The position numbers and the translations under genes are program-made. Shown one piece after another: positions 1-64,000 of a stretch of DNA of 64,000 bases (position 1 is its first letter; each line of letters starts with the position of its first letter). The DNA is taken from NCBI GenBank assembly GCA_021229015.1, contig CM037777.1, positions 67,756,411 to 67,820,410 of the forward strand, in the 5' to 3' direction. The stretch is from Solen grandis (lineage: Eukaryota; Mollusca; Bivalvia; Adapedonta; Solenidae). Under the pieces are notes generated by a model. It saw only the letters and a program-made list of their open reading frames with translations, did no database searches and was not told where the DNA came from.

Positions 1-1070
1 GTATAATACCAGACCGTGTCCTAGTGATAACTTAAGATCTATTTGACCTTTAAGTCTCAAACTTCATGTGGTTGTTGCTCATGATTAGTAGATGACCCCT
101 ATTGATTTTGGTGTCATTACCTCAAAGGTCAAGGTCACAAGGTCACATGTTGTGTATGTATAATACCAGACCTTGTCCGAGTGATAACTTAAGTTCTATT
201 TGACCTTTAAGTCTCAAACTTCATGTGGTTGTTGCTCATGATTAGTAGATGACCCCTATTGATTTTGGTGTCATTACCTCAAAGGTCAAGGTCACAAGGT
301 CACATGTTGTGTATGTATAATACCAGACCTTGTCCGAGTGATAACTTAAGTTCTATTTGACCTTTAAGTCTCAAACTTCTTGTGGTTGTTGCTCATGATT
401 AGTAGATGACCCCTATTGATTTTGGTGTCATTACCTCAAAGGTCAAGGTCACAAGGTCACATGTTGTGTATGTATAATACCAGACCTTGTCCGAGTGATA
501 ACTTAAGTTCTATTTGACCTTTAAGTCTCAACTTCTTGTGGTTGTTGCTCATGATTAATAGATGACCCCTATTGATTTTAGTGTCATTACCTCAAAGGTC
601 AAGGTCACATGTTGTGTATGTATAATACCAGACCTTGTCCAAGTGATAACTTAAGTTCTATTTGACCTTTAAGTCTCAAACTTCATGTGGTTGTTGCTCA
701 TGATTAGTAGATGACCCCTATTGATTTTGGTGTCATTACCTCAAAGGTCAAGGTCACATGTTGTGTATGTATAATACCAGACCTTGTCCAAGTGATAACT
801 TAAGTTCCATTTGACCTTTAAGTCTCAAACTTCTTGTGGTTGTTACTCATGATTAATAGATGACCCCTATCGATTTTGGTGTCATTACCTCAAAGGTCAA
901 GGTCACATGTTGTGTATGTATAATACCAGACCTTGTCCGAGTGATAACTTAAGTTCTATTTGACCTTTAAGTCTCAAACTTCATGTGGTTGTTGCTTATG
1001 ATTAGTAGATGACCCCTATCAATTTTGGTGTCAGTACCTCAAAGGTCAAGTTCTCAATGTCACATGTTGA
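1..1070. repeat. Satellite, about 7 units of 157 or 149 bp
   Basis: Units begin at 1, 158, 315, 472, 620, 769 and 918, each starting GTATAATACCAGACC. The first three are 157 bp and the next three 148-149 bp; the short form lacks one AAGGTCAC-type octamer. The last unit decays after about 1040. Identity between units is high. Each unit carries a cluster of AGGTCA half-sites near its end and an inverted TGACCT near its start. The window begins inside or at the edge of the array, so its true length is unknown. No ORF runs through it. Confidence 0.97.
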
Positions 1071-1550
1071 TATATTTTCATTATATAAATGTCTTGCCCA
1101 AGTGATAACTTCTATTTTATTTTTACTCTTAAGGTCCTAACCTCATGTAATTGTTGCTTATAAATGTAGAAAACCCTGTTTTCAAATTAATAAGTTGGAT
1201 TCTTATAAATATTTTGTACGATTTAAGCACTGTCTGACTAATAACTCAAAATCTCATTGTGTCTGGTTTTATTTCAGTAAACATTTAGTTCCACATTTTA
1301 GCACATTATATTTTCACTCAAATTTTGAAGTTTGAGAATTTTTTGTGACAAGCCAACATTATGAAGGCAAACTCCTTGCATGTTATATAGCTTGTATGTA
1401 ATATACATATTATGGCATATGAGGGGGGCATATATGTTTCACAAACATTTCTTGTTACATCATACAGCTAGTATGAAAATGATTGTATTGGGGAAAAAGG
1501 TAAGAATGAAACCATTTAAATAATCTAAAAACATGATAAAACTAGACAAT
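1071..1550. other. AT-rich spacer, nothing recognised
   Basis: Low-complexity AT-rich DNA between the satellite and the hairpin at 1551. The first ~100 bases look like a decayed satellite unit (AAGTGATAACTT followed by degenerate text). No ORF, TIR or RNA gene is visible. Confidence 0.6.
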
Positions 1551-1692
1551 AGAATACATGGTTGTTATCTGGATGGGAGAAGGTTTATTCGGTTCGCTGC
1601 GAAAGTGAATCTTGGCTTGCTAAAGCTTGCCAAGATACACTTTCCCGCTCACTGGGTAAACCTTCTCTATCCAGACATCAACCATATATTCT
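1551..1692. repeat. 142-bp imperfect inverted repeat (fold-back element or miRNA-like hairpin)
   Basis: The left arm starts AGAATACATGGTTG and the right arm ends CAACCATATATTCT. Inner blocks also pair: CTGGATGGGAGAAGGTTTA with TAAACCTTCTCTATCCAG (one bulge), and GAAAGTGAATCTTGGC with GCCAAGATACACTTTC. About 65-nt arms pair at roughly 80% with a short loop near 1622. This could be a small palindromic MITE or a transcribed long hairpin. A short ORF spanning it (1533-1751) is a by-product of the fold and is not called. Confidence 0.85.
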
Positions 1693-1749
1693 CTACCATA
1701 CTAGGACTCTTTACATTATTTCGATTTGACTATTACAATAATAACATTT

Positions 1750-2310
1750 AGACCATTACGGTAATTCACATTTACCTTTAATGCAACCCCCTTTACCATT
1801 ATATTACATTGACCTTTGCCATTATCTCACATTGGCCTTCACCATTATCTAACACTAACCTTTACCATTATCTCACTTTGACCTTTACCATTATCTCACC
1901 ATGACCTTACCTCATTTTGACCTTCACCATTGTCTTATTTTGACCTTTACCATTATCTTTCTTTTACCTATATCCGTAACTCACTTTGGCCAACACATTA
2001 TCTCAAATTTACCTTTACCATTATCTCACATTGATCCTTACAATTTCCTAACTTTGACCCTTTTCCACTATCTCACTTTGATCTTTATCATGATATCATA
2101 TTGATCCGTAAAATTTCCTAACTTTAACCCTTTTCCATGCTCTCTCTTTGATTGTTACCATTATCTCATATTAATCCTTACAATTTCCTAAATTTGACCC
2201 TTTTCCATTTTCTCACTTAGATCTTTACCATTATCTCACCTTAATCCTTACTTTTTTCTAACTTTGACCCTTTTCCATTGTCTGACTTTGACTACAAATT
2301 ATGTCACTTT
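1750..2310. repeat. Degenerate minisatellite, about 24-bp unit
   Basis: Many imperfect copies of a unit like TTGACCTTTACCATTATCTCAC. From about 2030 onward a longer ~72-74-bp higher-order unit appears (TTGATCCTTACAATTTCCTAAC, then TTTGACCCTTTTCCA, then TCTCACTTTGATC). The short ORF at 1901-2104 is repeat translation. Confidence 0.85.
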
Positions 2311-3019
2311 TGATCAATACTTCCACACAGAAAACCTGGTTTTTGTGGAACATTTCTTGATATACCATGGTGTCAAATGGTGTGATTTTGCGATAATCGC
2401 TTGATTGCATGCTGCTGAATAACTAAATATATTGACAAACTCTGTCAAAAATAAACATTTCTGTTACTATCATAGTTTTTGCTTGAGACGTTAGTATTTC
2501 TGGATCATTCCCTTTATCTATTGTTATAAGTTTTATGTCTGTGATAGGGCTCCTACCAGAAAGAAATAACACTTAAAAAATAGTTTTGTTTGAAAAATTT
2601 AAAATTCTATTTAGGTCAAGTTGGAGACTGGTCGTCAATACCTGAAGATTTATAGTGATGTTAGGGGTAAGATGTCGAAGGCATGGCAGTAAAAGACAAA
2701 TCACATAATTTAGAAACTATTCCTAGTAATATGAAGCACGTATCTGATGTACCAGGGACTCTCGTTTCTTTAAACTTTGTATGAAAATCCATGTATCTAC
2801 AAAATGAAAATGTGAAGAAGCGCTCAAGCTTGCTTGCAGTAGGTTGGTGATTTTCATGGGTGTGTTTGTGCACTCAGGGTCTTCCTCCATATATAATAAG
2901 CTGGACATCATTATGTTCCTACCCCCATATTTATATATTTGTCAGAGTTGTCTGCTGTCCTTCTATCTGTCCATCCATTCCTGCATCTGTCTGTCTGTCT
3001 TTCCATCTGTTTGTCACAC
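2311..3019. other. Spacer, no gene recognised
   Basis: AT-rich DNA without a recognisable coding segment. The overlapping short ORFs between 2660 and 3200 on both strands have no domain signature and run into the interspersed repeat that starts near 3020. Confidence 0.5.
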
Positions 3020-3165
3020 AATTTGTCCGGAAGGTAGCTCCTCTTCTAATAATGCTGTTGAAATGAAATTTCACATTTATGGAAAGAACTTGATGAGAGA
3101 GAGTGTCATGTGCATGGTCCATAACTTTGGCATCAGTATTTTTGGAGTTATCCCATTTTTTTACA
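3020..3165. repeat. Interspersed repeat fragment, shared with 15597-15860
   Basis: The stretch from TTTGTCCGGAAG to GGAGTTATCCC, with GAAATGAAATTTCA, TATGGAAAGAA, GTGTCA and TGGCATCAGTA blocks, recurs twice at 15597-15860. It is probably one core monomer of another hairpin-ended family, since at 15554-15596 it directly follows such a 3' end. Confidence 0.7.
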
Positions 3166-3176
3166 TTTTTAGCATA

Positions 3177-3722
3177 CCAGAGCACATGCGCTCATTATGA
3201 GCTATTAGGATCGATAAATGTCCATCTTCTGTCCGTCTGTCATCCATAAATAATTTGTTTGCACTGTAGCATCTTCATTTCTAAGTCATCTTCAAACTTA
3301 ATGACAATGTTTATACCCATAATCTCTCATTTAAGTTTGATTATGGCTGATATCACCAAATTAGGTCAGGAGTTATGGCCCTTTTAATATTATAAAATGC
3401 AGGATTTAACTTTGTCTGCACTGTAGCATCTTCATTTCTGCAGCAATCATCTTCAAACTTTATGACAGTGCTTAATGTTATAAACTCTTGCCCAAGCATC
3501 ATTATAGCTGATATAGGTCAATTAGTTTCGACTTTTTGACCCTTTTAATAGTAAAATAAAGATTTCACTTTGTTTTCACTCTAGCATCTTCATTGTTTAA
3601 GCTATCACCTTCAAACTCAATGATGATGTTTACAGCCATAATCCCTCAGCCAAGTTTATTTGTGGCTGATTTCGGCTGATTATGTCTGGAGTTACAGCCC
3701 TTTTAATATTACTTAGGTTTTT
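3177..3722 (+). mobile_element. Family C hairpin-ended element, 5' part
   Basis: Starts with a decayed 5' stem (AGAGCACATGCGCTCATTATGAGCT) and the family C leader GGATCGATAAATGTCC, followed by about three ~165-bp core monomers (TAGCATCTTCATTT, then CATCTTCAAACTT, then GGAGTTATGGCCCTTTTAA). It is cut at 3722 by a family A element. No 3' end of this copy was found after 6353. A full copy is at 11734-13192. Confidence 0.8.
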
Positions 3723-6353
3723 AGCTCACCTGAGCACAACGTGCTCATGGTGAGCTTTTGTGATTGCCTTTTGTCCGGCGTCCGGCGTCCGTGCGTGCGT
3801 CTTGCGTCAACTTTTCCTTTAAACAACTTCTCCTCCTAAACCACTGGATGGATTTTGACCAAACTTCACAGGAATCATCCTTATCATGACCTCTATCAAA
3901 GTTGTTCAAATTATGTTGATTGGGTGAATAAGTAGGTCACAGGAGCTAAAAATAGATTTTTAAAATGCAATCTTAGAAAATCTTCTTCTGCAAAACTGTA
4001 AGACCTAGAACTTTAATAATTGGTATGTAGAATTGTCTTATGAACCTCTACAAAAGTTGTTCAGATCATGACCCTGGGGTCAAAATTGGCCCCGCCCCAG
4101 GGGTCATTTTATTTTTCATAGGTTTATATAGTGAAAAACTTTAAAAATCTTCTTCTATGAAACAGTAAGGCCTAGAGCTAAGATATTTGGCATGTAGCAT
4201 TGTCTAGTGAATCTCTACAAAAGTTGTTCAAATTATGACCCTGGGGTTAGAATTGGCCCTGCCCCAAGGGTCACTTGTTTTACATAGACTTATATAGGGA
4301 AAACTTAAAAAATCTTCTCCTATGAAACCATAAGGCCTAGAGCTAAGATATTTGGTATGTAGCATCATCTAATGGTTCATTACCAAGATTGTTCAAATCA
4401 TAGCCCTATGGTGAAAAATGACCCCGCACCAGGGGTTACTTGTTTTACATAGAGTTATATAGGAAAATCTTAAAAATCTTCTTTTATGAATCCATTAGGC
4501 CTAGAGCTTAGATAATTAGCTCACCTAAGCACAACGTGCTCATGGTGAGCTTTTATGATTGCCTTTTGTCCGGCGTCTGTCGTCCGTCCATCTGTGCGTG
4601 AGTGCGTCTTGTGTCAACTTTTTCCATTAAACAACATCTCCTCCTAATCCGCTGAAGGGTTTTTGACAAAATTTCACAGGAATCATCCTTATGATGTCCT
4701 CTAACAACAGCGTGTAGAATTGTCTTATAAACCTTTACAAAAATTGTTCAAATCATGGCCCTAGGGTCAAAATTTGCCCTGCCCCAGGGGTCACTTTATT
4801 TTACATAGGCTTATATAGGGAAAACCTAGAAAAATCTTCTCATCAGAAACCACATGGCCTGGTGTTAAGATATTGGGTATGTAGTATTGTCTGGTGGATC
4901 TCTACTTAAGTTGTTCAAATCATGGCCTTTGGGTGAAAGTTGGCCCTGCCCTAGGGGTCACTTGATTTTACATAGGAAAAATAGAAAAATCATCTCCTGA
5001 AATACTGCAAGGCTTAGAGCTTGGATATTTGGTATGTAGAATTGTCTTGTGAACTACTACAAAAGTTGTTAAAATAATGACCTCTGGGTCAAAATTGCCC
5101 TCGCTCCAGGGGTCATTTTATTTTACAAAGGCTTATAAAGTGAAAAACTAGAAAAATCTTCTTATCAGACACCACAATATGGCCTAGAGCTTAGATATAA
5201 GGCTTGTACCATTGTCTAGTGGATCTCTACCAAAGTTGTTCAAATCATGGCCCTTGTTTTACATAGAGTTATTTATGAAAAATTTCTTTAAACAACATCT
5301 CCTTCTAAACTACTCACTGGCTTTTGATAAAACTTCACAGGAATGTTCATTATGGGGCCCTTTACCAAAGTTGTTAGGATTATTTTGATTGGTGAAAAAT
5401 CTAGGTCACAGGAGCTAAAAATAGATTTTAAAAATGAAAATTTTAAGAATCTTCTTCTCTGAAACCACAAGGTATGTAGCATGATCTTATGACTCTTTAC
5501 TAAGATTGTTCAAATTATGACCCTGGGGTCAAAATTGGCCCTGCCCTAGGGGTCAAATGATTTTACATAAAGTTATAAAAAGAAAACCTTAAAAATCTTC
5601 TTGTAATTAAGTATAAGGCCTGGAGCTAAGATATTTAGTGTGTAGCATCATCTTATGGAACATTACCAAGATTGTTAAAATTATGGCCCTGGGGTCAAAA
5701 TTAGGCCTGCCTCAGGGTCACTTTTTGTAAATAGAGTTATATATGAAAACCTTCAAAATTCTTCTTGTGAAAACCCATAAGGCCTGCCTCCAGCTTAGAT
5801 ATTTGGTGTGTAGCATCATCTTATGGACCCTTACCAAGATTGTTAAAATAATAGCCGTGGGTCAAAATTAGGCCTGCCCCAGGGGACACTTATTTTACAT
5901 AGAGTTATGTAGGAAAACCTTCAAAATTCATCTTGTCAAAACCCATGAGGCCTGGAGTTAAGATATTTGGTGTGTAGCATCATCTTATAGACACTTACCA
6001 AGATTGTGAAAATTATGGCCGTGAAAACGATATCTCATCTGAAATCACTTGACAGAATTTGATTAAATTTTGCAGGGATGATCTTTGGGTGACGCTTCAC
6101 AAAAGTTCATGAAGTTATTCTGATCCATAAAAAAACATTGCTGCCAGGGGCGGGGCTTATTTGCCTTATATGTATATAGTGAAATCTTTAAATGACATCT
6201 CCTCTGAAACTGCTGGACAGAATTTGATAAAATTTTACAGTGATCATCTCCTTCAAAACTACTGGCCAGATTTCAAAATGTTTTAATACAGACTGATGTT
6301 CTTGGGTAACCATATACTCAGGTGAGCGATTCAGGGCCATCATGGCCCTCTTG
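3723..6353 (+). mobile_element. Family A hairpin-ended tandem-core element (pearl/HINE-like)
   Basis: The 5' end is a near-perfect stem-loop, AGCTCACCTGAGCAC-aac-GTGCTCATGGTGAGCT. The 3' end is CTCAGGTGAGC (inverse of the first bases), then the hairpin AGGGCCATCATGGCCCT and CTCTTG, followed by T-rich flank. The core is decayed ~165-bp monomers (GGGGTCA, TTTTACATAG, AAATCTTCTTCT, AGGCCTAGAGCT, GTAGCAT, AAGATTGTTCAAAT). A second 5' end sits inside at 4518, so two elements share one visible 3' end, either nested or tandem. There is no transposase ORF. Subterminal inverted ends, a 3' hairpin and a tandem core fit the non-autonomous Helentron ('pearl') type known in bivalves; this assignment is from memory. 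Confidence 0.85.
4518..4620 (+). mobile_element. Second family A 5' end inside the 3723 element
   Basis: AGCTCACCTAAGCACAACGTGCTCATGGTGAGCT and the following CCTTTTGTCCGGCGTC leader repeat the 5' end at 3723. It marks a second insertion or an internal duplication. Confidence 0.85.
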
Positions 6354-6773
6354 TTTATACTATACCCTTCAAATTTTGGGGCTTGCAGTGGTCATTGGTT
6401 CTACCTGGATGCCTCAGTGCATTCAGGGTATTTCTTCACCTGATATTAGCTTGATATTGCTATATGGCTAAATACTGTCGCAGCGACAGTAAACTAAACA
6501 AGAAAAGATTAAAAACAAAATGTTTTAATAGACGGCTTATAATAAGCATACTGTCTGCTTCTCTTTCTCTTTTCTGCTGCTTTGACCTTATAGCCTAACC
6601 TACCTATGCACAGGACCTTCATATTAAAAAAAATGACCTCTCTTTATATTATTTATATAGAGAGGTGCAGTTATTATTTTATAATTTTCTCTGCACGAGT
6701 CCTGGGACTCACTATGCTTAAAAAGATATGATTCCCAATTCAGATAGTTTGCATCTAAATAGCATTTTCCATA
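6354..6773. other. Spacer, nothing recognised
   Basis: AT-rich sequence between the family A 3' end and the TA-flanked element. No ORF or repeat boundary was found. Confidence 0.5.
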
Positions 6774-6775
6774 TA

Positions 6776-7554
6776 CAGTAGAACCTCGTTAAATCGAAGT
6801 TCTTGGGACCAAGCTGATAATTTCGAAATAATGATTATTCGGATTAAAAATCCTATGGAAATTTCAGTTTGTGAGCGTGCATGTCTGCATTTTCATTACC
6901 GGTGCATATTGTGGAAATCGTTATGACGTGAAAACCACCTATTAGGTGTACATATATACTATTTGCAAGTTATGAAAAGTAATGAAAATATATCATGATC
7001 TACTTAGATGCTTCTGATGAACATAATCATTCTACCATGTTAGGCAATGATACATATTTTTCCTGTCAATATGCTGCTTCAGGTAGCGTTGCATGCCGGT
7101 GACAAACGCTATGATATGGAATGTACTAAAGATCTGACACCTGGGTTTATCTGCTGGCACGTGCATATTATGCAGCCTGTAAGACATCGATTAGCAATAA
7201 TCAACATTTCCGGTGGGACACACATTGCCCAACCCAATCTCGAAAAGAGGTGTTAAAAACTTGCCTGAGCCATCACTCCAGGTGCCTCCGCAAAATAAAC
7301 TTGGTTACTGACTGAAAACGATTGATAATAAGGACGATACTTAGTTCACGAAAATTTATGAAATTTGACTTCGAAATAAAAATTGAAAAATGTACATGAA
7401 TTGCAACCTCGGGACCGGGATTTTTACTTCAAAATATTTAAAAAATTGAAATAGCAAAATTCGGATTAAGAAGGGAAGAAATTGGGACCGAAAATAAACT
7501 TTGAAATGGCTAGGAATTCTGTTTAATGATGTTTGGTTTGGCGAGGTTCTACTG
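6776..7554. mobile_element. Pogo/Tigger-like non-autonomous DNA transposon (779 bp)
   Basis: Left end CAGTAGAACCTCGTTAAATC and right end GGCGAGGTTCTACTG form terminal inverted repeats (CAGTAGAACCTCG perfect), flanked by TA at 6774-6775 and 7555-7556. TA duplication with CAGTAG...CTCG termini is typical of the pogo/Tigger branch of Tc1/mariner. Subterminal AATTTCGAAAT/TCGGATTAA blocks are also inverted. The largest internal ORF is 69 codons with no DDE transposase signature, so it is non-autonomous or internally deleted. Confidence 0.88.
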
Positions 7555-7556
7555 TA

Positions 7557-8130
7557 TTTTATGCTTCAAGTCGATGCATTGAAATCTAAACTTTGTATCC
7601 ACAGCAAAATATTACATCTAAGAAGGAGATTGCATGGTTAAAGCAAAAGCACTGGAGTAGTTGATTTAAAAAAGAAAAAAAGAAAGTCAATATCTCTATA
7701 TATTTTTTATACATATAGAGTTTTTTTTTCTTTTTGTGGTCTATGTTTAAATCAAAAGGAAGCAAATACAGATTAACAAAAGCAAAATAATGGATGTATA
7801 TACATATATAACTAAAGAATTTCCAAAAATAAGAATTTAAAAAAAAACACAAAAAAAAACAGACCCAGCTGGAATCGATCAAACTCATGACCTCTTCAAG
7901 GAAAAATCTATACTGACACTCTTACAGATTGAGCTTATTCCACAAGCGGGAATTTAAGGTGCAAATAAGGCTATCTATAGGTAATTTTTACTGTAGCAAA
8001 AACAGCAGCGCTACGCAGACACATTTACTGCATTAACTATACCATGCATTCTTCATATTACGCATACATATTAATAAGATTTACATTATGCATTACTTAT
8101 CCCACACATCATGTAAATTAGATAATTAAA
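7557..8130. other. A-rich spacer with homopolymer tracts
   Basis: Contains A- and T-rich tracts around 7660-7860. The 100-codon minus-strand ORF here is a hydrophobic, low-complexity translation of them. GCATT/ATTACGCAT-like short repeats lie near 8030-8110. No gene is recognised. Confidence 0.5.
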
Positions 8131-8131
8131 C

Positions 8132-8233
8132 TACAGTCAAACTTGTATTAAGCAGCCACCCAAAGGACGGGCCACAATTGGCTGCTTAAGACAAGTTGGC
8201 TGCTTAAGACAAAATTTAGTATCGGTCATTTTT
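8132..8233. mobile_element. Terminal fragment of a TA-flanked DNA transposon
   Basis: TA + CAGTCAAACTTGTATTAAGC looks like a transposon terminus. GGCTGCTTAAGACAAGTTGG and GGCTGCTTAAGACAAAAT form an internal direct repeat that is partly inverse to the terminus. The other end was not found; the family B element inserted at 8234 follows directly. Confidence 0.5.
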
Positions 8234-10915
8234 AGCTCGACTATTCGTAGAATATGAGAGCTATTGTAGTCACCCTGGCGTCGGCGTCGGCGTTGGCGTT
8301 GCAGCTTTTGGTTAAAGTTTTGCGTGCAAGTTACTATCAACCTTATATCTCAATAACCATTTATGGTATTGACTTGAAAGTTTATAAATATGTTCAGGGG
8401 CATCAGACAACCAAGGTAGATAACTCTTGACTGAATTTAATATGAATTATGGCCCCTTTTTAACTTTGAAATTTTGGTTAAAGTTTTGCATGCAATAGAA
8501 AATTTGGTTAAAGTTTTGCGTGCAAGCTACTATCTAGTTTGTATCTCAATAACCATTCATGGTATTGACTTGAAAGTTTATAAATATGTTCAGGGGCATC
8601 AAACAACCATGGTAGATAACTCTTGATAGAATTTGTTACAAATTATTGCCCCTTTTTAACTTAGGAATTTTGGTTAAAGTTTTGCATGCAAGGTACTTTC
8701 ATGCTAATATCTCAGTATCCAGGCATGGGATTGATTTGAGACATCTTTAATACATTTAGGGGTATCATACTTTCATGGTAGATAACTCTTATGAATTGTT
8801 ACAAATTATTGCCCCTTTTTAACTTAGAATTTTGGTTAAAGTTTTGCATGCAAGGTACGTTCATGCTAATATCTCAGTATCCAGGTATGGGATTGATTTG
8901 AGACATCTTTAATACATTTAGGGGTATCATACTTTCATAGTAGATAACTCTTAATGGAATATGTTACAAATTATTGACCTTTTTAACTTAGAAATTTTGG
9001 TTAAAGTTTTGCATGCAAGTTAATTTCATGCTTATATCTCAGTATGCAGGCATAGAATTGATTTGAAATATCTTTAATATGTTTAGGGGTATCATACTAT
9101 AAAGGAAGATAACACTTGATGGAATAAATTAAAAATGATGACCCCCTTTTAACTTAGAATTGTGGTTAAATTTTTTGCATACAAGCTACTATCCAGCTTA
9201 TATCTCAGAAATTGCTCATGGAATTGACTAGAAAGTTAAGGTGTGTCTTCAAGGGCATCAGAAAACAGGAGGATAACTTTTGGACTGATGCAAATTATGG
9301 CCCTTTTCTAACATGGATTTTTGGTTTAAGTTTTGCATGCACAGTGTTATTGTGCTTATGTCTCAGTAACTAGGCATGGGATTGATTTTAGACATCATAA
9401 ATATATTAAGGGGTATCAGACTATCAAGGTATATCATTTTTAGCTCACCTGAGCACGAAGTGCTCAAGGTGAGCTATTGTGATCACCTTTTGTCCGTCGT
9501 CCGTGCGTGCGTGCGTCCGTCGTCAACAATTTGCTTTAAAGAACATCTCCTCCTGAACCGCTGAAGGGATTTTGACCAAACTTCACAGGAATCATCCTTA
9601 TGATGCCCTCTATCAAAGTTGTACAAATTATTATGATTGGTTGAAAAAGTAGGTCACAGGAGCTAAAAATAGATTTTAAAAACTCAAACTTTGAAAATCT
9701 TCTTCTGCAAAACTGCAAGGCCTAGAGCTTAGATATTTGGTATGTAGCATCATCTTATGGCCAATTACCAAGATTGTGCAAATCATAGCCCTATGGTGAT
9801 AAATGACCCCGCACCAGGGGTCACTTGTTTTACATAGAGTTATATAGGAAAATCTTAAAAAATCTTCTTCTGTAAATCCATAAGGCCCAGAGCTTAGATA
9901 TTTGGTATGTAGCATCATCTAATGGTTCATTACCAAGATTGTTCAAATCATAGCCCTATGGTGATAAATGCCCCCGCACCAGGGGTCACTTGTTTTACAT
10001 AGAGTTATATAGGAAAATCTTAAAAAATCTTCTTCTGTAAATCCATAAGGCCCAGAGCTTAGATATTTGGTATGTAGCATCATCTAATGGTTCATTACCA
10101 AGACTGTTCAAATCATAGCCTTACGGTGATAAATGACCCCGCACCAGTGGTCACTTGTTTCACATAGAGTTACATAGGAAAAGACCTAGAGCTTAATCTA
10201 TAGATTTGATGTGAAATATTGTCTAGTGGTCCGTACCCACATAATTCATAATTATAGACCAATCATAAAAAAAATATTTTGCAATATTACTAGTTTGAGA
10301 GATTATGACTAGATAATGGTTAAAATTTGGCCCTTGATTGAATCACTTTTTACTTTAAATTACATACTTGATATATGTTTTATATTAAAATCAGTATCTA
10401 CGATTAAATAAAATGATAAAAAGACTAAGAGAATATATTGTGTCAATTGTATATTAAATAAAGGTTTTCTTTAAGAAAGATATGAAAGTACAGATAATCG
10501 TATTGTTGGTAATAAAAACACATTCGGTCGTTTTAGGTTATAATATTATTAACCAATGAAAAATTAGGAAACTATTCAGCCCTCCATTTCCGGTTTCAGT
10601 TTGGTAGGTATACGATTTTCTTCAGAAATTTCAACGAATTATCGAAGATCATTAATCTAACAGACCTAAAAAGCGATTGAAAAGTAGGTCAGTAGGTCAA
10701 ATCTTAGAAAAACCTTGTTTACACACTGGAGGCCACAATTTTGATTCAATCTTCCTCAAACTTGGTCAGCACAAATGTCCTCAGGTGAGCATCTTTAGGG
10801 CCATCTTGGCCCTCTTGTTTACTATTACTATGAAGGGCAAGAATTTAAATAGATTTCATTTGATTTACCAACAAGCATTTTGAATAGTCGAGCGTGCTGT
10901 CCTCTGACAGCTCTT
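8234..10915 (+). mobile_element. Family B hairpin-ended tandem-core element, copy 1
   Basis: 5' end AGCTCGACTATTCGTAGAAT; 3' end GAATAGTCGAGC (inverse of the 5' end), then the hairpin GCTGTCCTCTGACAGC and TCTT. The core has repeated ~161-166-bp monomers (GGTTAAAGTTTTGCATGCAAG, ATCTCAGTATCCAGGCATGG, GGGGTATCATAC, TGGCCCCTTTTTAACTTAG). It has the same architecture as family A but different terminal sequences. A complete family A element interrupts it at 9442-10817. No ORF of transposase size. Confidence 0.88.
9442..10817 (+). mobile_element. Family A element nested in family B copy 1
   Basis: 5' stem-loop AGCTCACCTGAGCAC-gaa-GTGCTCAAGGTGAGCT; 3' end TCAGGTGAGC, hairpin AGGGCCATCTTGGCCCT and CTCTTG. 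Core monomers have an exact 165-bp period (TCACTTGTTTTACATAGAG-type blocks at 9821, 9986 and 10151). It interrupts family B text that is continuous at 13630-13680. Confidence 0.9.
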
Positions 10916-10983
10916 ATTGATAGTACATGTCAGTGTATATATGCTTGCTTGTATGTATGTATGTTGTTTTTTTTTACCTTTTT

Positions 10984-13754
10984 AGCTCGACTATTCAAAG
11001 AATATGAGAGCTATTGTAGTCGCCCTGGCGTTGGCGTCGGCGTTGCAGCTTTTGGTTAAAGCTTTGCATGCAAGTAACTATCAACTTATATCTCAATAAC
11101 CATTTATGGTATTGAATTGAAAGTTTATAAATAAGTTCAGGGGCATCAGACAACCAAGGTAGATAACTCTTGACGGAATTTAATATGAATTATAACCCCT
11201 TTTTTACTTAAAAATTTTGGTTAAAGTTTTGCATGCAATAGAAAATTTGGTTAAAAGTTTTGCGTGCAAGCTACTATCCAGTTTGTATCTCAATAACCAT
11301 TCATGGTATTGACTTGAACGTTTACAAATATGTTTAGGGATATCAGACAACCAAGGTAGATAACTCTTGATGGAATATATTACATATTATGGCCCCTTTT
11401 TAACTTAGGAATTTTGGTTAAAGTTTTGCATGCAAGGTTCTTTCATGCTAATATCTCAGTATCCAGGCATGGGATTGATTTGAAACATCTTTAATATATT
11501 TAGGGGTATCATACTTTCATGGTAGATAGCACTTGATGGAATATGTTACAAATTATGGCCCCTTTTTAACTTAGATATTTTGGTTAAAGTTTTGCATGCA
11601 AGGTACTTTCATTCTAATATCTCAGTATCCAAGCATGCAATAGATTTGAAACATCCTAAATACATTTAGGGGTATCATACTATCAACTGAGATAACCTTT
11701 GATAGAATATATTACAAGTTATGGCCCCTTTTTAGCTCACCTGAGCATGTGTGCTCAGGATGAGCTTTTAGGATCGATGAATGTCCGTCGTCTGTCCGTC
11801 CGTCCATCCGTCGTCCACAATTTGTTCGTTTGCACTCTAGCATCTTCATTTTATGAGCAATTATCTTCAAACTTTAAAACAATGTTTATAACCATAAAAT
11901 CTCGGCCAAGTTCGATTATGGCTGATATCGGAACATTAGGTCAGGAGTTATGCCTCTTTTAAAATTAAAAAAAGGCAGATTTCACATTGTTTGCACTCTA
12001 GCATCTTCATTTCATGAGCAATTATCTTCAAACTTTATATCAATGTTTATAACCTTAAAATCACAGCCAAGTTAGCTTATGGCTGATATCGTACCATTAG
12101 GTCAGGAGTTATGCCCCTTTTAATATTCAAAAAATGCCATATTTCAAGTTGTTTACACTCTAGCATCTTCATCTTTTGAGCAATCATCTTCAAACTTTAT
12201 GACAATGCTTATGACCAAAAGGTCTCGATTAAGTTGGATTATGGCTGAGATTCATCAATTAGGTCAGGAGTTATGCCCCTTTTAATATTCAAAAAATGCC
12301 ATATTTCACTTTGTTTACACTCTAGCATCTTCATCTTTTGAGCAATCATCTTCAAACTTTATGACAATGCTTATGACCATAATGTCTCGATTGAATTTGA
12401 TTATGACTGAGATCAGTTGATTAGGTCAGGAGTTATGCCCCTTTTAATATAAAAAAATGCCATATTTCACGTTGTTTACACTCTAGCATCTTCATCTTTT
12501 GAGCAATCATCTTCAAACTTTATTACAATGTTTATGACCATAAGGTCTCGATTGAGTTCGATTATGGCTGAGATCCGTCAATTAGGTCAGGAGTTATGCC
12601 CCTTTTAATATTCAAAAAATGCCAGAAATCACTTTGTTTACACTCTAGCATCTTCATCTTTTGAGCAATCATCTTCAAACTTTGTGACAATGCTTATGAC
12701 CATAAGGTCTCGATCGAGTTCGATTATGGCTGAGATCCGTCAATTAGGTCAGGAGTTATGCCCCTTTTAATATAAAAAAAAGCCATATTTCACGTTGTTT
12801 ACACTCTAGCATCTTCCTTTTTTTAGCAATCATCTTCAAACTTTATGACATTGTTAATGACCATAATGTCTGGATTGAGTTCAATTGTGGCTGAGATGGG
12901 TCATTTATGTCAGGAGTTATGCCCCTTTTAATACAAAAAATGCAAGATTTCACTTTGTTTATTCTCTACCAACTTCATTTTTTTAACAATCATTTTTAAA
13001 CTTTAAGACAATGTTTATGCCCATAATCTCACAATCGGGTTCAATTATAACTGATATTGACTTGTAAATTTAGGAGTTATGCCCATTTCACCATAAAAAA
13101 AAGCCAGATTTCACTTTTACACTCAAGCATCTTTATTTCTTAAGCAATCATCTTTCTCAGGTGAGCGACCAAGGGCCATCTTGGCCCTCTTGATTAACTT
13201 AGAAATTTTTGTTTAAAGTTTTGCATGCAAGGTACTTTCATGCTTATATCTCAGAGTCCAGGCATGGGATTGATTTGAAACATCTTAAATATGTTTAGGG
13301 GTATCATACTATAAAGGAAGATAACACATGATGGAATATATTTAAAATTATGGCCCCCTTTTAACTTAAATTTTTGCATTCAAACTACTATCCAGCTTAT
13401 ATCTCAGAAATTGCATGTGGAATTGACTTGTTAAGGACTGACTTCAGGGGCATCAGAAAACCAAGGAGGATAACTTTTGGACTGAATTTTATACAAATTA
13501 TGGCCCCTTCTTTAACTTGGATTTTTGGTTTAAGTTTTGCATGCACAGTGTTATTGTGCTTATGTCTCAGTAACTAGGCATGGGATTGATTTTAGACTTC
13601 ATAAAAATATTATGGGGTATCAGACTATTAAGGTATATCATTTTTGACTGTTATTATGTACAGGTTATGTGAAGGGCAAGAATTGAAATAGATTTCATTT
13701 GATTTACCACAAGCATTTTGAATAGTTGAGCGTGCTGTCCTCTGACAGCTCTTG
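10984..13754 (+). mobile_element. Family B hairpin-ended element, copy 2
   Basis: 5' end AGCTCGACTATTCAAAGAAT; 3' end GAATAGTTGAGC, hairpin GCTGTCCTCTGACAGC, then TCTTG. Core monomers match copy 1. Interrupted by a family C element at 11734-13192, after which core monomers resume (TTAACTTAGAAATTTT). It lies in the same orientation only ~70 bp downstream of copy 1. Confidence 0.88.
11734..13192 (+). mobile_element. Family C hairpin-ended element nested in family B copy 2
   Basis: 5' stem-loop AGCTCACCTGAGCA-tgtg-TGCTCAGGATGAGCT; 3' end CTCAGGTGAGC, hairpin AAGGGCCATCTTGGCCCT, then CTTG. Seven clear core monomers have TAGCATCTTC at 11840, 12001, 12163, 12325, 12486, 12648 and 12809, a very regular 161-162-bp period, with decayed ones after. 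Non-coding. Family C shares its 3' end with family A but has a different leader and core. Confidence 0.9.
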
Positions 13755-15553
13755 ATATATGTGTATTATACCTATACACAAACTCTCTCTTTTTTTCTCC
13801 CCCTTTCAATTTTTATCAACTAAATAACTCATAAGTGGGCTAGACACAGGAACTTGTTTTGATGTTGCGTCGAGAAACCAGTGGTAACAGATATCGTTAA
13901 ATTATCGTTGGGTGTTGTTGGCCATGATCTTTTTAGCTCTAAATTTTCGCTCTTTCAAATTCTACAAGTAATTCCCGTCCTCTATTTGAGATATTCTGGA
14001 TCTGAGTCAAGCCATCGTTAAATACAGCTGCAATTATTTGGGAGCTTTTCCCAGCTTTGGGAAGTTTCAGAAATTTCATTCTGTTTTATATCGTCAGAAA
14101 TTTTCGTTCAGACATGATGGCATACGCGGACACATTACCATTATGTTCTAAATATTCCATTTTATATCACTAGCGATTTTTTGTTTTTAGCAGGCAATTA
14201 ATAAAAACACATTTATAACTCTCGAAAGATAAAAGATGTCCACATATAATTATGCATTCATAATTCCAACATTAACACAGATTGGCGATCATCTAGTCAG
14301 CCGAGCAAATCGAAGTGCATAATTGTTCATATACATGATGCGTATTTCATCAAACTTCAAAATATGCGTAGATAAAAGGCATTCGGGAATAATTAAAACA
14401 CTCATTGATGGTTGATTGGTTAAGCTAGCCCTTCACAAACAGCGTGACATTGGCAAACACTGTAAGTTTGCCAGCAGAAGTGTGCCAATTATGCCTGCAG
14501 GTGGGGAGCAGGGGATTAATGGGCACACTCAGGTGACTCAAACACTGAAAACTGGAACACCATACTTGACTCAATCACATTTCACTGTCCCGGCATAAAC
14601 TGTTATTTATTCTATATTGTTCGACCTGGGATGAGTCAAACACTGATGGCTGGAACTCTCGAACTAAATTTCCAGCCCCAGATTAAAATTGCTGTGTATT
14701 TCACACCTATTGGTCGAAACTCCCTACTTATGATGTTTGCTGGGGGACTTATTGCAACCTGTTGTGCAGCGTGTTTTTCACACATTGTGGGATTGGCACA
14801 ATCAGCAGTTCAATAATTAACATCAAAGTGTAATAAGATGATGTTAACGCTGATTATGTTGCAAATTACAAGGAGGAATTTGTTTAATAGATTTAATGGA
14901 ATAATAATTGATTTGTTTTCAGTTATATTTATGGATTATTTTCACTACATATTTCTTTTTTCATCTTTTTTATGCAAAATAAAACGTATGCAGGAAACGT
15001 TACGACTTGCACATAGGCCGATGTATGTGTACATGTACGTGTATGAATTGTATGTCATATGTTTGTGATATGATCTTGACAGCTGCTGTTTTATTGATTT
15101 ATATATGTTTTAAGAAAATAACAAAGATATTTTTTTCATTTAATGTTACCTCTATTATTATTTCACTGACGTTATTTTCAAAATATGATATCTGCTTTAA
15201 TCAATCAATTCTAAAGGACGGCCTAATAATTAATCGATTTTTTAAATACATGTTCATACTGTATGTATATCATCATAGCCACGGTTGGGTCGAACCACCA
15301 ATGACTAGAACAAATTGCTGTTCCCCAAGCCTGTTCAAGTCACGGAAGTTCAACTGTATGCAGTACTTAATAACAGTTATGTATATACAGTACTGAATAC
15401 TGTCCAGAAAAAATCAATTAATCTGTTAAACAGATTTTGTCCACATGTACTGTTTGTTTTGTGAGATTGAAATGATCTTGCTGGATTTCTGCATGGTTTA
15501 TGTATTCAGTACAACTATGCTATGATATAGTTACTTGTGCAGGCAATCAAGAC
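13755..15553. other. Unassigned region, no gene recognised
   Basis: AT-rich, with somewhat GC-richer stretches at 14440-14800 and 15285-15360. Several 60-130-codon plus-strand ORFs occur but show no domain and have hydrophobic, AT-driven composition. Diffuse similarity between GACCTGGGATGAGTCAAACACTGATGGCTGGAACT-type text near 14625 and GGTTGGGTCGAACCACCAATGACTAGAAC near 15285 suggests an old repeat. Confidence 0.4.
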
Positions 15554-15860
15554 AATAATTCACAGGTGAGTGCCTTCAGGGCCATCTTGGCCCTCTTGCT
15601 TTTGTCCAGAAGATAACTCCTATTCTACTTATGCAGTTCATCTGTGGAAAGAATTGATGGGAGGAAGTGTCACGCACAAGGTCTATAATTCTGGCATCAG
15701 TAGTTTTAGAGTTATCCCCTTTTTATCTTTTCACTTTTTTTTTTTTTTTTTTTTTTTTTTTGGGAGATAACTCCTACTCTACTTCTGCTTTTGAAATGAA
15801 ATTTCATCTATGGAAAGAAATTGAGAGGAAGTGACACACACAAGGTCAATAACATTGGCC
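15554..15860 (+). mobile_element. Hairpin-ended element 3' end followed by two interspersed repeat units
   Basis: 15562-15600 holds AGGTGAGTGCC, the hairpin AGGGCCATCTTGGCCCT and CTCTTG, the 3' end used by families A and C, with no matching 5' end nearby. Then come two tandem copies (15600-15725 and 15768-15860) of the repeat seen at 3020, separated by a ~27-nt T tract (about 15736-15762). Confidence 0.75.
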
Positions 15861-17012
15861 TCATTATTGTGCCTCAGTGTGTATGAGGGGGCAGGGGAGA
15901 CATCAGTTTTCTGTAAACACAAACCATTAGTTATATGACTGAAATACTGTTGCAATGATGGAAAATAACAACTGTAAGATAGATGTGTTCCTTTTATTTT
16001 TTTCTTTCAAGAAAAGAATAAGCTGCATAATTCAGTGAAATTGGTTTTATTATGCAAACAAGACCCATTAGTTGACACAACGTGGAACAACATTCTCACA
16101 ACTTACATAAATTTTCTTCATATGAAGTTTTATGAAAAGGGACCCCAGAGATGCAGAAACTGAAATTGGTATAATAATAGCATGTTGGTAACTTATGTTG
16201 CTTTTCAACACTTGGTAGCAAGTTCAATACCTGGTCATTTAAGTGCAAACCAAGGAGTTCTCCAGATACTTTGTTACCTGCCATGATAATGGCATATGCC
16301 ACCAGCTGACACTTTCCAGGTGATATATATATATATATAATTATATACTGGGCAAGAACATTTTTCACAATTAGTTTGTAATGACTAAAGTTTAAACCTA
16401 TGATTTAGATAGGCAAAGCACAAGACTGAACTTAACCACTTAGCATACAGACATGGTGAAAATTATGTTATATACGTTTATTGGAATTACTTTTCGAAAT
16501 TAAAGATTTTCTTTTGCATATTGCACTACGACATAAATGGACCCAGTGCCACACTGATGTACATTTTGGATTTACACAAGCATTCATTCAACTTTTCAAG
16601 CATAAATCTCCAGGATGTATTCCCAGACGGATGTGAGAGAGCACTTTGTGACAGCGCTTTATTCCTCATTACTTTGGTGTCAGACATTAAGTGACTATCA
16701 CAGACAATAACGGGAGATTGGAAGAAGCCCCCAGGGGAAAAGATATGAGAGAATTTGACAGTCAGACATGATCCTCATACAGAAGCTGCATCAAGCCAGG
16801 ATCCAGTAATGACAGCTCAGTGGATGGTGCGACACATCAGGCGCAGTGATGTGGACAAAGATTTGTGTGACATCTGAGCACAGTGTGGTAGATGTATGTA
16901 GGGATATGACAACCTAGTTTAGATATGGCATGGACCTTTTGTTGATCTCTTTCATCTGACCACCCCACTGCAAGCCTTTGATGTTCTACCATCATGTTGA
17001 ATGTCAGTTTTA
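15861..17012. other. Unassigned region, possible decayed exons
   Basis: 15866-15950 resembles 24435-24530 (CTCAGTGTGT, GGACATCA, TTTTCT blocks), so it is an interspersed repeat. An (AT)n tract lies at 16326-16340. A 90-codon minus-strand ORF (16096-16368) has protein-like composition in its middle (GELLGLHLNDQVLNLLPSVE) and a GCAG/GTAAC donor-like site, but no domain is recognised and I do not call it. 16540-16930 is GC-richer, without a long ORF. Confidence 0.4.
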
Positions 17013-17129
17013 AGCTCACTTGAGCACGTNNNNNNNNNNNNNNNNNNNNNNNNNNNNNNNNNNNNNNNNNNNNNNNNNNNNNNNNNNNNNNNNNNNNNNN
17101 NNNNNNNNNNNNNNNNNNNNNNNNNNNNN
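17013..17129. other. Family A-like 5' end running into a 100-N assembly gap
   Basis: AGCTCACTTGAGCACGT (17013-17029) is the first half of a family A/C 5' stem-loop. It stops at a run of exactly 100 N (17030-17129), the usual placeholder for a gap of unknown size. The element body is therefore missing from the assembly. Confidence 0.9.
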
Positions 17130-17231
17130 AATCTCACAGAAACAGGAACAAGGATAATTAGTTCAACAAGTCATCTGTAGTAAATGTGTTATATAAAACA
17201 AAACATCGTATCAAATGATCAATGTCTATTT

Positions 17232-17704
17232 GGTGTCACACCACTACTTTTTGTCCCTTTATAATCTATAGTAACTTGGCCGACTTTCGAGGCCTGTTCC
17301 TACTCTCCAAATGTTCGTTGGAATATTTCTGGTCTAGTTTCATGTAGACCATTCTTAAATCAACAGATTTAGGCACACAAAAAAATATATCATTAAGGAA
17401 TTGGCGTTTCACAAATTTCACATTTCCCGGCTACCTCTCAACATTTCCAAAACAAACATGACCTCTGAGCCGCATTACCTCTGCAGCTCTCCCAACATCC
17501 TGTAGGAAAGTAATCCCTTAATACAACTATTAAATGCAAGTTGTTGGTCAAAAATACATGTATCTCACCACACAGGCTAAATGTGTTGCAGTTATTCAGT
17601 GTTTTCTGGGGAAAATATGACTTTGATGTCCACCCTTTCATTTTTCATTAGGTACTACTTCAGCACCCTACGACCCGGAAGTACTTTGATAGTGGTGTGA
17701 CACC
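17232..17704. mobile_element. TIR element (MITE-like), left direct copy, 473 bp
   Basis: Begins GGTGTCACACCACTA and ends TAGTGGTGTGACACC, a perfect 15-bp inverted repeat whose outer 11 bases are themselves palindromic. It is about 98-99% identical to 20579-21049 and lies in the same orientation. Flanks: ...CTATTT before and TATATAAA after. The 67-codon minus-strand ORF is present in both copies but shows no domain. The superfamily is not identified. Confidence 0.92.
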
Positions 17705-18443
17705 TATATAAAACATGAATAAATATACATGAAAATTATGCCCAAAATAACTTATTTATTATATTTGCAACAAAATAAAACCCTGATCAGATTTCTCAGT
17801 CAAGACTAAGGTCACATTCAACTGTTTTAGAGAGTGGCAGATTGTACACTGTATTTGGTCATTTTAAATGCATTCTAATCATGCAGGGGTATACTTTCAA
17901 AATCAGTCATATTTTAATTAATAACCAATGGATTTTGATGAAATAAAGTGTACTCTGTTTCAAACATCATATTTTATCATTTAAACCCCATTATTGGTCA
18001 CCTGATTGAAGGGAAATACCCAACAAATTAGAAAAGCAGAGAAAAATGGATTTTTTAGGGCTAAAATAAGAAAATAATACTATTTCATTATTTCTCTTTT
18101 TTTTCTATTTTTTTTTATTTGAAAGTGGGCCAAAATCAATCCCAGACATGTTACTGCATCAGGACATAGACAGGGGTTACCTAGGTAGCTGTACTTAAGC
18201 AACATCAAAGGACCTGTGTATAGGTCTAGGTGCACGTCTAGCCGGGGCTGGGGAGGATGTCTCCCCTACCCCTCAAGGGCCCCCCCCCCCCAGGGGTCAG
18301 CTACTGGTTGGGCAGCATTAAATCAGTAGGTGTGGCTACTGTCTGGACCTTGACCTTATATAGGGGGTGGTACTGAGTTAACCCAAATCATATCTGAATG
18401 CACCAGAGAAGACTGACTGCCAATTTCTACAATTTCTACAACT
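17705..18443. other. Non-coding interval between left TIR element and transposase-like gene
   Basis: AT-rich to about 18150, with a T tract near 18095-18120. It then turns GC-richer, with a C run at 18279-18290 and a TATA-like TTATATA at 18356-18362, about 85 bases before the ATG at 18444. The TATA call is weak. Confidence 0.4.
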
Positions 18444-19884
18444 ATGGTCCTAGGCGAGAGGAAACGCAAAGCTGCTGGGATTTTCTTCCAGAAGAACAAC
18501 CAACTGAGCCCATTTAAGAAGAAATTACCTTCTGAGGCAGGATTTGAAGAAGACGCCTACAGCACAGCATCTACAGGCCACCACCCAGACGATGAAGAAG
18601 ACCACCATCCATACAGGCTACGACGTAATCTGCAAATGGAAGATAACTTCATTTCAGGAAACCGCGTCATACACCTTCCGCGGCTCCTCTCCATGATGAA
18701 AGCAGTTTACAGCGACCATGAAGACACAGGCTGCAGACAACTAGAAGTGGACCTGTACCAGGAGCAGAAGTATGGACTGGGAAGCAAGTTCATTTTCAAG
18801 TGCAAATCTTGCACTTAAAGGTTTGACCGTCACCTGCCCTGGTGGACATGCCGGATGCACAGCCAACCTAGCCTACTTCACCCCCCACTCAGAAAGGAGA
18901 ATGGCCTATGAGCTTGCTGAAGACCTGTTCATGGAAGGGTACTTTGTCCGAACCCTGACGACTGACGGCGACACCAAATCTTACCTTGGGATGCAGGACT
19001 TCTACCAGAAGCTAGACGCAGCCTGGGAAGTTTCAAGGCAGGCAGATCCAAATCATCTGGCGGTGACGCAAGAGAGAAAAATGAGATCTGCAGAATTTAG
19101 CAAAGGAATGTTCCCGCAGACCACTAAACTTGGGCGAAAGAAGGCACAGGCAGCTCTGTCACGTGACGTCAAGGCCAGATGCAAGGCTGTTATAGAAGAG
19201 ATGGCAAGATTGGGAGGCGGAGATATTACGAAATTTATATCGCGCTTACCTGACATCCAGCGGGCCACCATTGAATGCTATGCCGAGAACTGCAGCTTCT
19301 GTCATCAATCAGCCCGGGTCTGCTCCGGTGAAGGTCACAACTCCTGGTGGTACAAGTCCATGATCCTGGGACCAAATGACATCAGGCACCTGAAGATGAA
19401 CGAAAATGACAAGTCACTGCTTGCTATGATACTAAAAATGAGATTGAGTGAAGAGGCGGTCTACAAGGTGTCATCTAGAACATCAACACAGCTGTGCGAG
19501 GCCTTCAACCGAGCAACTTTAGCCACCATGCCGAAGTCCCAGAACTACCCCAGGTCATTTGAGGCTCGGCTAGCTCTTCAAACCCTGAGAGCGAACAACT
19601 CAGTTTACTCAGCAGTGAGGATGAAGGTGGGCCGCCTCACAAGGACTTGTCTATCTGCAGCTTCAAGAAAGCGCCTTCTTCACATATCAAGGAAGGCAAG
19701 CTACCACAAGTCGTACAAGACAACGAGAAGGTATAAAGCAAAGCGAAGAGCTCAAAGGGCCCAGATGGAGTTCGAACATCGGCGGACTCAAGAAACCCAC
19801 CACCAGGAGGAGCCTGATTATGTAAAGGGACTGCTTGACAGCAATCTGCACTCCTACGCCTCAACTTCTGCAACAAACCAGTAG
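18444..19884 (+). pseudogene. Mutator-like (MULE) transposase-related gene, frameshifted and probably internally deleted
   Basis: Two overlapping ORFs: 18444-18818 (124 codons, ATG) and 18772-19884 (370 codons, +1 frame relative to the first). The first has a basic N-terminus, then GNRVIHLPRLLSMM and a zinc-ligand-like CKSC at its end. The second has CPGGHAGCTANL, then LTTDGDTKSYLG (a DGD motif, likely catalytic Asp), a Cys/His-rich segment ENCSFCHQSARVC, SSRTSTQLCEAFNRATLA (likely catalytic Glu region), MPKSQNYPRSFEARLA and a very basic tail. This order matches Mutator-like transposase-domain proteins that are abundant in molluscs. In relatives I recall, roughly 100-200 residues including the first catalytic Asp lie between the CKSC and GCTAN blocks; here they almost abut, so I infer an internal deletion plus frame change near 18800. 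The GC content is clearly higher than the flanks. It is flanked by direct TIR elements at 17232 and 20579. It could instead be a mis-assembled or spliced gene. Confidence 0.75.
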
Positions 19885-20578
19885 CAGCAGCCTGCCCTAC
19901 AGAACAGAGCACAGCAGAAAAAAAACAAAACAAAAAAACATAAAGAAAAAAAAAGCTCTGTCTGGTGCATAGCAGCACCACTGATGAGGTCTGATGCTGA
20001 CCGAAACAGTGCTATATAAAAGAAAAATATAAACTCATGTATCAATATCTGTTTGGAAAATTCAGGGGGGGGGGGGAACAGGGTTCAAAATCAAAATTAA
20101 AGATAATTAAAGAAGATATTTATACGTGAGTATCAACACCAAGTAACCAACATAAAAACATAACCCCTACTTCATTTTTAAACAATTACCCTCTAAAATC
20201 ACTCCCAGCCGAGGTGCACAAGGCACTTAGGCTCACGCCCACCACTCCCGTTTATGTGACTGGAACACACCCCCAGCTCAAAACAACGCTATACCAGATA
20301 GGCAATATCAGAATAACATGTGGTCTGACTGCAGACGATGTATATTTCAAACTGGAAGCTACCCGCATCATGCTCGGTAAAAAGAATATTAAGGAAATCT
20401 AAAATTAGCCCAAATATTAAAATATTAATAATTTTAAAAAAAATAAACATACCTATTTTTTTAAACATATTATCCATTTTCCATGTATTCAATGTACATG
20501 TTGTCCAAATTTGATGTCAATTCATTGAAAAATGGCTCTGTAATTCAATTTCTTCTACTTTCATTTTCTATTCATATA
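19885..20578. other. 3' flank of the transposase-like gene, no gene
   Basis: A-rich run at 19918-19955, then a G run (20066-20077) and AT-rich sequence. No second coding exon is recognised. A weak 62-codon ORF at 20214 has no domain. Confidence 0.45.
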
Positions 20579-21049
20579 GGTGTCACACCACTACTTTTTG
20601 TCCCTATATAATCTATAGTAACTTGGCCGACTTTCGAGGCCTGTTCCTACTTTCCAAATGTTCGTTGGAATATTTCTGGTCTAGTTTCATGTAGACCATT
20701 CTTAAATCAACAGATTTAGGCACAAAAAAATATATCATTAAGGAATTGGCGTTTCACAAATTTCACATTTCCCGGCTACCTGTCAAAATTTCCAAAACAA
20801 ACATGACCTCTGAGCCGCATTACCTCTGCAGCTCTCCCAACATCCTGTAGGAAAGTAATCCCTTAATACAACTATTAAATGCAAGTTGTTGGTCAAAAAT
20901 ACATGTATCTCACCACACAGGCTAAATGTGTTGCAGTTATTCAGTGTTTTCTGGGGAAAATATGACTTTGATGTCCACCCTTTCATTTTTCATTAGGTAC
21001 TACTTCAGCACCCTACGACCCGGAAGTACTTTGATAGTGGTGTGACACC
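20579..21049. mobile_element. TIR element (MITE-like), right direct copy, 471 bp
   Basis: Same 15-bp termini and the same orientation as 17232-17704, differing at about half a dozen positions, including one short indel. Flanks: ...TTCATATA before and ATTTAAAG after. Compare with the left copy: the outer flanks share ATTT and the inner flanks share TATA. Confidence 0.92.
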
Positions 21050-21959
21050 ATTTAAAGCCTCACATAAAAATTTGTGTAAGATCTCAACTTCTCTCTCTCT
21101 CTCTCTAATCTTACGTATTGGTTATCTTTATCACTAAATATTGATTTTTCATAAATAATGAAAAGTATATAATTAAGATGATATTTTTTAAATGTTTGCT
21201 TTGTCAATTTTGTTTATAGATACATGAAAATTAATACTATATATATATCAAATGTATAGCTTACATACAAAACTGTACAGGATATTTTCACTACAAGTAT
21301 ATAATTGACTCTATACAAACACAGACAAATTAGGAGATATATCATACTTAATTTATAAAAGAAAAACATTTATATATTATTACCAGTACACTGTTCGCTA
21401 GATTTAACTAAATTTTGTTGAATAGCTAGAGGAGTAAAACAATTTATAAACAATAATCATTATCTACACGCACGTATTGATTCACGCCATAAATGTTATC
21501 TATGCAGTTGGCATTCACACACTGCACTCTCTACTATCGGTAGGTATCGATTAACAATCAAATACAAATGCCATTTTGAACGTGCAAACTATGAATTAGC
21601 CAAACTGGATTTACACGTTTTACGTATCTATTGGACACTTATCTATGTATATGCAAACACTTAAAGTTTGAAGGTAAGACGTTACTCCGTTTGTCAACCT
21701 TTTCGGAAGGAAATACAATTTAAAACAATGTATATAAGGTTTAAGAATATCCGAGTTTTCTTCTATTACTTACATACAATTCAAACATATATGCATATAT
21801 TATTATCTCATGAAGAAATATATGAAATAATCCAATATAGAATGTACTTTTTCATGTCATTTCAAATAATAATTTCATTATAACAAATTCTCTTCACTAC
21901 CACGCTCACGTCTACAGTATCAATCAACCATTAACGTGATAAATGTTTACTTCCTTCAT
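21050..21959. other. AT-rich spacer
   Basis: Contains a (CT)n tract at about 21090-21107 and otherwise AT-rich DNA. No coding or repeat structure is recognised. Confidence 0.5.
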
Positions 21960-21990
21960 CTCGTGTTAAATATATCCCAAACACCGTATC

Positions 21991-22022
<32 letters not shown>

Positions 22023-22083
22023 ACTCTTTCAGTGGGGCGGGGGAGATGGGGAGATAGGGTGTTCGGGATATATTTAACACGAG
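21960..22083. repeat. Inverted repeat with 36-bp arms around C-run and (CA)n
   Basis: Left arm 21960-21995 (CTCGTGTTAAATATATCCC...) and right arm 22048-22083 (...GGGATATATTTAACACGAG) are 34/36 complementary. The loop holds a ~17-nt C run, (CA)n and a G-rich stretch. It directly abuts the first recognisable reverse-transcriptase codons at about 22090, so it may mark a rearranged 5' junction of that retrotransposon. Confidence 0.9.
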
Positions 22084-24010
22084 TAGACCTGCCCTATGTA
22101 TTCCATTTGTATTACTTCTTAAATGAATATCACTCGATGATAGAAATTTTAAAGTTAAAACTGGATCTACTCTGCCTGATGGCTGCAATAAGGAACAGGG
22201 AGTACCACAGGGAAGTATTCTCTCTGTTACGTTTTTTTAGCATTAAAATTAATAGTATCGTTAAATGTTTAAATCCGAGAGTTGATTGTTCTCTCTACGT
22301 TGATGACTTTTTAATTTGTTATCGTTCTAAAAGTATGAAAACAATCGAGCGTCAACTTCAACAATGTTTAAATAAAATTCACAAGTGGGCAACATAAAAT
22401 GGCTTTAGATTTTCTAAATCTAAAACCCAGTGCGTTCATTTCTGCCAGCAACGAAAACATCATTTAGACCCTCAGTTAACCCTTGATGGAACTCTTATAC
22501 CTGTCGTAGATGAATTTAAATTTCTAGGCGTAATTTTTTACCAAAAATTAACGTTTATTCCCCATTTAAAATAACCTGAAAAATAAATGTTTAAAAGCGT
22601 TAAACTTACTGAGAGGTGTTGCACACACCGATTGGGGTGCAGATACTAAAGTTCTTTTAAATTTATATAGATCTCTTATTCGTTCTTAATTGGACTATGG
22701 TTGTACCGTCTATGGTTCCGCTAGAAAATTTTATATTCAAATGTTAGACACGATTCATCATCAGGGTTTGCGTTTGGCCCTCGGTGCTTTTAAAACTTCA
22801 CCTGTTCAAAATCTATACGTTGCTGCCAACGAGCCATCCTTATACTCTCGAAGGAAAAAGCTATCTCTCCAGTATTTAACAAAACTTAAGGCATGTCCTG
22901 ACAATCCTGCATTCAATATTGTGTTTCATCCAAACTATAAATCTTTTTATGAAAATAGACCGAAAGTAATAAAACCACTTGGTTTACGTTCTCAAAATCT
23001 TTTATCAGAACTAGACATGGATATTGATTTGATTAAAAACAAAACAGTTCCACATATTCCACCGTGAACAATGAAGAAACCTGTAGTAAACCTTAGCTTT
23101 CTTAATTCTAAGAAATCAAGTACTGATCCAATTGTGTTTCAATCCAAATTTAATGAAGTCCGATCTATTTATAATAATCATTATGAAATATATACCGATG
23201 GCTCAAAAGATGGTAAAACGACCAGCTGTGCAGTGATTAGTTATTTTTATACAAAATTATATCGTCTTCCAGAAGGCGCTTCCATACTCTGTGCTTAAGC
23301 TAAGGCTATTGACTTAGCCTTAGACATCTTTTCTTTTAGGTCAACTAATAAAATCATTATATTCTCTGACTCATTGTCAGTTTTACAGTCTAAAAATATG
23401 ATTTTTCAAATCATCTTATTCAAGATATTCTTATCAAGTACCATACCTTGTCTTTCACTAAAGAAATTATTTTCTGTTGGATTCCTAGTCATATGGGAAT
23501 TCATGGGAACGAAAACGCTGATCGTGCTGCGAAGGCAGCCTCCGATATGGATGAAGCTGACATTAAAATCCCTGATAAAGATTTCAAATCATCTATTAAT
23601 AAACATATTCACTGCAAATGGCAAACTGTTAGGGATAATGCTCAGTATAATAAATTGAGAACAATTCAACCATTTTTATGACTTTGGAGTCCGGCTTCCC
23701 GCGCTGTGCGTAGGGAAGAGTTTGTTATTAATCGTTGTCGAATTGGTCACAGTCGTTTGACGCACTCTTATCTTTTAAATTGTGAGGTTCTACCTTTCTG
23801 TATTCCTTGTCAGGAACCGTATACTATTAAACATATTTTAATTGACTGTAGATTTGAGTCTTATCAGGACAAATTATTTTAATGTAACTACTATGTTAGA
23901 GCTTTTCAAAACCGTTTCTGTTGATACTTTGATCGCTTTTATTAAAGAAATTGGTGTATATTACAAACTTTGATTTTTACACTCGTTGAATTATTGAACT
24001 TGCTTACATT
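22084..24010 (+). pseudogene. 5'-truncated non-LTR retrotransposon (RT + RNase H + CCHC), decayed
   Basis: Frame-broken remains of ORF2. The first visible part is the RT segment TGSTLPDGCNKEQGVPQGSI, then (after a frameshift at a T run near 22230) SLYVDDFLICYRSK with the catalytic YVDD, then a stop at 22395 and DEFKFLGVIF. An open segment at 22690-23067 (thumb/connection; DYGCTVYGSA, LDTIHHQGLRLALGAF) follows. A TGA at 23065 separates it from RNase H: YTDGSKDGKT, a TAA at 23296-23298 where the family has Glu (ILCA-stop-AKAIDLAL), IFSDSLSVLQ, and in another frame WIPSHMGIHGNENADRAAKA. The C-terminal CIPCQEPYTIKHILIDC is a CCHC finger (about 23805-23852). An APE endonuclease, ORF1 and the first RT blocks are absent. 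RT with RNase H places it near the I/Jockey group. Not functional. Confidence 0.92.
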
Positions 24011-24210
24011 CACCTGCTGTGCGGGGATCACTGTTGTAAATATTGATGTTTTTATATGATCGTTTAGACACCGTATGACGTCTTTCGACTGTTGAGGTGT
24101 CTTTAAATCAATTTTCTATTCTAAATGTAATTTTATGATAACCCTTTTTATATATAATATAGTTATCTGTTTAAAGTTTTTCGGTGGATTATAGGGAAAT
24201 ATTAGTGAAT

Positions 24211-24258
24211 TAAAAATGGTAATTTCACTGTTTCAAATAGTAAATATTACCATTTTTA
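24211..24258. repeat. Stem-loop, 13-bp perfect stem
   Basis: TAAAAATGGTAAT (24211-24223) pairs with ATTACCATTTTTA (24246-24258) around a 22-nt loop, about 200 bp past the retrotransposon CCHC region. It could belong to the element's 3' UTR or be a remnant TIR pair. No function can be assigned. Confidence 0.7.
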
Positions 24259-25084
24259 TAATTTTCACAGTTTCGTTTTTTCAAAACATTTCAAGATTAT
24301 TATTATTCTCTTACATATGAAAAATAATAATGTGTTCCTATTTTCAAGTCACTGTTTGAAAAAGTGAGCTAATGTTTTGGTAACTGAAATCATGGTAGAT
24401 ATACTTTTCAAAGCAAATAAAGCATATGTCACTGATTACCTCAGTGTTTGTGAGTGTGTGAGGGGATGGTTGCGGGGGGGGGGGGACATCAATTTTCTAC
24501 GAAAACAAATCTCTAGTTTTGCATGATGCGAGTTAGGTTCCTCCCAGAGCATTTCTTAACTTTGAAATAGAAAGGCTAAAATTCCAGTGTCTTAAATTAT
24601 CAAGTACGTTTTCAATTTCTACATATACTCAACAACAGATAGAATGTATACATCAGGTTCACTAGTACTGATGAATACCTACTTAGGTATGCAACTTATA
24701 AATGAAATCATGTTCATGACCCTTACTCCGGATTATTATGTAACAAACAGAGAAAGATTTCAACTGGCTCTGTAGCAAATATAGTTGCATGAAAGCGTGT
24801 GAAGTTTTTGGCGTCTCATGACCTGTGCCTCTATTGATTCAATCACTTCTGAAACGCTGGGTTTAGAATTATAGCTGTTTCATGTTCATTCCGCCGCCGT
24901 CTCTCAACGCAGCGAGTGCTTTGATTAATACACTTCGTGAGGATTTTTACTTCCTCACTCGATGAACTAAAAATGATATTCCATTGAAACCAACAACCAA
25001 CAATTATCCTCTATATAATAGATTCTACATTCGTGATTCTTTTACCATACTAATATAAGTTATTTATGGGCACAATTTATTTTA
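24259..25084. other. Upstream region of the B-box gene
   Basis: AT-rich. 24435-24530 repeats text from 15866-15950, with a ~13-nt G run at 24474-24486. The final bases ATTTATTTTAG (ending 25085) form a plausible 3' splice site just before the ATG at 25092, so the gene probably has a 5' non-coding exon further upstream that I cannot locate. Confidence 0.45.
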
Positions 25085-25091
25085 GACGAAT

Positions 25092-26013
25092 ATGGAGGAG
25101 CCTGATAATCAAGCCCGCCTTTCCAAAGGATCCCAAAAATGTGTTGAGACCGTATGTGAACCATGTCGTGAATTTGACAATCACATAATAAAGGCCGACG
25201 GTTACTGTGTTGTATGTAAGGAGTTTATGTGTAAACAATGCATCCACAGTCACAAACGTATGAAGATATCAAGGGATCACGTGATACAAGGTCCTGAAGA
25301 GATGAGGAAAACAAAACCCTCCAGTGACGCCAAAACGGGTGTTCTTCCGTTAAACGTCGAACAAAACATCAAATGTAAAGAACATGAAGGGGAGGTAATC
25401 AAATATTTCTGCAAAAATCACAAAGTAGTTGGTTGTATGGATTGCATCACACTGACCCACAGATCATGTGCCGATATCGTGCGAGTAGTGGATGTCTCCA
25501 GTGATGTATCAGTCACAAAAGAACTGGACAAATTTGATCGGAGACTGAAGACCGTCGCAGAAGGAATTCGAAACATACTGCAAAAAGCTGAACAGAATCA
25601 TCTGCAAGCTGAGGTTCAGAAGGAAACGCTGCTTCAAGAAATTAGGCAGTACAAAGAAACCATTATAGAAACACTCGACAAACTATTGGATAAAATTGAG
25701 ATGGAAGTAAATAGTACAATTATGGAAGATAAAACCAAAATCGAACAACTGATGAAGCGCTGCAAAACGTTGCAGGAAGACGTCGAAATAACGTCCAACG
25801 AGTTTGATAGCTTTAAAGAGAGCAAACAGAAGGTAAAAGAAATCATTCTGATGAATCAATCTCAACTGCAACTGAAAGAATGGGAAAATGATTGGAATGA
25901 TATGGTCGCTAATTCCAAACCAAATCACTATTCTTTCTGTCCCAATCCAAACCTTAGATGTGCGATATCGAAGGTAACAGAATTTGGACAACTTGTTGGA
26001 AAAGTTGACGCAG
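25092..26013 (+). CDS. TRIM-like protein, two B-box zinc fingers plus coiled coil (first coding exon)
   Basis: Start ATG at 25092, six bases after a splice-acceptor-like TTTTAG. The exon gives 307 codons plus one base, then CAG/GTAAAT (donor at 26014); if unspliced it would stop at 26036 after 314 residues. B-box 1: C22, C25, C39, C42, C47, C50, H54, H63. B-box 2: C95, H98, C107, H110, C115, C118, H123. Residues about 135-260 are Leu/Glu/Lys-rich with heptad spacing, a predicted coiled coil. There is no RING before the B-boxes. This layout is the RING-less TRIM type that is greatly expanded in bivalves, usually followed by an NHL or other C-terminal region; many are linked to innate or stress responses, but the role of this one is unknown. 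The phase 1 donor fits the phase 1 RING-like exon at 27697. Confidence is high for the domains, moderate for the gene structure. Confidence 0.9.
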
Positions 26014-26219
26014 GTAAATTACTGCAGATTTATTAATACATAATTGATGTTTTGATTATATTTAGGCTATAACAATATGTTATTGAATTCTCAAAATTAC
26101 TGTAGATTGAAAGCGTTACACTGAACTTGTTAGGTTTCGTTTAATCTTTGACACAGGCGTTTATTTTCAAATCTGAGGTAAAGTTTCAGTTCATATTGTT
26201 AGAACAGTATTTTTTACAG

Positions 26220-26356
26220 GGCAATGTGACCTCAGTAAAAAATGACCGTCAAGACACAAACATACAAACAGAACTGTGGTCACCGTAACTGTGATTTTTG
26301 TATAGACAGATTCGATCGGATCGACCGTACCTTTTCTATGTGTGGCAAAATTACAG
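26220..26356 (+). pseudogene. RING-like exon copy 1, frame-broken
   Basis: Acceptor TTTTTACAG ends at 26219 and donor ACAG/GTAGAT follows 26356. Its 137 bases align with the intact exon at 27697-27831 (135 bases). One part reads QCDLSKK, and after a 2-base frame change another reads NCGHRNCDFCIDRF...MCGKITG. Splice sites and phase (1-1) are kept, but the frame is not, so splicing it in would break the protein. Confidence 0.75.
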
Positions 26357-26936
26357 GTAGATTTATGTAAACAGTAATTTTTGGAATATCAAATAACATA
26401 TCATCCGATATTGCATGTATTCAGTTGTTGGTGCCTATAACTAGAACAAGCACGGCTGTTGAAGAACAGTTAAGTGCAAATTCTTACATCCCTCCTATCT
26501 GTTGCTTAATTAGAAATGGTTGTGCAAAACATAAACATTTTAAAGAAAAGGAGCATATTGTATTGAAATGTTGGCGTGTCTGTCGGTCTGCCAGTCCACT
26601 TCGTTTGCGACCGATAAGTTAAAACCACTTAAGCCCACCTTCCTCAAACTTAAAAAAGGAGTTTGGGTTATGCCTAGCTGAAGACCCGAATTGACTCTGA
26701 TGACACTAAGTCAAAGCTCGAAGTAATAATGACATTGAATGTGGTTATCGTTTCCGATCTATAATTTTAGAACGAATTTACCCACATTTCTAAACACAAT
26801 AGGGTGTTGAGCAATGACTATTAATTAACCCCGATTGATTTTGAAATTAAAAAGTCCTGTGTCAAGGACACGTTCGTTCTATAACATATCATACAAACTG
26901 CCATTAATTTAACTGTACTATTTCTTCACATCTTAG

Positions 26937-27060
26937 TGATAGCTGCATGTTTTCGATAAAAATATGACTAATCTCATTGTCTATTGTCATCATTCTACCT
27001 GCCGTGTATGTAAACAGTGAGCGGGACCGCGTAATATGCACAACGTCGGCATTATTACAG
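26937..27060 (+). pseudogene. RING-like exon copy 2, decayed
   Basis: Acceptor-like TCTTAG ends at 26936. The body matches copy 3 (AGCTGCA, TTTCGATAAAAA, TTGTC, TGTCATCA, CTGCCGTGTATGTA, ATGCACAACGT, ATTATTACAG), but it has indels, an in-frame stop and a lost donor (ACAG followed by TTTAAA). A relic of the same exon duplication. Confidence 0.75.
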
Positions 27061-27118
27061 TTTAAAACATACATTATATTGAACTCAGAACTACAGTTTG
27101 CAATTAAGCAAAACTTTG

Positions 27119-27138
27119 TTGTTGTTGTTGTTGTTGTT

Positions 27139-27192
<54 letters not shown>

Positions 27193-27433
27193 TGGGGTTT
27201 GCCGTCGCTGCGATAGTATTTCAATCATATAGCGACGTCCAGCTAATTACAGGTGGAGGAAGACCCCCATTACACAGAAGTACCCGGTTAGAACCACCGA
27301 CCTACCGCAAGCCAGCTGGAAGGCTTCCTCACATGAAAAATCCGAAGTCCCTACCGGGATTCGAACCCACAGCGGTGAGGGGCTGAGAGATTTGTAGTCC
27401 ACGACTGTAACCGCTCGGCCTAGGCGGCGCCAC
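27119..27433 (-). mobile_element. tRNA-derived SINE with (CAA)n tail, 12-bp target duplications
   Basis: On the minus strand the head starts near 27433 and has an A box GGCCGAGCGGTT (27409-27420) and a B box GGGTTCGAATCCC (27356-27368), as in tRNA-Leu/Ser-like heads. The body follows (GTGAGGAAGCCTTCCAGCTG, GGTCGGTGGTTCTAACC, GGGGGTCTTCCTCCACC), resembling the central domain of molluscan V/Meta-type SINEs. It ends in (CAA)n of ~70 nt (27119-27190). AGCAAAACTTTG at 27107-27118 and 27434-27445 are the target-site duplications, proving retrotransposition. It lies in the intron region between RING-like exon copies 2 and 3. Confidence 0.92.
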
Positions 27434-27505
27434 AGCAAAACTTTGAGTCCTTTGCTAAAGACACAAACTTATTACACTATTCAACCACTAAAATAGAATG
27501 AATGC

Positions 27506-27625
<120 letters not shown>

Positions 27626-27696
27626 CCTTTCCTATATGACCTATAGAAAAAAACTTCAACTAAATATCAGCTTAGTTTTACAATACCCTTTTTCAG

Positions 27697-27831
27697 TTCG
27701 TTGCGACAGCTGCAAGAAAGATTTCGATAAAAAAAATACAAAGCTCCTTGTCTGTGGTCATCAGCCTGTCTGTCGTGCATGTAGCATTGAGCAGAACTGT
27801 GTAACATGCACAACGTGCGGAGTTATTACAG
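27697..27831 (+). CDS. RING-like zinc-finger exon (intact copy 3), probable downstream exon of the B-box gene
   Basis: The acceptor CCCTTTTTCAG ends at 27696 and the donor ACAG/GTCAGT begins at 27832. Joined in phase 1, the exon reads VRCDSCKKDFDKKN followed by LLVCGHQPVCRACSIEQ and CVTCTTCGVIT. The order C-x2-C-x13-C-x-H-x3-C-x2-C-x8-C-x2-C fits a RING finger (two zinc ions, usually E2 binding). Both ends are phase 1, so it can be inserted or duplicated without a frame change, and the donor of the B-box exon is also phase 1. A RING after the B-boxes reverses normal TRIM order. It could also belong to a separate gene. The final exons are not recognised downstream. Confidence 0.6.
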
Positions 27832-27833
27832 GT

Positions 27834-28228
27834 CAGTGTATGTATCTAAATGAATCCAGGACTACTGTTTGTATTTATTTTTGCAGAGCCTTGATTTAGA
27901 GATTCAAAGTTATATTAATGTTCAACCACTATAGTATGTAACCAAAGAATGTTAAACGAATGGCATGTTTGGATTAGTAGCAGTTATCATCTATCATAAT
28001 GATACCGAATTTAAAGCACAGGAGACTCTTAATATACCTTGATTATCAAATGATACACAGCTCTTTTAGACGGAAAATAATCCTTTAGATTTAAAAATCA
28101 TTACATCCACCCTTCTGATGGTTACCTAGCATTCTTTTCTATGCATTAAAATGTCAACAACAGAGCCGAAACATGCAAAAATGTCTAATGCTATATGATA
28201 AAAACAATATTTACTGTACTATATATTT
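27834..28228. other. Spacer after RING-like exon 3
   Basis: AT-rich, no fourth exon copy and no NHL-type coding sequence recognised. A further exon of the gene, if any, is not visible up to 29375. Confidence 0.4.
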
Positions 28229-28795
28229 ATGTCACTGGGTGGGAAAAATATGAAGCCTGACCTGGACTCGAACCCGCTGCTTTTCACTTACAGGGCGAAT
28301 GCTCTATCGACCGAGCTTCCCGGCCGCATACACATCTTTCCCCCTATTTTGAGTAATCGGCACTGTGACATAATCCCTCTTCATTTTACAATTCGTCCTT
28401 ATGTCACTGTCCAGCGTTGGGTGCCAAATGTCACAGGGTGAGAAAAATGTGCAGCCTGACCGGAACTTGAACTCGGGGCCTTTCATCTTTCTCTCTAATT
28501 GTGAGTAATCGGTACTGTGACATCATTCCCCCTCCATTTTAGAAATCGTCTTTGAATTCTAGGAGTTTAAGGGTAAATATAACGATGTACAGGTGTCGTT
28601 AGACAGACCTAGCACCTATGTCACAGTCCCACGTTGGGCGCCAAATGTCACAGGGTGAGAAAAATGTGCAGCCTGACCGGGACTCGAACCCGGGGCCTTT
28701 CCTAACAAGGCGAGTGCTCTACCGTCTGAGCTACCCTGCTGCTTACACATCTTTTTCCCCCATTGTGAGTTATCGGAACTGTGTTATTCACTAGG
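28229..28795 (-). repeat. Three tandem tRNA-related units with primer-binding-site-like motif
   Basis: Units start at TGTCAC...GGTG(A/G)GAAAAAT near 28229, 28429 and 28646 (spacings ~200 and ~217). The best unit on the minus strand has a tRNA A-box region TAGCTCAGACGGTAGAGC (28716-28733) and a B box GGTTCGAGTCC (28680-28690), but the anticodon arm and part of the acceptor stem do not pair, so it is not a working tRNA. Between units lies CCCACGTTGGGCGCCA (28628-28643), which equals the 3' end of invertebrate tRNA-Lys(CTT) including CCA as I recall it; a diverged copy is at 28411-28425. On the minus strand this reads as an LTR-retroelement primer-binding site. No pol or gag is present. Confidence 0.7.
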
Positions 28796-29375
28796 TACAA
28801 AAAAGCATTTTACTTAAAATAGTATATGGTATCAATTTTCCGTTCCATTATCTCAGTGAAAATGATTCTGAACCATAACATAAAATGTTTGAGAAAACAC
28901 TTCTGTCAGTTTTATAATTTAAAATCAAGAGCTGAAATTTATATCATGTAGTTAACTAACATTATTTGCATTAGCTGTATATAGTTTGCTCCGATATAAT
29001 ATTTACTTAATTATCTCAGATATGTGAATCAAATTTTAAGAAGTAAATATTTCGAAATTCATGTATAATTTTGGAGAAAACATCAGGTTTACTACGAGTA
29101 TTTATCTTATACTTTTTGGGGGGATTTACTGCACCATAAATAAAAGTATATTTGATAATTTCAAAGTGAAACTTTCAGAAATATAATTTCAGTCTTCCAA
29201 AACTTTTTTAAATTGTGACCCTTTGTACCTCATTTTCTTAAAGCCTTACATCCCTTTTATTTTCTGCGTGTAACCTGCCTTAGATCTCTTACAACATACA
29301 TATGATTTGACAACATACATATGATTTGACGTCTTTAACTGTCAACAGTACTTTGAAAAAGACAATAACAAGATA
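28796..29375. other. AT-rich spacer
   Basis: No ORF above background. One short direct duplication, ACAACATACATATGATTTGAC (twice near 29290-29330). Confidence 0.5.
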
Positions 29376-31486
29376 AACTAGAAGTCGTTTGTTTAAGATA
29401 CAAACGAAGCGGCTTTCCGTTTGCTTATTTCAAAGGTATTGAATATATAAGTTAATACAAAAAAATGGAATAATGATGCATAATAATGTATGATTTAATG
29501 CGGAAATCATTTTTATCATAAATATATACTTATGTTCAAAAAAAAAAAAAAAAAAAAAAAACAGGAACATTTTAAGATGATAATACTTTCCTCAAGAAAT
29601 TTTTTCTCACGTTATTCAATCGATTTTAAAAGTTTTTATTTTTTATTTAATATCTATTTCTTCGTAAGTATATGACTTAACAAATATGCATTGCAATTTG
29701 ATCCACATAATTGAAATTGTAAGAAACAACAAAAATATTTTGAAATCAATGACTTTTAACCTTTAAATTGATTGAGATTTACATTTGCAAAGATAGATGG
29801 AAACAAGGGCAGAGGTGTAAGCAAAATCGTGAAAATAATTTCTTATTTCTATGTAATTAACGTTATTTACGTCTAGAAACTTTCAACAACTCATTTGCTT
29901 TATATATTTGCTTATTTTTACAGGTTTAGAAAAAGAAACCATAAAAACATTTAGAAAACATAAAAAATCGATAGGTAGATATACATGTATTTGTCATTTT
30001 CTTCAGGTTTGCGGAAAACCGTAATAGTAAATGCAATAAGTTTTCCGTATAGGTTTTCTGGCTCTAGTATAACTATACTAATTCATCGTAAATGCGACTC
30101 ATTTACTCAAAAACGTATCACAATTCACTATTCAACGCAGGCACTCTTTCCTGCAAAAGGACAGTCGGATCTTGCTCAACCAACCCAATGACCGCTTTCA
30201 TTTCTTTCTTCAAATTAATAGATTTTCATGATTTAGCCCTTTTACGAAAAACATGAATAAGTTTTGATAACGTAATCACTTGGATTTTTCTGGACTTTTT
30301 GCGCATGTTAAGGTACGGCAATATTTCTTATTTAAAGTTAATATATCCAATCTAATGATCTTTTTAATATATCACAAATCAATGTTGTCATAAACAAGTG
30401 ACACAACATAAATTTCTTAAGGTATGCTTAAGATTGGCATTAATACTCATGACGCTGGAGCGCGAATACAAATTGAAATGAATGATTTTTATATTTCAAC
30501 GACGACAAAGTCAATTGACTAAAAATATCTTTTTTTGCAATGACATATTCATTCTAACGTTCTATTAATCCAGAAAAAAAAAATCTTCGACAATGCGAAC
30601 AGGTTTGTTTTCACATTTTCAAGTAGGCATTCCATCAAACATGAATAACTGCCATGTTTGATGACGTAATCACTTGAAATTTTCAAGACCTTATGAACGT
30701 ACTAAGTTTCGAAAAATTTTAAAATTTTAAGTTCATTGGTCTAATTGGCGATTTTATATGATTTTTTAAAAATAATTCTTGCTTTAGTATGCATGACGTC
30801 AGAACCACGTGACAAAACAAACATTTCTTGCAGTATGCATCATTTCAATTTTAACTCTATCAATTCTAAAGATTTAATTAAGATTGACTCAAAATTCATG
30901 ATACCAGAACGAGAGAAATCTTTAAAAAGAAATGCATTTTGTCTTTTTGATGACGTCATAACCACGTGACTTAAGAGAAAATTATTAAAAAAAAAATAGA
31001 ATGTAAACTTCTATGCCGATATGCTGCCCAATTGTCATGCTTCTAACACATCAGGGGGCTTTGTAACATTTAAACTTAATTTTTGGACCATAGTTCGAAA
31101 CTCGGTATTGCCATGAAATCTTTTTTTTTTTTCGAATTTGGAAATTTGAATTTCAAGGTGCACATCTACATCCTAAAATACATCTTCTGTAAAAATATCA
31201 AGATAATCGGACCAAAATTGGAGGCTCTAGAGCGCAAACAAACTTTTGAAGCTGACGTCAAATCTGACGTCAGATGACGCCAATGATGATTGAAAATGAT
31301 CGAATGTATAAAAAGATAACAAAATCCCGATATATATCTTCTTTGAAAAATTGAAGAAGATCCGCCTGTTATGAGATTGAGTGATTTTAATTTAGTAAAT
31401 TGAACTTTAGCATTTTGATTAAAGTAAAGCGTCAATAATAAGCTTTGGAATAGTCTAGTGTGCTGTCTTACGGACAACTCCTGTTG
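29376..31486 (+). mobile_element. Family G element: array-type head, E-like monomers, family B-like 3' end
   Basis: Head AACTAGA + stem TCGTTTGT/ACAAACGA (29385-29407), then GCGGCTTTCCGTTTGC, the same layout as the heads at 35838 and onward. Inside are diverged ~450-bp monomers with TGACGTCA clusters (about 30480-31290). An A tract lies at 29540-29561. At 31448-31486 is GAATAGTCTAG + TGTGCTGTC..GACA..CTCCTG, similar to the family B 3' end. Head and tail may belong to different elements. Contains the left copy of the 1.7-kb duplication. Confidence 0.6.
29618..31318 (+). repeat. Segmental duplication, left copy (~1.70 kb)
   Basis: Aligned from AATCGATTTTAAAAG to AATGTATAAAAAGATA with 33581-35274, with many substitutions and small indels but collinear throughout. 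The short ORFs in it (29985, 30745, 31083) are not preserved in the other copy, so it is not coding. Confidence 0.88.
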
Positions 31487-31624
31487 TTCTTTTCAAATAT
31501 TATTCATATTCATAATTCCTTGATTACTTACCCGCATCATTTGGCTTTTCATGTATTAGTAGCATGACACGTTATCATCACTCCAATTGTATATCAGGTC
31601 ATATGAAGCACTATAACCTTTCGT

Positions 31625-32541
31625 AGCTCACCTGAGCACAACATGCTCAATGTGAGCTTTTGTGGTCACCTTGCGTCGTCATCAATTTACTTTAAGACAT
31701 ATCCTCTGAAACCACAGGGTAGAAATTGATGAAACTTAGCATGAATGATCCTTGGTAGGCCTTTCACCAAAGACGTTAAAATGAATTTCATCCATTTAGA
31801 ACTCTTGTTGCCATGACAACCAACAGAATTTTATCTTATAAACTTAAAAGTGTTTCTCCTCTAAAACTAAGAATAGTAAGAATTTAATGTCGTTTGGCAC
31901 AAATGGTTTCATTATAGTGCTCTACCATAAGCTAAAATAAAATTGATCCCTTAAAAATGAGACCCCTAAGAGGTCGGCTAATTTCCTCATATACTCTATA
32001 CAGAAATTTCAAAATTCCTCCTCAAGGAATTTAATATCATTTGACGGAAACGGTACCTCTTAGTGCTCTAACAAAATTTAAGAAATACAATTAATAACTT
32101 AAGAGGACTGCAGGGGCTCGACCCATTTCCTTTTATACTTTGTACAGAACATTTCTAATATTTTTTCTATCAACCCAAAAGTCAGAACTTCATGTCATTT
32201 GGTACAAATGGTCAACCCAATGTGCTCTACCATAATTGCTTAAATAAAGTAAAGTTTATCCCTCGGAAAATGGGACTTCTCTATATAGAACATTTCAAAT
32301 TCTTCTATCAAACAAGTAGTCAGAATTTAATTTCATTGGGCACAAATTTGTTCTACTAACATTGCTTAAATAAAGTTGATTCCTTGAAATTTGCGGTCTG
32401 CAAAATGATGATTGACTAGTATTCTTGAGAATTATGTATATGAAATTTGAAGCAAAGCTGCTGAAGCTTACAAGGTAAAATCAAATGACCTGAATTGTTT
32501 TAATTTTTAATTAGGCTAATGATACTCTAGGGCCCTCTTCT
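31625..32541 (+). mobile_element. Family A hairpin-ended element, short copy
   Basis: 5' stem-loop AGCTCACCTGAGCACAACATGCTCAATGTGAGCT; the 3' end is decayed (CTCTAGGGCCCTCTTC near 32525-32541, half the usual hairpin). The core is diverged from the other A copies. Non-coding. Confidence 0.75.
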
Positions 32542-33580
32542 TTCATGGTCAGATATAACAAAGACAAGGTGAGAATCGGGGGTATTAGTTGCCTTTAGTG
32601 ATAACTCTAGCTATCGTCAGACATTATTTTGACCTAGCGTTTGGTGCACGTTTGCAAAACAAAATCTCATGTTACCGGAATGATTATACTTGTAAAGGTT
32701 TTTTTATAAAAATTCCATGACATGGCGTAAACTTATGCAGACGCTTGCAAAACAAAACTCTCATATTACATAAATACTTTTACGGGTAAGGGTTCTTTTC
32801 AATGTGTCTCAATGCTTCCCTGCCCAAAGGAGATTGAAATACTCTGGTATTGTAATGTCAATATAACCCACACATACTGCATGCTCATGTAAACTTCCTG
32901 TTCATTTAAAGTTATATATCTTAGGGTAACATTTTACTGGCTCGTGATAGCAACCCAATCTTGAAATTTGGTTCATCTGTAAAATGTAAAAAACAAAACA
33001 TAAAAACCCGCATTGTGTTGTTCTATGTGGTGGTTAATGGTTATATTGTTGTTGCTTCTATATTAAACAACGATGCTTACCTAAATATTTTAAAATTCTG
33101 GTAACAATAAATTCCTTTTTGTACCATCAGTGCACTAAAGAATACATGATTTTCAATATTACTTTTTAGTCATTAACGGAACGATGATGATCTATCAGTG
33201 CATGTCTTACTGGCATCCTTGGGTGTAAATACAATGTACATACATTCTGCCATTTTGAAATATATGTCCTTGCTCGCCGCAAACATACGTGTGTATTTAT
33301 TTCATGATTTGTATTGTACGTATGCATTTGTTTCCACCCCAGAGACCCCTAGAGATTATGTACAATCAAGTTTGCACTATATGAATACATTGACACTGTA
33401 ATGTATCCTCGCTGTGTATTATCAAATTACACATAATCGTGACTGCTAGTTTTCAAGGAATGTGAAAACAATGCACGCATCTCGGTCATATGGGCTACAA
33501 AAGATTTCACTTGTGAAATAGTACAAGAAATGAGTCAACGTCGCCGAGAAAAATATGTCAAGGAGAAATATGCAAACTGG
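32542..33580. other. Spacer, nothing recognised
   Basis: AT-rich sequence between the family A copy and the right copy of the duplication. No ORF with a domain and no repeat boundary seen. Confidence 0.5.
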
Positions 33581-35274
33581 AATCGATTTTAAAAGTTTTT
33601 TATTCTCTATTTAATATCTTTTTCTTCGTAAGCATATTACTTAACAAATATTCATTGCAATTTGACCCACAATTGAAATTGTAAAGAAGAAAAAAAAGTT
33701 TGAAATCCATGACTTCCAACCTTTAAATTGATTGAGTTTTACATTTGGAAAAATACATGGAAAGAAAGGCAGGGGTTTAAGCAAAATCATGAAAATACTT
33801 TCTTATTTCTATGTAATTAACGTTATAAACGTCTTGAAACTTTCAACTATTCATTTGCTTATTATATTTGCTTATTTTTACAGATTTAGAAAAAGAAACC
33901 GTTATACATTTAGAAAACATAAAAAATCGGTAGGTAGAATTACATGTATTTGTCATTTTCTTCAGGTTTGCGGAAAGCCGTGATAACAAATGCAATAAGA
34001 TATCCGTAAAGGTTTTCTGGCTCTAGTATAATTATACTAATTCATTGTAAATGCGACTCATTTACTCAAAAACGTATCACAATTCACTATTCAACGCAGG
34101 CACTCATTCCTGCAAAAGAACAATGGGATCTTGCTCAATCAAACCAATGACCACTTTCATTTCTTTCTTCAAATTAATAGATTTACATGAATTAGCCCTT
34201 TTACGAAAAACATGAATAAGTCATGTTTGATAACGTAATCACTTGAAATTTTCTGGACTTTTTGCGCATGCTAAGGTACGGCAATTTTACTTATCTAATG
34301 TTAATATATCCAATCTTTTGATCTTTTTTAAAATATGTTGCTTACAAATCAATGTTGTCATAAACAAGTGACACAACATAAATTCCTTAAGGTATGCTTA
34401 AGATTGGCATCAATCTCATGACGCTAGAGCGCGAATACATATTGAAATGAATGATTTTTTATATTTCAACGACGTCAAAATCAAGTGACTAAAGAAAAAT
34501 ATCATTTTTTTGCAAGGACATGTTCAGCTAACGTTATATTAATCCAGAAAAAAAAATATCTTCGAGAATGCGAACAGGTTTGTTTTCAAGTAGGCATTCC
34601 ATCAAACATGAATATCCGACATGTTTGATGACGTAATTACTTGAAATTTTGAAGACCTTATGAACGTACTAAGTTTCGATATTTTTGAAAATTATAAATT
34701 CATTGGTCTAATTGGCGATTTTATATGATTTTTAAAAAATAATTCTTGCTTTAGTATGCATGACGTCATAACCACGTGACAATTTTTTTTTTTTTGGCAG
34801 TATGCATCACTTCAATCTTAACTCTATCAATTCTGAAGATTTAATTAAGACTGACTCAAAATTCATGATACTAGAGCAAATTTTTAAAAAGAAATGATTT
34901 TTATCTTTTTGATGATGTCATAACCACGTGACTCAAAATAAATAATGCAGAAAATAGAATGTAAACCTCTATGCCAATATGCTGTCCAATTTTCATGCTT
35001 CTAACGCATCAGGGGGCTTTGTAACAGTTAAATTTAGTTTTTGGACCAAAGTTCGAAACCTGGTATTGCCATAAAATCTTAATCTTTTCGAATTTGGAAA
35101 TTCAAATGCTAAGGTGCACATCTACACCCTAAAATACATCTTCTGTAAAAATATCAAGATAATCGGATCAGAATTGAAGGCTCTAGAGCGCAAACAACCT
35201 TTTGAAGCTGACGTCAAATATGACGTCATATGACGCCAATGAAAATTGAAAATGAAAGAATGTATAAAAAGATA
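33581..35274 (+). repeat. Segmental duplication, right copy (~1.69 kb)
   Basis: Collinear with 29618-31318. It lacks the AACTAGA head that precedes the left copy by ~240 bp. TGACGTCA clusters near 34762 and 35210-35235 show it is built from the same kind of monomers as the large array. Confidence 0.88.
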
Positions 35275-35837
35275 CTTTTTTATCGCTGCAATTTCAATTT
35301 CATTTAAATTGACTCGAAATGTATGATGCCAGAGCGAGAGAAATCCTTGAAAAAATAGGATTTTGCCCTTTAAATGACGTCATTACCACGTGACTTAAAA
35401 GGTAATCTTTCAGAAAAAAGAAAGTAGATATCTGGGCCGATTAGCTGTTTATTTTTCATGCTTCTAACTCCTCAGTAGCCTTTGTAACATTAAATGATAG
35501 TTTTAGGACCAAAGTTCGAAACTCGGTTTTGCCATAAATTCTTAAATGTTTCGAATTTGAAAATTTGAAAGACAAGGTGCACATTAACATCATAACATAC
35601 TTCTTCTGTGAAAATATCAAGATAAAACGACAAAAAATAAAGGCTCCAGAGCGCGAACAAACTTTTAATGCTGACGTCAAATCTGACGTCATTTAACGTC
35701 ATTGAAAATTTAAAATGATAGAATTTAAAAATTTGAACATTTTTGTCGAGGCAATTTAATTTTCATGTTGCTCAGACACTGGCAACATACTGAAATTAAC
35801 TCTTGGATTTGGTTGGAAAATGAGGAATAATAATAAT
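35275..35837 (+). repeat. Diverged ~450-bp array monomer plus spacer
   Basis: 35275-35705 is one further monomer of the type in 30840-31290 (AAAGTTCGAAACTCGG, GTGCACAT, TTCTGTGAAAATATC, GAGCGCGAACAAAC, TGACGTCA). Then ~130 bp of AT-rich DNA ends in GAGGAATAATAATAAT, into which the first array element is inserted. Confidence 0.8.
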
Positions 35838-37483
35838 AACTAGATTTCATTCGTTGATACGAATGATAGGACTTTCTGCTAAAATTGAAAAATATTAAGA
35901 TTAAAAAAAATAATTAAATTCTCTACCCTTTACTCTTTTATTTTTTTTCGTATGGACTTCTTTTAGCTTTGATGTCACATGACGTCATAGGGTGCTGAAA
36001 ATTCTTTTGTTCAAAAGCGCATACTCTACTGTCGTAACTCTGAAATTTTCATTATTCTGAACAACTGGCATCATGTCAAAATCATTACCCTTAAAATGAA
36101 AATTAAGAAGTATGCCTATGACGTCACATGACGTCATATGACGTCACGACTCAAAATATATATAGAAATTCTGCAGAACTGCAAACTGTGTAAGTATCAA
36201 CTTTCTATCTTATCCTGAAGCTCTTTCATCCTAAAATGAAATTTTCGGTCCTATGTTCGAATCTTACTTCAGCCACAGAACTTCGGTCTTTCGGAAATTC
36301 GGTTGGCTGGCAGGATATGCACACCTTAGTTTCAAGATGTACCATCTGTGAAAATTTGAAGTAAATCCGACCATAAATGACGGCTGTAGAGCGCAAACAC
36401 CATTTTTCACTATTTTTAGCTGTGGCGTCATGTGACGTCAAAGGGTGCTGAAGATGCTTTTATTCAAAAGCGCATACTTTACTGTCATAACTCTGAAATT
36501 TTCATTATTCTGAACAACTGGCATCATGTCGAAATCATTACCCTAAAATGAAAATTAAGAAGTATGCCTATGACGTCACATGACGTCATATGACGTCACG
36601 ACTGAAAATATATGTTGAAATTCTGCAGAACTGCAAACTGTGTAAGTTTCAACTTTCTATCTCATCCTGAAGCTCTTTTATCCTATAATGAAATTTTCGG
36701 TCCTATGTTCGAATCTTATTTCAGCCACAGAACTTCGGTCTTTCGGAATTTTGGTTAGCTGACAGGATATGCACACCTTTGATTCAAAATGTACCATCTG
36801 TGAAAATTTGAAGAAAATCCGACCATAAATGACGGCTGTAGAGCGCGAACACCATTTTTAACTATTTTTAGCTGTGACATCATGTGACGTCATAGGGTGC
36901 TGAAGATGCTTTTGTTCAAAAACGCATACTTTACTGTCATATCTCTGAAATTTTCATTACTCTGAACAACTGGCATCATGTCGAAATCATTGCCCGAAAA
37001 TGAAAATTTAGAAGTATGCCTATGAAGTCACATGACGTCATATGACGTCACCACTCAAAATATATGTAGAAATTCTGCAGAACTGCAAACTGTGTAAGTT
37101 TCAACTTTCTATCTCATCCTGAAGCTCTTTAATCCTTAAATGAAATTTTCGGTCCTATGTTCGAATCTTATTTCAGCCAAAGAACTTCGGTCTTTCGGAA
37201 TTTAGGTTAACTGACAGGATATGCACACCTTTGATTCAAGATGTACCATCTGTGAAAATTTGAAGAAAATCCGACCATAAATGACGGCTGTAGAGCGCGA
37301 ACACCATTTTTCACTATTTTTAGCTGTGACGTCATGTGACGTCATAGGGTGCTGAAAATCATTGAAATCAAAATTTCCTCACGTGACTAATACGCCATAA
37401 AAATTTCATCGTCCTAGGAGTATTGCAAAATAGAAAAATAAGCGTTTAGTTAGGAAGAAGAAAAGAATAATAATAATAATAAT
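35838..37483 (+). mobile_element. Array element E1 (head + 3 monomers + 3' module)
   Basis: Head AACTAGATT, stem TCATTCGT-tgat-ACGAATGA, then TAGGACTTTCTGC. Three ~452-bp monomers (GTTCGAATC blocks near 36258, 36711, 37162). The 3' module runs from about 37371 (TTTCCTCACGTGACTAATA, CATCGTCCTAGG, AAGCGTTTAGTTAGGAAGAA) into (TAA)n. Almost the same as the element at 49363. No protein-coding capacity is credible. Confidence 0.9.
36119..36146. promoter_or_regulatory. Example of helically phased triple TGACGTCA cluster
   Basis: TGACGTCA, the palindromic cAMP-response-element/bZIP consensus, occurs at 36119, 36129 and 36139, i.e. every 10 bp. A triple like this followed ~300 bp later by a pair (here near 36423-36440) is repeated in most of the ~36 standard monomers of the array. 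Binding is not shown by sequence alone. Confidence 0.6.
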
Positions 37484-39071
37484 AACTAGATGTCATTCGT
37501 GAAAACGAATGATAGGACTTTCTGCAAGCTGTGTTAATGCAAAAAGCAGGAGATAGAAGTTTCATGTAATGACTCACCGCTGGTAGTATTTCATGTTCAT
37601 GCTGAACAATTGACATTATATTCCGAAATTAGTGCAAATGATAAGAACTAAGTATTAGTCTGTGACGTCACATGACGTCATATGATATCATAACTCTAAA
37701 CATATGTAGAAATTCTGCAGAACTGCAAACTGTTTAAGTTTCAACTTTCTATCTCATCCTGAAGCTCTCTAATCCTAAAATGAAATTTTCGGTCCTATGT
37801 TCGAATCTTATTTCAGCCACAGAACTTCGGTCTTTCGGAATTTCGATTAGCTGACAGGATATACACACCCAACTTTCAAGATGTACCATCTGTGAAAATT
37901 TGAAGAAAATCCGACCATAAATAGCGGCTGTAGAGCGTGAACACCATTTTCCACTATATTTAGCTCTGACGTCACATGACGTCATAGTGTGCTAAAGATG
38001 CTTTTGTTCAAAACGGCATATTTTACTGTCATAACTCTGACATTTTCGTTATTCTGAACAACTGGCATCATGTCAAAATCATTGCCCAAAAATGAAAATT
38101 AAGAAGTATGCTTATGACGTCACAAGACGTCATATGACGTCAAGACTCAAGATATATGTAGAAATTCTGCAGAACTGTAAACTGTGTAAGTTTCAACTTT
38201 CTATCTCATCCTGAAGCTCTTTAATCCTAAAATGAAATTATCGGTCCTATGTTCGAATCTTATTTCAGCCACAGAACTTCGGTCTTTGGGAATTTCGGTT
38301 AGTTGACAGGATATGCACACCGGAGTTTCAAAATGTACCATCTGTGAAAATTTGAAGAAAATCCGACCATAAATGACGGCTGTAGAGCGTAAAAACCATT
38401 TTTCACTATTTTTTGCTGTGACGTCATGTGACGTCAAAGGGTGCTGAAGATGCTTTTGTTCAAAAGCGCATACTTTGCTTTCATAACTTTGAAATTTTCA
38501 TTATCTGAACAACTGGCATCATGTCGAAATCATTGCCCAAAAATGAAAATTAAGAAGTATGCTTATGACGTCACATGACTTCATATGACGTCACGACTCA
38601 AAATTTTTGTAGAAATTCTGCAGAACTGCAAACTGTGTAAGTTTCAACTTTCCATCTCATCCTGAAGCTCTTTTATCCTAAAATGAAATTTTCGGTCCTA
38701 TGTTCGAATCTTATTTCAGCCACAGAACTTCGGTCTTTCGGAATTTCGGTTAGCTGACAGGATATGCACACCTTTGATTCAAGATGTACCATCTGTAAAA
38801 ATTTGAAGAAAATCCGACCATAAATGACGGCTGTAGAGCGCGAACACCATTTTTCACTATTTTTAGCTGTGACGTCATGTGACGTCATAGGGTGCTGAAA
38901 ATCATTGAAATCAAAATTTCCTCACGTGACTAATAAGCCATAAAAATTTCATCGTCCTAGGACTATTGCAACATATAAAAATAAGCGTTTAGTTAGGAAG
39001 AAGAAAAGAATAATAATAATAATAAAAAACCCAATAGGACTTTCTGCTTTAAAGCAGAAAGTCCTAATAAT
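37484..39071 (+). mobile_element. Array element E2, complete with its own terminal hairpin
   Basis: Head AACTAGATG, stem TCATTCGT-gaaa-ACGAATGA, TAGGACTTTCTGC; three monomers; 3' module from ~38908; (TAA)n; then AACCCAA and the terminal hairpin at 39035-39066. It is the one E element in the window whose head, module and hairpin directly follow one another, so it best defines the complete unit. Confidence 0.9.
39035..39066. repeat. Terminal hairpin of E2: perfect 32-bp palindrome
   Basis: Starts TAGGACTTTCTGCTTT and reads the same on the other strand. Its left arm repeats the 13-nt motif that ends the element's 5' head; its right arm is the inverse of it. Followed by ATAATAACTAG, the next element's start. 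Confidence 0.97.
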
Positions 39072-41433
39072 AACTAGATGTCATTCGTGAAAACGAATGA
39101 TAGGACTTTCTGCAAGCTGTGTTAATGCAAAAAGCAGGAGATAGAAGTTTCATGTAATGACTCACCTCTGGTAGTATTTCATGTTCATGCTGAACAATTG
39201 ACATTATATTCCGAAATCAGTGCAAATGATAAGAACTAAGTATTAGTCTGTGACGTAACATGATGTCATATGACGTAAGGACATGACTGCAAACTTGATT
39301 TCTAGTTTAAAGGTCCTATGTTCGAATCTTACTTCAGCCACAATACTTCGGTTTTTAGGAATTAAGGTTAGCTGACAAAATATTCACACCTTAGTTGCTG
39401 AATGTACCATCTGTAAAAATTTGAAGAAAATCTTATCATAAATGGCGGCTGTAGAGCGCGAATACCATTTTTCACTATTTTCAGCTCTGACGTCAGGTGA
39501 CGTCATAGGGTGCTGAAAATACTGTTGCTCAAAAGCGCATACTTTACTGCAATAACTCTGAAATTTTCATTATTCTGAACAACTGGCATCATGTCGAAAT
39601 CATTGCCCCAAATTAAAATTAAGTGGTATGCTTATGACGTCCTATGACGTCACGATTCTAAATATTTGTAGAAATGCTGCAGAACTGCAAACTGTGTAAG
39701 TTTCAACTTTCTATCTCATCCTGAAGTTCTTTAATCCTAAAATGAAATTTTCGGTCCTATGTTCGAGTCTTTTTTTCAGCAACAGAACTTCGGTTTTTCG
39801 GAATTTCGGTTAGCTGACACGATATGAACACCTTAGTTTCAAGATGTACAATCTGTAAAAATTTGAAGAAAATCCGACCATAAATGGCGGCTGTAGAGCG
39901 TTAACACCATTTTTCACTATTTTTAGCTCATACGTCACATGACGTCATAGGGTGCTGAAGATGCTTTTGTTCAAAAGCGCATACTTTGTTGTCATAACTC
40001 TGAAATTTTCATTATTCTGAACAACTGGCATTATGTCGAAATCATTGCTCTAAAATGAAAATTAAGAAGTATGCTTATGACGTCACATGACGACATTTGA
40101 CGTCACGACTCTAAATATATGTAGAAATTCTGTCGCACTACAAACTGTGTAAGTTTCAACTTTCTGTCTCATTCTGAAGCGCTTTAATCCTAAAATGAAA
40201 TTTTCGGTCCTATGTTCGAATCTTATTTCAGCCACAGAACTTCGGTCTTTCGGAATTTCGGTTAGCTGACAGGATATGCACACCTTAGTTTCAAAATGTA
40301 CCATCTGTGAAAATTTGAAGAAAATCCGACCATAAATGACGGCTGTAGAGCGCAAACACCATTTTTCACTATTTTTAGCTGTGACGTCATGTGACGTCAT
40401 AGGGTGCTGAAGATGCTTTTGTTCAAAAGCGCATACGTTAGTTTCATAACTCTGAAACTTTCATTATTCTGAACAACTGGCATCATGTCGAAATCATTGC
40501 CCTAAAATGAAAATTAAGAAGTATGCTTATGACGTCACATGACGTCATATGACGTTCCGACTCCAAAAATTTGTAGAAATTTTGCAGAACTGCAAACTGT
40601 GTAAGTTTCAACTTTCTATCTCATCCTGAAGCTCTTTAATCCTAAAATGAAATTTTCGGTCCTATGTTCGAATCTTATTTCAGCCACAGAACTTCGGTCT
40701 TTCGGAATTTCGGTTAGCTGACAGGATATGCACACCTTTGTTTCAAGATGTACCATCTGTGAAAATTTGAAGAAAATCCGACCATAAATGATGGCTGTAG
40801 AGCGCGAACACCATTTTTCACTATTTTTAGCTGTGACGTCATGTGACGTCATAGGGTGCTCAAGATGCTTTTGTTCAAAAGCGTATACTTTACTTTCATA
40901 ACTCTGAAATTTTCATTATTCTGAACAACTGGCATCATGTCAAAATCATTGCCCTAAAATGAAAATTAAGAAGTATGCTTATGACGTCACATGACGTCAT
41001 ATGACGTTCTGACTGAAAATATTTGTAGAAATTCTGCAGAACTGCAAACTGTGTAAGTTTCAACTTTCTATCTCATCCTGAAGCTCTTTAATCCTAAAAT
41101 GAAATTTTCGGTCCTATGTTCGAATCTTATTTCAGCCACAGAACTTCGGTCTTTCGGAATTTCGGTTAGCTGACAGGATATGCACACCTTTGATTCAAGA
41201 TGTACCATCTGTGAAAATTTGAGGAAAATCCGACCATAAATGACGGCTGTAGAGCGCGAACACCATTTTTCACTATTTTTAGCTGTGACGTCATGTGACG
41301 TCATAGGGTGCTGAAAATCATTGAAATCAAAATTTCCTCACGTGACTAATAAGCCATAAAAATTTCATCGTCCTAGGTCCATTGCAACATAGTAAAATAA
41401 GCGTTTAGTTAGGAAGAAGAAAAGAATAATAAT
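39072..41433 (+). mobile_element. Array element E3 (5 monomers)
   Basis: Head with GAAA loop, a divergent first monomer (about 39240-39500), then four standard monomers (ORF-like blocks at 40083, 40616, 41068). The 3' module is at 41326-41425, and (TAA)n is interrupted by the family F element. It resembles the elements at 51839 and 54792, which have one more monomer. Confidence 0.88.
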
Positions 41434-42149
41434 AACTAGAATCGCAATCGCGATATCATCGGTTTTCGCAAAAGCAATTCCATTCAGTTCACGAGTCGCA
41501 TGTTTCAAAAAACATATTTCTTCGTTCAATGTCTTGTTGAATACTGTTAACAGTGATCTTTCAAACACTTTTGTCGCAATGTTTAAGAAGACTTTTTACC
41601 CAAAAGATTTTTGAGTATTACCTGTCAGTTATGTAGTCGCGATATCATCGGTTTTCATGAAAGCAATTCCATTCAGTTCACGAGTCGCATGATTCGAAAA
41701 ACATTTCTTAGTTCAATTGCTTGTTGATACTGTTAACAGTGATCTTTGAAACATTTTTGTCGCAATGTTTAAGCAGACTTTTTACCAAGAAGAACACTTT
41801 TAAGTATTACCTGTCTGTTATGTAGTCGCAAACTTGAAAACCTTTTTTACGGACTTCGGGTACTGCAACGTTATATGTGTGTGTTGCTTTATGATGGCGA
41901 CATACGACAATTGTACTCGATAAACAAGAATTGCAAACGACAAACAACAGTTTAAAATAACACGCGACAATGTATTATGCAACTCAACACTATTACAGAC
42001 TAATGTTACATTGAATTACTATCATTTTCATAAAATATCGCTTTGATTTTTAGTGTTGTTTCAAATTGATGTCATCAAGAAACAGAATGTAAAAAAATTG
42101 CATAAAGTCAGACTTCAATTATTTTAGTTATAAAGAGTGATTTCAAGCC

Positions 42150-42168
42150 AAGCGCCCCCTAGCGGCAA
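42150..42168. promoter_or_regulatory. CTCF-like motif 1
   Basis: AAGCGCCCCCTAGCGGCAA resembles the inverse of the animal CTCF core (TAGCGCCCCCTGGTGGCCA). It is a GC-rich island in very AT-rich surroundings and recurs in each F unit. Match by eye only. Confidence 0.5.
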
Positions 42169-42996
42169 AACGAGAAACAAAATTGGGTAAATATTTTCTA
42201 TTAGGTATCTAGCAATGCAGCAAATGGTTCAATCAAATATACAAGTCGCACTAGTCAAACATTCTATTCCTTATATATCAAAATTTGAAGTATAAAACCT
42301 GATTTACAATTGTTCTAAAGAGGATCAATATTTTGGCTGCCGTAAAATGACGAAATCAAGTTCATTCTTCAAAAACTAAACATCACTTGAAAGGGCTCTT
42401 CAAGAACTAAAACTTTTGTTCATACACTTTCAATAAAATATTTTTTGTTTTTGAGCTATTTTGAGCCGAATAAAAACACAGTAATCGTAATATGACCTTG
42501 ACCTTTGCAATTTCATTTTAACTTCTTAATTGTGGGGTCATTTCAAACATAACAATACATAACTTGTGAAAATATCATGAAGAATGAACTAAAAATAAAG
42601 TCAGGAGCGACAAAAACCATGTTTTTGAAATTTTGATTATTCCTAAAATTTAGTGAAGTTTGACCGTTTCTAGAGGACAAACCATGCATTTATTAAGTTC
42701 GCCACCCCATATATTTTGTGCGTATATGTCTTGTAAATAATTTGCAGCAAACAGAATTCTTCTATCTGATCTCTAACAAAAATGGATAGGTTTTTCGTAG
42801 ACCTACCCTCATCTGCACAGTTTTTTTGCGAGGTTCGAACTTTCAACCTTCCTTTAGTAGCTCAAAAAGTTTTAGCCACTCATACCTGGAAACTATCATA
42901 TTTTATTAGAGTATCAACAAGGAACACAATGCAACAAACCGCATTTGGATCAGACTTCAACTTTTTGAGTTATAAGTAGAAGAGTGTTTTTAAGCT

Positions 42997-43015
42997 AAGC
43001 GCCCCCTAGCGGCAA
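42997..43015. promoter_or_regulatory. CTCF-like motif 2
   Basis: AAGCGCCCCCTAGCGGCAA, 847 bp after motif 1 and in the same orientation. Confidence 0.5.
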
Positions 43016-43839
43016 AATGAAAAACAAAATTGATTAAAATTTTACCATTAGGTACCTAGCAATGCAGCAAATAGTTCAATCAAGTACGCAAGTCGCACTA
43101 GTCGAACATTCTATTTCTTATATATCACAATTTGAAGCATAAAAACTGATTTACAATTATTCCAAAAAAGGATCAAACTTTGGACTGCCGTAAAATGACC
43201 AAATCAAGTCCGATCTTCAAAAACTAAACATCACTGGAAAGAGCTCTTGAATAACTAAAACTTTTGTTCATAAACTCTCAAAGAAATATTTTTAGTTTTG
43301 GAGCTATTTGGGGCCGAATAAAAACACAATAATCGTAATATGACCTTGACCTTTTCATTTATGTTTTAACTTTTAATTGTGATCCCCTTTCAGACATAAC
43401 AATACATAACTTGTGAAAATATCATGAAGAATTAACAAAAAATAAAGTCAGAAGCGATAAAAAACATGTTTTTGAACCTTTAACTTTTCTAAAATTTAGT
43501 GAAGTTTGACCGTTTCCAGAGGACCTACCATACATTTCTTAAATTCGCCACCCCATATATTTTGTGCGTATATGTCTTGCAAATCATTTGCAGCAAACAG
43601 AATTCATCTATCTGATCTCTAACAAAAATGGATAGGTTTTTCGTAGACCTACCCTCATTTGCACAGTTTTTTGCGAGGTTCGAACTTTCAACCTTCTGTA
43701 GCTCAAATACTTTCAGCGACACGTACCCTCGAAACCTATCATATTTTATTTGGCTATCAACAAGGAACAGAATGCAAAAAACCGCATTTGAATCGGACCT
43801 CAAATAACTGAGTTATTAGCCATTAATAAATTTCATGCA

Positions 43840-43858
43840 AAACGCCCCCTGGCGGGAA
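43840..43858. promoter_or_regulatory. CTCF-like motif 3
   Basis: AAACGCCCCCTGGCGGGAA, 843 bp after motif 2, same orientation. Diverged flanks but kept core. Confidence 0.5.
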
Positions 43859-44028
43859 AAGTAAGACATAAATGAAAATTTTCTCAACGTTAGGATCATT
43901 TTCAAATACGTGGTAATAACTGATTAAAATTTCATACATGTGACTTTTTTCTGTCATGGTGATATGCCGTTCACAAAAAAAGGTTAGAAAAATAATAATA
44001 AAAAAAAAAAAAAACAGAAGAAGAACAA

Positions 44029-44060
44029 TAGGTTTTCGCACTGCGAGGTGCGAAAACCTA
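44029..44060. repeat. Terminal hairpin of family F element
   Basis: TAGGTTTTCGCA (44029-44040) pairs perfectly with TGCGAAAACCTA (44049-44060) around CTGCGAGG. Followed by (TAA)n and the next head. Confidence 0.97.
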
Positions 44061-44077
44061 ATAATAATAATAATAAT

Positions 44078-44835
44078 AACTAGATGTCATTCGTTTAAAC
44101 GAATGATAGGACTTTCTGCAACATCTGCTTTATATAGTATATATAGAAGATGACATAATAGATAATCTGTCCAAATTGCAACTTTCTATCTCCTCTATTT
44201 CTATATAAAATAGCACAAATAGAACACATTCTGTGAATTTTAATAAAAGTCCGCCCATATCTTGCACATGTAGTTTACATACAACATTTATACTATGTCA
44301 TATGACATGAAAGAAAAATGAAACAGTGTTCAAATGTAAGTTTCTAACTTTCATCACACATAGAATTTCATCACTCCAGCTCAGTTGTAACCTTGTTTAA
44401 TTTTAGCCTCATTAGGAAGAAGTATTGAATATTTGTATAGTGCTATATCCTTTCGACACCTGTAACGTAGTTAAACGTATTTAGCGATTTTGGCGTGTTT
44501 GGGCTTCCGTAGTTTTGCCATAAATTCCTGGAATTTCGAACTATGGTGATATTTTGAAAGGTAACATCCCAGCCTACAAACTGATGCAATATGAATATCG
44601 TTAGCATAACAATGCAGTTTTTAGATGGTCTAAAATGTGGGGCTACGTGTGAATTTTTTAAGGCTTGCAAACTGCTCGCTAGCTACATAGTGTTGCAAAT
44701 ACGGATTTTTGTCTTGTGCCGTTGTACATGTATTAACTGCAATGCTTATTTTGGAAACAGTCAACATTCGACAAAAAACAACAAAACAACAAAAAAAAAG
44801 AACAAAATCAAGATATAGCCCATTAATTGCAATTT

Positions 44836-44866
<31 letters not shown>

Positions 44867-45400
44867 GTCGTTGCGCAAGTATTTAAGCCTGGTGACCCCT
44901 GCGCGTGACCTTTTCCATATTTTTATGATGCATGATTATGAAATATCTTATTTTCCATGTAACTTTCTTATATGAAGTCCAATTTCAATAAACTTGGTAC
45001 CGTTAGAAAGCTCTTAAAACATGCTACATTTTATACGCATAATGTATAAACTTATCTTCAGTCGTTTCTGAGATATTGACTGTTAAACCTCAAGAAAACA
45101 GCATATTATCAGCAAAATTAGCTTCATTTCGTTTAGTTTTTTTGCTTATAAATTGGTATTGCGTAAACCAATTTTAATAAACTAAATATCTTTGGAAACG
45201 TCAATTATTCAGCTATAATTCTTATTCATACATATATTTACAAAAATCGATATTTATTGAGATATGGCTACATATATGCAGTAGGGGTGAAATCAAAATT
45301 TCCTCACGTGCCTAATAAGCCATAAAAATTTCATCGTCCTAGGACTATTGCAACATATTAAAATAAGCGTTTAGTTAGGAAGAAGAAAAGAATAATAGTA
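44078..45400 (+). mobile_element. Array element E4, short type without TGACGTCA monomers
   Basis: Head with TTAA loop (TCATTCGT-ttaa-ACGAATGA), TAGGACTTTCTGC, then a ~1.2-kb body unrelated to the 450-bp monomer, with an A-rich run (44774-44799) and a T tract (44838-44864). 3' module from ~45292. Almost identical to 57615-58957. Confidence 0.88.
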
Positions 45401-46788
45401 AGAAACAAATGACGTCACGTGACGTCATATGACGTCACGACTCAAAATATTTGTAGAAATTCTGCAGAACTGCAAACTGTGTAAGTTTCTACTTTCTATC
45501 TCATCCTGAAGCTCTTTAATCCTAAAATGAAATTTTCGGTCCTATGTTCGAATCTTATTTCAGCCACAGAACTTCGGTCTTTCGGAATTTCGGTTAGCTG
45601 ACAGGATATGCACACCTTTGATTCAAGATGTACCATCTGTGAAAATTTGAAGAAAATCCGACCATAAATGACGGCTGTAGAGCGTAAACACCATTTTTCA
45701 CTATTTTTTGCTGTGACGTCATGTGACGTCATAGGGTGCTGAAGATGCTTTTGTTCAAAAGCGCATACTTTGCTTTCATAACTCTGAAATTTTCATTATT
45801 CTGAACAACTGGCATCATGTCGAAATCATTGCCCAAAAATGAAAATTAAGAAGTATGCTTATGACGTCACATGACTTCATATGACGTCACGACTCAAAAT
45901 TTTTGTAGAAATTCTGCAGAACTGCAAACTGTGTAAGTTTCAACTTTCCATCTCATCCTGAAGCTCTTTTATCCTAAAATGAAATTTTCGGTCCTATGTT
46001 CGAATCTTATTTCAGCCACAGAACTTCGGTCTTTCGGAATTTCGGTTAGCTGACAGGATATGCACACCTTTGATTAAAGATGTACCATCTTTGAAAATTT
46101 GAAGAAAATCCGACCATAAATGACGGCTGTAGAGCGCGAACACCTTTTTTCACTATTTTTAGCTGTGACGTCACATGACGTCATAGGGTGCTGAAGATGC
46201 TTTTGTTCAAAAGCGCATACTTTCCTTTCATAACTCTGAAATTTTCATTATTCTGAACAACTGGCATCATGTCGAAATCATTGCCCTAAAATGAAAATTA
46301 AGAAGTATGCTTATGACGTCACATGACGTCATATGACGTCACGCCTCAAAATATTTGTAGAAATTCTGCAGAACTGCAAACTGTGTAAGTTTCAACTTTC
46401 TATCTCATCCTGAAGCTCTTTTATCCTAAAATGAAATTTTCGGTCCTATGTTCGAATCTTATTTCAGCCACAGAACTTCGGTCTTTCGGAATTTCGGTTA
46501 GCTGACAGGATATGCACACCTTTGATTCAAGATGTACCATCTGTAAAAATTTGAAGAAAATCCGACCATAAATGACGGCTGTAGAGCGCGAACACCATTT
46601 TTCACTATTTTTAGCTGTGACGTCATGTGACGTCATAGGGTGCTGAAAATCATTGAAATCAAAATTTCCTCACGTGACTAATAAGCCATAAAAATTTCAT
46701 CGTCCTAGGACTATTGCAACATATAAAAATAAGCGTTTAGTTAGGAAGAAGAAAAGAATAATAATAATAATAAACATAACAAACCCAA
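45401..46788 (+). mobile_element. Array element E5, headless (starts with TGACGTCA palindrome)
   Basis: No AACTAGA head. After the (TAA)n of E4 the text goes straight to ATGACGTCACGTGACGTCAT (20-bp palindrome, 45409-45428). Three monomers and the 3' module (~46660-46760), then (TAA)n and the hairpin stack. Confidence 0.8.
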
Positions 46789-46986
46789 TAGGACTTTCTG
46801 CTTTAGGCAGAAAGTCCTAATAAGAAGAAGAAGAAGAAGAATAAACAGTACAAACCCAATAGGACTTTCTGCTTTAGGCAGAAAGTCCTAATAAACATAA
46901 CAAACCCAATAGGACTTTCTGCTTTAGGAGAAACCAAAAACATACAAACCCAATAGGACTTTCTGCCGAAAGGGCAGAAAGTCCTA
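46789..46986. repeat. Stack of four terminal hairpins
   Basis: Hairpins at 46789-46819, 46860-46890, 46910-46934 (right arm lost) and 46954-46986. Each begins TAGGACTTTCTGC, has a short loop (TTTAG or CGAAAGG), and is preceded by (TAA)n- or (GAA)n-like text plus A(T/G)(A)AC(A)AACCCAA. Interpreted as the 3' ends of four elements whose bodies were separated from them by later insertions. Confidence 0.9.
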
Positions 46987-49362
46987 ACTAGATCCGGATT
47001 TGGTATCCGCATAATAGCAACGTACCAAACTTTACAGGTGCAAGATCGAGGAAAAAAGGAAAAGGCTAATATGCAATAAAAACATAAAATTTTCGTATAA
47101 AATTTGCACAGATGTTGTAAAATGTTATTTTAAAGCAACTTGTGAAATTTCATACAAATACGACTTGAAATAACATGGGTGGCGTCTTCAAACCCCGGAC
47201 GGCATCAAGTCCCTCACCGATGAGATCTTGAAGTGAATTTTGAAAATGGATTTAAACATCAATATATATCAATGAAATTTGCACAAATGATGTAAAATGC
47301 CATTACAAAGCTACTGGTGAAATTTTATACCTATACGACCAGTAATAAAGCGGGTGGCGCTATAGAACCCTGGATGGCGCATAATCCTGGATGGCGCATT
47401 TAAGTAGAGTATACTGCACTGTACTATACTATATTGATAAAGAATAGAATTGAAACACCATTAAATTATTCGGCGTAGCTGTATAAAATCGATTTCGATG
47501 TTTATTTTTAGACCAAAATCCCCCCTGCAAATCTGCAGAAGTGGACTCGCCCACTTTAACCTGCTGATCATGTAGTATGCGGAGGAGGTGGAAGTTAACC
47601 CATATATTATAATTAACACATACTTTCCTATCAATTAGGGGGTCTTACTTTATCAATACGGATCTAACCAACAAACATTATGAATCTTACATATACAATA
47701 ACATACCTTTGACCCCTTTTTGTAATAAGTACACTTAAACATGTCAGTGTGTACAGAATGTATATAAATAGACTGCATGATCACTATTTTAAGAATACAT
47801 CTGGGTTCGCGGAAATACAGTCTATTATTAGATTGTAGGAGTTCAGTTTGTTTTCCATTTTACGCCGAATATCTTTTTTTAAAGATATTTCTTGTTAGCT
47901 AGTAATATCAATATGATATTAGTAAAAAGTTTATTTTGCAAATGATATCATGACTAATACATATCTGTAAACTTGAAAATGCTTCAATAAAGGTGAAAGC
48001 GAAAGTAGGATAATTTTTGGAAATTCTTACAATTGGGTTTAAATTCGTATTTTTGATGTAACTTCCTTATACTTTAATCAATTTTAAAACTCTAGGTACC
48101 AAAATAATCGTCTTAAAATTCTCTACATCTCACTTGCTTATTGTTTGCACTTATATCGAATGACTTTTAAGATATTAGCCGTACAAATTTGACAACACGG
48201 CAGAATTGCTGAAATTCTAGATGTTTAAATTCTTATTTTTGATGTAACTTCCTTATACTTGGATCAATTTCAAAACTTTAGGTACCCAAATAATCGTCTC
48301 AATATTCTTTAAATTTCACACGCTTCATGTTTACGAATTTTTTTAATACTTTTTGAGATAGAAGCTCTTAAACCTCCTGAAAAATGAAAAAATCACCAAA
48401 GCGACATGCACGAATTTCGTTTTTTTCCATTACTCCATGAATCTTTGGCCAATCATTGAACTTTTAGCATCAAAAGAACGGCCAAACATTTTTCTACAAA
48501 TAATATTCATCATCATATTTTCAAAAATCAAAAGTTTTCGAGATATAAACTGTTAAACACACTGAGGGTTACCGAATTTTTGTTTTTCCGCCATAACTCA
48601 ACCGATTCAACCCCGATCATCAAAAACTAAATATCATCTGAAAGATCTTTCTAAGCACTACAAATTATATGCATAGTGTCTCGATAGAATAGTTACCGTT
48701 TTTGAGATATTTAAGGCCGTAGAAAAACCCGATAATTGATATATGACCTTGACCTTCGGGATTTTCCGGAAACGGAAGTGACATGGCTCCATAGAATCTT
48801 ATACTGCATCTTCAGACAAAATTTCAAGCAAACCATACAAAAAATAAAGCCTACAGGGATTAAAAACCGTTAAGTTTTAATACGAAAGTTTTAATTGCAT
48901 TATGACGTCATGTGACGTCATATGGCGTTCATCTTTTTAGAATGTAAAGAAGACATAGAGACTAATATTTAGTCCAAATCTCAGCTTTCTAGCTTTTCTG
49001 GAAGTGATTTTATACGCATTTGAAATTTGACGTCATTAGTTCGAATCTTGGATTCGCCATAAAACATTTGCCTTTTCGAATTTGGAAAAACGGACGCCGG
49101 GATGCACAACTAGAGCCTAACATACGCATTTTGTGAAATTTTGATGAAAATCGGTCCATTAATAATGGCTCTGGACAGTTTACAAACTTTTGTAGCATAT
49201 GTCAATTGTGACGTCACATGACGTCAAAAACACATAAAAATCATAGAAATCAAAATTTCCTCACGTGACTAATAAGCCATAAAAATTTCATCGTCCTAGG
49301 ATTATTGCAACATAGAAAAATAAGCGTTTAGTTAGGAAGAAAAAAAGAATAATAATAATAAT
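46986..49362 (+). mobile_element. Array family H element
   Basis: Head AACTAGATC + stem CGGAT-ttggt-ATCCG + CATAATAGC, directly joined to the last hairpin of the stack. The body has a ~180-bp duplicated block (47090-47400, GGGTGGCG), unassigned sequence (47400-48000), blocks like family F (48590-48740, GACCTTGACCTT) and one diverged TGACGTCA monomer (48900-49225), then the shared 3' module (49245-49345). Its terminal hairpin is not in the window. Confidence 0.75.
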
Positions 49363-51015
49363 AACTAGATTTCATTCGTTGATACGAATGATAGGACTTT
49401 CTGCTAAAATTGAAAAATATTAAGATTAATTCCGTTAGAAAGAATATATATTAAATTCTCTACCCTTTACTCTTTTATTTTTTTTTCGTATGGACTTCTT
49501 TTAGCTTTGATGTCACGTGACGTCATAGGGTGCTGAAAATTCTTTTGTTCAAAAGCGCATACTCTACTGTCGTAACTCTGAAATTTTCATTATTCTGAAC
49601 AACTGGCATCATGTCAAAATCATTACCCTTAAAATGAAAATTAAGAAGTATGCCTATGACGTCACATGACGTCATATGACGTCACGACTCAAAATATATG
49701 TAGAAATTCTGCAGAACTGCAAACTGTGTAAGTATCAACTTTCTATCTTATCCTGAAGCTCTTTCATCCTAAAATGAAATTTTCGGTCCTATGTTCGAAT
49801 CTTACTTCAGCCACAGAACTTCGGTCTTTCGGAATTTCGGTTGGCTGACAGGATATGCACACCTTAGTTTCAAGATGTACCATCTGTGAAAATTTGAAGT
49901 AAATCCGACCATAAATGACGGCTGTAGAGCGCAAACACCATTTTTTCACTATTTTTAGCTGTGGCGTCATGTGACGTCAAAGGGTGCTGAAGATGCTTTT
50001 ATTCAAAAGCGCATACATTACTGTCATAACTCTGAAATTTTCATTATTCTAAACTGGCATCATGTCGAAATCATTACCCTAAAATGAAAATTAAGAAGTA
50101 TGCCTATGACGTCACATGACGTCATATGACGTTACGACTGAAAATATATGTTGAAATTCTGCAGAACTGCAAACTGTGTAAGTTTCAACTTTCTATCTCA
50201 TCCTGAAGCTCTTTTATCCTATAATGAAATTTTCGGTCCTATGTTCGAATCTTATTTCAGCCACAGAACTTCGGTCTTTCGGAATTTTGGTTAGCTGACA
50301 GGATATGCACACCTTTCATTCAAAATGTACCATCTGTGAAAATTTGAAGAAAATCCGACCATAAATGACGGCTGTAGAGCGCGAACACCATTTTTCACTA
50401 TTTTTAGCTGTGACATCATGTGACGTCATAGGGTGCTGAAGATGCTTTTGTTCAAAAACGCATACTTTACTGTCATATCTCTGAAATTTTCATTACTCTG
50501 AACAACTGGCATCATGTCGAAATCATTGCCCGAAAATGAAAATTTAGAAGTATGCCTATGAAGTCACATGACGTCATATGACGTCACCACTCAAAATATA
50601 TGTAGAAATTCTGCAGAACTGCAAACTGTGTAAGTTTCAACTTTCTATCTCATCCTGAAGCTCTTTAATCCTTAAATGAAATTTTCGGTCCTATGTTCGA
50701 ATCTTATTTCAGCCACAGAACTTCGGTCTTTCGGAATTTAGGTTAGCTGACAAGATATGCACACCTTTGATTCAAGATGTACCATCTGTGAAAATTTGAA
50801 GAAAATCCGACGATAAATGACGGCTGTAGAGCGCGAACACCATTTTTCACTATTTTTAGCTGTGACGTCATATGACGTCATAGGGTGCTGAAAATCATTG
50901 AAATCAAAATTTCCTCACGTGACTAATACGCCATAAAAATTTCATCGTCCTAGGACTATTGCAACATATAAAAATAAGCGTTTAGTTAGGAAGAAGAAAA
51001 GAATAATAATAATAA
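49363..51015 (+). mobile_element. Array element E6, near copy of E1
   Basis: Head with TGAT loop and the same body as 35838-37483, including the atypical TTTTCGTATGGACTTC leader and three monomers; small indels separate them. 3' module at 50905-51005. Confidence 0.9.
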
Positions 51016-51838
51016 AAAATGACGTCACGTGACGTCATATGACGTTTATTTTCACATAATTGTTAAGACTCCCAGAGACCTACTAACTGACAAAATTTCA
51101 ACTTTCTATCTCAAATAGGACAGTTTTTATAAGCATTTAAAAATTGACGTCCTTGGTTCGAATCTTTGATCCGCCATAGATGCTTGGACTTTTCGAATTT
51201 TGAAAAACCGGACACCGGTATACACAATAAGAACGTAATATACACATTCTGTGAAAATTTGATGAAAATCGGCCCATTAATAATGGCTCTGGACCGTGTA
51301 CAAAATTTTTAAATTTTCATTGCCCTTCGACAATTCAATATATAGAAATACTCTTGTTAATATTAGAAATACATTATCATATAATGACGTCACGTGACGT
51401 CATATGACATTTATTTTCACAAAATGTTTAAGACTCTTAGGGACCTATATACTGACCAAATATCACTTTTCTATCTCAAAAAGGACCGATTTTATAAGCA
51501 TTTAAAAATTTACGACCTTGGTTCGAATCTTGGATTCGCTATAGAACCATGGACTTTTCGAATTTTGAAAAACGGACACCGGGATGCACAACTAGAACTT
51601 AATATACACAATCTGTGAAAATTTGATGAAAATCGGTTCACAAACAATTGCTGTAGACCGCGTACAAACTTTTGTAGCATATTTCAAATGTGACGTCATA
51701 TGACGTCATAGGCATATGAAAATCATAGAAATCAAAATTTCCTGACGTGGCTAATAAGTCATAGAAATTTCATCGTCCTAGGAGTATTGCAACATAGAAA
51801 AATAAGCGTTTAGTTAGGAAGAAAAAAAGAATAATAAT
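51016..51838 (+). mobile_element. Array element E7, headless, diverged monomers
   Basis: Begins after (TAA)n with the same ATGACGTCACGTGACGTCAT palindrome as 45409. Two diverged monomers (GGTTCGAATCTT near 51156 and 51518; ACGGACACCGG). 3' module at 51735-51832. Confidence 0.8.
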
Positions 51839-54642
51839 AACTAGATGTCATTCGTGAAAACGAATGATAGGACTTTCTGCAAGCTGTGTTAATGCAAAAA
51901 GCAGGAGATAGAAGTTTCATGTAATGACTCACCTCTGGTAGTATTTCATGTTCATGCTGAACAATTGACATTATATTCCGAAATCAGTGCAAATGATAAG
52001 AACTAAGTATTAGTCTGTGACGTAACATGATGTCATATGACGTAAGGACATGACTGCAAACTTGATTTCTAGTTTAAAGGTCCTATGTTCGAATCTTACT
52101 TCAGCCACAATACTTCGGTTTTTAGGAATTAAGGTTAGCTGACAAAATATTCACACCTTAGTTGCAAAATGTACCATCTGTAAAAATTTGAAGAAAATCT
52201 TATCATAAATGACGGCTGTAGAGCGCGAATACCATTTTTCACTATTTTCAGCTTTGACGTCAGGTGACGTCATAGGGTGCTGAAAATACTGTTGCTCAAA
52301 AGCGCATACTTTACTGTAATAACTCTGAAATTTTCATTATTCTGAACAACTGGCATCATGTCGAAATCATTGCCCCAAATTAAAATTAAGTGGTATTCAT
52401 ATGACATCCTATGACGTCACGATTCAAAATATTTGTAGAAATGCTGCAGAACTGCAAACTGTGTAAGTTTCAACTTTCTATCTCATCCTGAAGTTCTTTA
52501 ATCCTAAAATGAAATTTTCGGTCCTATGTTCGAGTCTTTTTTTCAGCAACAGAACTTCGGTTTTTTGGAATTTCGGTTAACTGACAGGATATGAACACCT
52601 TAGTTTCAAGATGTACAATCTGTAAAAAATTTGAAGAAAATCTGACCATAAATGGCGGCTGTAGAGCGTTAAAACCATTTTTCACTATTTTTAGCTCAGA
52701 CGTCACATGACGTCATAGGGTGCTGAAAATGCTTTTGTTCAAAAGTACATACTTTGTTGTCATAACTCTGAAATTTTCATTATTCTGAACAACTGGCATC
52801 ATGTCGAAATAATTGCTCTAAAATGAAAATTACGAAGTATGCTTATGACATCACATGACGTCATATGACCTCATAACGCAAAACATATGTAGAAATTCTG
52901 CAGAACTGCAAACTGTGTAAGTTTCAACTTTCTATCTCATCCTGAAGCTCTTTAATCCAAAAATGAAATTTTCGGTCCTATGTTCGAATCTTATTTCAGC
53001 CACAGAACTTCGGTCTTTCTGAATTTCGGTTAGCTGACATGATATGCACACCTTAGTTTCAAGATGTACAATCTGTGAAAATTTGAAGAAAATCCGACCA
53101 TAAATGGTGGCTGTAGAGCGTGAACACCATTTTTCATTATTTTTAGCTCTGACGTCACATGACGTCAAAGGGTGCTGAAAATTCTTTTGTTCAAAAGCGT
53201 ATACTTTACTTTCATAACTCTGAAATTTTCATTATTCTGAACAACTGGCATCATGTCGAAATCATTGCCCTAATATGAAAATTAAGAAGTATACTTATGA
53301 CGTCACATGACGTCCTATGACGTCACGACTCAAAATATATGTAGAAATTCTGTCGCACTACAAACTGTGTAAGTTTCAACTTTCTGTCTCATTCTGAAGC
53401 TCTTTAATCCTAAAATGAAATTTTCGGTCCTATGTTCGAATCTTATTTCAGCCACAGAACTTCGGTCTTTCGGAATTTCGGTTAGCTGACAGGATATGCA
53501 CACCTTAGTTTCAAGATGTACCATCTGTGAAAATTTGAAGAAAATCCGACCATAAATGACGGCTGTAGAGCGCAAACACCATTTTTCACTATTTTTAGCT
53601 GTGACGTCATGTGACGTCATAGGGTGCTGAAGATGCTTTTGTTCAAAAGCGCATACGTTAGTTTCATAACTCTTAAGTTTTCATTATTCTGAACAACTGG
53701 CATCATGTCGAAATCATTGCCCTAATATGAAAATTAAGAAGTATGCTTATGACGTCACATGACGTCATATGACGTTCCGACTCCAAAATTTTGTAGAAAT
53801 ATAGCAGAACTGCAAACTGTGTAAGTTTAAACTTTCTATCTCATCCTGAAGCTCTTTAATCCTAAAATGAAATTTTCGGTCCTATGTTCGAATCTTATTT
53901 CAGCCACAGAACTTCGGTCTTTCGGAATTTCGGTTAGTGACAGGATATGCACACCTTTGATTCAAGATGTACCATCTGTGAAAATTTGAAGAAAATCCGA
54001 CCATAAATGACGGCTGTAGAGCGCGAACACCATTTTTCACTATTTTTAGCTGTGACGTCATGTGACGTCATAGGGTGCTGAAGATGCTTTTGTTCAAAAG
54101 CGCATACTTTACTTTCATAACTCTGAAATTTTCATTATTCTGAACAACTGGCATCATGTCAAAATCATTGCCCTAAAATGAAAATTAAGAAGTATGCTTA
54201 TGACGTCACATGACGTCATATGACGTTCTGACTGAAAATATTTGTAGAAATTCTGCAGAACTGCAAACTGTGTAAGTTTCAACTTTCTATCTCATCCTGA
54301 AGCTCTTTAATCCTAAAATGAAATTTTCGGTCCTATGTTCGAATCTTATTTCAGCCACAGAACTTCGGTCTTTCGGAATTTCGGTTAGCTGACAGGATAT
54401 GCACACCTTTGATTCAAGATGTACCATCTGTGAAAATTTGAAGAAAATCCGACCATAAATGACGGCTGTAGAGCGCGAACACCATTTTTCACTATTTTTA
54501 GCTGTGACGTCATGTGACGTCATAGGGTGCTGAAAATCATTGAAATCAAAATTTCCTCACGTGACTAATAAGCCATAAAAATTTCATCGTCCTAGGTCCA
54601 TTGCAACATATTAAAATAAGCGTTTAGTTAGGAAGAAGAAAA

Positions 54643-54679
<37 letters not shown>

Positions 54680-54693
54680 CAGTACAAACCCAA
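51839..54693 (+). mobile_element. Array element E8 (6 monomers)
   Basis: Head with GAAA loop, divergent first monomer, five standard monomers, 3' module 54542-54640, then (TAA)12-like tract. Repeated almost exactly 2952 bp further on (54792). One monomer (about 53820-54060) has a small deletion that breaks its ORF. Confidence 0.9.
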
Positions 54694-54792
54694 TAGGACT
54701 TTCTGCTTTAGGCAGAAAGTCCTAATAATAAGAAGAAGAAGAATAAACAGTACAAACCCAATAGGACTTTCTGCTTTAGGCAGAAAGTCCTA
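54694..54792. repeat. Stack of two terminal hairpins
   Basis: 54694-54724 and 54762-54792, both TAGGACTTTCTGC-TTTAG-GCAGAAAGTCCTA, separated by ATAATAAGAAGAAGAAG and AAACAGTACAAACCCAA. The second is joined directly to the next AACTAGATG head. Confidence 0.95.
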
Positions 54793-57614
54793 ACTAGATG
54801 TCATTCGTGAAAACGAATGATAGGACTTTCTGCAAGCTGTGTTAATGCAAAAAGCAGGAGATAGAAGTTTCATGTAATGACTCACCTCTGGTAGTATTTC
54901 ATGTTCATGCTGAACAATTGACATTATATTCCGAAATCAGTGCAAATGATAAGAACTAAGTATTAGTCTGTGACGTAACATGATGTCATATGACGTAAGG
55001 ACATGACTGCAAACTTGATTTCTAGTTTAAAGGTCCTATGTTCGAATCTTACTTCAGCCACAATACTTCGGTTTTTAGGAATTAAGGTTAGCTGACAAAA
55101 TATTCACACCTTAGTTGCAAAATGTACCATCTGTAAAAATTTGAAGAAAATCTTATCATAAATGACGGCTGTAGAGCGCGAATACCATTTTTCACTATTT
55201 TCAGCTTTGACGTCAGGTGACGTCATAGGGTGCTGAAAATACTGTTGCTCAAAAGCGCATACTTTACTGTAATAACTCTGAAATTTTCATTATTCTGAAC
55301 AACTGGCATCATGTCGAAATCATTGCCCCAAATTAAAATTAAGTGGTATTCATATGACATCCTATGACGTCACGATTCAAAATATTTGTAGAAATGCTGC
55401 AGAACTGCAAACTGTGTAAGTTTCAACTTTCTATCTCATCCTGAAGTTCTTTAATCCTAAAATGAAATTTTCGGTCCATGTTCGAGTCTTTTTTTCAGCA
55501 ACAGAACTTCGGTTTTTTGGAATTTCGGTTAACTGACAGGATATGAACACCTTAGTTTCAAGATGTACAATCTGTAAAAAATTTGAAGAAAATCTGACCA
55601 TAAATGGCGGCTGTAGAGCGTTAAAACCATTTTTCACTATTTTTAGCTCAGACGTCACATGACGTCATAGGGTGCTGAAAATGCTTTTGTTCAAAAGTAC
55701 ATACTTTGTTGTCATAACTCTGAAATTTTCATTATTCTGAACAACTGGCATCATGTCGAAATAATTGCTCTAAAATGAAAATTACGAAGTATGCTTATGA
55801 CATCACATGACGTCATATGACCTCATAACGCAAAACATATGTAGAAATTTTGCAGAACTGCAAACTGTGTAAGTTTCAACTTTCTATCTCATCCTGAAGC
55901 TCTTTAATCCAAAAATGAAATTTTCGGTCCTATGTTCGAATCTTATTTCAGCCACAGAACTTCGGTCTTTCGGAATTTCGGTTAGCTGACAGGATATGCA
56001 CACCTTAGTTTCAAGATGTACAATCTGTGAAAATTTGAAGAAAATCCGACCATAAATGGTGGCTGTAGAGCGTGAACACCATTTTTCATTATTTTTAGCT
56101 CTGACGTCACATGACGTCAAAGGGTGCTGAAAATTCTTTTGTTCAAAAGCGTATACTTTACTTTCATAACTCTGAAATTTTCATTATTCTGAACAACTGG
56201 CATCATGTCGAAATCATTGCCCTAATATGAAAATTAAGAAGTATACTTATGATGTCACATGACGTCCTATGACGTCACGACTCAAAATATATGTAGAAAT
56301 TCTGTCGCACTACAAACTGTGTAAGTTTCAACTTTCTGTCTCATTCTGAAGCTCTTTAATCCTAAAATGAAATTTTCGGTCCTATGTTCGAATCTTATTT
56401 CAGCCACAGAACTTCGGTCTTTCGGAATTTCGGTTAGCTGACAGGATATGCACACCTTAGTTTCAAGATGTACCATCTGTGAAAATTTGAAGAAAATCCG
56501 ACCATAAATGACGGCTGTAGAGCGCAAACACCATTTTCCACTATTTTTAGCTGTGACGTCATGTGACGTCATAGGGTGCTGAAGATGCTTTTGTTCAAAA
56601 GCGCATACTTTAGTTTCATAACTCTGAAGTTTTCATTATTCTGAACAACTGGCATCATGTCGAAATCATTGCCCTAATATGAAAATTAAGAAGTATGCTT
56701 ATGACGTCACATGACGTCATATGACGTTCCGACTCCAAAATTTTGTAGAAATATAGCAGAACTGCAATCTGTGTAAGTTTCAACTTTCTATATCATCCTG
56801 AAGCTCTTTAATCCTAAAATGAAATTTTCGGTCCTATGTTCGAATCTTATTTCAGCCACAGAACTTCGGTCTTTCGGAATTTCGGTTAGCTGACAGGATA
56901 TGCACACCTTTGATTCAAGATGTACCATCTGTGAATATTTGAAGAAAATCCGACCATAAATGACGGCTGTAGAGCGCGAACACCATTTTTCACTATTTTT
57001 AGCTGTGACGTCATGTGACGTCATAGGGTGCTGAAGATGCTTTTGTTCAAAAGCGCATACTTTACTTTCATAACTCTGAAATTTTCATTATTCTGAACAA
57101 CTGGCATCATGTCAAAATCATTGCCCTAAAATGAAAATTAAGAAGTATGCTTATGACGTCACATGACGTCATATGACGTTCTGACTTAAAATATTTGTAG
57201 AAATTCTGCAGAACTGCAAACTGTGTAAGTTTCAACTTTCTATCTCATCCTGAAGCTCTTTAATCCTAAAATGAAATTTTCGGTCCTATGTTCGAATCTT
57301 ATTTTAGCCACAGAACTTCGGTCTTTCGGAATTTCGGTTAGCTGACAGGATATGCACACCTTTGATTCAAGATGTACCATCTGTGAAAATTTGAAGAAAA
57401 TCCGACCATAAATGACGGCTGTAGAGCGCGAACACCATTTTTCACTATTTTTAGCTGTGACGTCATGTGACGTCATAGGGTGCTGAAAATCATTGAAATC
57501 AAAATTTCCTCACGTGACTAATAAGCCATAAAAATTTCATCGTCCTAGGTCCATTGCAACATATTAAAATAAGCGTTTAGTTAGGAAGAAGAAAAGAATA
57601 ATAATAATAATAAT
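54792..57614 (+). mobile_element. Array element E9, near-identical to E8
   Basis: Same head, same six monomers and 3' module as 51839-54640, with only a handful of differences. A recent duplication. Confidence 0.9.
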
Positions 57615-58373
57615 AACTAGATGTCATTCGTTTAAACGAATGATAGGACTTTCTGCAACATCTGCTTTATATAGTATATATAGAAGATGACATAATAGAT
57701 AATCTGTCCAAATTGCAACTTTCTATCTCCTCTATTTCTATATAAAATAGCACAAATAGAACACATTCTGTGAATTTTAATAAAAGTCCGCCCATATCTT
57801 GCACATGTAGTTTACATACAACATTTATACTATGTCATATGACATGAAAGAAAAATGAAACAGTGTTCAAATGTAAGTTTCTAACTTTCATCACACATAG
57901 AATTTCATCACTCCAGCTCAGTTGTAACCTTGTTTAATTTTAGCCTCATTAGGAAGAAGTATTGAATATTTGTATAGTGCTATATCCTTTCGACACCTGT
58001 AACGTAGTTAATCGTATTTAGCGATTTTGGCGTGTTTGGGCTTCCGTAGTTTTGCCATAAATTCCTGGAATTTCGAACTATGGTGATATTTTGAAAGGTA
58101 ACATCCCAGCCTACAAACTGATGCAATATGAATATCGTTAGCATAACAATGCAGTTTTTAGATGGTCTAAAATGTGGGGCTGCGTGTGAATTTTTCAAGG
58201 CTTGCAAACTGCTCGCTAGCTACATAGTGTTGCAAATACGGATTTTTTCTTGTGCCGTTGTACATGTATTAACTTCAATGCTTATTTTGGAAACAGTCAA
58301 CATTCGACAAAAAACAACAACAACAACAACAACAAAAAAAAAAAAATCAAGATATAGCCCATCAATTGCAATT

Positions 58374-58424
<51 letters not shown>

Positions 58425-58957
58425 TCGTTGCGCAACTATTTTAGCTTGGTGACCCCTGCGCGTGACCTTTTCCATATTTTTATGATGCATGATTATGAAA
58501 TATCTTATTCTCCATGTAACTTTCTTATATGAAGTCCAATTTCAATAAACTTGGTACCGTTAGAAAGCTCTTAAAACATGCTACATTTTACATGCATAAT
58601 GTATAAACTTATCTTCAGTCGTTTCTGAGATATTGACTGTTAAACCTCAAGAAAACAGCATATTATCAGCAAAATTAGCTTCATTTCATTTAGTTTTTTT
58701 GCTTATAACTTTGTATTGCGTAAACCAATTTTAATAAACTAAATATCTTTGGAAACGTCAATTATTCAGCTATAATTCGTATTCATACATATATTTACAA
58801 AAATCGATATTTATTGAGATATGGCTACATATATGCAGTAGGGGTGAAATCAAAATTTCCTCACGTGCCTAATAACCCATAAACATTTCATCGTCCTAGG
58901 ACTATTGCAACATATTAAAATAAGCGTTTAGTTAGGAAGAAGAAAAGAATAATAATA
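57615..58957 (+). mobile_element. Array element E10, near copy of E4
   Basis: Head with TTAA loop and the body of 44078-45400. The T tract has grown to ~43 nt (58378-58421) and an (ACA)n has appeared near 58315. 3' module from ~58850. Confidence 0.9.
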
Positions 58958-60332
58958 AAACAAATGACGTCACGTGACGTCATATGACGTTTATTTTCAC
59001 ATAATTGTTAAGACACCCAGAGACCTACTAACTGACAAAATTTCAACTTTCTATCTCAAATAGGACAGTTTTTATAAGCATTTAAATATTGACGTCATTG
59101 GTTCGAATCTTGGATCCGCCATATATGCTTGGACTTTTCGAATTTTGAAAAACGGACACCGGTATACACAATAAGAACGTAATATACACATTCTGTGAAA
59201 ATTTGATGAAAATCGGTTCATAAACAATGGCTCTGGACCGCGTACAAACTTGTGTTGCATATTTCAAGTGTGACGTCATATGACGTCATAGGCTTCTGAA
59301 AATCTTTGAAATCGAAATTACAGCATCTGAAGCATGCGGCATTAATTTTTCATTGCCCTTCATAAATTTCAAGATATAGAAATAATCTTGTTAGAATTAG
59401 AAATTCATTATCATATAATGACGTCACGTGACGTCATATGACATTTATTTTCACAAAATGTTTAAGACTCCCAGAGACCTATATACTGACCCAATATCAT
59501 CTTTCTATCTCAAATAGGACCGATTTTATAAGAATTTGAAAATTTACGACCTTGGTTCGAATCTTGGAATCGCTATAGAACCTTGGACTTTTCGAATTTT
59601 GAAAAACGGACAACGGGATGCACAACTAGAACTTAATATACACATTCTGTGAAAATTTGATGAAAATCGGTTCATAAACAATGGCTGTAGACCGCGTACA
59701 AACTTTTGTTGCATATTTCCAGTGTGACGTCATATGACGTCATAGGCATATGAAAATCATAGAAATCAAAATTTCAGCGTTTGAAGCATGTGTCTTTAAA
59801 TTTTCATTGCCTTTCGACAATTTCAACATATAGAAATATTCTTGTTAATGTTAGAAATACATTATCATATAATGACGTCACGTGACGTCATATGACAAAT
59901 ATTTTCACAAAATTTTTAAAACTTCTAGAGACCTATATACTGACTAAATATCAACTTTCTTTCCTAAATAGGACAGATTTTATAAGCATTTAAAACTTTA
60001 CGACCTTGGTTCGAATCTTGGATTCGCTATAGAACCATGGACTTTTCGAATTTTGAAAAACGGACACCGGGATGCACAACTAGAACTTAATATACACAAT
60101 CTGTGAAAATTTGATGAAAATCGGTTCACAAACAATGGCTGTAGACCGCGTACAAACTTTTGTAGCATATTTCAAATGTGACGTCATATGACGTCATAGG
60201 CATATGAAAATCATAGAAATCAAAATTTCCTGACGTGGCTAATAAGTCATAAAAATTTCATCGTCCTAGGAGTATTGCAACATAGAAAAATAAGCGTTTA
60301 GTTAGGAAGAAAAAAAGAATAATAATAATAAT
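58958..60332 (+). mobile_element. Array element E11, headless, three diverged monomers
   Basis: Starts with the ATGACGTCACGTGACGTCAT palindrome (from 58964). Three ~450-bp monomers begin near 58964, 59418 and 59873, of the GGTTCGAATCTTGG / ACGGACACCGG type. 3' module 60216-60315. Confidence 0.85.
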
Positions 60333-63300
60333 AACTAGATGTCATTCGTGAAAACGAATGATAGGACTTTCTGCAAGCTATGTTAATGCAAAAAGGTGAG
60401 ATAGAAGTTTCATGTAATGACTCACCTCTGGTAGTATTTCATGTTCATGCTGAACAATTGACATTATATTCCGAAATTAGTGCAAATGATGAGAACTAAG
60501 TATTAGTCTGTGACGTAACATGATGTCATATGACGTCAGGACATGACTGCAAACTTGATTTTTAGTTTAAAGGTCCTATGTTCGAATCTTCCTTCAGCCA
60601 CAATACTTCGGTCTTTCGGAATTAAGGTTAGCTGACAAAATATTCACACCTTAGTTTCAAGATGTACCATCTGTGAAAATTTGAAGAAAATCTGATCATA
60701 AATGGCGGCTGTAGAGCGCAAACACCATTTTTCACTATTTTTAGCTCTGACGTCACGTGACGTCATAGGGTGCTGAAAATGCTTTTGCTCAAAAGCGCAT
60801 ACTTTACTGCAATAACTCTGAAATTTTCATTATTCTGAACAACTGGCATCATGTCGAAATCATTGCCCTAAAATGAAAATTAAGAAGTATGCTTATGACG
60901 TCACATGACGTCATTTGACGTCACGACTCAAAATATGTTAAGAAATTATGAAGAACTGCAAACTGTGTAAGTTCCAACTTTTATTTCATCCTGAAGCTCT
61001 TTAATCCTAAAATGAAAATTTCGGTCCTATGTTCGAATCTTATTTCAGCCACAGAACTTCGGTCTTTCGGAACTACGGTTAGCTGAAAGGATATGCACAC
61101 CTTAGTTTCAAGAAAATTCGACCATAAATTGCGGCTGTAGAGAGTGAAAACCATTTTTCACTATTTTTAGCCCTGACGTCACATGACGTCATAGGGTGCT
61201 GATGATGCTTTTGTTCAAAAGAGCATACATTACTTTCATAACTCTGAAATTTTCATTATTCTGAACAACTGGCATCATGTCGAAATCATTGAACTAAAAT
61301 AAATGTTAAGAAGTATGCTTATGACGTCACATTACGTCATATGACGTTAAGACTCAAAATAAATGTAGAAATTCTGCAGAACTGTAAACTGTGTAAGTTT
61401 CAACTTCCTATCTCATCCTGAAGCTCTTTAATCCTAAAATGAAATTTTCGGTCCTATGTTCGAATCTTATTTCAGCCACAGAACTTCGGTCTTTCGGAAT
61501 TTCGGTTAGCTGACAGGATATGCACACCTCAGTTTCAAGATATACCATATGTGAAAATTTGATGAAAATCCGACCATAAATGACGGCTGTAGAGCGCGAA
61601 CACTATTTATTACTATTTTTAGCTGTGACGTCAGGTGACGTCATAGGGTGCTTAGGATGCTTTTGTTCGAAAGCGCTTAATTTACTGTCATAACTCTGAA
61701 ATTTTCATTATTTTGAACAACTGGCATCATGTCGAAATCATTGCCCTAAAATGAAAATTAAGAAGTATGCTTATGACGTCATATGACGTCAGGACTCAAA
61801 ATATATGTAGAGATTCTGTAGAACTGCAAACTTTGTAAGTTTCAACTTTCTATCTCATTCTGAAGCTCTTTAATCCTAAAATGAAATTTTTGGTCCTATG
61901 TTCGAATCTTACTTCAGCCACAATACGGAATTGAGGTTAACTGACAAAATATTCACACCTAAGTTTCAAGATGTACCATCTGTAAAAATTTGAAGAAAAT
62001 CTGATCATAAATGGCGGCTGTAGAGCGCAAACACCATTTTTCACTATTTTTAGCTCTGACGTCACGTGACGTCATAGGGTGCTGAAAATGCTTTTGCTCA
62101 AAAGCGCATACTTTACTGCAATAACTCTGAAATTTTCATTATTCTGAACAATTGGCATCATGTCGAAATCATTGCCCCAAATTAAAAATAAGTGGTATGC
62201 TTATGACGTCCTCTGACGTCACGATTCAAAATATTTGTAGAAATAATGCAGAACTGCAAACTGTGTAAGTTTCAACTTTCTATCTCATCCTGAAGCTCTT
62301 CAATCCTAAAATGAAATTTTTGGTCCTATGTTCCACAGAACTTCGGTTTTTCGGAATTTCGGTAAGCTGGCAGGATATGTACACCTTAGTTTCAAGGTGT
62401 ACCATCTGTGAAAATTAGAAGAAAATCCGTCCATAAATGGCCGCTGTAGAGCGCGAACACCATTGTTCATAATTTAAAGCTCTGACGTCACATGACGTCA
62501 TAGGGTGCTGAAGATGCATTTGTTCAATAGAGCATACTTTACTGTCATAACTCTAAAATCTTCATTATTCTGAACAACTGGCATCATGTCGAAATCATTG
62601 CCCTAAAATGAAAATTAAGAAGTATGCTTATGACGTCACATGACGACATTTGACGTCACGACTCAAAATATATTAAGAAATTCTGCAGAACTGCAAACTG
62701 TGTAAGTTTCAACTTTCTATCTCATCCTGAAGCTCTTTAATGCTAATATGAAATTTCCGGTCCTATGTTCGAATCTTATTTCAGCCACAGAACTTCGGTT
62801 TTTCGGAATTTCGGTTAGCTGACAAGATATGCACACCTTAGTTTCAAGATGTACCATCTGTGAAAATTTGAAGAAAATCCGACCATAAATGGCGGCTGTA
62901 GAGCGTGAACACAATTTTTCACTATTTTTAGCTCTGACGTCATATGACGTCATAGGGTGCTGAAAATGCTTTTGTTCAAAAGCGCATACTTTACTCTCAT
63001 AACTCTGAAATATTCATAATTCTGAACAAATGGCATCATGTCAAAATCATTGCCCTAAAATAAAAATTAAGAAGTATGCTTATGACGTCACATAACGTCA
63101 TATGACGTCACGACTCAAAATATATGTAGAAATTCTGCAGAACTGCAAACTGTGTAAGTTTCAACTTCCTATCTCATCCTGAAGCTCTTTAATCCTAAAA
63201 TGAAATTTTCGGTCCTATGTTCGAATCTTATTTCAGCCACAGAACTTCGGTCTTTCGGAATTTCGGTTAGCTGACAGAATATGCACACCTTAGTTTCAAG

Positions 63301-63540
63301 ATGTACCATCTGTGAAAATTTGAAGACAACCCGACCATAAATGACGGCTGTAGAACGCGAACACCATTTTTCACTATTTTTAGCTGTGACGTCATGTGAC
63401 GTCATAGGCTGCTGATAATCATTGAAATCAAAATTTCCTCACGTGACTAATAACCCATAAAAATTTCATCGTCCTAGGACTATTGCAACATATTAAAATA
63501 AGCGTTTAGTTAGGAAGAAGAAAATAATAATAATAATAAA
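60333..63540 (+). mobile_element. Array element E12 (7 monomers)
   Basis: Head with GAAA loop. GTTCGAATC-type blocks near 60583, 61031, 61460, 61900, 62330 (partly deleted), 62767 and 63219. The monomers are more diverged from each other than in E8/E9, suggesting an older copy. 3' module 63423-63525. Confidence 0.88.
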
Positions 63541-64000
63541 AAGAATGACGTCACGTGACGTCATATAACGTTTATTTTCACATAATTGTTAGACATCCAG
63601 AGACCTACTAACTGACAAAATTTTACCTTTCTATCTCAAATAGGACAGTTTTTATAAGCATTTAAAAATTGACGTCTTTGGTTCGAATCTTGGATCCGCC
63701 ATAGATGCTTGGACTTTTCGAATTTTGAAAAACGGACACCGGAATACACAATAAGAACGTAATATACACATTCTGTGAAAATTTGATAACAATTGGCCCA
63801 TTAATAATGGATCTGGACCGTGTACAAACTTTCGTAGTCAATTTCAAATGTGACGTCATATGACGTCATAGGCATATGAAAATCATAGAAATCAAAATTT
63901 CAGCGTTTGAAGCATGTGTCATTAAATTTTCATTGCCCTTCGACAATTTCAACATATAGAAATATTCTTGTTAATATTAGAAATACATTATCATATAATG
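63541..64000 (+). mobile_element. Array element E13, headless, runs off the window
   Basis: (TAA)n, then the ATGACGTCACGTGACGTCAT palindrome (63545-63564) and one diverged monomer like that of E11. A second begins at the window end (AATAC ATTATCATATAATG). Confidence 0.85.

Follow-up and report, generated by a model that had tools for sequence, protein, structure and literature searches.

A nested array of probable non-autonomous Helentron-type elements, apparently self-inserted at TTA, in the bivalve Solen grandis

The window analysed here, a 64,000-nucleotide stretch of Solen grandis contig CM037777.1 (assembly GCA_021229015.1), contains non-coding rolling-circle transposons piled together, and the pile itself is real. 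Four families, E, F, G and H, are recognised in it; every element lies on the minus strand, and E has the most copies (Table 1). Both strands were scanned for element ends, and from 31 candidate rows we accepted 12 3′ ends, every one of which lies on the minus strand; eight 5′ ends are recognised (seven of E and one of F), one of them half decayed. All comparisons were made among copies within this 64-kb window. A first-pass annotation had delimited the array at 35838–46986, but it seems to start further left, at the G-family 3′ end at 29378.

Table 1. Elements and isolated ends recognised in the array (window coordinates).
Feature	Position	Strand	Description
G-family 3′ end	29378..29424	-	Subterminal repeat, stem-loop, TCTAG; outermost of the elements recognised
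E element a1	35840..37485	-	3′ end 35840, 452-bp-repeat body, tail, (TTA)n then E2
E element E2, two ends present	37486..39066	-	3′ end 37486; 5′ palindrome 39035-39066
E element E3 (b subtype)	39074..41435	-	3′ end 39074, body, tail, (TTA)n then F
F element, two ends present	41436..44060	-	F 3′ end 41436; F 5′ palindrome 44029-44060
E element c1, 3′ half	44080..45408	-	1.2 kb c-specific segment; internal tail and TAA tract
"Headless E"	45409..46819	-	Repeats, tail, (TTA)n, 5′ palindrome 46789-46819; joined to c1
Stacked E 5′ end 2	46860..46890	-	CAGTACAAACCC type (plus strand), as b3's own 5′ end
Stacked E 5′ end 3	46910..46941	-	Single arm, decayed
Stacked E 5′ end 4	46954..46986	-	CATACAAACCC type (plus strand); adjoined by H 3′ end
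H element, hybrid	46988..49364	-	H-type 3′ end; E-type 5′-side module 48899-49364
E element a2	49365..51840	-	Then module of second repeat type, tail, (TTA)n
E element b3, two ends present	51841..54724	-	5′ palindrome 54694-54724
Second E 5′ end beside b3's	54762..54792	-	Adjoined by b4 3′ end
E element b4	54794..57616	-	(TTA)n then c2; no 5′ end within window
E element c2	57617..60334	-	Right half of second repeat type; (TTA)n then b5
E element b5	60335..64000	-	Continues past window edge

The terminal sequences sit where the first-pass annotation had placed them and occur far above chance. The AACTAGA motifs that it had taken as element heads are present at 35838, 37484, 39072, 41434 and 44078, the motif occurring 28 times across the window where shuffled sequence would give 9.89. 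A search for TAGGACTTTCTGC that allowed up to two mismatches gave 22 hits without a single mismatch among them, where 1.10 would be expected. Palindromes are intact at 39035-39066, 44029-44060 (F), 46789-46819, 46860-46890 and 46954-46986, as had been described for the terminal hairpins, and three intact ones from this interval gave folding z scores of -6.7 to -8.4. The hairpin at 46910 keeps a single arm, and the supposed four stacked E hairpins at 46789-46986 are three intact ones and one half.

Judged by the structure of their ends, the elements run along the minus strand from 5′ to 3′, opposite to the direction first assigned to them. We reject that earlier orientation because on the minus strand the inverted repeat comes first, then the microsatellite, the repeats and the 3′ stem-loop, in agreement with the published HINE layout, given in the accounts available to us as subTIR, inverted repeat, microsatellite, tandem repeats, subTIR and 3′ palindrome (PMC7492417, PMC4067079). 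Each former terminal hairpin fits as a 5′ end, in which a subterminal repeat of 13 bp and an inverted copy of it precede a TTA-rich microsatellite and the ~452-bp repeats of the body, and each former head as a 3′ end, with the matching subterminal repeat, a stem-loop and a terminal TCTAG.

In both E and F, the 5′ palindrome arm matches the 3′ subterminal repeat of the same family. HINEs have subterminal inverted repeats of 12-15 bp at their two ends; those of E are the 13-bp TAGGACTTTCTGC at 5′ ends and GCAGAAAGTCCTA at nine of nine 3′ ends; F has a 13-bp 5′ arm, 10 bp of which recur on the 3′ side. The inverted repeat beside the 5′ subTIR is intact in six of seven E 5′ ends and in the only one of F, half of it being gone at 46910. 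TTA- or TTC-rich tracts form the 5′ microsatellite of E, the core of which consists of ~452-bp units, and F contains short TTA and two-copy repeats. Four of the 12 3′ ends were folded, with stem-loop z scores of -5.6 for E2, -5.0 for G, -3.8 for H and a weak -1.8 for F. HINEs are characterised by insertion at TT or T-rich DNA that leaves no target duplication. Here TTA adjoins 11 of the 12 3′ ends and TTTAT adjoins that of G; a duplication would be invisible inside a TTA tract, and A-T and T-T insertion fit equally. A search of the window for 5′ palindromes of G type and H type (the H arm being TAGCAACGTACC), made with the arm sequences known from the 3′ side of each family, found none.

Self-nesting is well supported by the junctions. 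The 11 3′ ends of E, F and H, distributed across 35.8-60.3 kb, share one direction and all adjoin TTA: six come after the microsatellite of an E-type 5′ module, two after TTA next to a 5′ hairpin, two directly adjoin a 5′ hairpin, and one comes after a tract presumed to belong to G. TAA tracts of at least three units account for 243 of 28300 bases, and TAATAA adjoins nine of the 11 3′ ends there, the remaining two both adjoining a 5′ hairpin. This much of the earlier proposal stands at the junctions, namely that copies inserted repeatedly and in the same orientation into the (TAA)n between another copy's body and its hairpin, and that hairpins piled up at the right edge. Element a1 has no adjoining 5′ end, and the nested reading puts its displaced one in the 46.8-47.0 kb stack. 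F, as had been claimed, is bracketed by F (its own 3′ end at 41436 and its own 5′ palindrome at 44029-44060), and these two ends enclose one F body.

Comparison of the copies revealed several close pairs. Elements a1 and a2 are 98.9% identical up to the internal tract (1.10% divergence), b3 and b4 are 99.5% identical over a shared part that runs from the 3′ end to (TTA)n, and c1 and c2 share 98.5% identity in their 3′ halves, including through the internal junction, whereas their right halves belong to different types, with 47-75% per block as far as the tail. E3 and b3 differ by 1.74%, and E2 is 92.0-94.7% identical to the other seven elements compared. The 5′-side module of H (48899-49364) is at best 82% identical to E repeat units and the H tail 91.5-97.5% identical to 12 E-type tails; on these matches H is a hybrid of an H-type 3′ end and an E-type 5′-side module.

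For four nested pairs, divergence from the nearest copy was compared between the inner and the outer element. The inner one is the less diverged for b3 in a2 (0.46% against 1.10%, p=0.023) and c1 in E3 (1.48% against 1.74%, p=0.59), and the more diverged for E3 in a1 (1.74% against 1.10%, p=0.11) and c2 in b4 (1.48% against 0.46%, p=0.001). Half of the pairs thus agree with a younger inner element and half are opposite, one of these significantly; since such divergence sets no more than an upper limit on the age of an insertion, the comparison neither proves nor refutes nesting. The two opposite pairs count against the explanation that we prefer, as does the 5′ end at 54762, which has a b-type prefix although nesting assigns that end to a2.

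No Pfam match to Rep, helicase or endonuclease was found, although an autonomous partner of HINEs would carry Rep, helicase and AP endonuclease between the same ends, among the 15 stop-to-stop frames of at least 110 aa in the window. These frames and one G frame of 108 aa made up the search set, which matched a Mutator transposase, a reverse transcriptase (weakly) and a B-box protein, all left of 29 kb and none inside the array; the B-box frame had one additional match below threshold, and a protein search with the B-box protein gave no hit at E 1e-10. The longest frames are of 108 aa in G, 95 aa in F, 71 aa in H and 101 aa in the c body. We infer the enzyme that would have moved these elements from end structure alone.

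The array is probably composed of nested non-autonomous Helentron-type (HINE) elements, built by TTA-targeted self-insertion together with hybrid formation and repeat exchange. The HINE traits found here are subterminal repeats, an inverted repeat by the 5′ subTIR, a microsatellite and tandem-repeat core, and a 3′ stem-loop. New copies would insert strand-specifically into TTA and, because E carries (TTA)n just inside its 5′ end, this tract or the exact 5′ boundary could serve as the landing site for later copies in the same orientation. Whereas the layout of the E ends is there to be read, we infer the landing of later copies in E from 11 of 11 junctions. Each later insertion would leave the older copy detached from its 5′ end, and the displaced 5′ ends would accumulate toward the high-coordinate side. 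Replication that began at an older 5′ end and stopped at the first 3′ end met may have produced hybrids and double-5′-end elements; H and the paired 5′ ends at 54762 and 54694 are in keeping with this. Exchange from repeat to repeat, perhaps with block duplication, would have altered internal modules and copy numbers, so that 5′ ends give only a rough count of insertions, and an exact count by hairpins is not established.

Separate insertions throughout may not be needed if the array arose partly from a duplicated block, a-b-b-c or b-c, through unequal exchange, the elements F, E2, H and b3 having been gained or lost later; we regard this as a credible reading, albeit one that we lean against. 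Subtypes follow one another as a b b c and again a b b c b; of 756 distinct label orders, 12 (1.6%) repeat their first four labels in the next four. Like pairs are also similarly diverged (a1/a2 1.10%, c1/c2 1.48%, E3/b3 1.74%; none significantly different), and c2 lies in the tract of b4 though c1/c2 are more diverged than b3/b4 (p=0.001), which is what joint copying of b and c, followed by the making of b3 from b4, would predict. The flanks, however, are unlike, a1 lying by the G region and a2 by H, and E2, given its distance from all other copies compared, is not b3's partner. Given these differences in the flanks and between the right halves of c1 and c2, we do not accept plain block duplication as a full explanation. 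It is likewise possible, at somewhat less than even probability, that the hairpin stacks and the b3/b4 pair stem from rolling-circle read-through or from multi-5′-end elements, a circle or chimera having been inserted whole, in which case stacked hairpins would not be separate insertions. The b4 3′ end adjoins the 54762 5′ end exactly, b3 and b4 are near-identical, and a GAA-containing spacer with CAGTACAAACCC is common to both stacks (46860, 54762). For Fusarium, the account available to us (PMC5148889) describes Helitrons that combine several short 5′ ends with a single 3′ end, and tandem arrays with multiple 5′ ends and a single 3′ end were reported by Xiong et al. 2016, as related in PMC12628747. 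H, however, with its different 3′ end, likewise adjoins a 5′ end exactly, so exact abutment occurs without a b dimer, and the 46860 prefix agrees with nested closure of E3.

The first-pass annotation had itself proposed a stricter scheme, in which five starts match five hairpins, each hairpin marks one insertion and a "headless E" at 45401 is an E element minus its 3′ end. We consider this unlikely. The interval contains four E 3′ ends and five E 5′ ends (one half decayed), and there is no terminal feature at 45401; the tally reaches five against five only with the headless unit included, and hairpin subtype matching, which agrees with one nested pairing and disagrees with another, leans against including it. 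In favour of the scheme, c1 changes from the second to the first repeat type right after the junction, within a shared palindromic motif, and its sequence right of the junction is unlike the right half of c2, as expected if a repeat-mediated deletion had fused the remainder of another E element. The junction itself, however, consisting of tail, TAA tract, A-rich spacer and ATGACGTCACGTGACGTCAT from 45409, recurs at 51019, 58964 and 63545 and is present inside a2, c2 and b5; together with the identity of c1 and c2 through it, this makes it look like an inherited internal feature. The scheme would, moreover, give E3 the half-decayed CATAACA-type hairpin, whereas its close relative b3 has the CAGTACA type. 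If the nested Helentron-type reading is right, hairpin stacks like these consist of 5′ ends and do not give an exact count of insertions.

Under that nested reading, we tentatively suggest that the HINE microsatellite acts as a built-in landing pad, through which each copy would become the preferred strand-specific target of the next; nests would grow, older copies would lose their 5′ ends to younger bodies, and hybrids such as H would form. A lepidopteran Helitron-like family is said, in the title of a 2010 paper by Coates, to disrupt (GAAA)n microsatellites, so microsatellite insertion as such is already known; no statement of a landing-pad role was found in the parts of the literature searched. 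If right, the array would offer a readable example of non-coding rolling-circle transposons making composite, satellite-like arrays, and a testable role would be proposed for the microsatellite that such elements carry.

Replitrons, the first candidate considered, were set aside, the papers found on them holding only passing mentions and nothing testable. Canonical Helitrons (Helitron1) have a 5′ TC, a 3′ CTRR, a hairpin ~11 nt from the end and A/T insertion; the 5′ end TTAGG or TAGG found here, instead of TC, speaks against that assignment. CTAG and an A-T site would fit Helitron1, and the E stem ends 7 nt from the terminus.

Among known systems, and as far as the available accounts describe them, the Helitron-like elements of the oyster Crassostrea gigas (PMC7992393) are alike in their CTAG 3′ end with a palindrome upstream and, in part, in subTIRs (257/751) and a 5′ inverted repeat, but they start with TC where E starts with TTAGG or TAGG, and a microsatellite is given for only one of them. 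The Helitron2-type FoHeli of Fusarium oxysporum (PMC5148889) shares terminal hairpins, asymmetric inverted repeats, self-insertion and multiple 5′ ends with one 3′ end; unlike the elements here, it has known autonomous members, and no internal microsatellite or satellite-like core is described in that account. DINE-1 and other Helentrons (PMC4067079) agree in 13-bp subTIRs, 5′ inverted repeat, microsatellite, 3′ stem-loop and clustering, although the distance from the 3′ subTIR to the end is ~27 nt here against 38-60 in mite families (PMC4067079). Cg_HINE of C. gigas (Vojvoda Zeljko et al. 2020, PMC7492417) is alike in its 5′ subTIR with a nearby inverted repeat, microsatellite, tandem-repeat core, 3′ subTIR with palindrome and T-rich targets. 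The array in Solen grandis differs in its repeat unit (452 bp, against 160-180 bp typical in oyster; PMC8268682), in a microsatellite of TTA rather than mostly four-base units, and in its dense self-nesting.

The short terminal sequences reported by the first-pass annotation were found at their positions and above chance level. The window holds six intact palindromes of the E family (39035, 46789, 46860, 46954, 54694 and 54762) and one of the F family (44029), and all three palindromes tested folded far below shuffled sequence. Three of the four E hairpins said to be stacked at 46789-46986 are intact, while that at 46910 is a single arm. Intact E hairpins read, on the minus strand, TAGGACTTTCTGC, a loop, GCAGAAAGTCCTA and TTGGGTTT, and at the uninterrupted E 5′ ends (E2, 46789 and 54694) the hairpin leads into a (TTA)n tract and then, past a tail, into ∼452-bp repeats. 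A two-strand scan gave 31 candidate 3′ ends (20 plus, 11 minus). The 12 that were accepted on the basis of a stem-loop, a subterminal repeat and the flanking sequence share one strand. On the minus strand, each runs from a subterminal repeat through a stem-loop to TCTAG, followed by TTA in 11 of the 12 and by TTT in G. In E and F, an arm of the 5′ palindrome matches the same family’s 3′ subterminal repeat; G and H are represented in the window by 3′ ends only.

Accepted 3′ ends of the four element families (E, F, G and H) and the sequence directly preceding each; a, b and c are E subtypes, and E3 is of subtype b
Element	3′ end	Preceding sequence
G	29378	
a1	35840	tract presumed to belong to G element
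E2	37486	E-type tail tract
E3	39074	TAA units beside E2 palindrome
F	41436	E-type tail tract
c1	44080	TAA units beside F palindrome
H	46988	final bases of E 5′ palindrome
a2	49365	E-type tail tract
b3	51841	E-type tail tract
b4	54794	final bases of E 5′ palindrome
c2	57617	E-type tail tract
b5	60335	E-type tail tract

The first-pass annotation read these elements in the opposite direction. HINE elements of oyster are described in an excerpt of PMC7492417 as running from a 5′ subTIR through an inverted repeat, microsatellite, tandem repeats and 3′ subTIR to a palindrome, an order equal to that of the E elements on the minus strand, hairpin side first and TCTAG last. The 5′ and 3′ ends had therefore most likely been exchanged, judging by end structure, with no enzyme seen.

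From 35840 onward, TAATAA (plus strand) adjoins 9 of 11 3′ ends, and TAA tracts of at least three units make up 243 of 28,300 bases. F ends lie at both sides of the F element, as had been proposed, and this bracketing and the 3′-end junctions are what repeated insertion into an older copy’s own (TTA)n would leave. New copies would insert repeatedly into such tracts, and recognition of the target on one strand would explain the uniform orientation. The b3 and b4 elements are 99.5% identical from 3′ end to tract. Duplication of a block may have contributed, since the order a-b-b-c occurs twice (as in 12 of 756 label orders) and a1/a2, c1/c2 and E3/b3 differ by a similar 1.1 to 1.7%; unlike flanks and unlike c right halves argue against it as the whole cause.

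Relative ages were compared within the window for the four inner/outer pairs of the nested reading, with difference counts (18/1638, 13/2822, 41/2361 and 20/1352) derived from percent identities. As nearest-copy divergence is only an upper bound on insertion age, the comparisons date no insertion: b3 in a2 (p = 0.023) and c1 in E3 (p = 0.59) agree with a younger inner copy, and E3 in a1 (p = 0.11) and c2 in b4 (p = 0.001) disagree, the last pattern being also expected from block duplication. E2 and b5 are without a close relative in the window.

Five E starts had been matched to five hairpins within 35838-46986. Five E 5′ ends are present, one of them half decayed, but only four E 3′ ends, the fifth start being a headless unit at 45401 adjoining c1. 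Its junction recurs within a2, c2 and b5, and identity between c1 and c2 across this junction is 98.5% over 1352 aligned positions, which suggests that the junction is internal to the elements and inherited. The right halves of c1 and c2 are unlike (47-75% per 100-column block, up to the tail) and the c1 repeat type changes just past the junction; the c1 right half thus probably derives from another E element through exchange, and may be its remnant.

Between 46986 and 54792, leaving headless units aside gives two E 3′ ends (H excluded) against two E 5′ ends, and including them gives three against two; this is no refutation because elements are open at the right edge. Hairpin prefixes provide a weak test of nested pairing. 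The own 5′ end of b3 has the prefix CAGTACAAACCC (plus strand), a type shared by the 5′ end at 46860, and E3 and b3 are 98.3% relatives. Nesting without the headless unit assigns 46860 to E3, in agreement with prefix type; nesting with it assigns E3 a CATAACA-type half hairpin, and the prefix disagrees. The 5′ end at 54762, that of a2 on the nested reading, has a b-type prefix, which is a disagreement or uninformative. Given these tallies and prefixes, hairpins are not the clean counter of insertions envisaged.

By sequence comparison, the H element (46988-49364) is a hybrid of an E-type 5′-side module and a different, non-E 3′ end. The module (48899-49364) is at best 82% identical to E repeat units (466 columns). 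Of 12 E-type tails, 10 share 94.1-97.5% identity with the H tail, and the remaining two share 91.5% and 92.4%. H could have formed if replication began at an old E 5′ end and ended at another 3′ end, or alternatively by recombination within the repeat.

Elsewhere in the window, two direct copies of a 1.7 kb repeat in the G region (29618-31318 and 33581-35274, 88.5%) are separated by ∼2.3 kb of other sequence. A GC-rich stretch carrying Mutator-like transposase frames (PF20700, 18417-19884) lies between direct repeats of ∼495 bp (17232-17726 and 20579-21071, 97.4% identical); flanking repeats in direct, not inverted, orientation are unusual for such a transposase, and a nearby scaffold gap (100 N, 17030-17129) may matter. 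A 316-aa open frame at 25086-26036 includes a B-box zinc finger and had no relative at E 1e-10 in a protein search. Satellite-like arrays occupy parts of 1-13154 (1-1069, 3254-3709, 3972-4514, 5471-6020, 8503-9208, 9694-10182 and 11828-13154); their 157-168 bp units are near the size reported for Helentron-borne repeats of oyster, and element ends were sought there by CTAGA scan only.

Pattern scans of viral contigs and prokaryote genome contigs and a search of phages gave no match, as expected for a eukaryotic element. The layout of the array elements is close to that of DINE-1/Helentrons in the excerpted text of PMC4067079, and oyster Helitron-like elements are likewise described, in part of PMC7992393, with CTAG ends, an upstream palindrome and, in some, subTIRs. 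Tandem arrays with many 5′ ends and one 3′ end are reported from plants (Xiong et al. 2016, as told in a passage of PMC12628747), and in Fusarium the combination of several 5′ ends and a single 3′ end is attributed to self-insertion (PMC5148889).
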